DNA of 64,000 nucleotides from Verrucomicrobiota bacterium (lineage in GTDB: Bacteria > Verrucomicrobiota > Verrucomicrobiia > Chthoniobacterales > UBA10450). A program made the translations under genes and the position numbers. The notes beneath the pieces are model-generated. The model had not been told where the DNA came from and did no database searches. It was given only the letters and a program-made list of their open reading frames with translations. Shown in pieces: positions 1-64,000 of this stretch. The stretch is from positions 12,920 through 76,919 of the forward strand of contig QHNH01000023.1 in the NCBI GenBank assembly GCA_003218375.1, in the 5' to 3' direction. How positions within the stretch are numbered: position 1 is the stretch's first letter; the number at the start of each line of letters is the position of its first letter.

Positions 1-1542
1 GCGAATCCGGAATATCTCGCGCGCATGGGCCAGATGCAAAATCTCCTCACGAAGATTGGCGAGGCCGCTTCGTACCTAAGTCCGGAGATTCAGGCAATTC
101 CGGACGACACCTTCGCGCAATTCCTGGAAGATCCGGCGCTGGCCGAGTGGAGAATTGCCCTTCGGAAAATCCGGCGAATGAAGCCGCACGTTTTATCGGA
201 GCGAGAAGAGCGGCTGCTCGCTCTGGGCAGCGCCGCGCTCGATGGCTACGACGAAACGTTTTCGCAACTCACCGACGTCGACATGAAGTTCGGCATCCTG
301 CTCGATGACAAGGGACAGGAGAAACCGCTTACCCAAAGTTCGTACGGCTCCTTCCTGGTGAAACGCGACCACGCGCTACGCAAGCGCGCGTTCCATCAGT
401 TCTACGACGAATTTCAGGATCACCAGTTTACCCTGGCGTCCGCCCTCGCCTATTCCGTGAAGGCCGATGTCTTTCGCGCCCGCGCCCGGAATTATCCATC
501 AGCACTCGAAGCGTCACTCTTCCGCGACGACATTCCGGTCGCCGTTTACGAGGGGCTCATCGCGGCGGTGCGAAACAATCTCGCGCCTCTCTTTCGCTAC
601 TACGAGCTGCGTCGCCGTGCCTTGGGCCTGGATGAGTTGCATCAATACGATACCTACGTGCCGCTCGTCCCAGAGATCGAGTCGCACGTTTCGTTCGATG
701 AAGCGATCGAAACGATCCTGGCCGCCTTCGAACCGCTCGGCGCCGAGTATACCGTCGCGTTGAGCGAAGGATTGCGCGGGCGCTGGTGCGATCGTTACGA
801 AACGAAAGACAAACGGAGCGGCGCTTTTTCCTCCGGCAGTTTCGGCGCGCCGCCCTACATCCTGATGAATTACAAGACCGACGTCTTCTCCGATGTTTAC
901 ACGCTCGCCCACGAAGCCGGCCACTCGATGCACACCTGGTTCGCCCAACGCTCCCAGGCGTTCCAGGATTACAATTACCCGATCTTCCTCGCCGAAGTGG
1001 CATCGACGTTTAACGAGGAGCTGCTCACGCATCATCTCCTCAAACAGACCGAGGACAAAAAGATGCGCGCCTATATCATCAATCGCCAGATCGACGACAT
1101 CCGCGGCACCCTGTTCCGCCAGACCATGTTCGCCGAGTTCGAGAAAATCATTCACTCGATCGAAGAACGCGGCGACGCGCTGACTCTCGACGTTTTCAAA
1201 TCGGAATATCACGCCCTCCTCCAGGCCTATTTTGGGTCCGGGGTCGTGCTCGATCCGCAACTCGATCTCGAATGCCTGCGCATCCCGCATTTCTACAACG
1301 CGTTTTATGTCTATAAGTACGCCACCGGCATTTCCGCCGCCGTCGCGCTTTCGGAACGCGTACTCGCGAAACAACCGGGCGCGGTCGAGACCTACCTCGA
1401 TTTCCTGAGATCCGGCGGCGCGCAGTTCCCGCTCGAAACGCTCAGCGCGGCCGGAGTCGACATGACGACACCGGCTCCGATCGAAAGCACCCTCGCGCTT
1501 TTCAACCGGAGGCTGACCGAGCTGGAAACGCTTCTGTTGTAG
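1..1542 (+). CDS. pepF: Oligoendopeptidase F (M3 family), 5' end cut by window
   Basis: Zinc metallopeptidase of the M3 thimet family that cleaves short peptides in the cytoplasm. The frame is open from base 1 and continues upstream, so the start lies outside the window; about 513 residues are visible against roughly 600 for the family. The active-site HEAGH is at 910-924, and the downstream glutamate expected as third zinc ligand lies in the AEVASTFNEE stretch about 25 residues later. The C-terminal helical part (FYVYKYATGISAA) is typical of PepF. The TAG stop overlaps a hairpin repeat. Family assignment is secure; exact substrates cannot be seen. Confidence 0.95.
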   Translation, partial: ANPEYLARMGQMQNLLTKIGEAASYLSPEIQAIPDDTFAQFLEDPALAEWRIALRKIRRMKPHVLSEREERLLALGSAALDGYDETFSQLTDVDMKFGILLDDKGQEKPLTQSSYGSFLVKRDHALRKRAFHQFYDEFQDHQFTLASALAYSVKADVFRARARNYPSALEASLFRDDIPVAVYEGLIAAVRNNLAPLFRYYELRRRALGLDELHQYDTYVPLVPEIESHVSFDEAIETILAAFEPLGAEYTVALSEGLRGRWCDRYETKDKRSGAFSSGSFGAPPYILMNYKTDVFSDVYTLAHEAGHSMHTWFAQRSQAFQDYNYPIFLAEVASTFNEELLTHHLLKQTEDKKMRAYIINRQIDDIRGTLFRQTMFAEFEKIIHSIEERGDALTLDVFKSEYHALLQAYFGSGVVLDPQLDLECLRIPHFYNAFYVYKYATGISAAVALSERVLAKQPGAVETYLDFLRSGGAQFPLETLSAAGVDMTTPAPIESTLALFNRRLTELETLLL

Positions 1543-1562
1543 CCGGGATCGCTGATCCCGGC
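1542..1562. repeat. Hairpin repeat at pepF stop (GGCTACA family)
   Basis: Nine-base arms GCCGGGATC / GATCCCGGC with a 3-base loop start at the last base of the pepF stop codon. Together with the preceding TGTA it reads, on the other strand, hairpin followed by GGCTACA, the same layout as at 2128-2152, 26308-26332 and 47523-47548. It could act as a terminator stem but has no T-run. Confidence 0.6.
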
Positions 1563-1618
1563 CCTGCCTGCGCAAGCCTCACAACCCCCTTGGCAAGCGA
1601 TGTGCTAAAAAAGAAAGG

Positions 1619-2086
1619 GTGCAGTTTGAATGGCAGTTGCAGGCCGCCTGCGGCTACGCAGAGCTGGGCATGACCCGCGAGTCGCTCGCCGAACTCGACG
1701 CCATCGACAAGCGCTACCAGAACCGCCCCGAAGTTCTTCAACTCCGGCTCCATCATCTGATGCGGAAAAAGAAATGGGCGCTCGCCCTTCGCGTCAGCCA
1801 AAAACTTTGCCGCGTTGCTCCCGATGCCGGCGCGGGATTTCTCCATGCCGGCTTCTGTCTCCACCAACTCGGCAAGACCGCCGAAGCGAAAAAGCTCCTC
1901 ATCACCGGCCCGGTCGCGCTCCTGAAAGAGCCCATCTATTATTACAACATGGGGTGCTACGAAGCCCTGCTCGGCAACGTCCACGATGCCGAGGCGAACC
2001 TGCAGATCAGCTTCAAGATGGACAGCTCCTTTCGCGACCTCGCGAAAAGGGATCCGGATCTGAAGGCGCTCCACGCGGTGATTTGA
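1619..2086 (+). CDS. Small tetratricopeptide-repeat protein
   Basis: A 155-residue all-helical protein beginning at a GTG codon. TPR-like helix pairs run through most of it (for example AACGYAELGMTRESLAEL near the N-terminus and NMGCYEALLGNVHDAEANL near residues 110-128), which suggests about three to four TPRs used for protein-protein contact. There is no signal peptide or membrane segment. It follows pepF by 76 bases and is followed by hairpin repeats. Partner and role are unknown. Confidence 0.75.
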   Translation: MQFEWQLQAACGYAELGMTRESLAELDAIDKRYQNRPEVLQLRLHHLMRKKKWALALRVSQKLCRVAPDAGAGFLHAGFCLHQLGKTAEAKKLLITGPVALLKEPIYYYNMGCYEALLGNVHDAEANLQISFKMDSSFRDLAKRDPDLKALHAVI

Positions 2087-2095
2087 GTTGTAGTG

Positions 2096-2152
2096 GCAGC
2101 CATGCCGGCTGCTTATCTTTCGTCGTTGCAGGCGACACGCCTGCGGCTACAG
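2096..2152. repeat. Double hairpin repeat (GGCTACAG family)
   Basis: Two consecutive stem-loops, GCAGCC/GGCTGC (2096-2112) and GCAGGCG/CGCCTGC (2128-2144), the second followed directly by GGCTACAG. This matches the layout of elements at 26308 and 47523. It fills the gap between the TPR gene and the serine hydrolase gene. Confidence 0.6.
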
Positions 2153-2165
2153 GATTCGGCTCGCG

Positions 2166-3353
2166 ATGCAGCTCGATGCAGACCGATTACAAGAAAGGCT
2201 CACGCCTCTTTTCGAAGAAAGCTTCACGCGCTTCGGCGAGCTGGGCGCGGCAGTTTCTGTCTGGCAACACGGAAAACCGATCGTCGAATTGCAGGGCGGA
2301 TTTCGGGATGCGAAGCGTGAACAACCGTGGACAGCCGATACGATCGTTCTCTTTTGGTCGGCGACGAAAGGCTTGGGGAGCGCGTGTCTGCTTCACGCGC
2401 TCCAGGAGGAAAGTATCGCGCTCGAACGCCGCGTCGCAGAATTCTGGCCGGAGTTCGCCCAAGCCGGGAAGAACGAGATCACGCTGGCGCAGCTGCTCTC
2501 GCACCAGGCCGGATTGAGCGCGCTCGATCAGCCGGCGGACGTTCTTGATTACGTCGGCGTGATCGCGGCTCTGGAAAAACAGAAGCCGCTCTGGCCACCT
2601 GGCACGACGCATGGTTATCACGCGCGAACATTCGGATTTCTGGTGGATGAGTTGACGCGACGACTCACCGGTCAGCGGGTCAGCGAATATTGGCGAACTA
2701 CCTTCGCCGAGCCGCTCGCGCTCGATATCTGGATCGGGTTAGCCGAAGCGGAGCACAAACGCGCGGCCACCATCTACGCCGCCAAAGCCGGTGGCGAACA
2801 AACCCCCGCCGAATTCTATCGCGAGCTGGCGACACCGGGAACCCTGGTCCGGAAAACATTCACCTCGCCGGCCGGACTTCATTCCATTGCGGCGATGAAC
2901 ACGGCCGAAAATCGCGCGGCGAGTATTGTTTCCTTTGGCGGCATCGGCAGCGCTTCGTCGCTGGCGAAGTTCTACGGAATCCTGGCGAATGACGGAGTGC
3001 TTGAAGGACGACGCTATTTTTCTTCGGAAACGATCGCGCTCATGACCACAACCCTCGCTTCAGGCATCGATCGCATCCTGCAAATCCCGACCGCCTTTTC
3101 CGCCGGCTTCATGAAAGATGCGCCGGACGATCCGCAACGAATCTTTGGGCCGTCGTCCTCTGCGTTCGGGCATCCGGGCGCCGGGGGCAGCAACGCTTTT
3201 GCCGATCCGGAAAACGGGATCTCGTTCGCTTACGTGATGAACCAGATGGAGCAATCGCTTCTGCCTAACGAGAAGTCGTTGCGGCTGATAGATGCGATTT
3301 ATTCGGAGGGACGTGCTTCTGCACGTCCGACTTCGTTGCCAGCGACGGGGTAA
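2166..3353 (+). CDS. Serine hydrolase, beta-lactamase class C / EstB family
   Basis: Cytoplasmic-looking member of the beta-lactamase (PF00144) family, which includes esterases, D-aminopeptidases and class C enzymes. The SxxK nucleophile motif is SATK near residue 66 (FWSATKG) and the second motif Tyr is in GYHARTFG near residue 150. No signal peptide is present, which argues for an esterase- or peptidase-like role rather than antibiotic resistance. The last 15 or so residues (from SEGRASARP) are encoded by the dispersed palindromic repeat at 3303-3382, where the stop codon lies, so the C-terminus was probably replaced by repeat insertion. The true substrate is unknown. Confidence 0.85.
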   Translation: MQLDADRLQERLTPLFEESFTRFGELGAAVSVWQHGKPIVELQGGFRDAKREQPWTADTIVLFWSATKGLGSACLLHALQEESIALERRVAEFWPEFAQAGKNEITLAQLLSHQAGLSALDQPADVLDYVGVIAALEKQKPLWPPGTTHGYHARTFGFLVDELTRRLTGQRVSEYWRTTFAEPLALDIWIGLAEAEHKRAATIYAAKAGGEQTPAEFYRELATPGTLVRKTFTSPAGLHSIAAMNTAENRAASIVSFGGIGSASSLAKFYGILANDGVLEGRRYFSSETIALMTTTLASGIDRILQIPTAFSAGFMKDAPDDPQRIFGPSSSAFGHPGAGGSNAFADPENGISFAYVMNQMEQSLLPNEKSLRLIDAIYSEGRASARPTSLPATG

Positions 3354-3382
3354 GTGGGACATGCGGAAGCATGTCCCTCCGA
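3303..3382. repeat. Palindromic repeat, GGGACGTGC type, copy 1
   Basis: Outer arms TCGGAGGGACGTGC and its near-complement GCATGTCCCTCCGA enclose inner small hairpins. A second copy of the same design is at 49611-49694. It overlaps the 3' end and stop codon of the serine hydrolase gene. Probably a REP-like or miniature mobile element. Confidence 0.75.
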
Positions 3383-3385
3383 AAA

Positions 3386-3802
3386 TCATTCACCGATCAC
3401 CATCACGACAATTTTCCGCGTGTGCGCCGCGCGCCGATGCTCGAAAAGGAAAATCCCCTGCCAGGCGCCGAGTTGCATTTGGGAATCTGCTATGGGGATC
3501 ACTTCACTCGTGCGGGTCAGCGCCATCCGGATATGCGACGTGCTGTCGTCGGGTCCTTCGTCGTCGTGCTCGTAATCGGCGTCCTCCGGTACGAGCCGCT
3601 CGAAGAACTCTTCCAGGTCGCGGCGCGCCGCCGGCGCGGCGTTTTCCATGATGATCAGGCTGGAGCTCGTGTGCTGAACGAAGACGGTTACGGTACCGGT
3701 GGCAACGGCGCTTCGCTTGACGATGTCCTGGACCTGATCGGAGATTTCGTAGGTCCCTTTGCCCTTGGTCCGAACTTCGAATTGCTCGCTGCAAACGCTC
3801 AT
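3386..3802 (-). CDS. yjbQ: YjbQ-family protein (secondary thiamine-phosphate synthase-like)
   Basis: A 138-residue member of the YjbQ/UPF0047 family, some members of which show weak thiamine-phosphate synthase activity. Family hallmarks are VQHTSSSLIIMENA, the acidic/His segment DYEHDDEGPDD followed by SHIRMAL, and LGAWQGIFLFEHR near the C-terminus. I chose the ATG at 3802 (MSVCSEQF) because the extra 14 residues of the longer frame do not look conserved. It converges on the serine hydrolase and is divergent from hpt. Physiological role is not established for the family. Confidence 0.9.
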   Translation of the reverse strand: MSVCSEQFEVRTKGKGTYEISDQVQDIVKRSAVATGTVTVFVQHTSSSLIIMENAAPAARRDLEEFFERLVPEDADYEHDDEGPDDSTSHIRMALTRTSEVIPIADSQMQLGAWQGIFLFEHRRAAHTRKIVVMVIGE

Positions 3803-3901
3803 GGCCGTTGCCCGCACGCTAGCGATTACGAGCAGCGGGCGCAATCAGCGTGCAAGTTTTGACTTCGCACCAGCCCGCGAACGCTCGATAGTTCCTCAGC
3901 G

Positions 3902-4447
3902 ATGCAAGACGATCTCGAGCGGATTCTTTTCGACGAAGCGACGATCCATCACCGGCTCGATGAGCTGGCCGCAAAAATTTCCGAGGATTATCGCGACCGG
4001 GAACTCACCGTCATTGCTATCCTGAACGGCAGCGTGATCTTGATGGCGGATTTGCTGCGACGCATTCCTCTGCCGCTGAAATTGGATTGCCTCAGCGTGG
4101 CGAGCTACCACGGAGGAACCAGGACAACCGGCGAGCTGATTTTCCGCCAGGTGTTGCTGCCCGATATCGCCGGACGGCACATTCTTCTCCTCGATGACAT
4201 TCTGGACAGCGGAGTCACGCTGGCGACCATTCGCGAGAAAATTGAATCCCTCGGCCCGCAGAGCGTTCGCATCTGCGTGCTGCTGGACAAAAAGAAACCG
4301 CGTCTCCGTGTGGTGGAACCCGATTACGTTGGATTCGAGATCGCGGACGAATTCGTGGTCGGTTACGGGCTCGATTACATGGAACGCTACCGGAACCTGC
4401 CGTACATCGGCGTGCTCCGGAAAGATTTGATCGCGGCGACCGCGTAA
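3902..4447 (+). CDS. hpt: Hypoxanthine phosphoribosyltransferase
   Basis: Purine salvage enzyme making IMP (or GMP) from hypoxanthine or guanine and PRPP. The PRPP-binding loop ILLLDDILDSGVTL lies at about residues 94-107 and the substrate-side segment (PDYVGFEIADEFVVGYGLDY) lies near residues 145-165. At 181 residues the length is normal. The start ATG follows an AGCG-rich leader without a strong ribosome site. The MoaD-like gene begins 7 bases after its stop, so the two are likely cotranscribed. Confidence 0.95.
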   Translation: MQDDLERILFDEATIHHRLDELAAKISEDYRDRELTVIAILNGSVILMADLLRRIPLPLKLDCLSVASYHGGTRTTGELIFRQVLLPDIAGRHILLLDDILDSGVTLATIREKIESLGPQSVRICVLLDKKKPRLRVVEPDYVGFEIADEFVVGYGLDYMERYRNLPYIGVLRKDLIAATA

Positions 4448-4454
4448 CCGGTGA

Positions 4455-4700
4455 ATGAAAGTCCACGTGCAGTTCTTCTCGCGGCTGCGCGATCTCGCCG
4501 GGCGATCGGAGATCGATCTGGAGGTTCCAGAAGGAACAACAGTCGCCGATCTGCTCGAGATGCTCTACTCACAGACGCCGGCTTTGCACGGTTGGGACAA
4601 GAGCATCCTGCTCGCAAGCGGAGTGGAATTTGTCGGGCGCGATTACGTCGTGAAGTCGAACGACGAGATCTCGATCATGCCGCCCGTGCAAGGCGGTTAA
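4455..4700 (+). CDS. moaD: MoaD/ThiS-family sulfur carrier protein
   Basis: An 81-residue ubiquitin-like protein ending in the diagnostic Gly-Gly (PPVQGG), which in this family is adenylated and thiocarboxylated to donate sulfur, in MoaD for the molybdopterin dithiolene and in ThiS for the thiazole. Length and the SRLRDLAG segment favour MoaD. No moaE or other cofactor gene is nearby, so which pathway it serves is inferred only. It is tightly coupled to hpt. Confidence 0.85.
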   Translation: MKVHVQFFSRLRDLAGRSEIDLEVPEGTTVADLLEMLYSQTPALHGWDKSILLASGVEFVGRDYVVKSNDEISIMPPVQGG

Positions 4701-4704
4701 AAAC

Positions 4705-4764
4705 AGACAGGATTAACTGGATTCCAGAACTCCTTAATCCTGCTTAATCCTGTTAATCCTGTCT
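4705..4764. repeat. Inverted repeat with AATCCTGTTAATCCTGTC arms
   Basis: Perfect 13-base arms AGACAGGATTAAC (4705-4717) and GTTAATCCTGTCT (4752-4764) around a centre that repeats TTAATCCTG. It sits between the converging moaD and yajQ genes and could terminate both; the design resembles dispersed intergenic repeats more than a classic terminator. Confidence 0.7.
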
Positions 4765-4770
4765 CGTCCC

Positions 4771-5256
4771 CTAGTCTCGAAAGTTTTTGAAATTGGTCGC
4801 CACACCGAAATCGCGGCTGCGCACAAAGGCAATCACGGCCTGAAGATCGTCGCGCTTCTTTCCGGTTACGCGGATCTGGCGCTCCTGGAGCTGGCTTTGG
4901 ACCTTGAAGTTCTGGCCCTTGATGGAGTGAATGATTTCCTTCGCCTTATCCCCTTCGAGGCCCTGTTGAATCTTCAACTCCTGCCGCGCGTGCCCGAGCG
5001 GCGAGATCGCGGGCTCGACTTGCTCGACGTTGCGCAGATCCACGCCGCGCTTGCCCAATTTCCCGATCACGATCTCGCGCAGGCCCCGCAAACGCGACGC
5101 GTCCTCGGCCGTGAGCGTGATCTTGTCTTTCTCCGCCACAATCTCGGCCACGCTCCCCTTGAAATCGAAGCGCGTTGCCAGTTCCTTGCGCGCTTGATTC
5201 AAGGCGTTATCAATTTCCTGCACGTCCACTTCCGAAACGATGTCGAATGAAGGCAT
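4771..5256 (-). CDS. yajQ: YajQ-family nucleotide/c-di-GMP-binding protein
   Basis: A 161-residue protein matching YajQ (UPF0234) over its whole length: N-terminal PSFDIVSEVD, the ATRFDFKGS segment, LTAEDASRL, and C-terminal VRSRDFGVATNFKNFRD. Family members bind nucleotides, in some species cyclic di-GMP, and have been tied to regulation of virulence and RNA or protein binding. The function in this organism is not inferable. It is transcribed leftwards toward the inverted repeat at 4705-4764 and is divergent from the TPR lipoprotein gene. Confidence 0.93.
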   Translation of the reverse strand: MPSFDIVSEVDVQEIDNALNQARKELATRFDFKGSVAEIVAEKDKITLTAEDASRLRGLREIVIGKLGKRGVDLRNVEQVEPAISPLGHARQELKIQQGLEGDKAKEIIHSIKGQNFKVQSQLQERQIRVTGKKRDDLQAVIAFVRSRDFGVATNFKNFRD

Positions 5257-5312
5257 GATGCGATTTTAGATTTTCAATTTTGGATTTTCGATTTCTGACG
5301 AACCCTGAGCCA

Positions 5313-6701
5313 ATGCGGTTTCGATTCCTGCGTCAAGCCCGCGCCATGGCGGTGTTGCTGATGGCGGCTGCCTTGCTGGCGTTGCCCGCATGTCATCGCG
5401 CTGCCTCAAAGGAGGAAAAAGCGCTGCGGTCCGAATTGCGCCAGGCCCTGGACGAACAAAACTACGAGCGCGCGGCTGATCTGGCGCGGCGTCATTTGAA
5501 ATCGAAGCCGCACGATAATGGAATCTGGGACCGGCTCACCCGCGCGCAGTTTGGCCTGCACGATCTGACCGGCGTGAAACAGACGCTGGATAAATGGCGG
5601 CGCACGGTGCCGAAGCCGTCGCCGAATCTGGACGAATACGCCGGCGATCTCGCGGCCGCACAAAAAGATGATGCCGCGGCGATTGAGGCGTGGAAAAGCG
5701 TCGCCGCGGCCGCGCCGAAAAATGTTCGGGTGCTGGAGAAGATCGCGCGCCTGGAAAAACGGCGCCAATTTTGGACGAAGGAAGACGCGGCCTGGACCGC
5801 GCTGCTCGCCGTGCAGGAAAGCGCGAGCGCGCGGATCAATCGAGCGTTGTGCCGGCGGCGCCTGCATCGCTGGCACGATGCGTTCGAAGACCTGGAAAAA
5901 GCCCGGGCGCTGGCGGCGGACGACCCGGAAGTGCAACGCGGCGCGAAGCTGCTCGACGGCACGGGAAAATTTTTGGCCGAAATCCGCGAGCTGGATTCGG
6001 CGCTCGCCATCTCGCCGAACGACGCCGGCTTGTTGGCCGACCGCGCTCTCCTGTTCTTGCGCGCGGAAGATGCCGAGCTGGCGCTCGAAGATGCGGAGGC
6101 AGCCGGGAAGATCGGAACCTGGGCGGTGCGCCCGAAATTATTCCAAGCGCTCGCCTTGATCGCCCTCGGGCGCGCCGACGAATGCGAGAAACTTGGGGTC
6201 CACAAATTGATCCGGCTGGAGGCACTCGCCCCCGAGTTTCTCGAGACGACGGGTCGGCTCGACTCGGAAATCTCGGCGGAACGGAGCAACGCGGAACTGT
6301 ATGTCTCGCGCGCCTGGCAATTGAACGAGATTGGGCAGCCAATCCTGGCGCTGGAGGACGCGGAGACGGCCGTGAAGCTCGATCCGAAAGCAGCCGGCGC
6401 GTGCGCAGAGGCAAGTTATGCGCTGACGAAACTCGGCCGCGCCCAGGAAGCGCTCGACCATATCAAGCGCGCGACGGAACTCGATCCGAATTTTTCGACC
6501 GCCTGGCAATATCGCGGCGAGCTGGAAATGGCGCGCGGCGAAATCCTGTCGGCGATCGACTCGTTCACCCACGCCCTCGAGACGAACCAGACGGTGACGG
6601 CCCTGGAAAAACGGGAGCAATGTTATCGCCGGCTCGGTCTCCTGGTGAAAGCGGAGCAGGACCGCAGGGCGCGAGTGGAATTGGCGCGCACGTCGAAGTA
6701 G
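5313..6701 (+). CDS. TPR-repeat lipoprotein
   Basis: A 462-residue protein starting at the ATG at 5313, just before a basic and hydrophobic signal sequence (RQARAMAVLLMAAALLALPAC). LPAC is a credible lipobox, giving Cys27 as the lipidated residue. The rest is alpha-helical with TPR-like pairs throughout, best conserved at the C-terminus (for example ASYALTKLGRAQEALDHI and YRGELEMARGEILSAI). Likely an envelope-anchored scaffold or assembly factor. The gene is alone on the plus strand and ends just before a palindromic repeat. Specific partners are not evident. Confidence 0.8.
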   Translation: MRFRFLRQARAMAVLLMAAALLALPACHRAASKEEKALRSELRQALDEQNYERAADLARRHLKSKPHDNGIWDRLTRAQFGLHDLTGVKQTLDKWRRTVPKPSPNLDEYAGDLAAAQKDDAAAIEAWKSVAAAAPKNVRVLEKIARLEKRRQFWTKEDAAWTALLAVQESASARINRALCRRRLHRWHDAFEDLEKARALAADDPEVQRGAKLLDGTGKFLAEIRELDSALAISPNDAGLLADRALLFLRAEDAELALEDAEAAGKIGTWAVRPKLFQALALIALGRADECEKLGVHKLIRLEALAPEFLETTGRLDSEISAERSNAELYVSRAWQLNEIGQPILALEDAETAVKLDPKAAGACAEASYALTKLGRAQEALDHIKRATELDPNFSTAWQYRGELEMARGEILSAIDSFTHALETNQTVTALEKREQCYRRLGLLVKAEQDRRARVELARTSK

Positions 6702-6716
6702 CAATGGTCGATCACA

Positions 6717-6792
6717 TGACCCTCACCCAAGCCCTCTCCCTCAGGGAGAGGGAGTTCCTTCTCCCTGAGGGAGAAGGTTAGGATGAGGGTCA
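6717..6792. repeat. Palindromic repeat with CCCTCTCCCTCAGGGAG core
   Basis: Outer arms TGACCCTCA and TGAGGGTCA enclose two inner inverted segments (CTCTCCCTCAGGGAGAG and CTTCTCCCTGAGGGAGAAG). It lies between the converging TPR lipoprotein and DUF4097-like genes. This type of element is dispersed in many genomes and probably also works as a bidirectional terminator. Confidence 0.75.
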
Positions 6793-6810
6793 GCGGAGGC
6801 GGGATCGCAT

Positions 6811-7596
6811 TCAGTAGGTCTTGTCGATCCGGATATTTCCACGGCCGGCTTCCAGCGAGATCGCGGCCCCGGCGTCGGTGCCGATCACGGTGGCCACGGA
6901 GTGAATCACATCGCCGGAGCCGGCCTTTTTTTCTTCAAAACCGTTTGCGACTCTGCCCTCAAGCGCGGTCGCATTAAGACTGAGGGATGCGTCGCTCGGA
7001 AGGATAGCGCGCACGTTGCCGCGGGTATTCGAGGCTTTGACCGAGAATTTGTAGTACTCCCACCAATCGTAGGCGAGATCGAGCCGGCCAGTCTCCACCG
7101 CCAGAGTGAGATCGGCGAAACAGTTATGTCCCCCCAACCAGCCATTCACCAGATGCGCTCTTGCGCTGCCGCCGCGCAAACCATCCACGAGCAATTCCCC
7201 ATTCGTTAGGCTGAGATCAGTGATCCTGACCGTTTGCGGGACGACGACAATGTAATCGACGGTGCCCGACCGATCGGCCAGTGCGTTCTTGCGCGGCGGA
7301 AAACTGGTCGTAATCGCAACGCTGTTTCGCGTCGCCTTAACGTCGACCACGATGCCTTGCAGGCGCTCCTGCGTGTAGGATTTCTTGATCGCCTGAATCC
7401 GAATCTCCGGTGCGTTCGCGGCATAGACGCGAATGGAGCCATCGGCGTTCGCGACGCTCAGCGTCGCATTCGCATCCACTTCGTATTTCTGCTCGACGAT
7501 TTCCTCCAACGGTTCGATGGCGAACGCGGTGGGCGAAAAAAGCAGCGGTACCGAAGCGGCGAGCGCAAACGCCGAAAGAGCCTGCCGGTTATTCAT
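6811..7596 (-). CDS. Secreted DUF4097-like (putative adhesin/auto-transporter-type beta) protein
   Basis: A 261-residue protein with a signal peptide (LSAFALAASVPLLFSPTAFA) and a repetitive beta-rich body in which short segments such as SVANADGSIRV, DLSLTNGELLVDGL, KASNTRGNVRAILP and SLEAGRGNIRI recur, the pattern of DUF4097/putative adhesin solenoids. Its start codon overlaps the stop of the upstream permease by 8 bases, so it is translationally coupled to the export block and is its last gene. It may be an exported substrate or accessory envelope protein. The role is not known. Confidence 0.75.
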   Translation of the reverse strand: MNNRQALSAFALAASVPLLFSPTAFAIEPLEEIVEQKYEVDANATLSVANADGSIRVYAANAPEIRIQAIKKSYTQERLQGIVVDVKATRNSVAITTSFPPRKNALADRSGTVDYIVVVPQTVRITDLSLTNGELLVDGLRGGSARAHLVNGWLGGHNCFADLTLAVETGRLDLAYDWWEYYKFSVKASNTRGNVRAILPSDASLSLNATALEGRVANGFEEKKAGSGDVIHSVATVIGTDAGAAISLEAGRGNIRIDKTY

Positions 7597-10036
7597 ACCG
7601 CAACGCTACCATGGGATCGACTTTCATGGCGCGGCGGGCGGGAAGGTAGCTGGCGAGGGTGGCGGCGACGGCAAGTAAGCCGGTCACACCGACATAGGTC
7701 GCAACGTCGGTCGCACCCACTCCGTAGAGCATCGTACTAAGAAGGCGCGTCAGACCCAGCGAAGAAAGAATGCCCAACGCCACTCCCGCCAGCACCAGGG
7801 TGAAGCTCTGCCGGAAAATCATTCGCAGCATGTCAACGCGCTGGGCGCCGAGCGCCATGCGAATGCCGATCTCGTGGGTGCGTTGCGACGTGATATAAGC
7901 CATCACGCCGTAGAGGCCGACCATCGCCAGGATGAGCGCGGAGCCGGCGAAGACACCGAGCATGACCATACTGAACCGCCGGTTATCGAACGATGCGGAA
8001 ACGATCTCCTCGATCGTCTCGAACTTCGTCGGCATCTCCGGATTCAAGGCGCGCGCTTCGCGTCTCATCGCGTTAGTCAGGACCGCGGCGTCGCCCCCCG
8101 CGCGCACGACGATGGAGAATTCCGCCGTCGCGGCCGGTCGCTGAAAGTAATTAGCGTAAACGGTCGGCCGCGGCTCGCGATCGAGACCGTTGTCGCGCAC
8201 GTCGCCGACGATTCCGACGACGGTCAACAAACGCAGATCGCCGTCCATGTTTCCATATTCGATCTGTTTGCCGATCGGATTCTCGTTAAGCCAATAGCGC
8301 TTCGCCAGTGATTGACTCACGACCGCGACGTGCGGCGAATCCGGTCCATCGCTCTCCTGAAAAAGGCGGCCGCGGATCAGCGGAATTCCCATAGCCGCGA
8401 AATAGCCGGCGCTGGCCGCGCGATAATCCGCGTCCCGCGCGCGTTCGCTCGGTGGGAGCGCGTCCATTTGCCGGATGAATTCCTGTATCGTGACCGGCGT
8501 CTGGCCACCGCGCATTTCCATGAAGGTGCCATTCGCGCCGTTGCCACTCATTGGCAACGCACTCGTGCCGCCGACACTCGTCACTCCCGGCAATGTTGCA
8601 ATTCGCTCAAAGAGACGATGATAAAATTGCGCCAGCGAACGCATCGCCGCGGGTTCCTCGGGTTGAGGCAGCAACACGGTCATGGCGACGACGCTTTCGG
8701 CGCGAAATCCCGGATCGACCGAGAGCAATCGCTGAAAACTTCGCCCCAACAAACCCGCGCCGACCAGCAGCACCAGGGTCAGCGCGACCTGCGCCACGAT
8801 GAGGACATTGCGCGCCCGTGTTTGCCGCGCCCCGGCGGAAGTGCCGCGTCCCGCATCCTGCAAATCATTTTGGAAACGCTGGCGCGAAGCGTGAATGACG
8901 GGGACGAAACCGAGCACGACCGAGATCAGCAGCGAAATCGCCAGGGTGAAGAGGAGGACATTCGTGCTTACGCCAATCTCGCCGACGCGCGGAAGATTGC
9001 CGTGATAAAGCCCGACAATCAACCGCACGCTCCACGCGGCGAGCAAAGTGCCAGCCACGCCGCCGGCGAGGGTAAGCAACAACGATTCGACAAGGAACTG
9101 GCGCGCCAGTCTGCCGCGCGACGCGCCCAGCGCCGCCCGCAGCGCCACTTCTTTCCGCCGGGCGGTTGCGCGCACGAGCAAAAGATTCGCCACGTTGGAG
9201 CATGCGATCGCGAGTAACAATCCGACCCCGCCGCAGAGAACAAACAAAACGCTGCGAATGTCCCGCACGAAACGTTCACGGAACGAGAGCAACCCGAAAC
9301 TCGCCGCGTCAGTCTGCGAGCCATATTGCGCTTTCAACGCACGTCCGATCGATGCGACCTCGCCGTTCGCCTGCTCAAAAGACACACCCGGCCGCAGACG
9401 CGCGATGGCCCGGAAATTATGCGCGGTCCGCGATTCGTAAGGCGGATAGATTGCGCTCGGAAACCAAACGTCGATGCCCGCGGGAAATTCTGTCTCCGGA
9501 GGCAGCACTCCGATCACGGCAAAATTGCGGTTTCCGAACCGCAGCGATGTTCCTTCCAGGCTCGTCCGGCCCTCGAGGATTCGTTTCCAAAACCCGTAGC
9601 TGACCACAGCGATCGGATTGCCTTCGTGCAGAGTCTCCGCTGAAATGAGGCGGCCGACCGCGGGCGCAATGCCGAGGACGCGAAAGAAATCAGCCGAGAC
9701 GCCAGAGACATTCGTCCGCACCGGCTCGGTGCCGCCCGCAACAGCATCGGCGCTACGCGTGTAGGTCGCGATCGCTTCGAAGCTGCGACTGCGCGCGGCC
9801 AGATCATTGAAGTTCGCTTCCGCGAACGGCATACCGCGGCCGGCTTCATTCAGCTCCGTCACTTCCACGAGTCGATCCTGCGATGGATACGGCAATGGCC
9901 GCAGCAACACCGCATCAACCACGCTGAAGATCGCGCTCGACGCGCCGATGCCGAGCGCAAGCGTGAGGATGGCGACGAGAGTGAACGCCCGCGATTTGGC
10001 GAAAGACCGGAGCGCATATTTTAGATCGGAAATCAT
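7589..10036 (-). CDS. ADOP-type ABC permease A (MacB/FtsX family)
   Basis: An 815-residue fused permease: N-terminal TM segment (LVAILTLALGIGASSAIFSV), periplasmic MacB-core domain, three TM helices of an FtsX domain (about 275-400), then a second periplasmic domain and FtsX domain (about 430-815) ending in PARRAMKVDPMVALRYE. This double MacB layout lacks its own ATPase and must pair with a LolD/MacB-type ATPase such as those at 12735 or 22194. By family, such permeases move substrates out of the inner membrane or transmit mechanical work to the periplasm. One of five paralogues here; nearest downstream gene is the DUF4097-like protein, with overlapping codons. Confidence 0.92.
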   Translation of the reverse strand: MISDLKYALRSFAKSRAFTLVAILTLALGIGASSAIFSVVDAVLLRPLPYPSQDRLVEVTELNEAGRGMPFAEANFNDLAARSRSFEAIATYTRSADAVAGGTEPVRTNVSGVSADFFRVLGIAPAVGRLISAETLHEGNPIAVVSYGFWKRILEGRTSLEGTSLRFGNRNFAVIGVLPPETEFPAGIDVWFPSAIYPPYESRTAHNFRAIARLRPGVSFEQANGEVASIGRALKAQYGSQTDAASFGLLSFRERFVRDIRSVLFVLCGGVGLLLAIACSNVANLLLVRATARRKEVALRAALGASRGRLARQFLVESLLLTLAGGVAGTLLAAWSVRLIVGLYHGNLPRVGEIGVSTNVLLFTLAISLLISVVLGFVPVIHASRQRFQNDLQDAGRGTSAGARQTRARNVLIVAQVALTLVLLVGAGLLGRSFQRLLSVDPGFRAESVVAMTVLLPQPEEPAAMRSLAQFYHRLFERIATLPGVTSVGGTSALPMSGNGANGTFMEMRGGQTPVTIQEFIRQMDALPPSERARDADYRAASAGYFAAMGIPLIRGRLFQESDGPDSPHVAVVSQSLAKRYWLNENPIGKQIEYGNMDGDLRLLTVVGIVGDVRDNGLDREPRPTVYANYFQRPAATAEFSIVVRAGGDAAVLTNAMRREARALNPEMPTKFETIEEIVSASFDNRRFSMVMLGVFAGSALILAMVGLYGVMAYITSQRTHEIGIRMALGAQRVDMLRMIFRQSFTLVLAGVALGILSSLGLTRLLSTMLYGVGATDVATYVGVTGLLAVAATLASYLPARRAMKVDPMVALRYE

Positions 10037-10039
10037 TGG

Positions 10040-10171
10040 AACAATGACGAATTCCGAATGACGAATGACGAAAGAATGGGCGAATGACGAATGCCGAATG
10101 GGCCCCCCTCGCTTCGAAATTCGGGCTTCGTCATTGCTTCGTCATTCGTCATTCGTGCTTCGTCATTTGCG
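10040..10171. repeat. AATGACGAA-type palindromic repeat, copy 1
   Basis: Tandem AATGACGAA-like units on the left are mirrored by TTCGTCATT units on the right (TTCGTCATTCGTCATTCGTG). It fills the gap between permeases A and B and abuts the stop codon of B. Two more copies lie at 16997-17123 and 19590-19720, always between permease genes. Confidence 0.85.
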
Positions 10172-12604
10172 CTACTCGTAGCGCAGCGCCACCATCGGAT
10201 CGACCTTCATGGCGCGGCGAGCGGGGACGTAACTGGCCAGGAACGCCGCCGCGCTCAACAGCGCGATGACGACCGCATAAATCGAGAGGTCATTTGCGCC
10301 GACACCGTAGAGCAAGGTCGACATCACTCGCGTCGCGCCGAGCGCCACGAGGAAGCCAATCGCAAGACCGATGACCACCAGCAGCATGCTCTGGCGCAAA
10401 ACCATCGTGAGCATCTGCGTTTTCTGGGCACCGAGCGCCATCCGAATCCCGATCTCGCGCGTCCGTTGCGTGACGCTGTAGGCGATGACGCCATAAATGC
10501 CGATGGCCGCGAGCATCATGGCCACGGCGGCGAAAACGGCGAGCAACATCATGTTGAATCGCGGCTGGGCCAGATGAGTCGCGAGAAATTTTGTCATCGG
10601 GTCGAGCGTCGGGACGTAGAGGTCCTTATCGATTTCGCGAACGGTGCGTTTCACGTCCGCGTTGAGGCCTACGAGATTCGCCGAGCTGACCCGCAGCACG
10701 ATATCGAGACTCCGACCCGGATCCTGCGCGAATGGGACGTACATTTCGGGGCCTTGCGGCTCCGCGAGCGAATCGTGGCGCGTGTTGGCAACCACGCCGA
10801 CCACCTCATGCGTGTTGAACTTATTTTGCGGCTGATCGATCATCACCTGCTGGCCGATCGGGTTCTTCCCTGGGAAATGTTTTTGCGCAAAGGCTTCGTT
10901 GATCATGATCACCAGCGGTGAATCCTTCGTGTCCGCGCGATTGAAGTCGCGCCCTTGCAGGACCGGGATCTTCATCGTCTTGAAGTAATCCGGCTTCACC
11001 AGAAGATAGCTCGCACCGGGATGATTGCCGCGCGGCAAAGGCGCGGCGCCGCTCGGCATGAAGGAAGAGGAGCGCTGGTTATCACCCAAAGGCAACGGAT
11101 TCACGCCGCCAGCTGCTTCGACGCCGGGAATGGCCGCGAGCTTTTCCATAATCAAATCGTAAGTGCGAATTTGCTGGTCCACCTCCGGATAACGAATTCG
11201 CGGCAGATTGATCGACATCGTCATGACGCGGACCGGATCGAAGCCGGGGTTGGTGGCGCGGAGATTGTAGAAGCTCTTGATCAACAAGCCCGCGCCCGCG
11301 AGCAAGAGCAGCGAGAGCGAGACCTGTGAGACGACGAGAAAAGCGCGGAGACGATTCGTATGCAGTCCGCCCGTCGATCCCTTCGCTCCTTGCTGGAGAG
11401 ATTCATTCACTGCTGGCCGCGAGACCTGGAGGGCGGGAATGAGACCGAAAAGCAGCGTGCTCCCAATCGCGAGCACGAAAGTAAACACACACACGGTCGT
11501 GTTCACTTTGATCTGGCCCAGGTGCGGCAATCCCTGCGGACCCGCCGCGCCAAGCAGATCGACGCCCCACCACGCCAGAAGCAAGCCGGTGCCACCGCCG
11601 AGCAGCGCAAGGAGAAGGCTCTCGCAGAGCAATTGGCGGACAACGAGCGCACGACTCGCACCGAGCGCTGTCCGGATCGCGATCTCGCGGCTGCGCGAAG
11701 CGGCGCGCGCCAGGAGAAGGTTCGCCACGTTCGCGCACGCAATCAGCAGGACCAGGGCAACCGCGCCCAACAGAACTAGCAACGCCGGACGAACTTCGCC
11801 GACGATATCCGTATGCAGCTTTACCACCGCGGTGCCGGTGAAATTCATGTTCGTATCCGGATATTGCTTCGACAGCCGGCTCGCGATCGCTGTCAGCTCC
11901 GCTTCGGCCGTCTTGACGCCGACACCCGGCTTCATCCGCCCCACCACCGTCAAAAAGTGAGAGCCGCGGTTACCCAGGAATTGCTGTCCGAGATACTCGA
12001 GCGGCAACGCATATTCGATGTGTTCGTCCTCGACGGGGAATTTCCAACCCGGAGGCATCACGCCGATAACCGTGTGCGGGCGCGCCGAGATCGTGACCTT
12101 CTGCCCGATGATGTTCGGATCGCTCCCGAACGCGGTTTTCCAAAGGGGATAAGTCAAAACAACGACGCGGTCCGCATCGTTTTTCGCATCTTCCTTCGTG
12201 AATCCCCGACCCAACAACGGCGGAATGCCCAGGACATCGAACACCTCCGGCGTAATCGCGATTCCTTCGATTGCCTTGGCATCTTCGGCGAGCGATAACG
12301 TTCCTCCCGTCCGGGTGTAAGCCGCCATCGCAGCGAAGCTCTGGCTTTGATCGCGCAGGTCCACATAGTCGGGAAACGAGTGGACGTTCCCGCGCACGCG
12401 CCCGCTATCGTTCGCGTAGCGTCCCCAGATATGGACGATCTCGTCCGGATTCTTGAAAGGCAACGGCCGGAGCAGAACCGTATCGATCACACTGAAGATC
12501 GCGCTGTTCGCGCCAATCCCGAGAGCGAGGGTGAGGATCGCGATGATGGCGAACACCGGCGCCTTCATCAGCATTCGCAGGGCGTATTTGAGGTCGGTAA
12601 TCAT
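10172..12604 (-). CDS. ADOP-type ABC permease B (MacB/FtsX family)
   Basis: An 810-residue double MacB/FtsX permease. I chose the ATG at 12604 (MITDLKYALRML) because the longer frame to 12787 only adds a translation of the intergenic palindromic repeat and overlaps the ATPase gene. Hallmarks: ILTLALGIGANSAIFSV near residue 25-40, central [30 protein letters not shown] motif of the first FtsX domain, and the C-terminal copy [10 protein letters not shown] followed by PARRAMKVDPMVALRYE. The ATPase gene at 12735 lies directly upstream, with the repeat between, and is the likely partner. Confidence 0.93.
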   Translation of the reverse strand: MITDLKYALRMLMKAPVFAIIAILTLALGIGANSAIFSVIDTVLLRPLPFKNPDEIVHIWGRYANDSGRVRGNVHSFPDYVDLRDQSQSFAAMAAYTRTGGTLSLAEDAKAIEGIAITPEVFDVLGIPPLLGRGFTKEDAKNDADRVVVLTYPLWKTAFGSDPNIIGQKVTISARPHTVIGVMPPGWKFPVEDEHIEYALPLEYLGQQFLGNRGSHFLTVVGRMKPGVGVKTAEAELTAIASRLSKQYPDTNMNFTGTAVVKLHTDIVGEVRPALLVLLGAVALVLLIACANVANLLLARAASRSREIAIRTALGASRALVVRQLLCESLLLALLGGGTGLLLAWWGVDLLGAAGPQGLPHLGQIKVNTTVCVFTFVLAIGSTLLFGLIPALQVSRPAVNESLQQGAKGSTGGLHTNRLRAFLVVSQVSLSLLLLAGAGLLIKSFYNLRATNPGFDPVRVMTMSINLPRIRYPEVDQQIRTYDLIMEKLAAIPGVEAAGGVNPLPLGDNQRSSSFMPSGAAPLPRGNHPGASYLLVKPDYFKTMKIPVLQGRDFNRADTKDSPLVIMINEAFAQKHFPGKNPIGQQVMIDQPQNKFNTHEVVGVVANTRHDSLAEPQGPEMYVPFAQDPGRSLDIVLRVSSANLVGLNADVKRTVREIDKDLYVPTLDPMTKFLATHLAQPRFNMMLLAVFAAVAMMLAAIGIYGVIAYSVTQRTREIGIRMALGAQKTQMLTMVLRQSMLLVVIGLAIGFLVALGATRVMSTLLYGVGANDLSIYAVVIALLSAAAFLASYVPARRAMKVDPMVALRYE

Positions 12605-12608
12605 AAGA

Positions 12609-12738
12609 AAGCTCCAAATTCCAAGCACCAAGCTCCAGAGAAATTCCAAACACCAAGCTGCAAAAACTCGGCAGCGACGTTCGCTGTTTGGAGCTTGGAG
12701 CTTCTCTGGAGCTTGGATGTTGGTGCTTGGAGCTTCAT
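12609..12738. repeat. GCTCCAAGC-type palindromic repeat, copy 1
   Basis: About 130 bases in which left units such as CCAAGCACCAAGCTCCAGAG are mirrored by right units CTCTGGAGCTTGG and GGTGCTTGGAGCTTC. A second copy is at 24826-24957. It sits between ATPase 2 and permease B and explains a spurious N-terminal extension of the permease frame; it also overlaps the last codons of the ATPase gene. Confidence 0.8.
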
Positions 12739-13397
12739 ACGATGAATCCGTCGCGCAGCTGGATGATCCGATTCCCGTAGGCCGCATTCACATCCGAGTG
12801 CGTGACCTGAATGATCGTGGTGCCCTGGCCATTCAGCGTCTTGAACATCTCCATGATCTCCTTCCCCTGATCGGAGTGCAGGTTGCCCGTCGGCTCGTCG
12901 GCCAGGATCAATTTAGGATTCGCGATCATCGCGCGCGCAATGCTGACGAGCTGTTGCTGCCCGCCCGAAAGCTGGCGCGGATAAAGATCCTTTTTCCCGA
13001 CGATGTGAAAGCGGTCGAGCGTGTCGCACACGATCGAATCGCGTCCAGCCTTGTTCACGTGCCGATAGGAGAGCGGGATATCGAGGTTCTCGTAAACCGT
13101 GAGGTCGTCGAGCAGGTGATAATTCTGAAAAACAAACCCGATCTTCTCGTTCCGGAGCGACGCGCGCTCCTTCGGTTTCAAGGTATGGACCGGCGCGTCT
13201 TCGAAATAGTATTCGCCGCTCCAGGCATGATCGTGCATGCCGAGGACATGAAGCAGAGAGGACTTGCCCGCGCCGGACGGCCCCATGATGGAAACGAAGT
13301 CGCCTTCGTTTACCTCCAGGTTGATGTCGCGCAGGACGTAAAAGAATTTCCCTTTCGCGAGCGGATAGAAACGCTCGAGGTGTTTGAGTTTAATCAT
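12735..13397 (-). CDS. ABC transporter ATP-binding protein 2 (LolD/MacB type)
   Basis: A 220-residue ATPase. Walker A is GPSGAGKSS near residue 39, the signature is [14 protein letters not shown], and Walker B with the LolD/MacB-family tail is [11 protein letters not shown]. The signature has LVSIARA where RVAIARA is usual, a mild divergence. It should energise one or more of the neighbouring ADOP permeases, most simply permease B which lies immediately downstream. Upstream is the secreted serine hydrolase gene, 51 bases away. Confidence 0.93.
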
Positions 13398-13448
13398 GTT
13401 GTTGGTATGTAATCCGTTTCGGCCCGTGAGGAAATCGCCCGGGCGGCG

Positions 13449-14555
13449 TCATTTCAGGGCGACCTCCCGGATGGTTGGCGTCAATGTTTCGCAGTCGGCT
13501 CTTTCTAGATTTGTCATCAAGCAAATAGCAAATCTCTGCTGCGGCATCATGAAGAGAAAAGTTCGCGTTCCGGCCTGGCTGCCATCGTTGTAAACCCGCA
13601 TTTGGCCATTTTTTTCGCCGATCAAAAACCCAAAACCATATTCGGACTCCTTTCCGTCGCGCGTCTTTGGTTTGGTCCACATTTTCGTGAGCGTGTCCGG
13701 CTGGACGAGTTGCCCGCTCATCACGGCGATCGCGAAGCGCGCCATGTCGTCGACGGTAGAGAGCAGGCCGCCGGCGGGGATCTTGATGCTGGTATCGTGC
13801 GGCGGAGCCTGGTGGACTCCGCGCAGCCACTTCAGCCAGGAGAAACCGAACAGACCCGTGCGGTAGCCGACGGCGCGGTTCGGGACATTGAGACTGGAAT
13901 CGTCGGCGGTCGTCTGGGTCATCCCGGCCGGCTTGAAGATGTGGTCGTTCAAATACTGGAGATACGGCACCCCGGACGCACCCTCGATTGCACAACCCAG
14001 CAGCACATACCCCTGGGTCGAATAGGAATACTTCGTCCCGGGCTCGAATAAGAGCGCGTCGTCTTTAAACACGCTTACGGAATCATTGATGTTCGCGAAA
14101 TGCTGAGTGCTGCTGGTCTCGCTCCATGTGTTGTGGCGAATCCCGGCCAAGTGCGTCAGAAGCTGCCGCGATGTCACTGGCCACTGCTTTTCTGGAAAAA
14201 TCGGACAGTATTTTTGGATCGGCGCATCGAGGTCCAGTTTCCCCTCTTCCACCAACTGCATCACAGCGGTCGCGGTCAGCGATTTTGTGAGCGACGCGAG
14301 ACGATAGACGGTGTCGTTTCGTGCGGCGATTTTCTTCTCCAGATCAGCCAGGCCGTATCCCTTCGAGAACGCCAACTGGTTGTCGACCACGATCGCGAGC
14401 GATAACGCCGGCGCGCTGCGCTGGGACTTCCAGGTTTCGACGGCGGCATCGATCCTTTGCACCTCCGCTGGCGACAGAGTCGGTGCCAGCTCGGCGCCGA
14501 CCGCGCGCGACAGCGCCAGACAGAAGAAAAACAGGATGAAACGGTTTACGTTCAT
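13449..14555 (-). CDS. Secreted serine hydrolase (beta-lactamase/penicillin-binding family)
   Basis: A 368-residue protein with an N-terminal signal peptide (FILFFFCLALSRAVGA). The SxxK motif is SLTK (LASLTKSLTA, about residue 93) and the YxN-type motif is YSTQGY. The ATG at 14555 is preferred over the TTG at 14561. By family it is a periplasmic or surface esterase, peptidase or class C-like enzyme. It sits inside the export operon, between permease C (whose stop lies 6 bases upstream of its ATG) and ATPase 2, so it may process an exported product. This is inference; substrate unknown. Confidence 0.87.
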   Translation of the reverse strand: MNVNRFILFFFCLALSRAVGAELAPTLSPAEVQRIDAAVETWKSQRSAPALSLAIVVDNQLAFSKGYGLADLEKKIAARNDTVYRLASLTKSLTATAVMQLVEEGKLDLDAPIQKYCPIFPEKQWPVTSRQLLTHLAGIRHNTWSETSSTQHFANINDSVSVFKDDALLFEPGTKYSYSTQGYVLLGCAIEGASGVPYLQYLNDHIFKPAGMTQTTADDSSLNVPNRAVGYRTGLFGFSWLKWLRGVHQAPPHDTSIKIPAGGLLSTVDDMARFAIAVMSGQLVQPDTLTKMWTKPKTRDGKESEYGFGFLIGEKNGQMRVYNDGSQAGTRTFLFMMPQQRFAICLMTNLERADCETLTPTIREVALK

Positions 14556-14561
14556 CTTCAA

Positions 14562-16988
14562 TCAGCTTTGCGCGAGCGCGATGGTCGGATCGAGGCGAGC
14601 CGCGCGCCGTGCTGGTAGATAACAAGCAACCAGCGCCACGAAGAGGAGCAACAACGGAATTGCGACGAACGTCGCTGGATCGGTGGCGGTCACTCCGAAA
14701 AGCAAGTTGCCGATCACGCGGGTGAGAGCGAACGCGCCGGCCAGTCCGGCGACAACACCAATCGCGGCCAGCGTCATTCCCTGCCTAACGACTAGTCCGA
14801 GCACATCACTTCTCTGGGCACCGAGCGCCATGCGAATGCCGATTTCCTGCGTGCGCTGCGTGACCGAATAAGCCATCACGCCGTAAATGCCGAGCGCGGC
14901 GAGGAGCAAGGCGGCTCCGGCAAAAACCGCAAAGAGCTGCATCGACACGCGCCGCGTGCCTAACGAGTTCGCGACGACATCGTCCATCGTCCGGACGTTG
15001 TAGATTGGCTGGTCCTTGTCGAGCGCCTGCACTTCGCGCCGCAAGGTGGTGGCGAAGGCGGCCGGGTCGCCGGCGGTTCGAATCACCAGCCCCATTAAAT
15101 TCCACCGACCCTGGGCGTTCGGCACGTAGATTTGTGCGCCCCCCTCTCCAGTCAGAGAACCGGTCTTCGTGTCGCCGACGACCCCGACGATTTCGCGCAT
15201 GAATTTTTCGTCGCGCCAGATGGAAAGGCGTTTGCCGATCGCTTCCGTGGCCGAACCGAAATGACGTTTGGCGATGGTCTCATTGATGATTACCACCTTC
15301 GGTGCGTCAGTATTGTCGCGAAGCTCAAAGATGCGTCCGGAAAGCAACGGAATTTGCAGGGCGCGAAAATAATCGCCTGTGATGCTGGCGAACATCGCGT
15401 CCCTGTTTTCGTCCACCGTGAGCGGCCGGCCTTCCGGAATAAATCCGCGTCCGATCGCATAACCACTCGCGTTGAGCGGGAGATTGATGCTGCCTCCAAC
15501 CGCTTTCACGCCGGGCGCAACGTCAAGCCGCTCTTTCAGCCGGCGGAAAAACTCCTCAAACTGCGGATAGTCATATTTCGGGTAGGGCAACGCCAGAGTG
15601 GCGACGAGGACATTGTGGGCATTGAAGCCCGGCCTCACCTCCTGGAGACGGACGAAACTCTTGATGAGCAATCCAGCGCCAACCAGCAGCATGAGCGAGA
15701 GAGCGACTTCGCCGATCAAGAGCAGGCTGCGCGCGCTCGTTCGGCGATGTCCTTCGGCGCTGCGTCCGCCCTCCTTCAGCGCGCTCGTCACGTCGAGCTT
15801 CGACGCTTGAAGCGCCGGGACGATACCGAAGAGAATTCCAGTGAGTGCGGAGACCCCGAGAGCAAACGTCAGGACGCGATAATCGATCCCGATCTGTTCG
15901 AGCCGCGGTGCGCCTTCGGGCAACATCGACATCAGCAGATCGGTTAACCAAATACTGAGGACGAGTCCCGCAATCCCGCCAATCGCCGAGAGCAAAATAC
16001 TTTCCGTCAGCATCTGCCGCAAAACACGCGTGCGGCTCGCCCCCATCGCGGCTCGGATGGCAATTTCCTTTTGCCGCGCGGCACTCCGCGCGAGGAGAAG
16101 GGTCGCTACGTTCGCGCAGGCGATTAGGAGCACCAATCCGACGGCGCCAAGGAGCGCGAGAAGGGATGGTTTCACCTCCCGAACGAGGCGTTCGTGGAGC
16201 GTCCAAAGCGAAACGTCCCAGCCTTTGTTCGTCTCGTGAAACTGCTTGTCGAGCTGCGCGTTGATGGCGCTCACGCGAGCCTGCGCTTGCTTCATATCGA
16301 CGTTGGAATTGAGACGGGCGATCGCCGACCACGCGCGGTTATCGCGCGGCTCTTCTGAGAGATTGACCGCGCTGTTTACCCAAATCTGGGTTTGCTCCGG
16401 GTATTCAAACCCCGGGGGCATCACGCCAATAACCGTGAGAGGCCTTGACTTCATCTGGACCACTCTCCCGATGATGGCCGGGTCGGATCCGTAGCGGCGC
16501 TTCCACAAGCCATGGCTGATTATGGCGACGGTGCCCCGGCCGCCGGCGAATGTCGCTGGTTTGTCGTCTTCGGGAACGAACGCTCGGCCGAGAACAGGCT
16601 GGACACCGAGCACAGAAAAGAACCCGGTCGTCACGCCTGCGCGGGGCACGGCTTCCGGTTCCCCACCGTCGGCATCGAGGTTGGCGTTCCCGGTCCAGTA
16701 GGCCGCGGTGCTCGCGAAGAGATCGGTTTGTTGCGACCAATCGGTGAAATCGAGATACGAGATGTTGCTCTCGGTGATGCCGGCCGCCGGATTTTTTCCT
16801 TCGAAGTAGATGATGCGTTCCGCGTCCGGAAACGGCAGCGGCCGGAGGAGAACGCCGTTCACCAGACTGAAGATCGCGGTATTCGCGCCGATCCCGAGAC
16901 CGAGCGCGATCACGGCAATGGCGGTAAAGCCTTTGTGCTTGAGAAGCATCCGCGCGCCGAACCGAATGTCCTGAAGAAGCGTGTCCAT
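14562..16988 (-). CDS. ADOP-type ABC permease C (MacB/FtsX family)
   Basis: An 808-residue double MacB/FtsX permease. N-terminal TM and motif [16 protein letters not shown], first FtsX region with [30 protein letters not shown], last FtsX region with [13 protein letters not shown]. The C-terminus is [17 protein letters not shown], different from the ALRYE ending shared by A, B and E, so it belongs to a separate subgroup with an altered tail. The serine hydrolase gene starts 6 bases downstream, a sign of cotranscription. Two GCCTAACGA 9-mers lie inside it. Confidence 0.93.
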
Positions 16989-16996
16989 ATCAGCTC

Positions 16997-17123
16997 AATG
17001 ACGAAATCCAAATGACGAATGACGAAACAATGGCGAAATGACGAATGACCAAATGACCGTGTTGCGCGCGCATTTTGAGCTTCGTCATTCCTTCGACATT
17101 CGTCATTCGTGCTTTGTCATTGC
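16997..17123. repeat. AATGACGAA-type palindromic repeat, copy 2
   Basis: Same design as 10040-10171: ATGACGAA units on the left, mirrored by TTCGTCATT and CATTCGTCATTCGTG on the right. It fills nearly all of the gap between permeases C and D. Confidence 0.85.
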
Positions 17124-17129
17124 GACTCT

Positions 17130-19586
17130 TCATCCGTGGCCGAGCGCGATCATCGGGTCGGCGCGGGTGGCACGCAGGGCTGGAATGTAACTGGCGAAGA
17201 GCGAAACCGCGATCAGCGCGAGCGTTACCGTGAGAAACGTCATTGGATCAAAAGCGCCGACGTTGAAGAGCAACGCTTGTAAAGCGCGGCTGCTCAGCAT
17301 TCCCAGCAACAGACCGGCCGCAGTGCCGAGCAGGACCAGCTTTGCGGCGCGCGCGATAACGAGCCGCAGCACGGCGCCACGTTGCGCGCCCAACGCCATT
17401 CTAACCCCCATCTCGTGCGTCCGCTGCACAACCAGAAATGACATGACGCCGTAAATACCCACGGACGCCAGCACCAACGCGACCGCCGCAAAGACGCCAA
17501 TCAACACGACCGAGAGACGCCGCGGCGCGATCGAATCAGCGGCGACTTGCTCCAGTGTCCGCACGTTGGCGGCCGGAAGATCGGGATCGAGGCGGCTGAT
17601 CTCACGGCGAATCGCCGCGGTCAGCGACCGCGGATCCTGCGCGCTCCGCACCGCCAGGATCATGCCCCGATACGGCGATTGATTGTGGGGGTAGTAGTAT
17701 TCCGGCTTCGGATCAAGATCGAGCCCGCGATGCCGCATATCGCCCACGACACCGACGATCGTAATCCATTTTGCATCCGGCTTGCGCGGATCGCTAAAGG
17801 TAATGCGCTTGCCAACCGCCTCCTGGTTCGGAAACCATTTTTTCGCGAAGGTATTGTTGACGACGACCACGCCCGGGCCGTCGAACTGGTCGCCCTCGTT
17901 AAAGACGCGCCCCTGCAAGAGCGGGACCTTGAGGACTGAAAAATACTCCGGGGTAACATTTCGAATCTCTTCATCAGGAAAAATCTTCTCCGCCATATGA
18001 TCGCGACCTTCGATGGCGAACGAGCTGTCGCTGTTTGTCCCGCTCAAAGGCAGGATGGAAGTGAATGCAGCCGCTTCGACGCCCGGAAGCGCTTTGATCC
18101 GCCGGGTGGCTTCCGCATAAAAATCGGCGACCGGTTTGCCACGCGGGTATTTCAAGACCGGGAGCGCTACTTCCATGGTGAGCACGTTCCTCGATTCGAA
18201 ACCCGGATGGACGCTCTGGAGGCGGACAAAACTTTTCAGCAACAGACTGGCGCTAACGAGGAGGACAAGAGCGAGCGCCACTTCAGCGATGACCAGGGCA
18301 TTGCGGAGACGGTTGCTCCGGACCCCGCTGGTCGAACCGCGTCCACCTTCCTTTAACGCTTCGGTTAATTCCGGTTTGCCGCTGGCCAGCGCCGGAATGA
18401 GACCGATCACGATGCCGGTGACGACGGCAGTCCCGAGAGTCACGAGAAGAACGCTCAGGTCCAGATTGACTTCGGCCAGACGCGGCACCGTCTGAGTGCC
18501 GATCGAGCGCAACAAATCCAGGCCCCAGATGGCCAGGACGACACCGCCCAAAGCGCCGGCGATCGCGAGAAGAATACTTTCCGAAAGCATCTGGCGCACG
18601 AGCTGCATCCGCCCCGCGCCCAACGCGAGACGAATGGCGAACTCGCGTTCCCGCGCTCCAGACCGGGCCAGCAGCATCGTGGTCAGGTTCGCGCAAGCGA
18701 TCAGCAGAACCATCCCGACTGCACCCAGCAAAATCATCAAAGCCGGGCGCATTCCGCCGATGACCAGATCGTGCAGCGGATAAATGGTGGCGCCGAACTT
18801 TGTCGAGGGCTCGTAGTTGTCCGGAAAGAGCGGATGCCAGTTGGCCACGATCGTGTTCGCCTCGGCCTGGGCCTGCGCGACGGTCACGCCCGATTTCAAT
18901 CGGCCAATCACTCCGTAACTGCGAGAGCCGCGCGATTCGAGTTCATTCTTGGTGAAGGCAATCGGCTTCCACATATTAACGCGCTCGGCGAACGTCCCGC
19001 CCTGGACCCCGAACAGCGGCAGGGGAAACTCGAATTGCGCGGGCATGATCCCAACGACCGTGACGCTGCGGCCATTGACCGAAACCTGCGTCCCGACCAG
19101 TTGCGGATCGGAATTGAAACGGCGCCGCCAGAGACGCTCGCTAATAATGACGACCCCATCATTGCCTTCGCCAAACTCGCTGTCGTTAAAGACGCGGCCC
19201 TTGATTGGCGGCACGCCTAGAAGCGGAAATAAACTTGGAGTAACGACCGCGCCCTGAATCCTCTCGGGCATGTCGCCGCCGGTGAGGTTAAAATCCGCGA
19301 AGTTGAAAGCGGCGATGCGCTCGTAACTGCGCGTCTGCTTTTCCCAATCGAGATATTCCGGCACTGAGACCGGAATTTGGTCGAGACCCTGGGCGCTGAA
19401 TTTCTCGAAAAGCAGAACAAGATTTTCCGGCGCCTTGAACGGCAACGGGCGAATAAGCAGCGCGTTGACCAGGCTGAAGACCGCGGTGTTCGCTGCGATC
19501 GCAAGTGCGATCGTGATGATGGCGACAGCCGTAAAGCCGGGAGTTTTAAGGAGACTACGAAATGCGAGACGAATGGATTGAATCAT
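17130..19586 (-). CDS. ADOP-type ABC permease D (MacB/FtsX family)
   Basis: An 818-residue double MacB/FtsX permease. The ATG at 19586 (MIQSIRLAFRSLLKTPGF) is used; the 28 residues upstream in the longer frame come from the AATGACGAA repeat. It has the usual IITIALAIAANTAVFSLVNALL start (with AIAAN where others have GIGAN), central LLIACANLTTMLLARSGARE motif, and ends PALRATRADPMIALGHG, again unlike the ALRYE tails. Needs a separate ATPase in trans. Paralogue of its neighbours on both sides. Confidence 0.93.
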   Translation of the reverse strand: MIQSIRLAFRSLLKTPGFTAVAIITIALAIAANTAVFSLVNALLIRPLPFKAPENLVLLFEKFSAQGLDQIPVSVPEYLDWEKQTRSYERIAAFNFADFNLTGGDMPERIQGAVVTPSLFPLLGVPPIKGRVFNDSEFGEGNDGVVIISERLWRRRFNSDPQLVGTQVSVNGRSVTVVGIMPAQFEFPLPLFGVQGGTFAERVNMWKPIAFTKNELESRGSRSYGVIGRLKSGVTVAQAQAEANTIVANWHPLFPDNYEPSTKFGATIYPLHDLVIGGMRPALMILLGAVGMVLLIACANLTTMLLARSGAREREFAIRLALGAGRMQLVRQMLSESILLAIAGALGGVVLAIWGLDLLRSIGTQTVPRLAEVNLDLSVLLVTLGTAVVTGIVIGLIPALASGKPELTEALKEGGRGSTSGVRSNRLRNALVIAEVALALVLLVSASLLLKSFVRLQSVHPGFESRNVLTMEVALPVLKYPRGKPVADFYAEATRRIKALPGVEAAAFTSILPLSGTNSDSSFAIEGRDHMAEKIFPDEEIRNVTPEYFSVLKVPLLQGRVFNEGDQFDGPGVVVVNNTFAKKWFPNQEAVGKRITFSDPRKPDAKWITIVGVVGDMRHRGLDLDPKPEYYYPHNQSPYRGMILAVRSAQDPRSLTAAIRREISRLDPDLPAANVRTLEQVAADSIAPRRLSVVLIGVFAAVALVLASVGIYGVMSFLVVQRTHEMGVRMALGAQRGAVLRLVIARAAKLVLLGTAAGLLLGMLSSRALQALLFNVGAFDPMTFLTVTLALIAVSLFASYIPALRATRADPMIALGHG

Positions 19587-19589
19587 AGG

Positions 19590-19720
19590 AAAAATGACGA
19601 AATCCGAATGACGAAGGACGAAGGAATGACCAAATGACGAATGTTCGAAGTGAGCGGTTCGCTTCGGCATTCGGGCTTCGTTATTATTTCGTCATTCGTC
19701 ATTCGTGCTTCGTCATTTGC
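19590..19720. repeat. AATGACGAA-type palindromic repeat, copy 3
   Basis: Third copy of the repeat between permease genes, here between D and E; AATGACGAA units on the left and TTCGTCATTCGTCATTCGTG on the right, ending at the permease E stop codon. The right arm is nearly identical to that of copy 1. Confidence 0.85.
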
Positions 19721-19721
19721 G

Positions 19722-22139
19722 CTACTCGTAGCGCAACGCATCCATCGGATCCAAACGCATGGCGGGGCGCGCGGGCAGGTAACAGGCGGCGAGTCCCACG
19801 AGGAACAGGATTATCGGAACCAGCGCAAAACTTGGCGGATCGTGCGCGGAAATTCCGTGCAGACTCCCGGACAAAAGTTTCGCGAGGAAAAACGCGCTCA
19901 CGAACCCGATGACGAGGCCGGTCAAAATCAGCCGCAATCCCTGGCCGGTGACGAGCCGTAGAACGTCGCCGGTTTGGGCACCGAGCGCCATCCGGACGCC
20001 GATTTCCTGGGTTCGTTGCCGCACCGAGTAGGCCATCACGCCATAGAGCCCGAGTGACGCGAGGAAGAGCGCGAGCCCGGCGAAAATGGTGAAAAGCGTG
20101 CCGAAAAAGCGCCGGTCCCAAAATGATTGCGCGACGACTTCATCCATCGTCAGGACGCGATAGATCGGCAGGTCTTTATTCACGGCGAGGACCGTGTTGC
20201 GCACGACGCTCGCGAACTTCGCCGGGTCGGTCTTCGTCCGGACCATCACCGACATGAAGCGTTCCGAGACCTGGCTCTGGGCAAAATAAACCGCCGGCAT
20301 CGGGCGGTGACTCGTCAGGCGATCGTAAATGACCGGCCTAACGACTCCGACAATCGTCGCCCATTTCGGAGGTTCACCCGGCTTGTCGAGATTGCGTAAC
20401 TGATGCCCGATCGGGTCCTGGTTCGGGAACCAGGCGCGCGCGCCATCTTCATCGATCAAAGCAACGCGCGGCGCATCCTTGCTATCGGCGACGGAGAAAT
20501 CCCTTCCGCGCAGGAGCGGAATGCGCGCTGTCTGAAGATAGCCGGGCGAGATCGCGAGAGCACGCATTTGGCGCGCATCCTGAAGTTGTTTCGGCTCCGG
20601 TTCGCCTTCCAGAATGAATGCACTCGTGCCGATATTTCCCGAAGCCGGCAGCGAAGTCGTCGCGCCCGCGGTCTCAACCCCGGGCGAGCTCGCCAGCTTC
20701 GGAATGAGCTGCTCGAAGAAGCGCGCGGCAGTTTCATTTTCGGGGAATTGGGCCTCGGGCAGGCCGACGCGGAACGTGAGCGTGCGTGACGGATCCATTC
20801 CGATATCCGTTTTCTGGAGATGCATGAAGCTCCGCATCATCAGGCCCGCGCCGATCAACAAGACAAGCGCGAGGGCCACTTCGGTGATCACGAGGGAATT
20901 GCGGACGCGCCGGCCTTTCGCGCCGCCCGCGCCCGTGCGGCCGCCTTCTTTCAGAACCTCCACGAGATGGGGATGCGATGCTTGAAGAGCTGGGAGCAAG
21001 CCAAAGAGAACGCTCGACACCGCACCTGTCCCGACGGCGAAAAGGAAAACGCGCCAGTCAAAATCAAATCGGATCCAAAATGAAATCTCGACCGGGATCG
21101 CCTTCAACATCAAGTCCACGCCCCACACAGCAAAGAGCAGACCGGCGCCGCTGCCAGCCAGGCCGAGAACGATGCTTTCGGCGAGCAACTGTCGCACGAC
21201 TTGCGCGCGGCTGGCGCCGAGAGCGAGACGGATGCCTATTTCCTTGGCCCGGGTCGCACCGCGAGCCAGGAGGAGATTAGCGACATTTGCACAGGCAATG
21301 AGATGGACGAAAACAACCGCGCCCATCAAGAGCAGGGTCAAGCTCCGCACATCTTCGACCGCTTGCTCCCGCAAGGGCTGGACCCGCACATGACATCCGG
21401 TATTCGTCTCCGGATGCTCCCGGGCGATTCGGGCATTGATTGTTTCGAGCTCTGCGCGCGCTTGTTCCACCGTGACACCCTTCTTGAGTCGCGCTCTCAC
21501 GTTGAGAAAAAAGTTGCCGCGCGGGTGATCCTTTTCCTCGAACTCTAGCGGCATCCAGATCTCGGACGTGTCCGGGTAACGCCAGCCTCGTGGCATCACG
21601 CCGATGATGGTCGTCTGCCTGCCGTTGAGGATGACAAGCCGATCGACGATTGAGCGATCACCGCCAAAATGGTTTTGCCAAACATCATATCCGATGAGCG
21701 CAACCGGCGCGGCCTGGAGTTGGTCTTCTTCGGGACGAAATAGCCGTCCGAGAATCGGCGGAACGCCAAGGAACGAAAATGTGTCAGCGGAGATTTGCGA
21801 GCCCAGATAACGATCCGGCTTGTCACCGCCGCCAAGGATCACGGTAAGATCGGTCTGCGCGCCAATTGCCTCCAATGTCGTCGCCTGCTTTTTCCAATCG
21901 AGAAAGTCAGGGTAGGCCACTCCAACATTCTGCTTCGGAAGGTTGGCGAAATACTCCGAAATATAGACGAGACCTTCCTGATCCTGGATCAAAGGCAGCG
22001 GCCGGAGGAGAAGCGCGTTGATCACCGAAAACATCGTCGTCGACGCGCCAATGCCGAGAGCAATCGCCAGGATGGCGATGGCCGTAAACCCCGGGGTCTT
22101 TACGAGCATCCGACAGGCGTATCTAAGATCTCGTAACAT
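19722..22139 (-). CDS. ADOP-type ABC permease E (MacB/FtsX family)
   Basis: An 805-residue double MacB/FtsX permease starting MLRDLRYACRMLVKTPGF. First FtsX motif [29 protein letters not shown], second TQEIGVRMALGAQ, tail PARPAMRLDPMDALRYE. It is the permease closest to ATPase 1 (22194-22937, 54 bases upstream) and to the adaptor gene, and so is the best candidate for the founding permease of the block. Contains one GCCTAACGA 9-mer that uses a rare AGG arginine codon. Confidence 0.93.
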   Translation of the reverse strand: MLRDLRYACRMLVKTPGFTAIAILAIALGIGASTTMFSVINALLLRPLPLIQDQEGLVYISEYFANLPKQNVGVAYPDFLDWKKQATTLEAIGAQTDLTVILGGGDKPDRYLGSQISADTFSFLGVPPILGRLFRPEEDQLQAAPVALIGYDVWQNHFGGDRSIVDRLVILNGRQTTIIGVMPRGWRYPDTSEIWMPLEFEEKDHPRGNFFLNVRARLKKGVTVEQARAELETINARIAREHPETNTGCHVRVQPLREQAVEDVRSLTLLLMGAVVFVHLIACANVANLLLARGATRAKEIGIRLALGASRAQVVRQLLAESIVLGLAGSGAGLLFAVWGVDLMLKAIPVEISFWIRFDFDWRVFLFAVGTGAVSSVLFGLLPALQASHPHLVEVLKEGGRTGAGGAKGRRVRNSLVITEVALALVLLIGAGLMMRSFMHLQKTDIGMDPSRTLTFRVGLPEAQFPENETAARFFEQLIPKLASSPGVETAGATTSLPASGNIGTSAFILEGEPEPKQLQDARQMRALAISPGYLQTARIPLLRGRDFSVADSKDAPRVALIDEDGARAWFPNQDPIGHQLRNLDKPGEPPKWATIVGVVRPVIYDRLTSHRPMPAVYFAQSQVSERFMSVMVRTKTDPAKFASVVRNTVLAVNKDLPIYRVLTMDEVVAQSFWDRRFFGTLFTIFAGLALFLASLGLYGVMAYSVRQRTQEIGVRMALGAQTGDVLRLVTGQGLRLILTGLVIGFVSAFFLAKLLSGSLHGISAHDPPSFALVPIILFLVGLAACYLPARPAMRLDPMDALRYE

Positions 22140-22193
22140 GGGACCCCAGGTTTATGTTTACATGACCAGGTTTCTAACTAACCCATCGACTGG

Positions 22194-22937
22194 TTAGGCC
22201 GCCATCCGATCTTCGACCACGCGGCCGTCGAAAAGATGGACGGTGCGATCCGCATTCTCCGCGAACCGCTGGTCGTGCGTGACCATGCAGATCGTGGCAC
22301 CGCTCTGGTGCAATTCCTTGAGCAGCGCCATGACGGCTTCGCCATTGCGCGAGTCGAGGTTGCCCGTCGGTTCGTCGGCGAGAAGAATGGCCGGCTTGCC
22401 CGCGAGCGCACGCGCGACCGCGACCCGCTGTTGCTGACCGCCGGAGAGCTGGCTGGGCAGATGCTTGGCGCGATGGCCCATGCCGACGCGCTCCAGCGCC
22501 TCGAGCACGAAGCCTTTCCGCTCACTCGAGGCCATGCCACGATAAGTCAGCGGCAGCTCGACGTTCTCGTACACGGTCAGGTCGCCGATGAGATTAAAGC
22601 TTTGGAAGATGAATCCGATCTCGCGGTTGCGGATGCGGGCGCGTTCCGGGAACGATAGGTTCGCCACTTCGGTGCCCTTGAGCGAATAGCTGCCGCCCGA
22701 CGGCGTGTCGAGCAAACCGAGGATGGAGAGCAGCGTCGACTTGCCGCAGCCCGAGGGTCCGGCGATCGAGACGTATTCGCCGGTCCGAATATCGAGGTGG
22801 ATGCCGGAGAGCGCGTGAGTCTCCACTTCGTCGGTCAGGAACACTTTCGTGACGCCGTCGAGGTGGATCAGGGTGTTGGCACCGTTCCCGTTGGAGGTGC
22901 GGGTCGGTTGTTCGTTGATGGTTTCAGTTGAGGCCAT
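22194..22937 (-). CDS. ABC transporter ATP-binding protein 1 (LolD/MacB type)
   Basis: A 247-residue ATPase with Walker A GPSGCGKST, signature LSGGQQQRVAVARAL, Walker [17 protein letters not shown] and the H-loop in MVTHDQRF. The first 20 residues are polar and probably disordered (INEQPTRTSNGNG). It lies between the HlyD-like adaptor gene and permease E, the order expected for a MacAB-like tripartite pump encoded as separate ATPase and permease. All key residues are intact, so it probably powers several of the five permeases. Confidence 0.95.
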   Translation of the reverse strand: MASTETINEQPTRTSNGNGANTLIHLDGVTKVFLTDEVETHALSGIHLDIRTGEYVSIAGPSGCGKSTLLSILGLLDTPSGGSYSLKGTEVANLSFPERARIRNREIGFIFQSFNLIGDLTVYENVELPLTYRGMASSERKGFVLEALERVGMGHRAKHLPSQLSGGQQQRVAVARALAGKPAILLADEPTGNLDSRNGEAVMALLKELHQSGATICMVTHDQRFAENADRTVHLFDGRVVEDRMAA

Positions 22938-22993
22938 GATGTTGGGTTTTCGGTCTGGTCGTTAGGTCGTGGGTTGGTTAGTTAGTTATTGTC

Positions 22994-24322
22994 TTAGTTA
23001 AGGCGGATGCGGTCGTGAGAATCCATGGAACTGGTGTCGGAAAGGATCACCTGATCACCGGGCTCAAGGCCACTGAGGATCTCGATGGTGTTCACGGAGC
23101 TGCGACCGAGCTTCACCGAGGTGCGAACCGCCTCGGAAGTGCCGGCGACAAGCTTGAAAATGCCGACGGTGTTGTTCTCCTGGCCAAAGGCCGGGCGGCC
23201 GACGTAGATCACATTATCCAGACGTTCCAGCTCAATCGTTCCGTCTACGCTCAGGTCGGGCCGCGCGCCTTTCGGCAGATCGCCATCGATCGCCACGTCC
23301 ACGGTCACGGTTCCCTGCTCCACCGCGGGGTCGACGCGAATCACGTGGCCGGCCGCGATGCCGTTCCGGGTATCGATCGACGCGACTTGCGCGTTCATAA
23401 TATCCTTGGCCTGGGTCTCGGCGATCTTTACCTGCGCCTTCAGCTTCGTCGGGTCGGCGACACGCGCCAGGTTATCGCCGGGTTTGATTCGTTGCCCGAC
23501 TTGCACCGGCAACTGCTGCAGGACGCCGTCCATGCCGGCTTTCACGTGAAGCTGCTGAACCTGGTCCAATTTTAATTTCGCAAACTCCTTGGCCTGATCG
23601 ACCGCCGCCTGCTTCGAGGCGATCTGCGGCTCAATCGAGCTGCGAGAAAATTCCAAGCGCTTCGTCTCAATCGCATCGCGATTCGCCAGCTCCGCTTCCT
23701 TCACTTTCGACGTCTTGTAAACGAGCTCGGAGACGAGACCGTTCTTCGCCAACTGGTCGTTCGTCTGCCGCTCCATCTTCGCTTGTTCGTACTCCGAATG
23801 GACCCGCGCCGTGGTCGATTCCTGGTCGAGAAGCTCGCGCTGTAACGTCGCCCGCAGGGTGGTCAGCTCCGCTTCCACGGCCTTGGCTTTCGATTCCGCG
23901 TCGCCGGCCGATTGTTCTAGCTCCGGGCTGGTTAATTCCAAAATAACCGTGTCGGTCTTCACTTCCGTACCCGGCCAGACCACGATTTTTTCCACGCGAC
24001 CCTCGGTGTTCGCGGCGATCCAGCGAATGTCGACCGGCACCAGTGTTCCGAGTCCGCGCACCTGGCGCACCATCGGCCCGCGCTTCACGGTATCGATCCA
24101 GACGGTCGAGCGATCGATGCTCGGCACGGCTGGCTTCAGGCGAGAGAGGAGAAAAGTGACAACGATCAATCCCAGCACGGAGACCGCGATGATGATGATG
24201 CGTTTACGGCGTTTCTGTTTGGCAACGTGCGGGCGCGGAACGTCCATGGAAGAAGTGGTGTGGGTGAAACCGGCTGGCCGGACGATAGTGCTTTCGGCTT
24301 TCGCTTCCGAGCTTTGTCTCAT
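22994..24322 (-). CDS. HlyD/MacA-like periplasmic adaptor protein
   Basis: A 442-residue membrane-fusion protein: cytoplasmic N-terminus, one TM segment (IIIIAVSVLGLIVVTFLL, about 41-58), lipoyl/barrel halves around residues 85-130 and 265-300, and between them a long helical hairpin (about 130-255, ESKAKAVEAELTTLRATLQ and onwards). By family it links the inner-membrane ABC permease to an outer-membrane channel. The ATG at 24322 is used, but an internal ATG at 24247 is possible. No outer-membrane TolC-like gene is in the window. It precedes ATPase 1 in a leftward operon. Confidence 0.92.
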   Translation of the reverse strand: MRQSSEAKAESTIVRPAGFTHTTSSMDVPRPHVAKQKRRKRIIIIAVSVLGLIVVTFLLSRLKPAVPSIDRSTVWIDTVKRGPMVRQVRGLGTLVPVDIRWIAANTEGRVEKIVVWPGTEVKTDTVILELTSPELEQSAGDAESKAKAVEAELTTLRATLQRELLDQESTTARVHSEYEQAKMERQTNDQLAKNGLVSELVYKTSKVKEAELANRDAIETKRLEFSRSSIEPQIASKQAAVDQAKEFAKLKLDQVQQLHVKAGMDGVLQQLPVQVGQRIKPGDNLARVADPTKLKAQVKIAETQAKDIMNAQVASIDTRNGIAAGHVIRVDPAVEQGTVTVDVAIDGDLPKGARPDLSVDGTIELERLDNVIYVGRPAFGQENNTVGIFKLVAGTSEAVRTSVKLGRSSVNTIEILSGLEPGDQVILSDTSSMDSHDRIRLN

Positions 24323-24340
24323 GGTTAAAATACCTCGCGG

Positions 24341-24610
24341 TTAGAGGGCCGCGACCGAACGAACGAGATGGACCATCGCCATGGCGGTGTAGATCAGCGG
24401 CACGGCGGCCGTCATCACGATCACGCTGAAGAACGCGGCCTCGGTGGCAAACATGGAGCGCGCTTCGTTCTTAAAGTAATCGTCGCTGATCGCGCGAATG
24501 GACGCACGGCGCGAACCGTGGCCGCGTCCGCCGCGGCTCGGCATCGAAGCGACCTGATAGTTCTGGTCGGTCTTCGGCATGCATTGGTTCAATTGGATTG
24601 TCGGTTTCAT
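24341..24610 (-). CDS. Small single-span membrane protein heading the export operon
   Basis: An 89-residue protein I do not recognise. It has a polar N-terminal half rich in Gly/Arg/Ser (SRGGRGHGSRRAS) and one strongly hydrophobic segment (AAFFSVIVMTAAVPLIYTAMAMV, about 57-80). It is the first gene after the sigma-54 promoter at 24685-24700 and its stop is 18 bases from the adaptor start, so it is coexpressed with the export system. It could be a small accessory subunit of the pump. No function is claimed. Confidence 0.6.
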   Translation of the reverse strand: MKPTIQLNQCMPKTDQNYQVASMPSRGGRGHGSRRASIRAISDDYFKNEARSMFATEAAFFSVIVMTAAVPLIYTAMAMVHLVRSVAAL

Positions 24611-24684
24611 ATTCTTCCTGCTCTAGTGGGATGCGTCGTGGTGGCGACTTGGATTCAAATAGTTGGGTTGCAGCTCGCCCCTAT

Positions 24685-24700
24685 TGCAATGGCCGTGCCA
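24685..24700 (-). promoter_or_regulatory. Sigma-54 (-24/-12) promoter
   Basis: On the minus strand the sequence reads TGGCACG GCCA TTGCA, an exact fit to the sigma-54 consensus (TGGCACG, 4 bases, TTGCW), with the GG and GC elements correctly spaced. It points at the small membrane protein gene starting at 24610, with about 63 bases of leader expected. A sigma-54 activator gene (26333-27679) lies just upstream, so this pair probably controls the efflux operon. Confidence 0.85.
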
Positions 24701-24825
24701 CGGGTTTCAACAAAGTCCTAACGCGTAGCCAATCAGTCGTTTGCGCGGGTGAACAAAAAAGCGCACCGCGAAGAAAAGCTTCGCTAGTGGGATTTCACCG
24801 TCCCGGTTGTGGGACGATGTCCGAA

Positions 24826-24957
24826 GCACCAAATTCCAAGCTCCAAGCTCCAGAGAAGCTCCAAACAAAGAACCTTCAAAAGCAGCACGGCGGCATTGAT
24901 GTTTGGTGCTTGATGTTTCTCTGGTGCTTGGAGCTTGGTGCTTGGTGCTTTTTTCGG
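24826..24957. repeat. GCTCCAAGC-type palindromic repeat, copy 2
   Basis: Left units AAGCACCAAATTCCAAGCTC and CCAAGCTCCAGAGAAGC are mirrored by TTTCTCTGGTGCTTGGAGC and GGTGCTTGG on the right. Related to 12609-12738. It ends a few bases before the histidine kinase stop codon. Confidence 0.8.
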
Positions 24958-24961
24958 TCCA

Positions 24962-26296
24962 TTATTTCGGCAAACGCAACAGCGCCTCACAGCCGGGCCC
25001 CGCGCGATTGGCCAACGTCAACGAACCGCCGTGTGCTTCCGCAATCTGCCGGCTGAGCGCGAGACCGATGCCGGACCCGCCCGGTTTCGTAGTGAAGAAT
25101 GGAACGAAAAGATTTGTCGGGTTCATGATGCCGGGGCCGGTGTCGCGGACGAAAACTTCCACGCATTCCGCGAGATCGCGCCAGCCTGCGGTCACGGTTC
25201 CCTTCGTTTCCAGAGAAGCTTCGGCGGCGTTATGGAGAATGTTGATGAGCAATTGTTCCAGTTGCGCGGCATCGGCGTTGATGGTGACGTCCGCGCCCGG
25301 AACCACGCGCACGGCGATGCGCGTTTCGAGGTTCGCCACCCGTTTGATCAGCTCGCCGAGATTGATCGGTTCCATCTGCGGCTGTGGCAACCGCGCGAGC
25401 CGGGCATAGGCTTGCATGAAACGGCTGAGCGATTCCGCGCGCGTCGCGATGATGTTCAATCCGCTCCGCGCGTCGTCCCTCCAATCGGCCGGCGGTGGAT
25501 CGCGGCGAATGAGCGTCTCGAGACTGCCGGCGATGGATTTGATCGGCGCGAGCGAATTATTCATCTCGTGGCCGATCACGCGGACGAGCCGCTGCCACGC
25601 ATTCCGTTCCTCCTCGCGGAGCGTCCGGCTCAGGTCGGTCAGCACGAGCAATTCGTGCGGCAGCCCGCGTTCGCGGAAAGAACTGCGCTTCACGCCCCAG
25701 CGCCCCGACGCGCCCGGGAAACTCAAAGTCAGCGGCGCGTCCTGGTCGGCATCTAGGCAAACGTCGAGGTTCAGGTCCTTGGCGCGGCGGCCGAGCAATT
25801 TGTCGATGGGTTGGCCTAACAAGTCTTCCCCGGCGCGATTCACCAGCCGGAGCCGGCGTTCGGGATCGAACGTGAACACCGCCACATCAATCTCCGCCAT
25901 GATCGTGCGCAACAACGCCGTTGCTTCGAATGCGCCGAGGCGTTGCAAGCGCAGCGTCTCGCCCAGCGCATTGATTTCCAGGAGCGCTTCGCCGAGCGCG
26001 TCATCGGCCCGGGCGCCGCGAGCGCGAATCGAGTAATCGCCCTCGCGCAACGCCGCAAGGAGATTCGTCATCGTCTGGAGCGGCCGCATGACGTGTTCCC
26101 GCGCATTGAGGATGAACCCAAGACCAAACCCCGCGATGAGCAGCGTAAGCGTCCATTGCACTTTGGGGGTGTGATCGCCGAACCAAAGAAGAACCAGCGC
26201 GACGATCGCGGCCGGCGCCGCCGCCGCCAGCGACAGCCACGTCAATCGGCCTTCGTGGGTGAGCCGATGACGCAGCTTCTTGACGGTTTTCTTCAT
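24962..26296 (-). CDS. Membrane sensor histidine kinase (NtrY/AtoS-like)
   Basis: A 444-residue kinase: two N-terminal TM segments (about 20-40 and 48-65), a HAMP-like stretch, a PAS-like domain (about 125-225), the H-box with phosphoacceptor His243 in VIGHEMNNSLAPI, and the ATPase core with N-box (NILHNAAEAS), G1 (DTGPGI) and G2 (GGSGIGLALS). The H-box with E-M-N-N is typical of NtrY/NtrB-like partners of sigma-54 activators. It is encoded 36 bases after the response regulator gene and surely forms a pair with it. The signal sensed is unknown. Confidence 0.93.
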   Translation of the reverse strand: MKKTVKKLRHRLTHEGRLTWLSLAAAAPAAIVALVLLWFGDHTPKVQWTLTLLIAGFGLGFILNAREHVMRPLQTMTNLLAALREGDYSIRARGARADDALGEALLEINALGETLRLQRLGAFEATALLRTIMAEIDVAVFTFDPERRLRLVNRAGEDLLGQPIDKLLGRRAKDLNLDVCLDADQDAPLTLSFPGASGRWGVKRSSFRERGLPHELLVLTDLSRTLREEERNAWQRLVRVIGHEMNNSLAPIKSIAGSLETLIRRDPPPADWRDDARSGLNIIATRAESLSRFMQAYARLARLPQPQMEPINLGELIKRVANLETRIAVRVVPGADVTINADAAQLEQLLINILHNAAEASLETKGTVTAGWRDLAECVEVFVRDTGPGIMNPTNLFVPFFTTKPGGSGIGLALSRQIAEAHGGSLTLANRAGPGCEALLRLPK

Positions 26297-26307
26297 CCGC
26301 AGACCAA

Positions 26308-26332
26308 GCAGCCGTCGCGGCTGCCGCTACAG
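26308..26332. repeat. Hairpin repeat (GCTACAG family) between regulator and kinase
   Basis: GCAGCCG TCG CGGCTGC (7-base stem, 3-base loop) followed by CGCTACAG. Fills the 36-base gap between the response regulator and kinase genes, where it may tune the ratio of the two products. Confidence 0.6.
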
Positions 26333-27679
26333 CTAAAGTCCATATTGCTGCAACCGGCGGTAGAACGCGCTTCGGCTCAATCCCAGCGCTTCGGCCGCCT
26401 TCCGCGCGTTCCCATCAAAACGCGAGAGCGCTTTCTTGATCAGGAACGATTCCACGTCCTCCAGGCTCATGTCTTCCAGGCGCGGGGTGTCGGAGACTCC
26501 ACTCGTTAGGCCAAGATCGTTCGCTTTTACCTGCTGTCCCTGGGTCATCAGGACCGCGCGCTCCACGACGTGATCCAGCTCCCGCACGTTGCCGGGAAAC
26601 TGATGCTGCATCAAAACGTCGCGCGCCTTCTCCTCGAAACCGGTCAGCGTCTTCCGGTATCGCTTCGCGTGTTGGCGGAGAAAACTGTTGGCGAGCGGCA
26701 TGATATCCTCCCGCCGCTCGCGCAGGGGCGGCAATGCAATCTCGATCGTGTTCAGCCGAAAGAGCAGGTCCTGGCGGAAACGCCCGGCCGCGACTTCTTC
26801 GTGCGGGTTCGCGTTCGTCGCCGAAACGATCCGCACGTTTGCGTGCAACGTCTTCGAAGAACCGACCCGCTCGAATTCGCCCGTCTCGATGACCCGCAGC
26901 AATTTCGTCTGCTGGTTCATCGGCACGTTCGCGATCTCGTCCATGAAAAGCGTGCTCTCATCGGCCAGCTCGAACCGGCCCGCACGGTCCGTCTTCGCGT
27001 CCGTAAACGCTCCTTTCACGTGGCCAAACAGCTCGCTCTCAAAAATTCCTTCCGACAACCCGCCCATGTTCACCGTGATCATGCTGTGCGACGCGCGCTG
27101 GGACAGCGCATGAATCGCGCGCGCCACGAGCCCCTTTCCGGTTCCATTCTCGCCCGTGATCAACACGTTCGCGTCCGACGGCGCTACGCGTGAAATCAAC
27201 TCCAGCACCGGCCGCATCCGTGGCGATTCCGCGATGATGCTCGGCGCGTTTCCGCGCAAGAGTTGATTCGCCGCTTCGAGTCGCCGACCCTTGCGCAACG
27301 CGCCCGCCAGTTCGATCTGCGTCCGCACGATCGTCAGCAGCCGCTCGTTGTCCCACGGCTTCGGCAGGAAATCGCGCGCCCCGCGTTTCATCGCTTCCAC
27401 CGCCAGATCGATCGTCGCCCACGCCGTCATCACCACGATCGGCAACGTATTATCGAGCGCCTGGATCTTCGGGATCACCTCCAGCCCTTCCTGTCCCGAA
27501 GTCGTGTCCCGTGTGTAGTTCAGGTCCATGATCAAGAGCGCATAATCCTTTTTCTCCAGCGCCTGAAAAACCCCCGCCAACGACGTCACCGCATCCGTCT
27601 GATGTCCCTCCCCCTTGAGCAAAATCCGCAACGCCTCCAGCACATCATTCTGGTCGTCCGCAATCAGAATCCTGCTCAT
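26333..27679 (-). CDS. Sigma-54-dependent response regulator (NtrC family)
   Basis: A 448-residue activator: receiver domain (Asp52 in IMDLNY is the likely phosphate acceptor; T85 and K107 complete the site), AAA+ domain with Walker A GENGTGKG at 176-183 and Walker B in TLFMDEIA, and a Fis-type HTH at the C-terminus (ARKAAEALGLSRSAFYRRL). The sigma-54-contacting loop reads GAFTDA (223-228) instead of GAFTGA, a known but less common variant. It is cotranscribed with the kinase, and a sigma-54 promoter for the export operon lies just downstream of the pair. Contains a GCCTAACGA 9-mer. Confidence 0.95.
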   Translation of the reverse strand: MSRILIADDQNDVLEALRILLKGEGHQTDAVTSLAGVFQALEKKDYALLIMDLNYTRDTTSGQEGLEVIPKIQALDNTLPIVVMTAWATIDLAVEAMKRGARDFLPKPWDNERLLTIVRTQIELAGALRKGRRLEAANQLLRGNAPSIIAESPRMRPVLELISRVAPSDANVLITGENGTGKGLVARAIHALSQRASHSMITVNMGGLSEGIFESELFGHVKGAFTDAKTDRAGRFELADESTLFMDEIANVPMNQQTKLLRVIETGEFERVGSSKTLHANVRIVSATNANPHEEVAAGRFRQDLLFRLNTIEIALPPLRERREDIMPLANSFLRQHAKRYRKTLTGFEEKARDVLMQHQFPGNVRELDHVVERAVLMTQGQQVKANDLGLTSGVSDTPRLEDMSLEDVESFLIKKALSRFDGNARKAAEALGLSRSAFYRRLQQYGL

Positions 27680-28074
27680 CAGTTAACTGATGAACCGCGT
27701 TTCCCGCGCCCTGTCAATGAGACAGGTGCGGACTCGTGAATTTCCGACTATGCCAGTCGAAGGCATGAAATTGCATCGCCCCCCAGACCTGATCGGGCTG
27801 GATGGCATCCAAAGTAGTCAGATCGACCATGAAGGCCGCCGCGATCCCGCGAGGGGTTAGTCCTATACCGCCAGACTTTTTCTCGTCGTACATTCGCAGG
27901 AATTCGGGACGTTCCTTCAGAAGACTGCGCCTCCGTCGGAGTCAACGCTTGATTGCGCTGTCGCACTGAAATTTAGGCGTGCAAACGCCGTGGATTTTGG
28001 ACTTCCCTGATTGTCCTCAATCAGGCAGTCTACCTCTACGCTAACAGCTAATCGAACATTCGGAGATACATACA
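27680..28074. other. Intergenic stretch before the peptide cassette
   Basis: About 395 bases between divergent genes with no convincing ORF. It holds a small CTGTC/GACAG hairpin near 27712-27727 and a perfect 8-base stem with 4-base loop at 28006-28025 (CCTGATTG/CAATCAGG) about 50 bases upstream of the peptide start, which could be an attenuator or operator. Base composition shifts here from GC-rich to clearly more mixed. Confidence 0.5.
28006..28025. promoter_or_regulatory. Inverted repeat upstream of the peptide gene
   Basis: CCTGATTG TCCT CAATCAGG, a perfect 8-base-pair stem without a T-run. Position between a presumed promoter and the ribosome site (CGGAGA at about 28056-28061) suggests an operator or leader hairpin. 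Function is inference. Confidence 0.4.
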
Positions 28075-28287
28075 ATGAAACGCAAAACTAAACTATCTAA
28101 AGTGCTCAAAACAGAAGTGCAATTTGTCAGCAGCAAAACTGGAAAGGAACTTGGAAAATTTGTCGCCGAGGGCGCGCACGATCTCGGTGACCCTACTAAA
28201 ATTCTTAAGCTCATGGACTTGCTCAATCTGCCCAAAGGCACGACAGCCAAGATAGTAACATTGGGCACAACGAGCATCGTTCGTTAG
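28075..28287 (+). CDS. Small lysine-rich peptide, candidate precursor
   Basis: A 70-residue peptide that I do not recognise, with a plausible ribosome site (GGAGA) 13 bases upstream. The N-terminal half is basic (KRKTKLSKVLKTEV), the middle holds KELGKFVAEGAHDLGD, and the C-terminus is Gly/Thr/Val-rich (PKGTTAKIVTLGTTSIVR). No signal peptide, no Cys. The diiron-oxidase-like gene follows 31 bases downstream on the same strand, so the two are probably one operon. It could be a leader-plus-core RiPP precursor, or simply a small structural protein; the sequence alone does not decide. Confidence 0.6.
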   Translation: MKRKTKLSKVLKTEVQFVSSKTGKELGKFVAEGAHDLGDPTKILKLMDLLNLPKGTTAKIVTLGTTSIVR

Positions 28288-28318
28288 ACTCGACGGTTGC
28301 TCAGCATGGCGCGAGTTC

Positions 28319-29941
28319 ATGACTGCACCGGCATCGACGTCCAACTCGTCCTCGTTGCGATTGCGGGATTCCGTTGATATCTCGCTGCGGGACGGAAACT
28401 GCGTAATCGGGTTTAGCCTCTGGGAAATAACTCTCCCATTGCGTTGGGTGAAAAAACATCTTCGTGTTCAGGACCTTCTCCAGCGCCGCGTCGTCCTTGC
28501 GGATCCTGGAAGCGACCCCTTCCCGGAAGTTCGATCACTCTTGCAATTATTGTCTACTCAAGGATGCATCGCCGTTGAGCCAATCCCGGACGTTTTTCAA
28601 CTGCCAGAAATGAAAGCCGCCTTTAGGTCCTTGGCGTCAAGTTGGTATGGAGTTTATTATCGTCACCCAGTTTGGGGAAAACTACGAACAGGCCGGCTCT
28701 CGCGGCGCGGTCTCCGCGCCTGGGTTGTTTACAACTACCATCTCTCGCGTTCGGCTGGGGCGACGGCCGCACGATGCGCGAGTCGAATGCCGACGGAGAA
28801 ACTTCGCCATTTATTTCAACGCAATGTCCTTGAAGAATTTTCACACTGCCAGGATTATTATTTCGTTAATGACCCGCGAGTCCAAGTCGAAGCTAACGAT
28901 TTGAAGAATTGTGTTCAATCCTCTGCCAGCCTTGCCTTCGATCAACACATGCTGCGAACAGCCGAGACTGATTGGCTTGCTCATATTTTGGTCTGCCTGT
29001 TTCAAGAGTGTACCAGCGCTTTCTACTCTGATTGCAAAGACTTCTACGGTGCCGTAGAGGCCCGATACAAGCTGCCCGGATTCTTCCGCGGATGGTTAGC
29101 TCATATTGAGCTAGATTTGGACTACGATCATTCCGGATTCTTCGATGATGCTCTTCGGGATATTGGAGGCATCCCTCGAGCGGAAGTAGCGGCCTCTTTG
29201 CGATCTTTTTGGTTCACCTTCGATTTCTTGCTGGACGCCTTGGACGAAATCGAGGCAGAAGGCACCTCGAACGAGGACGCACCCATGCGGCTGCCAGTCT
29301 CTAGGGGCACACTTGATTCAAAGGCGACGGCGCTCCTTCTGAAACATGAGTTTTTGCGACCGATCGTCCTCTGCCCGCGAACAGCCTTCGACCTGCAGCG
29401 CAGCTTGGCGGCAAGCGGCGTCAATTTGAAGGCGGGCACCTGGCGAGGCGGACTCGGAATTCTGCATCAGGATCTGGGCTTCCTCATTTGGGACCTCACG
29501 AAGTCGGTCTATTTGTCTCTAAGCTACTCAAGCCAGCAGGACTGCATTATCTGTCTTGGCAGGATCTCCGAGCGCGCTTTTCGGGGGTTGAAAGAATTGC
29601 GTGACACGCCGTCTTTGCCCGCCACAGCTTATGCATTCGCGATCGCTAATTTCATACGGGAAATGGCGCCGCAGCCATCGAAGTTTTTGTTCATTCTGGA
29701 CCACTTTCTTAACGTCCTCGCAGCCACTTTCTCGGGTTCTACGCGGTCGTTCGTCGATCTCACTACAGCGATTCTAACGAACTTCAATAGGTCAGTAATT
29801 AGGGACTTTCTGGAGCGATGGGAGCTTGATCTTCGCGATGTAGATCGGCTTTCCACCGCTGTACTACAGTTCAACGAGTTGTATTATCGTTGGCTGAAGC
29901 GGAGCAGCGACAGTTGGTCGCGTGATCCTTTTGCAGCCTAA
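28319..29941 (+). CDS. Heme-oxygenase-like diiron oxidase (HDO) domain protein with N-terminal extension
   Basis: A 540-residue protein. Residues about 105-310 fit the heme-oxygenase-like/TENA-PqqC fold: NVLEEFSHCQDYY gives E173xxH176, FQECTSAF gives E230, and WLAHIELDLDYDHS gives H262, D266 and H271, the set of carboxylate and histidine ligands seen in HDO iron enzymes such as UndA or CADD. Residues 15-90 (LRDGNCVIGFSLWEI to LLSTQGCIAVEP) resemble a small winged-helix domain of the kind that binds RiPP leaders, but this is weak. The last 200 residues are unassigned. Probably oxidises or cleaves a C-H or C-C bond in an amino acid or peptide substrate. Confidence 0.65.
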   Translation: MTAPASTSNSSSLRLRDSVDISLRDGNCVIGFSLWEITLPLRWVKKHLRVQDLLQRRVVLADPGSDPFPEVRSLLQLLSTQGCIAVEPIPDVFQLPEMKAAFRSLASSWYGVYYRHPVWGKLRTGRLSRRGLRAWVVYNYHLSRSAGATAARCASRMPTEKLRHLFQRNVLEEFSHCQDYYFVNDPRVQVEANDLKNCVQSSASLAFDQHMLRTAETDWLAHILVCLFQECTSAFYSDCKDFYGAVEARYKLPGFFRGWLAHIELDLDYDHSGFFDDALRDIGGIPRAEVAASLRSFWFTFDFLLDALDEIEAEGTSNEDAPMRLPVSRGTLDSKATALLLKHEFLRPIVLCPRTAFDLQRSLAASGVNLKAGTWRGGLGILHQDLGFLIWDLTKSVYLSLSYSSQQDCIICLGRISERAFRGLKELRDTPSLPATAYAFAIANFIREMAPQPSKFLFILDHFLNVLAATFSGSTRSFVDLTTAILTNFNRSVIRDFLERWELDLRDVDRLSTAVLQFNELYYRWLKRSSDSWSRDPFAA

Positions 29942-29944
29942 ACT

Positions 29945-30931
29945 CTACCTTCGATCGCTTTCCGCGCAACAGAAGAGGTCGCCAAACTCGGCCATGGCGG
30001 CGGCGTTAAGCAGGCGGGAACGATACCATCGTGCATAGCGAAGGGCGAGGCTTGTCAGATCTTGAGTCTGTTGCTCCCATTTCCCAAAAGTTCGCTCGCC
30101 AAGCGTGGCGAGACGAAGAATTGCATCATTCAAATAGCCTTTATTCAAATTAACAAATCGCAACCAGACTCTATGCTTTTCGCGTTGCAACTGGATTGCT
30201 TTAATCCGACGTAACTCAGTGAAGAGCAGGAAAGGCAAAGGTCCAATACCCGCCTTGCCCCTAACACATGACTCCAAGGCCAATCCAAAACGATGGCATA
30301 TTTGAAAGAGAAATACCGCTGCCGCCGCTGAATCAGAAAGGATTTCTAACGCGAACCTTAACGATAGGATGTCTGCCCGCAGTTCTTCCATGTATATCAA
30401 TGGCCAACAGGTATTTCCATTAGGTCGAAAGTAGCCTTTCGCGTATTTGAACGAAATCGGCATGCCAACATTGTGCCCGCCCTCATGGCAATGATACTCG
30501 TTTGATGCAGCGTTTGGTATGTCTCCGATCGATTGCTCAATCTGTTGAAAGTGATGCTTACCAAATAGGTTTGCTAGAAATTGCCGACGGCGCTGCCACA
30601 GAGCCTGCAGCTTTGTTAGGTCAATGATATCAACGTCAAATCCACGCGTGGAGGGCCGGGGTTCGAACGACTCTCGGTAGTACAATGCATCGTTTTCTTT
30701 AGCAAACGCACCGGTCCTCGCCTGCACGTCAGCGGATCGGATGGCGATCGCTGAATCCCCCCAATATAAGGGATGCGACGCCAAGGCCGAATTGATGGAC
30801 TCGCAATCGATCATGCTTCTCGCTAATGGATGCCACACTCCGCTAATGGTGGAAGAAACCGACTTACGTTTACTTTGAACTCGGTATCGTCCAGAGTAAA
30901 CAAACGTGCCTCGTGGCGGGGTACCAAGCAT
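29945..30931 (-). CDS. HEGGH-motif metallopeptidase-like protein
   Basis: A 328-residue protein of unknown family. It has H149-E150-G-G-H153 (in EYHCHEGGHNVG) followed about 30 residues later by YMEELRADILSL, where E182 or E183 could be the third zinc ligand. HExxH plus a downstream EExRAD is reminiscent of M49 dipeptidyl-peptidase III-like enzymes, though those have HExxxH. No signal peptide or TM segment. It converges on the HDO gene with only 3 bases between stops. In this setting it may trim a modified peptide, or it may be a catalytic relic; neither is shown. Confidence 0.5.
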   Translation of the reverse strand: MLGTPPRGTFVYSGRYRVQSKRKSVSSTISGVWHPLARSMIDCESINSALASHPLYWGDSAIAIRSADVQARTGAFAKENDALYYRESFEPRPSTRGFDVDIIDLTKLQALWQRRRQFLANLFGKHHFQQIEQSIGDIPNAASNEYHCHEGGHNVGMPISFKYAKGYFRPNGNTCWPLIYMEELRADILSLRFALEILSDSAAAAVFLFQICHRFGLALESCVRGKAGIGPLPFLLFTELRRIKAIQLQREKHRVWLRFVNLNKGYLNDAILRLATLGERTFGKWEQQTQDLTSLALRYARWYRSRLLNAAAMAEFGDLFCCAESDRR

Positions 30932-31379
30932 ACTGTTTTACGGTAATTATTTTTCTAAACTGCCGTCATAGCTAGCCCCGGCCGTAGATTCTCGTGACGC
31001 TAGAACAATTGTATTATTATGACGGAGCCGTAAGCATCGTTTTGGGATGGTTGTAGCATTCTAGCAGTCGAGATTGCAAACTGTTTGTTCGGGACCAACG
31101 CTCATGGGTCTCAAGCTTGCCGCACGGCACATTTAGCCTCAGAATAGGACCCTTACCGAAATGAGCTTGTTTTGTTCTGCAGAAATTCCCCGCGAGCACG
31201 CGCAAAATCTCGTTGCAAGAAGGGTGAATTGGTTAACATGGTCTAATATCGCTATTAAATGCGTCGATCGTTAGGGCAAAGATATAGACCAGCTCCATCG
31301 GCCAGCCAAAGTTTCGATAGCGGGCTGCGCCCCTTATGACTGTTCTTACTCGTACCGACTTTCAGGGTTAAAGCAATCT
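30932..31379. other. AT-richer intergenic stretch inside the cassette
   Basis: Nearly 450 bases with no supported gene; a 62-codon minus frame at 31017-31205 has no recognisable features. The plus frame leading into the oxygenase gene is open from 31275 without an ATG or GTG, so the oxygenase may once have started further upstream. Composition is noticeably AT-richer than in the core genes. Confidence 0.5.
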
Positions 31380-32012
31380 TTGGTCAAGGGGGTTCTCCGT
31401 CTCGCGGAGTCGCTTTTGTCATTCCCGGTCGGCCCGAGACTCCATTTGTTCACAGGAATGCTCGGCGGACCCTTTACATCCTCCCGGTTGAGCAAGCTGT
31501 TCGCCCTTCTGCGCGCTGGAATTGTTAGGATAACGGGTAGCCCAAAGTGCGCATTAAACGCCCCCGTCTACGCAGCACGAAGCGATGACGGATTTCCTCT
31601 ACACGCAGATGATCTTTTTCTAACGAACCACCTCTGGTTGATTTTCGATAACGTTCCAAAGGGCGAACCCGGTGCCTCATTATTCCTCCCGACTAAGTCG
31701 CTGGCTCAAATTGTCGGAGCGATGACAGAAATGCCGCGCTCGATAAGGTCGCGGCTCCGTAATTTGCTGGAATGCCGCGTCGAACGCGACTCGTTTGACG
31801 AGCTTTACGGTCTCTTGTATTCGCAAGACAATCCATGGGCCAAAGAAAATCTGCGCTGTCTCCGTCGATCCCAATGGCGCATTAAGCTAAATCGGGGGGA
31901 GGGATACCTGCTCGACGATCATCGTTGGCTGCACGGTCGGGAAGCTCTATCAGGGGCCGTCTCAGCATCGCGGTTTCGGAGACTGGTGTTCGGGCGGCTC
32001 CAGTCTATTTGA
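31380..32012 (+). CDS. 2-oxoglutarate/Fe(II) oxygenase-like protein (TauD/clavaminate-synthase type)
   Basis: A 210-residue protein. The facial triad is visible: H75-A-D77 in GFPLHADDLF, and distal H185 in DDHRWLHGRE, with R187 or R198 as the 2-oxoglutarate contact. This matches the clavaminate synthase/TauD-like hydroxylases, many of which hydroxylate free or peptide-bound amino acids. It is short for the family (usually 250-330) and must start at TTG; the frame is open upstream to 31275 without another start, so 5' truncation is possible. Third putative oxidative or proteolytic enzyme of the cassette, with no annotated neighbour downstream except the comM remnant. Confidence 0.65.
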   Translation: MVKGVLRLAESLLSFPVGPRLHLFTGMLGGPFTSSRLSKLFALLRAGIVRITGSPKCALNAPVYAARSDDGFPLHADDLFLTNHLWLIFDNVPKGEPGASLFLPTKSLAQIVGAMTEMPRSIRSRLRNLLECRVERDSFDELYGLLYSQDNPWAKENLRCLRRSQWRIKLNRGEGYLLDDHRWLHGREALSGAVSASRFRRLVFGRLQSI

Positions 32013-32080
32013 GCAAATAACCGCAGGAGCTTTCGGAGGGCCGAAATCGCTCCCTCGAGTTGGTTATATAGCTCGTGGCA

Positions 32081-32237
32081 CTACATCCAAAGCGTCCGGT
32101 CGAAGGTGCGGTATTGGATGGGTTCGCTGACGTGTTCGGGGGTGATGGAGTCGGAGAGGGCAAGGTCGGCGACGGTGCGGGAGACTTTCAGGATGCGGTC
32201 GTAGGCGCGAGCGCTCAGGTTTAGTTCGGTCATGACG
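32081..32237 (-). pseudogene. comM 3'-end remnant, copy 1
   Basis: The minus strand encodes [19 protein letters not shown], then ADLA and ITPEHVSE and [10 protein letters not shown], nearly identical to the last 50 residues of the intact comM at 45897-47432. About nine bases in ten match over 150 bases. No upstream part of the gene is present. Together with 43517-43610 it brackets accessory DNA and may mark insertion endpoints or a duplication. Confidence 0.85.
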
Positions 32238-32375
32238 CTCTTTGGCAGCGCGATGACCCACAAATAATCTCTGAGTTTCGAAAACCTTGCTAAACGAACG
32301 CCGTAGTAATAGAAAGGGCTAGCGCGTCGCGATGCGGCTCCCCGCGATAAACCTTCAAAGAAAGGCAGACACCCC

Positions 32376-33995
32376 ATGGCTACCTACACCCGTAACAACG
32401 CCTGGAACAAAGGCGGCAATCTCACTAACCCGGATCTCCTCTGGTACGCGAAAGGCGTCGGAAAAATGATGAGCCGGGCCCTCAACGATCCAGCAAGCTG
32501 GTGGTTTTATGCCGCCATCCACGGCGAATACGTCACCCCAGCAAACATCCAACCGGCGTTTCCCGGTTGGAAGTTTATCAAGGCGCCGCCCACAGTTCCC
32601 ACGTCCCCTCTTCCAACCAAAGCGGCCCAGGACCTCTACTGGAATCAATGCCAGCACCAAAGCTGGTTTTTCCCCCCATGGCACCGCGGATACCTGATGG
32701 CGCTCGAAGCGCAACTGCGCCAGGACATCGTTAGCCTCGGAGGCCCCGCGACCTGGGCATTGCCTTATTGGAATTACTTCGGGGGCACCAACGGAAGCCA
32801 ATACCAAATGCCGCCCGCCTTCGCGGCCAAGAAACTTCCGGATAACAGTCCCAATCCACTCTTCGTCAACATGCGTTACGGGCCCGACGGAAATGGTAAT
32901 ATTTTTATTCCGACGCCGGCGGGAGAGGCCGCACATCCGGGGGATCCGAATTTCTCCCGTGGCCAGGTCAACGCGAATTACATGAGCAATGACCTCTATA
33001 CGGGCCATGATCAGGTGACAAAACTGCCGGGCTTCGGCGGTCCCGAAACCCTATTCCACCATGGCGGTGGAACCTCGGGAAACTGGGAAGGCAATCCGCA
33101 TAACCTCGTGCACGTATATGTCGGATACTACGGCGCCGTCACCGCGCCTCTCTACGGCCTGATGTCGGACCCCGGAACCGCGGGCCTGGATCCCATCTTT
33201 TATCTGCATCATGCCAACATCGACCGGATGTGGGCGATCTGGAATGCGAACGGCAACGCCAATCCCACCAAGTCGGGCTGGTTGAAAGGCCCGACGACGC
33301 GGAAGTTTGTCATGCCCGGGACAAACGGGCAGCCGTGGTATTACACGCCGGATCAGATGAAGGACCTGGCTAAACTCAATTACAGCTACCAGGAACTGAA
33401 GTCTCCCCCAGCGCCTAAGGCCGCCGGGCTGCCGAAAAGGCTAGCGCTCCTCGGTGCGAAAGATGCCGCTGCGGCGGCGAAGAAGGCACCCGCCACGCCG
33501 GCCAAACCGAAAGTGACAGAACTCCTCGGGGCCAGCGCTCGTCCGCTGAAGATCTCAGGGCGGGTGAGCAAAGCTGCGGTGAAACTTGATGCCGGCGTGC
33601 GCCGGAAAACGACCCGGAGCCTTGCCATGGCTGCGAAGACGGCCGCGCCGGACAATGTTTACATCAAGGTGGAAAACGTCCGCGGGACTTTCGACGCGAC
33701 CGTTCTCAGCGTGTATCTCGACCTGCCGGAAGGGGCCAAGCCTGGCGAGAGCCGCCAATATCTGGCCGGAAATATCGCCCTCTTCGGTCTGCGCCGGGCC
33801 AGCATGAAGGATGGGCAACACGCCGGCGAAGGCCTGACGTTTATCCTCGACGCGACGCCGGTGATCGATCAGTTGCACCTGAAGAATGAATTCGATGTCG
33901 AGTCGCTTCAGGTCAGTGTTATCCCGGCCGACCCGCTGCCCGAAAATGCCGACATCACCGTCGGGCGGATCAGCATTTACCGCGAGGGATTTTGA
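32376..33995 (+). CDS. Tyrosinase/polyphenol oxidase with C-terminal lid domain
   Basis: A 539-residue type 3 copper oxidase oxidising phenols to o-quinones. CuA ligands: H49 (AAIHGEY), H94 (NQCQHQSW) and H103 (PPWHRGY); C92-x-H94 could form the Cys-His thioether bridge known from fungal and plant enzymes. CuB ligands: H242 and H246 (NPHNLVH) and H279 (FYLHHANIDRMW). A low-complexity Ala/Lys/Pro linker (about 350-420) leads to a C-terminal beta domain (about 425-539) like the KFDV lid of plant polyphenol oxidases. No signal peptide. The next genes encode a DUF2182 protein and a free copy of the lid domain. Confidence 0.92.
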   Translation: MATYTRNNAWNKGGNLTNPDLLWYAKGVGKMMSRALNDPASWWFYAAIHGEYVTPANIQPAFPGWKFIKAPPTVPTSPLPTKAAQDLYWNQCQHQSWFFPPWHRGYLMALEAQLRQDIVSLGGPATWALPYWNYFGGTNGSQYQMPPAFAAKKLPDNSPNPLFVNMRYGPDGNGNIFIPTPAGEAAHPGDPNFSRGQVNANYMSNDLYTGHDQVTKLPGFGGPETLFHHGGGTSGNWEGNPHNLVHVYVGYYGAVTAPLYGLMSDPGTAGLDPIFYLHHANIDRMWAIWNANGNANPTKSGWLKGPTTRKFVMPGTNGQPWYYTPDQMKDLAKLNYSYQELKSPPAPKAAGLPKRLALLGAKDAAAAAKKAPATPAKPKVTELLGASARPLKISGRVSKAAVKLDAGVRRKTTRSLAMAAKTAAPDNVYIKVENVRGTFDATVLSVYLDLPEGAKPGESRQYLAGNIALFGLRRASMKDGQHAGEGLTFILDATPVIDQLHLKNEFDVESLQVSVIPADPLPENADITVGRISIYREGF

Positions 33996-34018
33996 TCGGG
34001 TAAGCGCGAGGCCGCTCG

Positions 34019-34777
34019 ATGATCTACAATGCCGAGGATTGGGCGCGGCTCCGAAACGCCGTGTTCGCCGTCAGTCTGGTGGCGTGGGTTGTCATCCTGC
34101 TCGAGCCGCGGGCTTCGGCCTGTTGCGCGGTCAACGCGGCGGGCGTTTCATGGACTGTCCTGCTGGCAGCGCATCCGCCCGCTTCCTTGGCGGGCAACTG
34201 GGCGTTGATGCTGATCGCGATGATGGCGCCCATGCTCGTCGCGCCAATTTATCATATCCGCATCAGCAGCTTCGCGCGCCGCCGGGCGCGCTCCACGATG
34301 CTGTTCGCCGCCGGCTATGGCACCGTGTGGATGGTTGCCGGTATCGTGATTGTCGCGGTGGAACTGATAGCGGCTTGGCGGATGCCCGGGTCCTATTTGC
34401 CGGCAACGATCGTTGGTCTCACCGCCGTCCTCTGGCAGGCGTCGCCGTTCAAGCAACGCTGCCTGAACCGGTGTCATAGTCACCGACCTCTCGCCGCCTT
34501 TGGGTTCGCCGCCGACCTCGATGTTTTTCGCTTTGGTTTGGAACAGGGACTCTGGTGCACCGCTTCATGTTGGGCCGCGATGTTATTCCCAATGCTTTTG
34601 CCCGAGGCGCATTTCACCGCGATGGCGGCCGTCGCCATTCTCATGTTTTGCGAACGGCTTGATCCGCCCAGGGAGCCACGGTGGCGATGGCGCGGTTTCG
34701 GAACGGCGGCACGAAGCCTGAGTCTTCGCCTGCGCGGTCCGCAACGTGACCCCGCGCCGTTGACGGCGGTCAGTTAG
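34019..34777 (+). CDS. DUF2182 integral membrane protein
   Basis: A 252-residue protein with about six TM helices. DUF2182 signatures are MMAPMLVAPIYHIR near residue 65-80, FAAGYGTVWMVAG, WQASPFKQRCLNRCH (with the conserved Cys/His pair), and the Trp/Cys/Met-rich helix GLWCTASCWAAMLFPML. The family is annotated as predicted metal-binding membrane proteins. Lying 23 bases after the tyrosinase gene, it could supply copper to that enzyme; this is inference from position and the Met/Cys/His content. Confidence 0.85.
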   Translation: MIYNAEDWARLRNAVFAVSLVAWVVILLEPRASACCAVNAAGVSWTVLLAAHPPASLAGNWALMLIAMMAPMLVAPIYHIRISSFARRRARSTMLFAAGYGTVWMVAGIVIVAVELIAAWRMPGSYLPATIVGLTAVLWQASPFKQRCLNRCHSHRPLAAFGFAADLDVFRFGLEQGLWCTASCWAAMLFPMLLPEAHFTAMAAVAILMFCERLDPPREPRWRWRGFGTAARSLSLRLRGPQRDPAPLTAVS

Positions 34778-34794
34778 CGCTGAATCTGCCAGGG

Positions 34795-35292
34795 ATGACG
34801 TTACCCAAGGAAGCGGAGCTGCTCGGCACGAATTCCGGCGAGCTTGAACTCAAGGGCTCCGGTGCATCCACCGTCGTGAAACTGTCGACAGACGGTCAAC
34901 GCAGAGTTGCCGCGCTGGTCGGCGGACCTTCCGCCGAGTCATCCGGCGGTGTTTACCTCGGTCTTGAGAAAGTCCGCGGAACTTTCGACGCGGCCGTGCT
35001 GAACACATACATCAATCTCCCCGAAGACGCGCGTCCGGCCGATCATCGTGATCTCATGACTGAAAGCGTCGGTCTCTACGGCCTGCGAAGGGCCAGCACC
35101 CTCCAGGGTGAAAACAAAAGCCCTGGCCTGACGTTCCTGCTCGATATTACTCAGATCCTGACCGAGCTTCTCACCTCCAAGTCACTCAATTCCGAAGAAA
35201 TCCGCGTCACTATTGTGCCAGATCGCCCGCTTCCAGATTCGATAACTATCGTTGTCGGACGAGTCAGCATTTTCACGACGTCGTCGGCCTGA
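34795..35292 (+). CDS. Free-standing paralogue of the tyrosinase C-terminal lid domain
   Basis: A 165-residue protein whose residues about 50-160 align closely with the C-terminal domain of the tyrosinase two genes upstream: VRGTFDA(T/A)VL, then YGLRRAS or FGLRRAS, LTF(I/L)LD, and VGR(I/V)SI. The first 45 residues (PKEAELLGTNSGELELKG) resemble the tyrosinase linker. It therefore arose by duplication of the lid-coding segment. It may act as a separate inhibitor or copper chaperone (caddie) for tyrosinase; the sequence does not prove this. Starts 17 bases after the DUF2182 gene; same operon. Confidence 0.8.
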   Translation: MTLPKEAELLGTNSGELELKGSGASTVVKLSTDGQRRVAALVGGPSAESSGGVYLGLEKVRGTFDAAVLNTYINLPEDARPADHRDLMTESVGLYGLRRASTLQGENKSPGLTFLLDITQILTELLTSKSLNSEEIRVTIVPDRPLPDSITIVVGRVSIFTTSSA

Positions 35293-35335
35293 ATAAGTGC
35301 CGCGGATATCGCGGATCAGATCGAGTAGCGCCACC

Positions 35336-36160
35336 TCATCGACCCGCAGCCTTTTCCGCCCGCTCCAGAAGGCGCGGGACCTCCATCTTCTCCGTCCAAG
35401 CCGCGAATGCCGGCGTCGCTCCGCGCCAGCGCAGCGTCTCGACCTTCTTAAAAAGTGGCGCATCAGTCCGCAACGTCGCAAGTTTTTTGAAGAGCAGGGC
35501 GAGCTTGCGTTGTTTGCCGAGAATGTTCGGCGGAAAATTTTCAATCGGGCCGTAGGTGTTCAAAAGCCCGGCCGCGGTCTTCGCGCCGATGCCAACGATT
35601 CCCGGGTAGCCGTCCGCCGCGTCGCCCACGAGCGCCAGCAAATCGGGGATGAGCGGCGGATCAACGCCGAATTTTTCGCGGACGCCGGCGGCATCACGAA
35701 TGGTTTTGCGTCGGCCGTCGATCTGGACCACCCGCGTCCCGCGCACGCATTGCGCCAGGTCTTTGTCGGGCGTCCAGATGGCGACCTTCTCCACCTTCTT
35801 ATCTTTCGCTGCGATATGCGCGGCCGACGCGAGCGCATCATCGGCTTCGAGCTCGATCATCGGCCACACGACAACACCCATCGCGGTGAGCGCCTCCTCG
35901 AGCGGATGGAACTGCGCCAGCAGCGCGGGCTCGATGCCAGCACCAGTCTTGTAGCCCGCCCAAAGCCGATTGCGAAACGACTCGATCACGTGGTCGGTGG
36001 CGACGCCGAGGTACGTGTCGCCGTTCTCGATCATCTGAAGCACGGTCTGCAAAACGCCGACGACCGCGCCGTAGGGGCGGTCCTTGCCTTTGGTAAACCG
36101 GCGCAATCCGTAGAAGTGACGGAAGAGCTCGTACGTGCCGTCGATAAGATGCGCAATCAT
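35336..36160 (-). CDS. Stand-alone 5'-3' exonuclease (PolA N-domain/FEN family)
   Basis: A 274-residue nuclease of the flap/5'-exonuclease family, which acts on 5' flaps and RNA primers. Metal-binding residues are visible in LIDGTYELFR (D7), ELEADDALAS, TPDKDLAQCV and GDAADGYPG; the latter begins the helix-three-turn-helix (GDAADGYPGIVGIGAKTAAGLL). It lacks a polymerase domain. Convergent with the lid-domain gene. Intact motifs suggest an active enzyme; a full-length polA presumably exists elsewhere. Confidence 0.88.
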   Translation of the reverse strand: MIAHLIDGTYELFRHFYGLRRFTKGKDRPYGAVVGVLQTVLQMIENGDTYLGVATDHVIESFRNRLWAGYKTGAGIEPALLAQFHPLEEALTAMGVVVWPMIELEADDALASAAHIAAKDKKVEKVAIWTPDKDLAQCVRGTRVVQIDGRRKTIRDAAGVREKFGVDPPLIPDLLALVGDAADGYPGIVGIGAKTAAGLLNTYGPIENFPPNILGKQRKLALLFKKLATLRTDAPLFKKVETLRWRGATPAFAAWTEKMEVPRLLERAEKAAGR

Positions 36161-36547
36161 TTCGATTTAATGAAGCAACTTCTCGGGGAAGTGCGCGTTC
36201 CGTTCGCGTCGCAGAATGCGCTGCTGACGCCATCGCAACATCATGCCTGTATGCCTACCTCGATAGCCGCGTGAGGCGAAGCCTTTTGAATAGGTCGAGC
36301 CTCGCACGCGGCCATACTTGCCGCGACTGGACTTCCAGCCCGTGACGCGTTGAATGAAGTTCGCCGGGGAATTGGCCGCGACTCGGCGACAACCGAACGC
36401 AGCGACGATCGCCCCTGATCGATTTGCGCCAAGCGATAACATGCTTGACATACATGGGCCCTGTCTGGCATTTGACTTCTGAAACTCGCTGTCTCCCCAC
36501 GGCCGCGGGAAATCATTATCCCGTCAGTCCCCAAACTTGGGTTCGTC
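36161..36547. other. Intergenic stretch with a DUF1801 remnant
   Basis: Almost 390 bases with no intact gene. Bases 36311-36395 on the plus strand encode RDALNEVRRGIGRD, clearly a decayed piece of the DUF1801 gene seen at 39197 and 40909. The rest is unrecognised. Confidence 0.55.
36311..36395 (+). pseudogene. DUF1801 N-terminal remnant, copy 1
   Basis: Plus-strand frame reads ILAATGLPARDALNEVRRGI, matching YLAARPADRREALNEVRRGI of the fragment at 39197. Neither start nor later part remains. Confidence 0.6.
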
Positions 36548-37003
36548 ATGCCAAAGGAAATAACATATTCGTTGTTGGCAGCTTATGGGCTTTTAACCAT
36601 CTTCCTGTTTCTTGAGTTGCTCAGTTCTCGTCGGCTGTTGCGCTTTCTAATTTCTTTAGGAGCGATGGCGCTAAGTGCGCTGGCACTTTTTGTGACGACG
36701 GGCTTTCCACGGGTGCACACGACTTTCGGAGGCGGATCGCCGATCTTGGGTATCGGGATCGTTACTTTATGCACTGCCCTAGGAATCCTCGCACAATACA
36801 TTTTTTACCTGAAGAAATCCTTTTCATGGCTCAAGATGCTCAGCCCCTTAGTCATCTCGCCAATTGTGGTTCTTCCCCTCTTAGCTTCTATTCAGAAGTC
36901 CGGAGATTTGGATACGTTGCAACTTATTTCATTCGCGTTTCTGGCATTTCAGAACGGATTCTTTTGGCGCAGTGTGATGGAAAATGCGAAACCGGGCCCT
37001 TAG
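36548..37003 (+). CDS. Small polytopic membrane protein upstream of the caspase-like gene
   Basis: A 151-residue protein with about five hydrophobic segments (near 8-25, 30-53, 66-88, 94-114 and 123-143) and short loops; no known family recognised. Its last 20 bases overlap the start of the caspase-like gene, so translation of the two is coupled. In toxin-like or signalling caspase systems a membrane partner is a common effector or anchor, but no homology supports a specific role. Codon use is less GC-biased than in the core genes. Confidence 0.65.
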   Translation: MPKEITYSLLAAYGLLTIFLFLELLSSRRLLRFLISLGAMALSALALFVTTGFPRVHTTFGGGSPILGIGIVTLCTALGILAQYIFYLKKSFSWLKMLSPLVISPIVVLPLLASIQKSGDLDTLQLISFAFLAFQNGFFWRSVMENAKPGP

Positions 37004-38576
37004 AAACGTTGGCTGGCTAGCGCTTACGTATTTGGTCGCCTTGCGTCCGGCAATAGCCGGGGATCGGCCCTCAGTGCCAAAAGAATACGATCGGTTCTTC
37101 GTTCAATATAAAGATGATAGAAGTCTTCCGGAACGGATTTTAAACGAGCTTGGTTTCTCGTTACAGGACGTCGGCCGAAGCTATGCGCTGGTCGCGGGTA
37201 TCGGGAGCTACCCTAAAATGGATGCCCTGCATACTAAACTCCCTCCGGCCTACGAGGATATCAACCACATGGCTAAATACTTCAAAGAAGTCGAATATTT
37301 TGATGAAATCGTTGTTCTCAAAGATTCCGACATGAATTATTCAAACTTAGCATTCTTTCTCCAAAGCTATTTTCCTGAACAATTGCGGAGCCATCCAAAA
37401 TCGCGGTTCATCTTTGCTTACAGCGGACATGGGATGAAGGATCCTGAAAGCAGCAAAGGATATCTTCTTACGAGTGATGCAGAAACACTGACCGACAAGC
37501 GACATGGACTTGATCTCGAAATAGTGCGCACACTCATGGATGGCATTATTCGCGACGGGTATCATACTCTCGCCTTGATAAACGCATGCCATAGCGGTGC
37601 ATTCCTTCGACGTGTTTCATTCGGAGGTAAGCCCCTTAAACCGAAGAAGCCGGGCGCACACGTCCTCGTTTGCGGAGGAGTGGATGAGCTTGGTTATCAT
37701 ATCCCGTCGGTCGGAACGGGTAGTGTGTTTTTCGAAAAAATCCTTGCGGGTCTCGGTGGGATTGCTGATACCTACCCCAAAGAGACGGACGGTGACGGAA
37801 TGATCACTTTTGATGAGCTCGCAACGTATGTCATCCAAGAGGTGCGTTTCTCTACAGACTCGGACGCAAATCCAATTGCTGGCGATATTTCTCCTCACGG
37901 AAGTGCAGGTTCCATCTTCTTTTTGAATCGAGAGCACTTTGCAAAGGAAGGTGCCATTTCCAATTGGAAGCCGGCCAAAGGGACCACATTTGGGGAGAAT
38001 TCGCCGACTGATCAGACTCTCATTGCTCCGAATACCGAACTCCAAGACATCTTCAGTCTTTCGGAAAGAGACCGTCCCGCGAGTGAGTTGCGTTCAATAC
38101 TTAGTGGCTTTCAGATTACTCTTCAACGCGCGGGCTTTTATGAAGGTTCAGCAGATGGAATTCCGGGACCCAAGACTAAGGCTGCGATTCTTCAATGGCA
38201 GAAAACGTATCGCCTTTCCGAGACTGGAGATCTTACTGAGGAAACCACCAGGAGTTTAAAAGAGGCGGATCTTGAACCGCCGGCTAGCCTTACTGAGGAA
38301 ACCACTGCGAGTTCGAAACAGGTGGACCCTGGACCGCCGGCTAACAAGAATACGACTGCCCGCAAAGAACCGGTTAGGCGTTCCCCGCAACCTTCACCGC
38401 CTCCCAGTGATTCAGACGTGTCTATTCCTTGGGGAAAAGCTCATCCACGAATCAACAAAGCCGTCATTAGCCCATACGACAGCAATGCAGTAGTAGACGC
38501 GAGTTCAAGTGATAGAGGAGACATTTTGTATTGCCCGACCACCCACAAGCCGTTTAGAAATCCTTGGAAGCGCTGA
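36984..38576 (+). CDS. Caspase-like (C14) peptidase with peptidoglycan-binding domain
   Basis: A 530-residue protein with a short signal-like N-terminus. The caspase fold spans about 65-310: catalytic His149 in FAYSGHGMKD and Cys202 in LINACHSGAF, plus an EF-hand-like loop (TDGDGMITFDEL, 268-279) seen in many bacterial metacaspase relatives. Residues about 375-428 form a PG_binding_1-type domain (LQRAGFYEGSADGIPGPKTKAA). After a Pro/Ser/Thr linker, the C-terminal 45 residues (SPYDSNAVVD, then YCPTTHKPFRNP) look like a short repeat motif found at the ends of many Verrucomicrobial proteins. Exported role at the cell wall is likely; target unknown. Confidence 0.88.
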   Translation: MRNRALRNVGWLALTYLVALRPAIAGDRPSVPKEYDRFFVQYKDDRSLPERILNELGFSLQDVGRSYALVAGIGSYPKMDALHTKLPPAYEDINHMAKYFKEVEYFDEIVVLKDSDMNYSNLAFFLQSYFPEQLRSHPKSRFIFAYSGHGMKDPESSKGYLLTSDAETLTDKRHGLDLEIVRTLMDGIIRDGYHTLALINACHSGAFLRRVSFGGKPLKPKKPGAHVLVCGGVDELGYHIPSVGTGSVFFEKILAGLGGIADTYPKETDGDGMITFDELATYVIQEVRFSTDSDANPIAGDISPHGSAGSIFFLNREHFAKEGAISNWKPAKGTTFGENSPTDQTLIAPNTELQDIFSLSERDRPASELRSILSGFQITLQRAGFYEGSADGIPGPKTKAAILQWQKTYRLSETGDLTEETTRSLKEADLEPPASLTEETTASSKQVDPGPPANKNTTARKEPVRRSPQPSPPPSDSDVSIPWGKAHPRINKAVISPYDSNAVVDASSSDRGDILYCPTTHKPFRNPWKR

Positions 38577-38581
38577 TACGT

Positions 38582-39061
38582 ATGGCCTCACGTGAACATA
38601 TACTACTTTTCGTCTTCTGTTCCTTCCTTTTTGCCTCATGCGCTGGTACCTCCGTGACGGTGCACGCCCCTCCCGCCAAAAGGAGCTATTCAACAGCGGA
38701 GATTTACAATTCTGATACGAAACATCCGGAACTTTCGCAGCAGATCACGCGTGCTGTTGCCTTCGAGCTTCGATCGCGTGGAGTTATCGCGACGATCCGA
38801 GACGTAGGCGATGCCCCATCCGAGACCGTTGACCTTCTTGTTGTGCACACGTCTGACTGGCCTTGGGACCTTGCTCGCTATCTCGCATCGCTCGAAATCA
38901 AGTTAGTGGATCGCAACTCTAAAGAGATCGTAGGTGCGGGCACCTACGAGGGAACCACGTGGCACGATTTTCCACAGCCGGCTGTCATCGTCCGAAACAT
39001 ATTTGAGGACTTTGATCGACGCGGCGTATTTCGTACTCGTGCGTCTGCTGGTGCCGAATGA
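38582..39061 (+). CDS. Small lipoprotein, third gene of the caspase operon
   Basis: A 159-residue protein starting at the ATG at 38582, 5 bases after the caspase-like stop. Signal sequence HILLFVFCSFLFASC ends in the lipobox LFASC, so it should be lipid-anchored. The mature part is a mixed alpha/beta domain of unknown family (DLLVVHTSDWPWDLARY, EIKLVDRNSKEIVGAGTYEG); the fold resembles small lipoproteins that bind outer-membrane or tip components. Operon position suggests it cooperates with the caspase-like protein in the envelope. Confidence 0.75.
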   Translation: MASREHILLFVFCSFLFASCAGTSVTVHAPPAKRSYSTAEIYNSDTKHPELSQQITRAVAFELRSRGVIATIRDVGDAPSETVDLLVVHTSDWPWDLARYLASLEIKLVDRNSKEIVGAGTYEGTTWHDFPQPAVIVRNIFEDFDRRGVFRTRASAGAE

Positions 39062-39196
39062 TTGACAGGCGCGATGCGTCGTGCCAAAGGGGCTCCGTCT
39101 GGGGACCTCTCTTTCCTGAGCATGCGCACTTTCGCGCTACAGTATATCCGGACATTGCAGTTGCCTCGGCAAAAGCCGGCATGGTAGGCTTGCCCC

Positions 39197-39439
39197 ATGC
39201 CAGCATCCACCGTGACTGAGTATCTTGCCGCGCGCCCCGCGGATCGCCGGGAGGCGTTGAACGAAGTTCGCCGGGGAATCAACCGGGCCCTGCCACCGGG
39301 ATACAAGGAAGGCATCCAGTTCGGCATGATCAGCTGGTTCGTTCCGCTGTCCACCCGCGCGCACCCGCCAAGAAGGCCCGCCGCGACGAGCAGGCCTCGC
39401 ACAGCAAAACTCAAGCTGCAAACTTGCTGCTATACGTGA
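39197..39439 (+). pseudogene. Truncated DUF1801 gene, copy 2
   Basis: Begins like the intact DUF1801 gene at 40909 (ASTVTEYLAARPADRREAL, then GIQFGMISWFVPLS) but diverges after about residue 52 into sequence that runs into the first 23-bp palindrome (39429-39451). It lacks the second half of the domain. Probably cut by the repeat-associated rearrangement. Confidence 0.8.
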
Positions 39440-39451
39440 CTCACGTATAGC
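39429..39451. repeat. 23-bp palindrome P1
   Basis: Perfect 11-base arms GCTATACGTGA and TCACGTATAGC around one C. First of six copies in 39.4-43.4 kb. Confidence 0.9.
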
Positions 39452-39660
39452 ATCGTCCTTCACTTCTTTGGTTTCGCCTTACGCTCCCGCTAGTGCAGCA
39501 ATAATGTACCCGCCTTATGGTTTACCGCATGGCGGCGTGATTACGCTCCCGCTAGGGCATCTATTTTGTTCCCTGGTTTTCGGTTTGCCGCAGAGCGGCG
39601 TGATTCTTCGCCGCGGACAAAGGGAAAGGATGAAGGATGAAGGAAGAATTAAGAAGTGAA

Positions 39661-40130
39661 TCAAGAAGTCTTCGCGTGCTTTAGGATGGTAACGAAAATC
39701 GCGGTTAGCTCTTCACATTCTTGCCGCAGAGGTGCGAGCTTTTCCACGCTGACAACCCCAGATTCCACGAGCAGTTCCAGCCAGTAGGCGCTTTGACTCG
39801 CTGCTTTCCCAGCAGCTCGCCCGCTACCTCGCGGGTTTTACCATCTATGTCGCGGTTACCCAACACGCTCCATTCTTCAATCTCGCGCAGCGAATCGCCG
39901 CATTTCGCGATGAACTCCGCTTTGCTCCGCGCGCGAAACGCTTCTCGATAGTTAGCGCCGATCGAAGTTCCGGACCGGAGCAATTGCTTCCCAAGCACCT
40001 GCGCCTCCGTCGTCTTCGGAAGCGCGTAAAACATGCGCACAACGCGAAGCGCGAAAACCTTCGTCCGATCGCGCAGATCATTTTGAAAGCCCAGCCGTTG
40101 CTTCGCATCCGTTACGGCTTCCTTCCGCAT
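39661..40130 (-). pseudogene. Four-helix-bundle (23S IVP-like) gene broken by an 80-bp insertion
   Basis: The minus strand encodes a typical IVP/four-helix-bundle protein (VLGKQLLRSGTSIGANYREA, then ARSKAEFIAKCGDSLREIEE). After REIEE an 80-base insert (39793-39872) shifts the frame; beyond it the original ending is still readable (AYWLELLVESGVVSVEKLAP to VTILKHAKTS and stop at 39661-39663). Without the insert the product would be about 130 residues. The longer frame visible to 39705 is only the insert-shifted readthrough. By family these small proteins are found in mobile 23S rRNA intervening sequences and elsewhere; function unknown. Confidence 0.85.
39793..39872. mobile_element. 80-bp double-hairpin insertion in the IVP gene
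   Basis: Contains stems GCTGCT/AGCAGC (39800-39816) and CCCGC/GCGGG (39820-39835). Its removal restores the conserved reading frame of the host gene, so it is a recent insertion of a REP-like miniature element. Confidence 0.75.
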
Positions 40131-40146
40131 TCCTCCTTATTACTTC

Positions 40147-40212
40147 ACCTTGCGCGCCCTCGCCGCACGGTAATTGGCCATGTGCTCCTCAGCGGACACG
40201 CGCGCGGTTGAG
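40147..40212 (-). pseudogene. DUF1801 C-terminal remnant
   Basis: The plus-strand text GCACGGTAATTGGCCATGTGC and its flanks match the 3' part of the intact DUF1801 gene (around 41030-41075, coding VSAEEHIANYRTARALL). Only about 20 codons remain. Confidence 0.65.
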
Positions 40213-40223
40213 ACTTAAGACGG

Positions 40224-40787
40224 CTAGGATACGGAACTTCGCTTCTCGTCGCTCTGGCGAACAACCAATCCTACAAACATACCAACAAGCAGGCCTGCAT
40301 ATACAATTCCGGTGATCGCCTCGATGGAGGCAAAAACACGCGAGTCTATCGTCGGTTGAATGTCTCCGTAGCCCACCGTCGTAAAGGTAACGACACTAAA
40401 ATATAACGCCGTCGGCAGATCGTGGATAGTGTGCCGGTCTGAATCTATCAGACCGTAGTCGCTGTACATCAAAGCGAAGTACGTCAAAATGACGGTGATG
40501 CTAACTTCAGCGAAGCAAATAGCCAGAGTTGGGGAGAGCGCGTCGTTAGATTTCGTTATCATTCGAAAGATCAGCGCCATATAGATAAAGCAGTTCGTGA
40601 CGATGAATACCACGGCGAAGACAGATCCTTTTATTCCCCATGGGACGTGGTGTTGAGGATTCGTCGCGATGGAGTGGAGAAACCAAGCACAAGCCGCTAG
40701 TACGGCCAAGATGCATGTGACACGACCTAAAATGACGACAAAAGCCCTGAACCATGCGATCAGATCATCCTGTTCATCAGTTCCCAT
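40224..40787 (-). CDS. Two-pore-like potassium ion channel protein
   Basis: A 187-residue membrane protein starting at the ATG at 40787 (the longer frame adds an unconserved N-terminus). About four TM segments; the P-loop and K+ selectivity filter TVGYGD lie in SVVTFTTVGYGDIQP near residues 140-155, followed by the inner helix (GIVYAGLLVGMFVGLVV). No RCK or other regulatory domain follows. Probably a simple K+ channel. Its neighbours are unrelated remnants. Confidence 0.88.
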   Translation of the reverse strand: MGTDEQDDLIAWFRAFVVILGRVTCILAVLAACAWFLHSIATNPQHHVPWGIKGSVFAVVFIVTNCFIYMALIFRMITKSNDALSPTLAICFAEVSITVILTYFALMYSDYGLIDSDRHTIHDLPTALYFSVVTFTTVGYGDIQPTIDSRVFASIEAITGIVYAGLLVGMFVGLVVRQSDEKRSSVS

Positions 40788-40908
40788 GTCGTGACGCCAA
40801 TTTAATTGGGCGGTTCGATGGCCGACAAGGATATTGCAAATCCAACGCTCGAAGAAAAGCCAGCCTGGGGTCGTACATTGAGCATGCAAAGGCAAAGGGG
40901 CAGAAATA

Positions 40909-41463
40909 CTATCGACATTTAGTCGCCCTGCTCTTAGCCGCCTTCTTCACCGCGGACTTTTTGGCGCTGCTCTTTGAAAGCCCGGCCGCTCCTTCACCCG
41001 CCTTACGGCCCTTGGCCAGGAGCGCCCTCGCCGTGCGGTAATTGGCTATGTGCTCCTCCGCGGACACGCGCGCAACGGTGCGGCCGACCACGTCGAGAGC
41101 CAGGTCCTCCAACGATTTGAAGCGGACGCAACCTTTACCCATGTCGAGCTTCTTGCCGCTCTTCTTGTATTCGTCAACGAACCAGGTTGAGAGCGTGGGA
41201 TGACCGTAGAAGCACAGGAAATGCAGCACCATGCCCGACTTCTGCGATCCGAGCGCAACAAATGGCAGCGGCACTTTGGGATTCTCGCCATAGCCCGCCG
41301 GATACATGGACAGCGGGACGTACCACCCGATCATCCCGAACTGCATGCCCTCCTCATAGCCGGCCGGCAGGTTCTCATTGATCGCCTTGCGCACGGCGCT
41401 GAGCGCGGCACGGCGATCCGCGGGGAGTGCCGCGAGGTATTGGGCCACGGTGGAAGCTGTCAT
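40909..41463 (-). CDS. DUF1801 domain protein, intact copy
   Basis: A 184-residue protein of the DUF1801 family (start at ATG 41463): QYLAALPADRRAALSAVRK, GMQFGMIGWYVPLS, FLCFYGHPTLSTWFVDE, and a Lys/Ala-rich C-terminal tail (SSAKKSAVKKAAKSR) that may bind nucleic acid or be disordered. The family has no settled function. Fragments of the same gene lie at 36311, 39197 and 40147, so this gene has been copied repeatedly in the region. A palindrome (41538) lies 75 bases upstream. Confidence 0.82.
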   Translation of the reverse strand: MTASTVAQYLAALPADRRAALSAVRKAINENLPAGYEEGMQFGMIGWYVPLSMYPAGYGENPKVPLPFVALGSQKSGMVLHFLCFYGHPTLSTWFVDEYKKSGKKLDMGKGCVRFKSLEDLALDVVGRTVARVSAEEHIANYRTARALLAKGRKAGEGAAGLSKSSAKKSAVKKAAKSRATKCR

Positions 41464-41537
41464 GTTGGCGACAATACCCCCTGAACTGTGCGGCGGACAA
41501 GCCTCATGCACCGCAAACATTAGACGGGCTCTTCGTC

Positions 41538-41560
41538 GCTATACGTGACTCACGTATAGC
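41538..41560. repeat. 23-bp palindrome P2
   Basis: Arms GCTATACGTGA / TCACGTATAGC, central C, perfect. Confidence 0.9.
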
Positions 41561-41703
41561 GCCTTGGTCCATGTGCGGTACCAGGTTCTCGAGCCAGATC
41601 TTTCATGCGTGATGATGGCTGCTCCCGCCGCCGGTAATTGCTGGGTGCCCTCGCCTCCAAGGATACACGCTTCCCAGGCAAAACTTTGAACTGCGGACTT
41701 GAT

Positions 41704-41726
41704 GCTATACGTGACTCACGTATAGC
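41704..41726. repeat. 23-bp palindrome P3
   Basis: Identical to P2; heads the second tandem unit. Confidence 0.9.
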
Positions 41727-41870
41727 GCCTTGGTCCATGTGCGGCACCAGTTTCTCTAGCCAGATCTTTCATGCGTGGTGATGGGCGCTCCCGCCGTCCG
41801 GTAATTGCTGGGTGCCGTCGCCACCAAGGATGCATGCTGTCCAGGCAAAACTTTGAATTGCGGACTTGAT

Positions 41871-41893
41871 GCTATACGTGAATCACGTATAGT
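41871..41893. promoter_or_regulatory. 23-bp palindrome P4, operator candidate before XRE gene
   Basis: GCTATACGTGA A TCACGTATAGT, one imperfect end base; ends 16 bases before the XRE-type start codon, a natural place for an autoregulatory operator. Confidence 0.7.
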
Positions 41894-41908
41894 ATCGTCT
41901 TTTCGGCA

Positions 41909-42130
41909 ATGGCTTTCGGGACACGATCTCATCACACGCGGCATCAGCGTCTTGCTCCCCAGTCGCTCGCGCGTCGCCTGCGAGCGTGGCGTGAGCGCAA
42001 AAATCTTTCCCAAAGCGAGGCAGCTTTGAAGTTGCAGATCTCGACGCGAACGCTGCAAGAGTGGGAACAAGATCGTTCGGCGCCGCGCGGTTTCGCGCGC
42101 ATTGTAATCGAGAAGACGATTCGTCCTTAA
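41909..42130 (+). CDS. XRE-family helix-turn-helix regulator (antitoxin-like)
   Basis: A 73-residue protein that is almost only an HTH: LARRLRAWRERKNLSQSEAA, then KLQISTRTLQEWEQDRSAP (about residues 20-62). HTH proteins of this size act as HigA/MqsA-type antitoxins or small phage-like repressors, which bind palindromes upstream of their own gene; P4 is placed for this. No toxin ORF adjoins it. The unit is bracketed by palindromes P4 and P5, and a 9-base-pair hairpin follows the stop codon. Orphan antitoxin or regulator of the other palindromes is the best guess. Confidence 0.75.
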   Translation: MAFGTRSHHTRHQRLAPQSLARRLRAWRERKNLSQSEAALKLQISTRTLQEWEQDRSAPRGFARIVIEKTIRP

Positions 42131-42156
42131 GAGCACGGATTGTGTCTGTGCTCTTA
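42128..42156 (+). terminator. Hairpin after the XRE gene
   Basis: TAAGAGCAC / GTGCTCTTA, 9-base stem and 11-base loop overlapping the stop codon. No T-run, so termination activity is uncertain. Confidence 0.5.
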
Positions 42157-42157
42157 T

Positions 42158-42180
42158 GCTATACGGGATTCACGTATAGC
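42158..42180. repeat. 23-bp palindrome P5
   Basis: GCTATACGGGA T TCACGTATAGC, one arm mismatch (G for T). Closes the XRE unit. Confidence 0.85.
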
Positions 42181-42209
42181 AACCTGTTTCCCCTACGCTG
42201 AACAGTTTT

Positions 42210-42941
42210 CTAGAAATGCGTGCCCACGTACTCCCACATCTGGTGATGCCAGTAGGGCCATTCGTGTCCGCCTTTCGGGCCCCAGTCGTCCAGATGATGA
42301 GCTATGCCACGGCTCTTGAGTACCTCGGACATTCGGTAAGTCGGCCCGGGCATTTCCCACGGGCCACAGCCGGTCGCGAGATGGATGTCGCAACTCGCTA
42401 ACTGGTGGAGAAACCAGGGGTCGTTCTGGTTGGCCATATAGTCGACCGGGTTATTGAAGTAGAAGTTGTCGTCGTACATCCCGTCCATCGAGTCGCGCAT
42501 GTCGTAAACGCCGGAGAGCGCGTAGCAGCGCTTCACGCGGTCGGGATGCTTGAAGAGGGTGTTTGCCGCGTGATAGGCGCCGAGCGATGCGCCGTAGGTA
42601 GTAATCGGAATGCCGGGCGTCTGGCACTGCGAGTCGATAAAGGGGAAGACTTCGCTGGCCACATAGTCGTCGTACTGCGCCTGGAGCCAGCTCCGATGGA
42701 AGGGGTGCGCGCCCTTGTTTGCGAACGAATCGCTCTGGACTCCGTTGATGGAGAAGAATCGGATCCGCCCTTGCTCGATATAAGGACCGAGCGTGCGGAC
42801 CATCCCCTGGCCTTCCTGTTCATGCTCGTCGCCCATGCTGGTTGGGAAGGCGAGAATGGGCATGCCGTAATGACCGTAAACATTGACGCCCATGTCGCGG
42901 CTAAGACGATGTGAATACCAACTGTGATGGTCGCGTTGCAT
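42210..42941 (-). CDS. Alpha/beta-hydrolase esterase
   Basis: A 243-residue esterase (ATG at 42941; a longer TTG-initiated frame is less likely). The nucleophile elbow is G-A-S-L-G (TYGASLGAYHAANT), and the expected His lies in GPKGGHEWPYWHHQM near the C-terminus. Similar to putative esterase D/enterochelin-esterase-like proteins of the prokaryotic esterase family. No signal peptide; probably cytoplasmic. The palindrome P5 lies between it and the XRE gene. Substrate not inferable. Confidence 0.87.
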   Translation of the reverse strand: MQRDHHSWYSHRLSRDMGVNVYGHYGMPILAFPTSMGDEHEQEGQGMVRTLGPYIEQGRIRFFSINGVQSDSFANKGAHPFHRSWLQAQYDDYVASEVFPFIDSQCQTPGIPITTYGASLGAYHAANTLFKHPDRVKRCYALSGVYDMRDSMDGMYDDNFYFNNPVDYMANQNDPWFLHQLASCDIHLATGCGPWEMPGPTYRMSEVLKSRGIAHHLDDWGPKGGHEWPYWHHQMWEYVGTHF

Positions 42942-43516
42942 GGCTGGCGAGAATACCGGGTCGACGGTCTGGCTCAAGTCTGGTTTGGTCGAATAACGGC
43001 CGGGCAGTTAGCGGACAGTTGCGCCATAGCAAGCCTGCCAATCAAAAGCGCGCTCGACGCAAACATCAAGTCGATACCCAGGAGTGGGCTTGTGAACTTG
43101 ACCGCTTAAAGCGGTCGATTTCCAAACCGGCGCGCTGATATGCATCGTAAGCGGATTACGATGGATGCAGAATGGATAAGTGTTCTCCGAGATCGCGCGT
43201 CATCCGGACATCGGGCTCATCTAGTGTTTGGACAACGGCATTCCGGAGAGGCCGCTCATTTCGGCTCGAAACTGATTGGGCGATCAACGCGTGAACTTCG
43301 CCGATGGATCTGGCTGGTGCTTGGTGAGTGTCGGCCTAAGCGATGGCACAAGGCAATGCTAGCTCTTGAACGATATACGTGATTCACGTATAGCAGCGCA
43401 AAAGCGAGCCGCCGTTCTTAAGCCGGACGTGCGCGCTGTTTGGACGTATATCATCGCAAGAACGAACCGCGGTTCGCGAGCGGCGCAGAGCGCGAAGAAA
43501 CATCTTCAGCCGTCAG
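42942..43516. other. Long intergenic stretch with palindrome P6
   Basis: About 575 bases with short spurious frames only and no recognised gene. It contains palindrome P6 and leads into the comM remnant. It may be decayed coding DNA. Confidence 0.5.
43372..43394. repeat. 23-bp palindrome P6
   Basis: GATATACGTGA T TCACGTATAGC, one mismatch in the left arm. Confidence 0.85.
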
Positions 43517-43610
43517 ACCCATAGAGTGCGGTCGAACGTGCAGTATTGAATGGCTTCGCTGACGTGTTCGGGAGTGATGGAGTCGGATTTCGCGAGGTCG
43601 GCGATGGTGC
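43517..43610 (-). pseudogene. comM 3'-end remnant, copy 2
   Basis: Over 94 bases the strand repeats the last part of the intact comM gene (compare 45900-45992), roughly 85 percent identical, including the run TGGCTTCGCTGACGTGTTCG. It breaks off abruptly 10 bases before the stop codon of the beta-helix gene. Less similar to intact comM than the 32-kb copy. Confidence 0.8.
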
Positions 43611-43619
43611 AGTTACCCC

Positions 43620-45842
43620 TTAGGGCAACCCATAAACCTCTACGAGTGCAACACCGGTCGCGTTATCTTTTCCGCGAACGATCGCGGTGTAGGCTCCCGG
43701 CTCAAGCCTCGTGAGAATTGCGGACTCCTTATCGTCGATAGGTGCAAGACCCACGGTTGGGAGATCATCGTTTTGAGCGTCTGCCCAGTTATCATTACTC
43801 TGGATCAGGAGTCCGTTGCCATCGTGAAGCTCGAGGACTGGGTCTGGCAACGGATTGGCAATTCCGGCGGCTTTGAGCGAAGGCCCTATCGCGCGCACTA
43901 CGATCCGCGGATTCTCGTTGCCGTCGCCAAGAATAAAACCGCCGATGATAACGTTATCGCCGGTGCCGACGAAACCGCGCGCGCTGATGTTACCAAGCTT
44001 CGGATAGACACCATGATTAGGATCTGTGAAGCCGTAAACCTCGACGACTCCAATGCCTGTCGTATCGGCCTTCCCTCTCAAGACTGCGGTGTAAGGGGCA
44101 AAGCCAGCCGTTGAACGGAAAGGCGTGTTCGCGAAGCCGAATGGGACGATCGCCGATTCCAAGTCGTTAGTCGGTGCGAGACCGCTCTGTTGGATTGCGC
44201 TAGCCTGGCTCTGGTCGTCCTTCCAGTTATCGTCGAACATTTTCGCTCCGAACTGGTCATGAAATTCCAAGGTGGGATCAGCAAGGGCATTGAGCACACC
44301 CAGCGGCGTAAGCGATGGACCAATCCCACGCACTACGATCTGCCCATATTTCACCAGCAGACCACCGATAAGCGCGTTTTCCCCGGTACCGACCGCCGCA
44401 CGGGCCGAGAGGTTTTGTAAGTTCGCAGGATGACGAAAGAACTCTGAAGTGTTTCCGTTCGGGTCGGTGGCCGTAGCATTGAAAACGGCTTCGGCATCGG
44501 AAACCGAGAAGCTCGCCGAGAAGGCTGCATTTCCATTGCCATCCGTCATCACATTCCTGGAGCCGACATAGGTTTGCTCCGAGGTGATCAGGCTCTGCGA
44601 ATCGGTAAAAAATTGAAGAAGAAATTGGGTGTTCCCAGTGCTATGCAGCGTTCCCCTAACGGTGGTAATTCCACCCGGCGAAGTAGTCTGCGAAGCGATG
44701 ACAGGAAAACTCTGCCCGTTGTTGGAGTTGGCGCTGTAGAAAGTGATCCCGCGACCCGTGTTACTGTAAATGGAATTGGAAAGAATGCGGTTGCCCGTGC
44801 CGCCAACACCGACTCCGCCGCCGTTGAACGCGATCACGTTGCCGGCGCCCGGGTCCAATCCACCCACCGTCGAGTTCGAACTGATAAATATACTCATCGC
44901 TGCTGCCCGATTCCCAAGCGGCGTCACTCCATCCGCTGCGGTCCCGATGCGGTTGCCCTGGACTAATCCTCGGTCGGCGTGACCTAACACATGGTAGGCC
45001 ACCTCGTACCCCAGCTGGATGCCGCCCTCGTTGCCGGAGATGAGGTTGCCTACACCGGCGGAGGTTCCGCCCACTACAGCATCGCTGGCTGCTACGGCGA
45101 TTCCAGTGCCGTTGCCGACGGCTCGCATCCCAGTCGCATCGGTTCCAATGTAGTTGCCCACGAGCACTGCCGCTGGGTATTGAATTTCGATTCCCGAGTT
45201 GTTTCCTGAGATCACATTTCTCGCCGCTGGGTCATTGCCTCCGATTATTGATTGCGCAGCTTCGACCCGAACCCCGGTATAATTTGCCGTCGGAGTAACA
45301 CCGTCCGGCTTGAGACCAATAAAATTACCCTGAATCACATTTCCGGTTCCCGCGCCTCGTAATTGAATTCCGAAGCCCCCAAGCACGCGAAAAATGAAAG
45401 GATCCGACGAGGGGTCGTATTGGAATCCAGTGAGGGAAAGACCGCGAACAAGGCAGTTCGAGCCCGATATCACAAGGCCTCTGCCGTTGCGCTTCACTAA
45501 TCCGCCATCGAGTTGGATCAAAATGACGGCGTTATTTCCGACGCTCAAAGTATTCGGTTTTGCGCCAGGCTGAGTGTAGCCATCTACAATTACCGAGTCG
45601 GTAATCTCGGGGAGCGAGCTTTGGGATAAGTCGATGAGATGGACGCCTGAACCTGGAATATTAAAGACAATCGTGTCCTGACCGGTGTGCGCATTGGAAT
45701 CGGTGATCGCCTGCGTGAGTGAACCGGGGCCGCTCGGGCTCGTGGTCGTCACTATATAGTTGTCAGCTCGGGTGGCGCTCACTGCTCCGAGAAGAAAAAG
45801 GCCAAGGGCAGCGGTTAGGATTCTCCGACGATTCGGATTCAT
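43620..45842 (-). CDS. Secreted right-handed beta-helix protein with two C-terminal repeat modules
   Basis: A 740-residue secreted protein (signal peptide AALGLFLLGAVSATRA). Residues about 130-380 carry pectate-lyase/parallel-beta-helix repeats (NVIQGNFIGL, NVISGNNSGI, LISGNEGGI, RILSNSIYSN). The last 260 residues hold two copies of a module of about 110 residues with NLSARA, GTG-N-IGG, RAIGPSL, the pattern D-P-L-E-HD, and AIVRGK and VEVYG, a repeat typical of Verrucomicrobial surface proteins. Probably a cell-surface glycan-binding or adhesive protein; the beta-helix lacks obvious catalytic residues. Sits between two comM-derived ends. Confidence 0.85.
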   Translation of the reverse strand: MNPNRRRILTAALGLFLLGAVSATRADNYIVTTTSPSGPGSLTQAITDSNAHTGQDTIVFNIPGSGVHLIDLSQSSLPEITDSVIVDGYTQPGAKPNTLSVGNNAVILIQLDGGLVKRNGRGLVISGSNCLVRGLSLTGFQYDPSSDPFIFRVLGGFGIQLRGAGTGNVIQGNFIGLKPDGVTPTANYTGVRVEAAQSIIGGNDPAARNVISGNNSGIEIQYPAAVLVGNYIGTDATGMRAVGNGTGIAVAASDAVVGGTSAGVGNLISGNEGGIQLGYEVAYHVLGHADRGLVQGNRIGTAADGVTPLGNRAAAMSIFISSNSTVGGLDPGAGNVIAFNGGGVGVGGTGNRILSNSIYSNTGRGITFYSANSNNGQSFPVIASQTTSPGGITTVRGTLHSTGNTQFLLQFFTDSQSLITSEQTYVGSRNVMTDGNGNAAFSASFSVSDAEAVFNATATDPNGNTSEFFRHPANLQNLSARAAVGTGENALIGGLLVKYGQIVVRGIGPSLTPLGVLNALADPTLEFHDQFGAKMFDDNWKDDQSQASAIQQSGLAPTNDLESAIVPFGFANTPFRSTAGFAPYTAVLRGKADTTGIGVVEVYGFTDPNHGVYPKLGNISARGFVGTGDNVIIGGFILGDGNENPRIVVRAIGPSLKAAGIANPLPDPVLELHDGNGLLIQSNDNWADAQNDDLPTVGLAPIDDKESAILTRLEPGAYTAIVRGKDNATGVALVEVYGLP

Positions 45843-45896
45843 GAGGAAGGGCCCTCTTTTTACGTATTTTCGAGGTCACTGCAAGCAGAAACCAAA

Positions 45897-47432
45897 TCAA
45901 ACCCAGAGCGTCCGGTCGAAGGTGCGATATTGGATGGCTTCGCTGACGTGTTCGGGGGTGATGGCGTCGACTTGGGCGAGATCGGCGATGGTGCGGGAGA
46001 CTTTCAGGATTCGGTCGTAAGCGCGAGCGCTCAGGTTTAATTCAGTCATCGCGACGCGGATCAGTTCCTGGGATTCGTCGCTGAGTTTGCAGTGCTGTTT
46101 GATCTGGCGCGGACCCATTCGGGCGTTGCAGTTTACTTTCGCGTCGGAACGAAAACGGCCGTGTTGTTTTTCGCGGGCGCGCTGGACGCGATCGCGGATC
46201 GCAGCGGATGGTTCTTCAGTGCGCGTGCTGGAAATGTCGCGGTATTCGACGGCGGGAACCTCGATGTGGAGATCGATGCGATCGAGGAGCGGGCCGGAGA
46301 TGCGCTGGCGATAACGCTGCACTTGGACCGGACCGCAGCGGCATTCGCGCTTCAGATCGCCGAAGTATCCGCACGGACATGGGTTCATCGCGGCGACGAG
46401 CATGAACTCGGATGGGAACGTGACGCTGCCGGCGGCGCGCGAGACGGTGACCTTTCCATCCTCCAATGGCTGCCGCATGACTTCGAGCGTCGAGCGTTTG
46501 AACTCCGGTAGTTCATCGAGAAAGAGAACGCCGTGATGGGCGAGGCTCACTTCACCGGGCTGGGGAATGGCGGAGCCGCCGAGCAAACCGACATCGGAAA
46601 TGGTGTGATGCGGCGAGCGAAACGGCCGGGTGGACACGAATGCCTCTTCGCCGCTGAGCATTCCCGAGATGCTGTGGATCTTCGTGCTCTCGATCGCTTC
46701 TTCGAGCGACATCGGCGGCATGATGGTGGCAATCCGTTTCGACAACATCGATTTGCCGGAACCGGGCGGACCGATCATGAGCAGGTTGTGTCCGCCGGCG
46801 ACGGCAACCTCGATTGCGCGTTTCACGTGCCCCTGCCCTTTCACGTCGCTGAAATCGACCTCGTAATTTTTGTGGGTGGCGAAGAACGAAGTGAGATCGC
46901 CATAAGTTGGCGCGATGAGCGATTCCCCGCGGACGAACTCGAAGGTCTGGCGCAGATTGTGGACGCCGTAGACCGTGATTCCTTCCACCATCGCGGCCTC
47001 ATGCGCGTTCGTGGCCGGAACGAAAATGGCCTCTTTCTTTTGCCGCCGCGCTTCCAGCGCCACGGGTAAGACGCCTTTCACCGGACGCACCCCGCCATCC
47101 AGGGCCAGCTCGCCAACGAAGCTAAATTTCTGGAACGGCGCCTGTTCCAGTTCCTCGGCGACGGCGATCATGCCAAGCGCGATAGGAAGATCGAAACTCG
47201 GGCCTTCTTTCTTTATGTCGGCTGGCGCGAGATTGATCGTGGTCCGTCCCCGGGGCCAGTAATAGCCGCTGTTACTGATCGCGGTCGTGACGCGATCGCG
47301 GCTTTCTTTTACCGCGGCATCGGGCAGGCCAACAATGATGATCTTGGGCTCTCCCCGCGCGCCGTTGACCTCGATCTCCACCTCGTAGGCATCGACTCCA
47401 TAAACAGCAGCGGAGTAAATTTTGGCGAGCAT
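45897..47432 (-). CDS. comM: ComM/YifB-family AAA ATPase (Mg-chelatase-like)
   Basis: A 511-residue helicase-like AAA ATPase with N-terminal Lon-like domain (start at ATG 47432, [18 protein letters not shown]). Motifs: Walker [10 protein letters not shown], Walker [11 protein letters not shown], and the C-terminal Mg-chelatase helix ending ([20 protein letters not shown]). In transformable species ComM is a DNA helicase that promotes branch migration during natural transformation. Its 3' end exists in two further degenerate copies at 43517 and 32081, so this gene is a rearrangement or integration point. The AAA core is intact. Confidence 0.93.
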
Positions 47433-47587
47433 GGGAGGAGCGCCAAAAAACGTGGCAGAAACCTCAGCGCGAGAAAAGATCAATCGGCGGGACGGCACCA
47501 ACGCGGCTATGCGCTCCTCTCACGCCGCCCGCAGGGCGGCGGCTACAGAAGAAGACGATGCGTGGAGCGCTTGCTTAGCCGCCAATT
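47433..47587. other. Intergenic gap with a GGCTACAG-type hairpin
   Basis: The gap between comM and the cytochrome-like pseudogene holds the hairpin described at 47523-47548 and no gene. Confidence 0.5.
47523..47548. repeat. Hairpin repeat (GGCTACAG family)
   Basis: CGCCGCCC GCA GGGCGGCG (8-base stem, 3-base loop) followed by GCTACAG. Same family as at 2128 and 26308. Confidence 0.6.
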
Positions 47588-48330
47588 CTATTTCTTCGGG
47601 CACGGCGTCGGCGTGGGGATCGGGCCGGTCGCCGGGATGGAGTCCAACAGAGCGTGACTGAGATTAATGTTCTTCCCCGGGTATTTCTTCGGTGCGGAGG
47701 TGGAACCACCGGTGTTATGGCACATGAAACAATTCGCCATCCGGTTGTGGTTAAAATTATTTTGCGGCCCCTGGAAATAGGTTTCGAGGGTCGCATTCGC
47801 GAGATTGACCGAAGCGATGCCTTGTTTCTCGAGTTGGCTGACTCCGGGCTGAAGCGTGCATGCTTCGAGCCAAAGCGTGCCGATGAGTTTGTAATTGGCC
47901 CAGACAGTTTCCTTCGGTTCCGGCGGATTGGACGTGTTCATATGGGCCATTCCGCCCTGCGCCCCTGAATTGATCTGAACGATGTCGTAAGTCCGCGCCG
48001 CATCCGCCCCACCAGTGGCGAATTGGCGGAAGACGTTGGTGACCGGCGCTACGGTTTGTTTGATCGGATCGCTCACTTTCAACCCGGCGGCCCGCACGTT
48101 GCAGGCATTGGCCGGCGTGTTCGCGGCGTAGAACGTGAAACTCTGGTTGCTCACGGGATCCGTCGAGTTGTAAGCCATGCCCGGCGGCAGATTCGGGCGC
48201 ATTTTGCTCTTGCTCGAAGGTCCCCGAAAGAAATTCCGGGTGGTTCGCGGTCACACCCACCACATGAAGTCCGACAAGCGCGACCGTGACAGGGCGCGTC
48301 TTTCCGCTCGGATCCGAACGGGGTGTGTTT
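47588..48330 (-). pseudogene. Cytochrome-c-like protein pseudogene with frameshift
   Basis: The main frame (47588-48202, 204 codons) encodes a protein with a CxxCH motif (NCFMCHN) near the C-terminus and the family-like end SHALLDSIP, but lacks a normal N-terminus. The upstream part is recovered only in another frame: VTVALVGLHVVGVTANHPEFL precedes TFEQ, so a one-base shift near 48215 broke the gene. An in-frame stop lies further upstream in that frame too. Probably once a secreted heme-binding or haem c family protein; now decayed. Confidence 0.7.
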
Positions 48331-48681
48331 CATGAGGGTTTGGGGTCGGGGTTGAAGCTGACGATAACTCCCTCACGCCTCAGTTATCGGAGCGATTGTT
48401 TCTGAAGATCGCGCCGAGGAAAGAACAATCGGGCCGGTTTTGGCCAACATTCGCGCGGTCGCGACAATCAGCCGCAAAAACCGCCGAACCTCTGCGAAAC
48501 CAGCAGGTTAAATCACGGTTTGAGTATTATTGAACAAGACCCGTCCAAAGGCTGTCAGTAATGCGAATATTTAATATTTAACGTTGTTAACTACTTGCGG
48601 AAATGTTAAAACGAGAAATCGACGCGCCTTCCCCAAGTGTGGCAACGGGAAAAACCAAGGCGGGTCCCCCTCACCCTTTCG
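48331..48681. other. Upstream region of the sigma factor gene
   Basis: About 350 bases without a supported gene. The last 150 bases are AT-rich (GAATATTTAATATTTAACGTT near 48565) and probably carry the sigma-factor promoter; no -35/-10 pair is claimed. Confidence 0.4.
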
Positions 48682-49548
48682 ATGAAAAGTTATATGGCTG
48701 CTGAAGATAGCGATACTGGAATAAAGATTTACCTGCGCGAGATCGGGCAAATCCCGCTCCTTACTCCCGACCAGGAGATCGAGCTGGCCGCCAAGATCAA
48801 GAAGGGCGACCGCGAGGCGCGCGCCCTCATGATCCGGTCCAATTTGCGGCTCGTGGTCAAGATCGCGCACGATTACGCAAACCTTGGTCTGCCGCTGCTC
48901 GACCTCATTTCCGAGGGCAACATCGGCTTGATGAAGGCGGTCGAGCGTTTCGATCCGGCGAAGGGTGGAAAGCTCAGCACGTATGCCGCCTGGTGGATCA
49001 AGCAATCGATCAAGCGCGCCCTGGCGAACCAGAGCAAGACAATCCGTTTGCCGGTCCATCTCGTGGACAAGATTTCGAAGATGCGCCGCGTCTCGCTCCA
49101 GATGAGTGAGGAACTCGGGCGCGAACCGACTGACGACGAGCTGGGCGAAGAGATCGGCATCGCGAGCGGCAAGGTGTCGCAGCTCAAGACGGTCTCGATC
49201 CGGCCGGCGTCGCTCGATGCGCCGATCAGCGACGACGATTCGACGGAATTCGGTGAGATCGTGGGGGACGAAGAAGCGCAGACGCCGTTCGAATTGCTCC
49301 GCGACAAGAATCTGCGCAACGAAGTGGGCGGATTGCTCGACGTCCTCGACGATCGCGAGCGGAAAATTATCTTCTCGCGGTTCGGGCTCGATGGCGGCAA
49401 GCCCAAGACGCTCGAGGAAGTTGGCAAGAAATTCGGCGTGACCCGCGAGCGGATTCGCCAGCTCCAGAACATCGCGCTTTCGAAGCTGCGCCGCGCGCTC
49501 AGCAAGAAAGAGCGCCCGGTGGACGTAGAGCTGCCGGTCGAGGCGTAA
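48682..49548 (+). CDS. RNA polymerase sigma-70 family factor (RpoD-like)
   Basis: A 288-residue sigma factor without region 1.1, starting at the ATG at 48682. Region 1.2 (IKIYLREIGQIPLLTPDQE), region 2 (LPLLDLISEGNIGLMKAVER, then YAAWWIKQSIKRAL), region 3 and region 4 with HTH (TLEEVGKKFGVTRERIRQLQ) are all present and well conserved. It may be the principal factor of this organism or a group 2 paralogue; without the genome this cannot be told. It ends 23 bases upstream of a classic terminator. Confidence 0.93.
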   Translation: MKSYMAAEDSDTGIKIYLREIGQIPLLTPDQEIELAAKIKKGDREARALMIRSNLRLVVKIAHDYANLGLPLLDLISEGNIGLMKAVERFDPAKGGKLSTYAAWWIKQSIKRALANQSKTIRLPVHLVDKISKMRRVSLQMSEELGREPTDDELGEEIGIASGKVSQLKTVSIRPASLDAPISDDDSTEFGEIVGDEEAQTPFELLRDKNLRNEVGGLLDVLDDRERKIIFSRFGLDGGKPKTLEEVGKKFGVTRERIRQLQNIALSKLRRALSKKERPVDVELPVEA

Positions 49549-49570
49549 CGAGTCGGCGAGCAGAAATTTC

Positions 49571-49607
49571 AAAACGCGCGGAGGGAAACTTCCGCGCGTT
49601 TTTGTTT
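49571..49607 (+). terminator. Rho-independent terminator after the sigma gene
   Basis: AAAACGCGCGGA (49571-49582) pairs with TCCGCGCGTTTTT (49591-49603) around an 8-base loop and is followed by TGTTTT. A canonical GC stem with T-run, 23 bases after the stop codon. Confidence 0.88.
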
Positions 49608-49610
49608 TCT

Positions 49611-49694
49611 CGGAGGGACGTGCTTCCGCGCGTCCCAAATATTTCGGCGGCGAGTCTCAACAAAGTGGGACGTGCGGAAGCACGTCCCTCCGAG
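49611..49694. repeat. Palindromic repeat, GGGACGTGC type, copy 2
   Basis: CGGAGGGACGTGC and its complement GCACGTCCCTCCG enclose about 55 bases with inner stems (CGTGCTTCCGCGCG). Same design as 3303-3382. Lies between the sigma-factor terminator and pyruvate kinase. Confidence 0.85.
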
Positions 49695-49699
49695 GCTGG

Positions 49700-51103
49700 T
49701 TATTCCGCCTGCCGCAATTGAACGCAATCCACCTTGTCCCGACCCCCGAGCAGATCCGTCAGGACAATGAGATTGTCGCCGCGAGTCGTCAGCTTTTCCC
49801 GTCGCAGATATTTGATTGCTGATTCAATCGTGACATTTGGGTCCTGAGCGAACTCGAGCATCACGGGGTGCGTTCCCCAGCTGATCACGATTTGGCGGAA
49901 GACCTCCTCATTGGACGTAAACGCGAAGATCGGCGCGTTCTCCGGGCGCAGGTTGGAAACGTAACGCGCCATCGTCCCATGGTGCGTGAAGACGACCAGA
50001 TTCGCTCGCGGCAACGAGTTCGCCAGGACGACGGCGGACGCGCATGTTTTCTGGCGCGCGTCCTCGAGAATCGCGTCCTTGCCGTAACCAGCGCCGCCGC
50101 TCCGCTCGATCCGGCGCGCGACGCGATCGAAAACCTGCACGCATTCCACCGGATAACGGCCGGTTGAAGTTTCCCCGCTCAGCATGATCGCGTCCGCCTG
50201 CTCGAACACCGCGTTGGCCACATCGGTGATTTCCGCCCGCGTTGGAACCGGGTTCTCGATCATCGATTCGAGCATATGCGTCGCGACTATGACCGGCTTG
50301 CCGATCCGCAGACACTGCTTCACGATCTTGCGCTGGATGATCGGCAATTCTTCCATCGGGCATTCGATCCCGAGATCGCCGCGCGCGATCATGACCACGT
50401 CCGCTGCGTCGATCATCTGGCCGATGTGACGCACCGCAGATTGGTCCTCGATTTTCGCCACCACCTGGGCACGGCTCCGCGCCTTCTTCAAAACGCGCCG
50501 CAGTTCCTGCAGATCACTTTTCTTCCGGGCAAAACTCAGCGCCACAAAATCGACCTTCAGCTCCACTCCGAGCGCAATGTCTTCGAGATCCTTTTGGGTC
50601 AGCGGCGGCAGGTTCACCCGGACGCCCGGGAGATTGATGTGGCGACGTGATCCGAGGACGCCCTTCGTGAGGACTTTGCAGCGAATCCGGTTGCGCCTTT
50701 TTTTCAGGACCAGCAATCGGATCACGCCGTTATCAACCAGCACGATGTCGCCGACGGATATGTCGTTAACCAGGCCCTCGTAGTTTACGTCGACGGAATA
50801 TTTTTCTTCGCTCTTCGCGCCGCGGACGGTGAATTCGAGAATGTCTCCCGGCTTTAGTTTCAGGTTCGATTTCAATTCGCCGGTGCGAATCGCCGGCCCC
50901 TGGGTGTCGAGGAGGATCGCCACCGGTCGTGGAATTTCTGAAGCGATCTTCCGGATGCGCGGAACGATTTCACGCACCCATTCATGTTTCGCGTGGCTCA
51001 TGTTGAACCGGAAAATATCCGCTCCGGCGCTGAGCAACCCCCGCAAGGTCTCCGGCTTTTCCGTGGCCGGGCCAAGGGTGCAAATGATTTTCGTCTTCCG
51101 CAT
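49700..51103 (-). CDS. pyk: Pyruvate kinase
   Basis: A 467-residue pyruvate kinase, last ATP-forming step of glycolysis. Motifs: RFNMSHAKHEWV near 32-43, catalytic Lys217 in VVAKIE, RGDLGIECP (241-249, metal and PEP site), THMLESM (275-281, usually TQMLESM) and LSGETSTGRYPVE (308-320). Length is normal for a bacterial pyk without extra domain. Converges on the repeat and sigma gene; divergent from the methyltransferase gene at 51196. Confidence 0.97.
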   Translation of the reverse strand: MRKTKIICTLGPATEKPETLRGLLSAGADIFRFNMSHAKHEWVREIVPRIRKIASEIPRPVAILLDTQGPAIRTGELKSNLKLKPGDILEFTVRGAKSEEKYSVDVNYEGLVNDISVGDIVLVDNGVIRLLVLKKRRNRIRCKVLTKGVLGSRRHINLPGVRVNLPPLTQKDLEDIALGVELKVDFVALSFARKKSDLQELRRVLKKARSRAQVVAKIEDQSAVRHIGQMIDAADVVMIARGDLGIECPMEELPIIQRKIVKQCLRIGKPVIVATHMLESMIENPVPTRAEITDVANAVFEQADAIMLSGETSTGRYPVECVQVFDRVARRIERSGGAGYGKDAILEDARQKTCASAVVLANSLPRANLVVFTHHGTMARYVSNLRPENAPIFAFTSNEEVFRQIVISWGTHPVMLEFAQDPNVTIESAIKYLRREKLTTRGDNLIVLTDLLGGRDKVDCVQLRQAE

Positions 51104-51195
51104 CCGACTCAGGATTGAAGCTCAGGCCAGGAATGCAAGGCGCTTTTCGATAACGCGGTTGCGAACCATGGGCAGGCGAGGTTCACTGGCTGGCG

Positions 51196-51750
51196 ATGCA
51201 CCCAAGCTCCTTCGACAAGATGACCGCCTTCCGGCGCGATTATCTCGAAGCGCGTCGAGACGAAGCGCTCGTCATTCTCGATCTGGGCAGCCAGGACATC
51301 AACGGATCCTACCGCCCGCTCTTCGCCCTCCCGTCCTGGAAATACATCGGCGTCGATCTCGCTGCGGGGAACAATGTCGATATCGTCTTGAGCGCTCCAT
51401 ACGGCTGGCAGGAAGTCGCTCCCGAAAGCGCGGATGTCATCGTCGCTGGCCAGACCTTCGAGCACACAGAATTTTTCTGGGAGACGATGCGTCAGGTCGC
51501 GCGAACGCTGAAGCCAAACGGCTTGTGTTGCATCATCGTGCCATCGAGCGGACCGGAGCATCGTTTCCCGGTCGATTGCTGGCGAATGTATCCCGACGGC
51601 TTACGCGCGCTCGCGCGCTACGCGGGTCTCGAAGTGCTCGCCGCGGAGACGCAATGGGAGGATTTGCCGCAATACGATTACGAGAGCAACAAGTGGCACG
51701 ACTCCGTGCTCATCGCGCGGAAATCGGGGAAAGCTGCGAGCGCGAACTGA
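51196..51750 (+). CDS. Class I SAM methyltransferase of the glycan cluster
   Basis: A 184-residue methyltransferase with motif I ILDLGSQDIN, motif II-like IGVDLAAGNNV and motif post-I VIVAGQTFEHTEFFWETM, the last being typical of Methyltransf_11-type enzymes of polysaccharide loci (a LPS or glycan O-methylation is likely). Its last 41 bases overlap the 3' end of the opposite-strand glycosyltransferase. Substrate not inferable. Confidence 0.85.
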   Translation: MHPSSFDKMTAFRRDYLEARRDEALVILDLGSQDINGSYRPLFALPSWKYIGVDLAAGNNVDIVLSAPYGWQEVAPESADVIVAGQTFEHTEFFWETMRQVARTLKPNGLCCIIVPSSGPEHRFPVDCWRMYPDGLRALARYAGLEVLAAETQWEDLPQYDYESNKWHDSVLIARKSGKAASAN

Positions 51751-54589
51751 TTGGCGCACATTCGCTCTCGCGTTTGAACCAGCGCGGCGGAAACGCGATC
51801 TCAAATCCGGGCGGATTCAGCGACAAGTTTGGATTGTAAAACGGATCGTGCATTAACTGCGCGCCCCAAATCTTCTGCATGTAATCAACGGCACGCTCAA
51901 ATTCCGTCTGTTCTCCCCGGGTGCGCTGATGACCACGCGAAGCGGATTCGTGGTGAATCAAGTTCGCGTACGGCGTCCAGACGACGCGATAACCGGGCTG
52001 AGTCAGGCGCAGGCAAAAATCGATGTCGTTGAAGGTCACGCCAAGATTGATTTCGTCGAATCCTTCCAGCTCTTCGAACACCGTTTTGCGCACGGCCATG
52101 CACGCTCCGGTCACCGCGGAACAGTTTTGCTGGAGCATCGCGCGGTTAAAATATCCGGGATGCCCCCGCGGAATGTGCGGAAACGCGTGACCCGCCACGC
52201 CGCCGAGCCCGAGCACGACGCCGCCATGTTGCAGCGTCCCGTCCGGGTACCAGAGACGCGCCCCGACCGCGCCGACTTCCGTTCGCGCCGCGTGGCTGAC
52301 CATCTCCGTCAGCCAGCCGGGATCGTCGATCTCAGTGTCGTTGTTCAGAAAAACCAGGATGTCGCCGCACGCTTTTGCCGCCGCGCGGTTGTTCAGCCGA
52401 CTGTAATTAAACGGTCCGCTCTCAGCGATGACGCGAACGTTTTGCTGTTCTATCGCGCGGAAGAAAGTGACCGTCTCCGGTTCGATCGAGCCGTTATCGA
52501 CGATGATTATTTCGAATGGGCTATATTCGGTCCGCGCTCGAATGCTCTCGACGCAACGCTTCAACAACTCTGGGCGATCTCGCGTCGGGATGATAATCGT
52601 GACGAGCGGCGCCGATTCCGGTAATGCGTGAATGACACGATGCGACTCCGTGTTTTCCGGGCAGGGCACCACCTGTCCGGGCATGCCATTGCGTTTGCAA
52701 TGATCAGCGATTGCGCGTCGTGCCGCCTCTTTCGCATACGGTTTTGCATCGGGAATAGCGGCGAGGCTGCCGCCGACCATGCGCCAGTGATACAAAATGC
52801 GCGGGATGTGCCGGACCTGCTCCGGCCGCACTCGGTCGACGCAGCGCAGCGCGAGATCGTAATCCTGTGATCCTTCGAATCCCTCACGAAAGCCGCCGAT
52901 CTCCCGCAGCAAATCGGCGCGATAACAGCCGAGATGGTTGATGTAGTTCTGCCCGAGAAAAAGCTCGGGATTCCAATCCGGCTTGAAGAACGGGTTCGAG
53001 CGGACGCCATTCTCATCGATCTTGTCTTCGTCGGAGTAGATCAGGCCGGCGTCCGGATGGCGGTCGACCTCTCGCGCGACGAGCGCGAGCGCATGTTCCG
53101 CGAAAGCATCATCCTGGTCTAGGAGTGCGCACCAATCACCCGTCGCCAACGCGAGCGCCGAGTTCGAGCAAGCGGAGATGTGACCGTTGCGTTCGCGGAA
53201 CGTCAGCTTTATCCGCGGCTCGACGGCAGCGGCCTTTTCTAAGAAGGGTCGAACCGCCGGATCAGTGGAAGCGTCGTCGGCGATGCAAAGTTCCCAGCAT
53301 TCGTAAATCTGATTCCGGATCGAAGCGATCGCAGCCTCGAGCAGCCGGAGATCCGGATTGTAAACCGGCAGGATAATGGAAATCAGCGGATGGCTTGGCA
53401 GAAGCCGCAGTTCGCGCCGCAACGCCGCGCGCGTTGCAGGGCTCGGCGCATCAAACTGCGCGATCCAATCCTGATAAACGTCGTCCTTCTTACCGCGTTC
53501 TTCGTGTCGCTGATCCAGCGAGGACAACAGCTCGGCGAATCGCGACGCAAGACGGTCCAGGGTGAAGTGACGCTCGAATGTTCGCCTACCGGCGGCTGCG
53601 ATTTGTTGCACGAATTCGGGCAGATCCGCGCAGGCCGCCAGCGCGAGGGCCAGCGCTTTGGATTTTTCCTTCGTCACGAGCAATCCGTTTAATCCTCCCC
53701 GCAGCCATTCGCGGACTCCGCCCACATCGGTGCTGATCACGGCCTTGCCGAGTCCCATCGCCTCCAAAATCACGATCGGCATCGTTTCATCGCGCGAAGG
53801 AAGAACGACGACGTCGGTCTCATTCAATAGAGTCAGCGCGCTCGCGTGATCGAGGGCATCGATCAACTCGACCTGTTCGAAACCGGCCACGGCGCTCTGC
53901 AATTCCGCGTAAAATGCATCGTCGAGCACGCGGCCGGCCATTTTGAAACGACAGCGCTCGCGCGTCGCGCCATCCATTTTGGCGATCGCTTCCGCCAATA
54001 TATCCTGGCCTTTCCGCGGCTCGAAGGAACCAAGGGTGAGGAAGCGGACGCGTTCGCTCCCACTGGACGCAAGAACTGGCGGACGCGGAATGCCATACGG
54101 AACGATCTCGATCGGCACTTCCGTCAGTCCTTCATAAATGCGCGCGGTCTGCTGCGTAGGTGTGACCAGAAGATCGGCCATCGTCAAAGCCGACGCCATC
54201 TCCGGGATCGCGCGGATCAACCGGACCGCCACCAGCGTTTCGTGCAAATACCAGAGCGCTGGTTTGCCCTCGAGATGCGCCGCGCGGATCGCCGGCCAGC
54301 TCGCGATCGTGTTCCCGACCACGACATCGAACTCCTTGGAACGCTCGCGTAGCCACGCGTGCGTGAGATCGGTGAGCAGCGTCGGTTCCACCACTGTCGG
54401 CACTCCCGCCCCCGTAAGCATGTCCGAGATCGGCCCGTGATCCGGGGTCGCGACCAGAATCTTCCAGCCACGCTCCTGCAACCAGCCGGCCAGATGCACG
54501 AGCTGGATCGGCGCGCCGCTCAACGTCGTTTCATGCGAAACGAAGAGGACGCGCGGTCGCTTGGTCGCTCCGTTGTTTTGCGTAGCCAT
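51710..54589 (-). CDS. Three-domain glycosyltransferase (GT4-GT2-GT2)
   Basis: A 959-residue protein made of an N-terminal GT4 domain (about 1-365; PRVLFVSHETTLSGAPIQL start, EFRKG-type loop FEPRKGQDIL, and MPIVILEAMGLGKAVI) followed by two GT2 domains. GT2-1 (about 390-620) has PLISIILPVYNPD, LLDQDDAF and SDEDKID; GT2-2 (about 655-880) has VTIIIPTRDRPEL, FLNNDTEID and NDIDFCLRL. No TM segment. It probably adds several successive sugars to a surface polysaccharide. Four bases (54590 region) separate it from the next giant gene, which has the reverse domain order. Confidence 0.9.
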   Translation of the reverse strand: MATQNNGATKRPRVLFVSHETTLSGAPIQLVHLAGWLQERGWKILVATPDHGPISDMLTGAGVPTVVEPTLLTDLTHAWLRERSKEFDVVVGNTIASWPAIRAAHLEGKPALWYLHETLVAVRLIRAIPEMASALTMADLLVTPTQQTARIYEGLTEVPIEIVPYGIPRPPVLASSGSERVRFLTLGSFEPRKGQDILAEAIAKMDGATRERCRFKMAGRVLDDAFYAELQSAVAGFEQVELIDALDHASALTLLNETDVVVLPSRDETMPIVILEAMGLGKAVISTDVGGVREWLRGGLNGLLVTKEKSKALALALAACADLPEFVQQIAAAGRRTFERHFTLDRLASRFAELLSSLDQRHEERGKKDDVYQDWIAQFDAPSPATRAALRRELRLLPSHPLISIILPVYNPDLRLLEAAIASIRNQIYECWELCIADDASTDPAVRPFLEKAAAVEPRIKLTFRERNGHISACSNSALALATGDWCALLDQDDAFAEHALALVAREVDRHPDAGLIYSDEDKIDENGVRSNPFFKPDWNPELFLGQNYINHLGCYRADLLREIGGFREGFEGSQDYDLALRCVDRVRPEQVRHIPRILYHWRMVGGSLAAIPDAKPYAKEAARRAIADHCKRNGMPGQVVPCPENTESHRVIHALPESAPLVTIIIPTRDRPELLKRCVESIRARTEYSPFEIIIVDNGSIEPETVTFFRAIEQQNVRVIAESGPFNYSRLNNRAAAKACGDILVFLNNDTEIDDPGWLTEMVSHAARTEVGAVGARLWYPDGTLQHGGVVLGLGGVAGHAFPHIPRGHPGYFNRAMLQQNCSAVTGACMAVRKTVFEELEGFDEINLGVTFNDIDFCLRLTQPGYRVVWTPYANLIHHESASRGHQRTRGEQTEFERAVDYMQKIWGAQLMHDPFYNPNLSLNPPGFEIAFPPRWFKRESECAPISSRSQLSPISAR

Positions 54590-54590
54590 G

Positions 54591-57500
54591 TCAGACTGCC
54601 ACGGGCATCGCCCCGCGAATCAGCTCCGAAAATTCAGCCCCAAAGCGCTCGATCGTGAAACTTTCCTCGTAGGTCGCACGCGCCTTGCGTCCCAGTTCTG
54701 CCACCAGCCGCGGATTCTCGATCAAGCGCCTGATGGCCCCCGCCAGCTCATCGGCCGCTTCTGGCCTAACGAGCAGTGCGTTTTGCCCATCTGTAAACGT
54801 CTCCGCAGCGCCGCCGACGTTCGTCGTAATGATCGCGCGACCGAGGCTCATCGCCTCGAGGATCGTCACGGTCGGCATCGCTTCATCGCGTGAGGACGAG
54901 ACGATCACGTCGGCTGCCGTCAATTTCCCGATGGCCTCCGCGTGGCTGAGCGCGCCGGTCACCGTGAGATTCTCGATCTGCTTCGCGATCGGTTCGATGG
55001 TCGGCCAGAAATCGGGATCGAGAATGCGCCCGGCAATTTCGAAACTTGCTGCCTTCTGGATTTCCTTCGGCAATTGCGCGAGCGCTTTGACGAAAACATC
55101 CTGGCCTTTCCGCGGTTCCACGCTGGCGAGGAGAAGAAAACGCAACGGCCCCGAGCGGCCGTCAGCGAGAGATTGTCCGCCGAGATCCGGAATCGCGTTC
55201 TGCAAACATTTCACGGGGCTTTCCGTATAGGGCCGGTAGACCAACGCGGTCTGTTCCGAGGGCGCCAGAAACAAATCCACGAGCGGCATCGCCGCGCGGA
55301 GCTTCGGTTCTTCGCGCAGATAATGTTCGCCGACTGATCCCGGTTCGTGCAGCCACCAGACCACCGGAACCTTTTCATTCTTTAACGCTCGGACTACCGC
55401 GCTGGTGCGAATCGTGTTCGCCATCACGCAATCGAAATGGCGCGCGAACGCGGCAAAAGATTCGTGTTCCGTTTCCACGAGCGGATCGACGATCAGCGGA
55501 ATGCCCTCGGCTTCGTACTTCGCGCGGAGCGGACCGTCCTCCGGCGCGATGACCGTGACGAATATCCCGTGCTGCTTGCACCAGGCCGCCGCGTGAAACA
55601 GCATCATCGGCGCGCCGGACAGCGAGAGATCGTGCGAAACAAAAAGCAAGTCGGCCGAAGTCTCGATCCGCGCCTTGGGATCGTTGCGGCCTGACATGCG
55701 GATCGGCGTCGGCGAATCCGTGTCCAGCCAGTCGCGCATGTTGTCGGGGAAATAAGGATCGTGGGTGGTGTAGCCAGCCCACCGTTTCAAAAGAAAGATC
55801 GAGGCCTTGTCCCGCGGCCGCTTTTGCGTGTGCGTCTCCGATTGCTCGACGCCGAGCGAGGCGTGGCCCGCGTGGCGTAACGTCGCGTAGGGCGTGTAAA
55901 CACAACGCAGCCCGGCCTCGCGCACCTTGAACGAGAGATCGATGTCGGAATGCGCGATCGGCGTGTTCACGGCATCGAAACCGCCGATGCGCCAGAAATC
56001 GTCGCGCCTCATCGCGAGACATGCCGCCGAAAGCGCGGCCACGTCGCGCAGCGTTTGCGCGAGGTTGAAATGCTCCGTCGAATCTGCAGGGCGTTGGTGA
56101 AAAGCAGTGCCCGCCAGGCCGCGCACGCCCATGACTAATCCGGCGTGCTGGATTTTTCCGGCCTCGTAAAGCAGCTTGGGCGCGACCGCGCCGATCTCCG
56201 GATTCTCCAGGGGCTCGATCAGGTTCTGGATCCAATCCGCCTGCTCTGTCTCGACATCGTCGTTGAAGAAGATCAGCCGCGCGCCGGTCGCGGCTTGCGC
56301 GCCGGCATTGCACTTATCGGAAAAATTGAATGGCTTGTCGTAAGGCACGAGCCGGATCGATGCGCCTTCGGCTTCGAGAAACTTGAGCGACTCGGCGAGC
56401 TGGCTGTTGGTCACCAGGACGATTTCGAGATCGGGATACTTCGTCGCGAGCGGCAGCTCCTCCAGACAAGCTTGTGCGCGAGTCGGCGAATCAGTCGGCA
56501 CAATGACGGAAACGCGCGGCCAGCGCTCGATCTTCAACCGCGCGCGATTCGCAGTCGGATACTCGAGAATTTCAGCCGGCAAGTTTCGGCGCCGCATCGC
56601 ATCGGCCAGCGCCGCCAGGTTCGTCCGGCGCGCGTCCGGTTTACCGCCGGTCGATCCGGAAGCCGGATGCTCGCGCCAGTGATAAAGCACGTGCGGGATG
56701 TGATGGATGGCCCGCGCGCGCTCGGTCGCGCGCAAAGCAAAGTCGTAGTCCTGCGACAGATCGAATTCCTTCCGGAACCCGCCCAGTTCCAGCGCCAGCG
56801 AACGCCGATACGCGCTCAAGTGCCCGACATACATCGAGGCACAGAGGAGCTCCGGGTCCCACTCCGGTTTGAAAAAGGGCGCGTGCCGTTTCCCTTCCCC
56901 ACTCAGGCGATCTTCGTCGCTGTAAAAAATGTCGGCCTCGGGAAATTCCATCGCCGACCGCGCCAGCTCGTAGAGCGCAAAAGGTGTAAGGACATCGTCG
57001 TGATCGAGGCACGCCACGAAATCGCCGGTCGCGAGCCCCAGCGCCCGGTTCGTGTTTTCGGCTATCCCAAAATTCTCCGCCAAACGCTCGACCCGAATTC
57101 TTTCGTCGCGTGATTCCCAGCGGCCCAAGGCCTCGATCGTCTCGGGCCAATCCGACCCGGCATCGACGACGCACAATTCCCAGTTGTCGTAAGTCTGCGC
57201 GGCGACCGACGCGAACATTTCTTCGAGGAAGGAAGCCGGCGTGTTGTGGACCGGCGTTAGCAGACTGATTTTGATCCGCGCAGGGAATTCGCGGGACAAC
57301 TGCCGCTGCTTTTCCAGGGCCGCCGGATCCGGCTCATGTTCGGCAATCCAGACCTGGTAACGGTCCGTGGGCCGGGCTTGCTCCGCCGCACTCTCCTCTT
57401 CTTGCGAAGCCGGCGCCGATTCTTTCTTTCGCGCAATTCCAAGGTTCCGCGGCAGCCGGCGCAGCTCGCGCGCGATCCTCTCCCCGAGAGGCCGCCGCAC

Positions 57501-58574
57501 TTTCTCGCCGGTCTGAATTTGAAAGCAGCGTCCTTTTTTCCGACAGGCTCTTTTCGCCGCGCTCAAGATGGCTTTGTGCTCCTTCAACTGCGCTTTCAGG
57601 CTCTCGACTTTGGACCGCAACGTGTCTGTCTGCGCGACCAGGCGTTTCAGTTGTTCGTGCTGCGTATCCATGATCAGCTGCGCCTTCGCCCGGTCGCGCC
57701 GCAGATTTTCAAAATGCCCGCGCTGCTCTTCCTGGGCCGCAAGGAGCAGCTCGACGCGCTGTTCGAGCGAGGCAATCGCGCGCGCCTGATGATCCATGAT
57801 CTCCTGGACCTTCCGGCGATCGGTTAAAAGTGAATCGAGCCAGACTTGCCGCGTTTCGAACGCCGCGACCGTTTTCTCCGCTTCCGCCGCTCGCGCGAAA
57901 GCATCGATCCGCGCCGCCGCGAGCGCGTACGCTTCAGCCAGCTCCTTAACTTTCGCGCTCCGACCAAAAAGCTCCTTCAACAGGAAAGAAGAAGGAGCGC
58001 TTTTCCCTTGCCGCGCGATTCCCAATCCAAGTCCCTCCGAAAACAGCGCACTGGGCCGGCCCGCGACCCATTCATCCCAGGCTGCTTTCGGATTGTCGTC
58101 GCGTTTCAATCCAATCCCGTGAAGCAACACCACGGCGTTCGCCGCGAGCTTCGGCCCCCACGCACGTAAATCTTTTCCGATTTCCGCTCCCGAATCGGAA
58201 TCGTCGAGGAATAAAACCTCGACACTGCCTTCAGGCGTTTCCGCCAGCGCCGCGCCCCGACTGGAAAAAAAACGCGCGCGCGCGCCGTAGAATTCCTCGC
58301 CGTAATCGCGGCCTTCCTGCCAGGCGACATCGTCTTCTTCGGATTCGCCCGGACGCTCCCGCCGGACTGCGACGCACTCGCAATCGACCTGTTGTTCGTT
58401 CGCCGCCTGGCAAAAGGTGAAGAAGGCCTGCCCATCACCGAACCCCACCGCGACTATCCGTTTCGGCTTCGCCTCCGCGATCAAGTCGTAAAGCAGCGGC
58501 AGATGAAAACGCATCGGGCCGCCCGAATAAAACTTCGGCTGAAATCCGCGGAAACTCGGCAGTTTATCGAACAT
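54591..58574 (-). CDS. Giant methyltransferase-coiled coil-GT2-GT2-GT4 protein
   Basis: A 1327-residue protein. Residues about 1-180 are a Methyltransf_24-like domain (RIVAVGFGDGQAFF), like the protein at 60318; about 205-345 form a long coiled coil (LEQRVELLLAAQEEQRGHF and onwards); about 435-660 a GT2 domain (ISLLTPVHNTPASF, CLDHDDVL, YSDEDRL); about 685-900 a second GT2 domain (VSVIVPTDSPTRA, IFFNDDVET); about 965-1320 a GT4 domain (LFVSHDLSLSGAPMML, VEPRKGQDVF, MPTVTILEAMSLGRAI). Probably caps and elongates a chain, the coiled coil setting the spacing, as in WbdD-like enzymes. Inference from architecture. Confidence 0.88.
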   Translation of the reverse strand: MFDKLPSFRGFQPKFYSGGPMRFHLPLLYDLIAEAKPKRIVAVGFGDGQAFFTFCQAANEQQVDCECVAVRRERPGESEEDDVAWQEGRDYGEEFYGARARFFSSRGAALAETPEGSVEVLFLDDSDSGAEIGKDLRAWGPKLAANAVVLLHGIGLKRDDNPKAAWDEWVAGRPSALFSEGLGLGIARQGKSAPSSFLLKELFGRSAKVKELAEAYALAAARIDAFARAAEAEKTVAAFETRQVWLDSLLTDRRKVQEIMDHQARAIASLEQRVELLLAAQEEQRGHFENLRRDRAKAQLIMDTQHEQLKRLVAQTDTLRSKVESLKAQLKEHKAILSAAKRACRKKGRCFQIQTGEKVRRPLGERIARELRRLPRNLGIARKKESAPASQEEESAAEQARPTDRYQVWIAEHEPDPAALEKQRQLSREFPARIKISLLTPVHNTPASFLEEMFASVAAQTYDNWELCVVDAGSDWPETIEALGRWESRDERIRVERLAENFGIAENTNRALGLATGDFVACLDHDDVLTPFALYELARSAMEFPEADIFYSDEDRLSGEGKRHAPFFKPEWDPELLCASMYVGHLSAYRRSLALELGGFRKEFDLSQDYDFALRATERARAIHHIPHVLYHWREHPASGSTGGKPDARRTNLAALADAMRRRNLPAEILEYPTANRARLKIERWPRVSVIVPTDSPTRAQACLEELPLATKYPDLEIVLVTNSQLAESLKFLEAEGASIRLVPYDKPFNFSDKCNAGAQAATGARLIFFNDDVETEQADWIQNLIEPLENPEIGAVAPKLLYEAGKIQHAGLVMGVRGLAGTAFHQRPADSTEHFNLAQTLRDVAALSAACLAMRRDDFWRIGGFDAVNTPIAHSDIDLSFKVREAGLRCVYTPYATLRHAGHASLGVEQSETHTQKRPRDKASIFLLKRWAGYTTHDPYFPDNMRDWLDTDSPTPIRMSGRNDPKARIETSADLLFVSHDLSLSGAPMMLFHAAAWCKQHGIFVTVIAPEDGPLRAKYEAEGIPLIVDPLVETEHESFAAFARHFDCVMANTIRTSAVVRALKNEKVPVVWWLHEPGSVGEHYLREEPKLRAAMPLVDLFLAPSEQTALVYRPYTESPVKCLQNAIPDLGGQSLADGRSGPLRFLLLASVEPRKGQDVFVKALAQLPKEIQKAASFEIAGRILDPDFWPTIEPIAKQIENLTVTGALSHAEAIGKLTAADVIVSSSRDEAMPTVTILEAMSLGRAIITTNVGGAAETFTDGQNALLVRPEAADELAGAIRRLIENPRLVAELGRKARATYEESFTIERFGAEFSELIRGAMPVAV

Positions 58575-58708
58575 CGAGAAGCGTCAAATCGGACCGGACT
58601 TGGGAAAGGCCAGTCAACCCGCTCAAATAGAGGACTAAACCGGCCCGCCTGTCTAACGATTCGCGAAAATCCTTGTTGCGCGTGAGCGGCCATTGAGAAT
58701 CACGGCAG
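58575..58708. other. Divergent promoter region of the glycan cluster
   Basis: 134 bases between the divergent giant gene and membrane protein gene; likely holds both promoters but no element is recognised. Confidence 0.4.
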
Positions 58709-60298
58709 ATGACGTTCAGCGGGGAATTGTTGCTCTTGCTCTGGGTGATCGGGTCTCTCTTGCTGAATGGCATAACGCTCCTCCGTGTTCTTACGAAATT
58801 GCGCGGCCTCGAACTATTCGGTTACGGCGCCGCGGCGGGTGTTTCGCTCCATGCCCTTTTCGGCTGGGCCATCGCCGCCGCCCCGACGGTTCGTGGAGCG
58901 TTCGTCACGATCCTCATCGCGCTCACCGTCCTGAACGCGGCCTATTTCGTTTGGCGCCGCGTTCTCCAGGAACTTTGGAGCGAGTTGTCGAAGGCGATCA
59001 AGACCGCGCTGGCCTTCTGGCTCCTGCTTCTCTTACTCGGCCTCGGTCTTCTTCAGGCGAAGGTCCCACCTCCGCCGTCGCTTCTCCCGGGAATAGACAT
59101 CTTCAAAACCCCTACCACGAACGTGAAGGTCCAGTATCTCACTTCCCTGCCGGCCGATAACTACATCCCTTTTGCGGTCTCGGAATTTTTCCTGCGCGGG
59201 ATTTCGTTCCAAAAAGAGAGACCGATCCTGCCCGGCAACGAGGTCAGTAACCGTACCGTCCTGATGTCGCTCGTCGCACTGCCGTTTCGAGCCGCGCTCG
59301 GGGCGCCCTGCGACCATCTTGAGCTGGGCACTTTCCATTACGTCGATCGCGACTGGCCCGATGTGGCGAAGCTGAATACGAACGGCGCCTTCGAACAATT
59401 CTCGGTGATCGGCCTGGCGCTGAATTCGCTGCTGCTTCTCGCCGCGATCGTTTTCTGCGCCGGCCTGGGCGCGGGTTCCGTTGTGCCGCTTGCCACCCTC
59501 CTCTATGTCACGAATGCGTATTTCATCGGCCAGACAATCTACACGTGGCCGAAGGCCCTGGCCGGTTTCTTCATCCTCCTGGCCTGGCACTCGATCCGCG
59601 TCGGCCATCGGCCAATCGTGGTCGCCGCTCTGATGGCCATCGCGTTTCATTGTCATCCCTACGCCATCGTTTTCGCTGGCTGGGTCGCCCTGTTTTATCT
59701 CCTGCAATGGGGGCGGGAAAAATCCGGACTGCCCTCGATCGTTCGCTATCTTCTCATTTTCATCGCGATCGTCCTGCCCTGGATCATCTGGACAAGATAT
59801 GTCCTCGAGATCCCTTCCGATCTGATCGCGCAAAACTTTAGCGGGCCGGGGACTGAACTGGCGTGGGCCTCGCCGATGAACTTTATCTGGATTCGCGTTC
59901 ACAACCTCTTCTTCACGGTCTGCTCGACCAGCTTTCTCCTTTACCCCTTCGATCTCGGCGCCGTTCTTGATCGTTGGTTGGTTTCGCTGCCGGGCGCGGT
60001 GGGCCTGGTCTTGATTTACCCGGCCTTCGCCCAATGGGTTGAACTCCCACGGCCGCGTCCCTGGTTATGGTACGGTTTGCTCGGCCCTGCTTTGTCGATC
60101 CTTGCGGTTTACAGTTGTCCGGCTCTGCCGGTCCTGCACGGATATCAAGCCCCGCTCGCCGTCCTGCTTTTTTTTGGCGTGTGGTGGCTCTCTCAACACT
60201 GCCGCCGGCGAGTTTATCTGGGCCTGATCGGACTTCAGCTCTTTCTCAATCTGGGAATCCTGTTGGCTCGGGGGCTGATCCTCGGCGTACACTTTTAG
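58709..60298 (+). CDS. Polytopic membrane protein, GT-C-like or polymerase-like
   Basis: A 529-residue protein with about 11-12 TM helices and one larger loop at about 125-230 (PGIDIFKTPTTNVKVQYLTS, then LPGNEVSNRTVLMSL). The arrangement of an acidic loop early on (LLPGIDIF) and the multi-TM body recalls GT-C glycosyltransferases or O-antigen-type proteins, but no family motif is decisive. Flanked by sugar-transferase and methyltransferase genes, so a role in surface glycan assembly or export is likely. Confidence 0.6.
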   Translation: MTFSGELLLLLWVIGSLLLNGITLLRVLTKLRGLELFGYGAAAGVSLHALFGWAIAAAPTVRGAFVTILIALTVLNAAYFVWRRVLQELWSELSKAIKTALAFWLLLLLLGLGLLQAKVPPPPSLLPGIDIFKTPTTNVKVQYLTSLPADNYIPFAVSEFFLRGISFQKERPILPGNEVSNRTVLMSLVALPFRAALGAPCDHLELGTFHYVDRDWPDVAKLNTNGAFEQFSVIGLALNSLLLLAAIVFCAGLGAGSVVPLATLLYVTNAYFIGQTIYTWPKALAGFFILLAWHSIRVGHRPIVVAALMAIAFHCHPYAIVFAGWVALFYLLQWGREKSGLPSIVRYLLIFIAIVLPWIIWTRYVLEIPSDLIAQNFSGPGTELAWASPMNFIWIRVHNLFFTVCSTSFLLYPFDLGAVLDRWLVSLPGAVGLVLIYPAFAQWVELPRPRPWLWYGLLGPALSILAVYSCPALPVLHGYQAPLAVLLFFGVWWLSQHCRRRVYLGLIGLQLFLNLGILLARGLILGVHF

Positions 60299-60317
60299 GG
60301 CGCTGTAACTTCCAAGC

Positions 60318-61463
60318 ATGGTCCAACTCGATTTACCGTCGCACCATTTCGAACCGCGCCTCTATGGCGTGGGGGCATGGACGAGTCATCTCCATTTTGC
60401 CTATGACCTGGTGGCGGTGATGAAACCGGCGTTGCTCGTCGAGCTGGGGGTCGATCGCGGGGAAAGCTACTTCGCGTTCTGCCAGGCGGCGCTCGAAAAT
60501 AAAAGCGGCACCCGCTGCTTCGGGATCGATACCTGGCGCGGCGACGAGCATGCCGGCGGTTACGACGAGACCACGTTTGCCCAGGTATCCGAGCACAACC
60601 GGGACAACTACGAATCGTTCTCTACGCTGTTGCGTTCCAGCTTCGACAGCGCGCTCACTCATTTCGAAAAAGAGAGCATCGACGTCCTCCATCTCGACGG
60701 TCTGCACACGGAAACGGCTGTTCGCCATGACATCGAGTCGTGGTTGCCGAAACTTCGGCCCGGCGGCATTCTCCTGCTCCATGATGTGGGCGTGCGGAGC
60801 AAAGGCTTCGGCGTCTGGAAAGTTTGGGCGGAGCTCCAGCAGCAAAGCCGCTCGTGGACCTTTGCAGACGGACCCGGTCTTGGCGTATGGCAGAAACCGC
60901 CCTCAGCTCCGTTGCCGGGATTTCTCGAAGAACTTCTCGCCCCGCCTAACGAGTCAAATGCAGCCCTGGCCCGCTATTACACCGAACACGCGACTGCGAT
61001 GCAGGAGAAGATCGCGCAACAGTGGCGGGACGGCTCGATCCGCAACACGCCGTTCGCGCAGCAAACAATCATTCAAGTCTTCCATTCGAGCGATGGGTCG
61101 CATCGCGAAGAGAATTCTGTTTACGCTCGGATAGGTCACGAAGGCTGGAAAGATGTGCGCATCGAATTGCCGCCAAACGCTAGGGCCGCGCCGTTGCGGA
61201 TCGATTTTGTCAGTGCGCTGACCACGATCGAGATCGAGTCAATCCGGGTACGCGCGCCTGACCGCGATTATTTTTCAGCCACGACAAAACCGGACCTCGA
61301 CTCGATCCAGCTTCGCGGCGACGCGGAGCGTCTACCAGATGCCAAGCTGTTCCGGTTCAAGATTACTGGAATTGATCCGCAGCTGTACCTGCCGTCTATC
61401 GAAACCGAGCTCCATGAGCCAGTGTTCGTGGAAATGCGGTTGCGCGTAAGCGCCCCGGCCTAA
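60318..61463 (+). CDS. Methyltransf_24-family SAM methyltransferase
   Basis: A 381-residue protein. The N-terminal half is a Methyltransf_24-type domain: LLVELGVDRGESYFAF (motif I), CFGIDTWRGDEH, IDVLHLDGLHT and PGGILLLHDVGV. It resembles the first domain of the giant protein at 54591-58574. Residues about 250-381 are an added beta-rich domain (EGWKDVRIELPPNARAAPLR) of unknown role. Starts 19 bases after the membrane protein, so the two are one operon. Converges on the TPR gene with a 4-base overlap at the ends. The stop codon TAA is part of a GCCTAACGA 9-mer. Confidence 0.85.
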   Translation: MVQLDLPSHHFEPRLYGVGAWTSHLHFAYDLVAVMKPALLVELGVDRGESYFAFCQAALENKSGTRCFGIDTWRGDEHAGGYDETTFAQVSEHNRDNYESFSTLLRSSFDSALTHFEKESIDVLHLDGLHTETAVRHDIESWLPKLRPGGILLLHDVGVRSKGFGVWKVWAELQQQSRSWTFADGPGLGVWQKPPSAPLPGFLEELLAPPNESNAALARYYTEHATAMQEKIAQQWRDGSIRNTPFAQQTIIQVFHSSDGSHREENSVYARIGHEGWKDVRIELPPNARAAPLRIDFVSALTTIEIESIRVRAPDRDYFSATTKPDLDSIQLRGDAERLPDAKLFRFKITGIDPQLYLPSIETELHEPVFVEMRLRVSAPA

Positions 61464-62875
61464 CGATCGGGCGATTTGCGCGCGTAGGAACTTTCCACCC
61501 GCTGGGCCACGTCGCGATAGCCGTAATCGGCCTCGTAGATCTGCTTCATCGCGCCGATCGATTTCTCGCCCTCGCCCATCTGCTCGTAAACCAGGCCGAG
61601 ATCGTAAACGATCTCCTTCTTCATCGCGTCCATCGAAGTGATTTCCTTCGCCGCTTCTTCCAATTGCTTCGCCGCCAGGTCGAGCATGCCGAGCTCGCGG
61701 TAACAACGCCCGAGCAGGTTCATCGATTTCAGCCGCGCGTTTGGATTCTGCCGGGCGCGTTGCAACTCCGGCAGCGCTTCCCGCGGCAGGCCGGCCTCGA
61801 ACAAACGTTCCCCCAGCTCGAAGCGAAGCTGGAGATCGGTTGGGTTGCGCTCGGAACGTTTCCGCGCGTCGGCGATCAACGACTCGGCCCGTTGTTTCTT
61901 CGCCAACGTCAGCGCTTCGGAGCGGGCAGCGTAGTCCGCCGCTTCGGGCCCGTGGCTGGCGAGGAATTTCTCGTGCGCCGCAATCTCGTGGTCCGATTGA
62001 GATTGCTGCAAATCGGCCACCTTTCGGACGAGCGATGGGTCGCTGCCGCTGGTCAGATCGGCCGCGTATTGATACCAGGCGATGGCGTTCTCGGTGTCTT
62101 CTTTTTGTTCGTATAAAACGCCCAGCCGCCGCGCGAGATCGACGCTCTGCGGTTCCACCTGGTGGCGCGCATACGTTTCTTCGATCTGTTGCTCGAGCGA
62201 TTCGCCGGTGAGTGCCATCCGGCTTTGTTGCTCGAGCGAGACCGCCGCCTCCTTGTCCTTGATCAGGTCGCGATAACTTTCCGCCTGCGTCCAGCCACCG
62301 GTTTTCATCGATCCCCGGGCCGCCGCATCTTTGCCGAGCCGCAGCGCTGCAGCATCCGTCGGATCGATTTCGCTGAGCTTGTTGTAAATTTCGACCGCCT
62401 GGTCGCTCTCGCCCAGTTCCTGAAAAAGCCGGCCCAGCTCGTGGAGGATTTTTGTGTCGCCCGGTTTTTCTTCGATTACAGTCTGCAAGGCAAAGACGCC
62501 GATCTCCGGCCAGCCTGCCGCCACCGCCGCTTGTTTCAGAATCAGGTTTGCCTGCCGGTTGTAGGGTTCGTCCTCCAAAACTTTCTCGATCATTTCCACG
62601 GCCCGTTTCGGATCTTTCTTCAGCTCGCGCTGCGCCTTCATGATCGTGAGAGACGCGGTGGAGACATTGAACAGCGCCTTCTTCGCCGTCTTCTGCTTCG
62701 TGATTTCCGCCCGGCGCAAAAGCTGGCGGCCCGTGAGAAATTCCGGCTCCTGTCTCAGGATCCCCTGCAAAAGCGAGATCGCGTACCCGAAATTCCGCAT
62801 CTCGATTGCCGCCACCGCTTTCAGCCAATGGCTCCGCAGTTGTTCGCTCAATTCCTTTTCGGTTTTGACCGGCAT
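61460..62875 (-). CDS. Tetratricopeptide-repeat protein downstream of mutS
   Basis: A 471-residue, largely helical protein with many TPRs (for example ALQTVIEEKPGDTKILHELG and LGRLFQELGESDQAVEIYNK, and MNLLGRCYRELGMLDLAAKQLEEA). No signal peptide. It begins 3 bases after the mutS stop codon, so it is the next gene of the mutS operon. Such TPR proteins are common companions in this phylum; no function is inferable. Overlaps the opposite-strand methyltransferase by 4 bases. Confidence 0.85.
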   Translation of the reverse strand: MPVKTEKELSEQLRSHWLKAVAAIEMRNFGYAISLLQGILRQEPEFLTGRQLLRRAEITKQKTAKKALFNVSTASLTIMKAQRELKKDPKRAVEMIEKVLEDEPYNRQANLILKQAAVAAGWPEIGVFALQTVIEEKPGDTKILHELGRLFQELGESDQAVEIYNKLSEIDPTDAAALRLGKDAAARGSMKTGGWTQAESYRDLIKDKEAAVSLEQQSRMALTGESLEQQIEETYARHQVEPQSVDLARRLGVLYEQKEDTENAIAWYQYAADLTSGSDPSLVRKVADLQQSQSDHEIAAHEKFLASHGPEAADYAARSEALTLAKKQRAESLIADARKRSERNPTDLQLRFELGERLFEAGLPREALPELQRARQNPNARLKSMNLLGRCYRELGMLDLAAKQLEEAAKEITSMDAMKKEIVYDLGLVYEQMGEGEKSIGAMKQIYEADYGYRDVAQRVESSYARKSPDR

Positions 62876-62878
62876 GGC

Positions 62879-64000
62879 TCAGAACAAATCCATCTGCGGC
62901 TTTTGGGAAAGGGGCGCCGGCTTTTTGCCGCGCCGGCTCTTCGCCGGCTTTTGCGCTTCCACGGCGCCATTTGGTTTTTCCAGGTGCGAGAGAATGTCCC
63001 TGGCGCGATCGAGGATCTCCCTCGGGATCCCGGCCAGCCGCGCGACGTGGATCCCGTAGCTCTTGTCCGCGCCGCCCGGGATGATCTTGCGCAGGAAAAT
63101 GATCTGCTCGTTCCACTCGCGCACGGCGACGTTGAAATTCGCCACGCCTTTCCGTTCCGACGCGAGCTTCGTCAGCTCGTGGTAATGGGTCGCGAAGAGA
63201 GTGCGCGCCTTGATTTTGTCGTGAAGAAATTCGGCGACGCTCCAGGCGATGGAAAGGCCGTCGAAGGTCGAAGTGCCGCGTCCAATCTCATCGAGGATCA
63301 CGAGGCTGTGCTCGCTCGCGTTGTTCACGATGTTTGCGGTCTCGTTCATCTCGACCATGAACGTCGACTGGCCGCGCGAAAGATCGTCGCTCGCGCCGAC
63401 ACGAGTGAAAACGCGGTCCACCAGCCCGATCTCCGCGCTCGAGGCCGGAACGAAGCTTCCGATCTGCGCCATTAACACGATCAGGGCCACCTGCCGGATG
63501 TAGGTCGATTTCCCGGCCATGTTCGGACCGGTGATGATCGCGAGCCGCATTCGTTCGCCATCGAGATCGGTGTCGTTAGGCACGAATTTTTCCTCGGCCA
63601 GGTTTTGATCGAGCACCGGATGGCGTCCGTCGCGGATCACCAGCCGCAACGATTCATTCAGGGCCGGCCGGGAATAACCGTAAAGTCGCGCGGTCTCCGC
63701 GAGGGCGCAGAGGACGTCGAGCGTTCCAATCGCGTTGGCCGTCGCCTGGATCGGCTCCAGTTCGTGCAGCGTTTCTTCGCGCAAGGTTTGAAAAAGCTGA
63801 TACTCCAGCTGCCGCGCCTTTTCGTCCGCGCCGAGAATCTTCGATTCCATTTCCTTCAATTCCGGCGTGATGAAACGCTCGCCGCCGACGGTCGTTTGTT
63901 TGCGGATGTAGCGTGCCGGGACATTCGCCAAATTCGATTTCGTAATCTCGATGAAGTAGCCGAAAACGGAATTGAAACGGACCTTGAGCGACTTGATCCC
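62879..64000 (-). CDS. mutS: DNA mismatch-repair ATPase MutS, 5' end beyond window
   Basis: The visible 374 codons are the C-terminal lever, core and ATPase of MutS, which recognises mismatches. Motifs: GPNMAGKST (Walker A), [15 protein letters not shown] (Walker B and signature), the dimer interface ILDRARDIL, and the Lys/Ala-rich tail [10 protein letters not shown]. The frame is open to base 64000 and continues outside; the TTG start at 63931 is internal to the gene. All ATPase motifs are intact. The gene is followed at 3 bases by the TPR gene. Confidence 0.97.

Follow-up and report, generated by a model that had tools for sequence, protein, structure and literature searches.

Does a small gene lying directly ahead of an HDO-type oxidase gene encode the substrate of that oxidase, and do the neighbouring genes belong with the pair? 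The question arose from a 64,000-nt stretch of Verrucomicrobiota DNA (hereafter the window; part of contig C8 in a 3.96-Mb genome of 52 contigs), for which a preliminary description had proposed a RiPP-like pathway of four genes encoding a 70-aa peptide, a 540-aa oxidase, an HEGGH metallopeptidase-like protein and a TauD-like 2OG oxygenase. The four open reading frames and the 31-nt gap between the 70-aa ORF and the 540-aa gene were present as described (Table 1). Codon statistics trained on the other genes of the window favoured the proposed frame of each, with z scores of ~3-3.7 for the 70-aa ORF, 7-8 for the 540-aa gene, 5.5-5.9 for the 328-aa HEGGH gene and 3.6-4.6 for the 2OG-like ORF. 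Our best explanation, to which we give a probability of about 0.4, is a two-gene unit of peptide plus oxidase, in which a peptide-modifying HDO would act on the product of the upstream ORF.

Table 1. Features of the islet, with positions in the window and the evidence for each.
Feature	Position	Strand	Evidence or remark
AT-rich islet	27726..32080	.	Between the ntrC-like promoter side and the comM 3' end copy; congener homology ends at ~27725; GC drop
GGAG, possible ribosome-binding site	28062..28065	+	9 nt ahead of the 70-aa ORF; read from sequence
70-aa basic small ORF, candidate substrate peptide	28075..28287	+	ORF call and codon-frame score; ends ...TTSIVR
540-aa HDO-type protein	28319..29941	+	TENA_THI-4 match, R. 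etli homologue, MboA-like ligand spacing
N-terminal domain (residues 1-95), candidate peptide-binding winged helix	28319..28603	+	Low-confidence model; weak wHTH/PqqD similarity of the R. etli counterpart
Heme-oxygenase-like oxidase domain (residues 96-310)	28604..29248	+	E173, H176, E230, H262, D266, H271
C-terminal extension (residues 311-540), predicted helical	29249..29938	+	No relatives
328-aa putative zinc-metalloprotein, HEGGH...EELRAD	29945..30931	-	ORF and motifs; no family match
210-aa TauD-like 2OG oxygenase-like ORF	31380..32012	+	TTG start, HxD and distal H, short N-terminus
comM 3' end copy	32087..32233	-	147 bp, 90% identical to 45903-46049 at the true comM end; closes the islet

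The earlier view that the segment carrying these genes is AT-richer than the core genes, and looks acquired, was borne out. The GC content of the islet was 0.49-0.535 (49-54%), compared to ~0.59-0.62 upstream, the third-position GC of its genes was 0.49-0.59, compared to 0.72-0.79 in adjacent core genes, and the islet was absent from all seven congeners searched. In the six congeners that could be read, homology to the window ran through the ntrC-like gene to ~27725, broke off and restarted at the 3' end of comM. The content of the ntrC-comM interval was different in each of these six assemblies: one carried ADOP-type permease-like genes, another defence-like genes, and others had genes that resemble those for M20 peptidases and peptidyl-prolyl isomerases (named by inspection). 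Based on the break points in the congeners, the variable content and the comM 3' copies, we consider that the islet was acquired as a discrete unit and that the site next to comM is a hotspot. The interval looks as if site-specific insertion had occurred there repeatedly, at the 3' end of comM; no integrase was recognised at the comM-side hotspot, and an Rfam search of the islet did not reveal any known RNA.

The hotspot was traced at 32087-32233, 43513-43610 (the latter containing a second, partial copy of the comM 3' end) and 45897-47501 of the window, at 14803-15339 and 18523-19260 of locus L039, and at 4251-5384 of locus L034, where the comM end is joined to foreign sequence. Partial comM 3' copies divide blocks of differing acquired genes in this genus. 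Adjoining the islet, window 32376-35292 encodes a tyrosinase that carries DUF7868 as its C-terminal domain, then a PpoB2-type copper chaperone and then a protein made of DUF7868 alone, and we read this region as a cluster of copper oxidase, chaperone and detached domain. A second AT-rich stretch carries a caspase-domain (Peptidase_C14) protein with a peptidoglycan-binding domain (36984-38576), and a small four-helix-bundle protein of the 23S rRNA-intervening-sequence family is encoded within an acquired block at 39705-40130.

We analyzed the 540-aa protein, to which a complete set of HDO-like ligands had been attributed, and recovered all six residues. Pfam TENA_THI-4 (PF03070) matched residues 108-227 above the gathering score (E 2.1e-5), and the best PDB sequence match was PqqC/D (5vrd, 5vrc; E 6e-4). 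The six-ligand pattern arose by chance in 3 of 20,000 shuffles of this protein and in 13 of 20,000 shuffles of the R. etli homologue described below. Judged by its sequence, the 540-aa protein has the heme-oxygenase-like (TenA/PqqC) fold and the complete E-H-E-H-D-H motif of the HDO superfamily, and it is predicted to bind two metals. The gaps between successive ligands are 3, 54, 32, 4 and 5 residues in the window protein and 3, 53, 32, 4 and 5 in the R. etli protein. The corresponding gaps are 3, 54, 29, 4 and 5 in MboA (E86, H89, E143, H172, D176, H181; PMC13185094) and 10, 53, 30, 4 and 3 at the equivalent positions of FlcD (E181, H191, E244, H274, V278, R281; PMC11363339). The comparison indicates that the 540-aa protein is spaced like MboA (ExxH, 54, E, 32, HxxxDxxxxH) and not like FlcD.

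A permissive tblastn search of 72,556 plasmids with the 540-aa protein produced one match, on plasmid p42f of Rhizobium etli CFN 42, at E = 1, a value that proves nothing when taken alone and that counts against our best explanation. The matching protein (WP_011428413, 331 aa, annotated as hypothetical) aligned with the window protein across the whole HDO domain in a pairwise blastp (2e-8). The two proteins had a local score of 104, whereas 500 shuffles averaged 31 and none scored as high. All six ligands are kept in the R. etli protein, at E173/H176/E229/H261/D265/H270 compared to E173/H176/E230/H262/D266/H271 in the window. A small ORF (WP_166486952, 67 aa, annotated as hypothetical) lies 30 nt before the R. 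etli HDO gene, with a strong ribosome-binding site, AAGGAGG. The geometry is 70 aa plus 31 nt in the window and 67 aa plus 30 nt in R. etli, so the two-gene unit of a small ORF and an HDO with an N-terminal domain is seen in more than one phylum.

The earlier idea that the 70-aa ORF encodes a peptide precursor gains its chief new support from the recurring position of the small ORF. That support comes from adjacency and recurrence and did not extend to sequence: the 70-aa and 67-aa ORFs had zero detectable similarity and their products are opposite in charge (pI 10.1 in the window and 4.8 in R. etli), and both observations count against our best explanation. The C-termini of the two peptides are Arg in the window and Cys-Gly in R. 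etli. Precursor peptides may diverge to the point of sharing no sequence, and the same applies to unrelated small proteins. By inspection only, the 70-aa sequence resembles a small folded strand-helix-strand protein more than a leader and core.

Homologous loci with a small ORF and an HDO, which it had been suggested to look for in other Verrucomicrobiota, were represented by the R. etli pair; none was found in the Verrucomicrobiota congeners. Order- and phylum-wide genome searches yielded no relatives of the 70-aa ORF, and for the 540-aa protein only chance or generic short matches to the TenA region. Exact-peptide scans of genome contigs and viral contigs did not recover any relatives of the islet proteins. 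Phyla beyond the organism's own were covered by these scans, which catch close relatives, along with plasmid and phage records, and rarity is therefore not established. Pfam, NCBIfam, PHROGs and PADLOC returned zero matches for the 70-aa and 328-aa proteins and thus gave no indication of a known defence system. Those matches to the 70-aa ORF in other genomes that were checked (L051, L053, L055, L056) were rejected as unrelated sequence with no HDO adjoining.

The surroundings of the Rhizobium genes were also inspected. The R. etli pair (L045, 8574-15873) adjoins Z1, PD-(D/E)XK and AIPR genes, an arrangement like that of a restriction or defence module. On a plasmid of Rhizobium sp. T1473, the last 42 codons of an R. 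etli-type HDO gene remain beside an IS66-like fragment, ~3.5 kb from two PqqE/mycofactocin-like radical SAM genes (L048, 1169-1294 and 4813-7307; L047, 9370-9567). A small Lys-rich ORF just upstream of the radical SAM genes is itself a RiPP-like candidate. The proximity of the radical SAM genes lends weak support to our best explanation by guilt by association; because the region is a transposon mosaic, we kept them as partners only as a weak hint.

The N-terminus of the 540-aa protein had been proposed to be a leader-binding winged helix. Both the window and R. etli HDOs have 172 residues ahead of the first ligand compared to 85 in MboA, which means that each carries an extra N-terminal domain of ~87 residues, and to this extent the proposal held. 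The winged helix and the leader binding drew weak hints. An AlphaFold model of the window domain (pLDDT 35-55) has the order strand-strand-strand(-strand)-helix-helix-helix, which is the order that RiPP recognition elements need (PMC12710340), and the R. etli domain gave weak winged-helix matches (best E 0.0026) and a faint match to PqqD (5sxy). Together these are no more than suggestive of leader binding by the N-terminal domain; the models were made without an alignment, and at a mean pLDDT of 38.7 and 33.6 they are too poor to use. Direct alignment of the two N-terminal domains was unstable and revealed no similarity beyond that of shuffles, which counts against our best explanation. The C-terminal 230 residues had no family or PDB match and no similarity to the R. 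etli protein, which ends without such an extension. We rejected the idea that they form a second, degenerate HDO domain, as they have no similarity to the protein's own HDO domain.

The two remaining genes were less readily tied to the pair. The layout is not that of a single operon: the 328-aa gene opposes the 540-aa gene, converging on it with a 3-bp gap, and ~450 bp lie between the 328-aa gene and the 2OG-like gene. The motifs reported for the 328-aa protein were confirmed, HEGGH at residues 149-153 and EELRAD at 182-187, ~29 residues apart, while its assignment as a metallopeptidase-like protein found no family match. We take these motifs to recall the M49 peptidases (dipeptidyl peptidase III) without matching them, HEGGH having five residues compared to six in the HExxxH of the M49 motif pair HExxxH and EExxA(E/D); no Pfam match was obtained even at E 10. 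The best match of the 328-aa protein (G339, E 3.6e-4) was discarded as an ORF antisense to polynucleotide phosphorylase. In the 2OG-like ORF, the iron triad and the C-terminal Arg are present (H75-A-D77, H185, RFRRLVFGR) and several weak partial matches were TauD/TfdA dioxygenases. The motif part of its TauD-like assignment is thus sustained; the C-terminal similarity to Pfam TauD scored 11.9 bits, under the gathering cut-off of 27. The frame runs on upstream (31137-31274 and 31275-31380) across one TAG stop at 31272-31274, 5' of which the codon signal is weak, and this upstream frame could be the decayed 5' end of the gene. No relative of the HEGGH or 2OG-like protein was found in 388 sampled genomes of the same phylum, in plasmids or in viral contigs, and neither gene is on R. 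etli p42f or on the T1473 plasmid. The claim of a four-gene pathway was therefore not upheld, and a shared pathway role of these two proteins is conjecture.

Under our best explanation, a ribosomally made 70-aa peptide would be encoded directly ahead of an oxidase with a heme-oxygenase-like dimetal middle domain. The oxidase would grip the peptide through its N-terminal domain of ~95 residues, and its diiron centre would activate O2, so that a residue near the end of the peptide is desaturated or otherwise oxidised in the presumed product. The HEGGH and 2OG-like proteins would be neighbours with no more than a conjectural link to this two-gene core. The nearest functional precedents for such peptide oxidation are MboA and VarO. 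MboA carries out an iterative (two-fold) desaturation of the C-terminal Arg of a tripeptide to an alkyne, and VarO, ~30% identical to MboA, is stated to have similar substrates (PMC13185094); the desaturated Arg of the RiPP thiovarsolin has been ascribed to VarO (RiPPER paper, PMC6511847). We compared the residues by which MboA contacts the guanidinium group of Arg, together with Tyr82, and the window protein has other residues at the simple-offset positions. This counts against our best explanation, and the C-terminal Arg of the window peptide is not backed as a target by MboA-type contacts. The locus also has neither a transporter nor an immunity gene, and there is no second copy, which likewise counts against it.

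The main rival is that the substrate of the oxidase is a free amino acid, a fatty acid or another small molecule and that the small ORF is unrelated or accessory, for example a stability partner. Most characterised HDOs do have amino- or fatty-acid substrates (review PMC13108848), and both the lack of conservation between the small ORFs of the two loci and the folded appearance of the 70-aa sequence, which was judged by inspection only, fit this rival. The occurrence of the 30-31 nt arrangement in two phyla, the extra N-terminal domain of both proteins and a ligand spacing that is that of the peptide oxidase MboA speak against it, and we regard a small-molecule substrate as possible, if rather unlikely. 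A similarly doubtful standing is given to the broader proposal of a RiPP-like class. Its diiron HDO would bind the peptide through an N-terminal domain of its own and oxidise the product of a small gene 30 nt upstream. Members would be sparse and scattered over phyla far apart, in Verrucomicrobiota-type bacteria and on Rhizobium plasmids, and both the small peptides and the partner genes would differ from site to site.

The other two alternatives concern the islet as a whole. The shared AT-rich insert between the ntrC side and the comM 3' copy suggests that the four genes probably arrived together or at the same place, as a full RiPP-like pathway of peptide, HDO, leader-cutting HEGGH peptidase and 2OG oxygenase would have it; such a pathway is nevertheless improbable, given an HEGGH gene on the opposite strand, a 450-bp gap with possible 5' decay of the 2OG gene, and the failure to find the genes together in R. 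etli or elsewhere among the collections searched. We find it decidedly improbable that the islet is a gene graveyard, formed at a recombination hotspot from unrelated acquisitions that have no joint function and are in part already decaying. The differing cargo of the ntrC-comM interval in each readable congener, the repeated comM 3' ends, and the TTG start and in-frame upstream stop of the 2OG-like ORF are what a graveyard would leave, but the long frames are intact with coding statistics and the small ORF-HDO pair recurs in R. etli. If our best explanation is true, an HDO with its own peptide-holding domain behind a small peptide gene would be a minimal two-gene form of O2-driven peptide modification, and one that is easy to test. 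Characterised HDOs number only about a dozen, and in the sources consulted VarO is the only one named as acting on a peptide of ribosomal origin. A second example, in a cultivable organism, is provided by the R. etli pair.

Comparison with known systems places the window pair among enzymes that each share part of its features. FlcD and SznF are likewise HDOs with an added N-terminal domain, although that domain is a superhelical linker and the ligand spacing of FlcD differs. PqqC and the PqqC-D fusion combine the heme-oxygenase fold with a peptide-derived pathway and a fused PqqD peptide-binding domain, but PqqC is metal-free, whereas six ligands are kept in the window protein, and the order of the fusion is reversed. 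VarO, likened here by description, is a heme-oxygenase-like enzyme of a RiPP pathway; its partners there (YcaO/TfuA, an ATP-grasp ligase, an amidinotransferase) are all absent from the window locus. MboA, the diiron HDO that serves as mangotoxin acetylenase, has the same six ligands at near-identical spacing (29 compared to 32) and a peptide substrate. Its tripeptide is made by ATP-grasp ligases and not ribosomally, unlike the proposed window peptide; it is devoid of the extra N-terminal domain and C-terminal 230 residues of the window protein, and its partner MboB is missing at the window locus. By analogy, MboA and VarO are a functional precedent and not proof. The R. etli HDO, at 331 aa, differs from the window protein in having no C-terminal extension and no HEGGH or 2OG neighbours, and resembles it in the small ORF 30 nt upstream, the N-terminal domain and the matching ligand positions.
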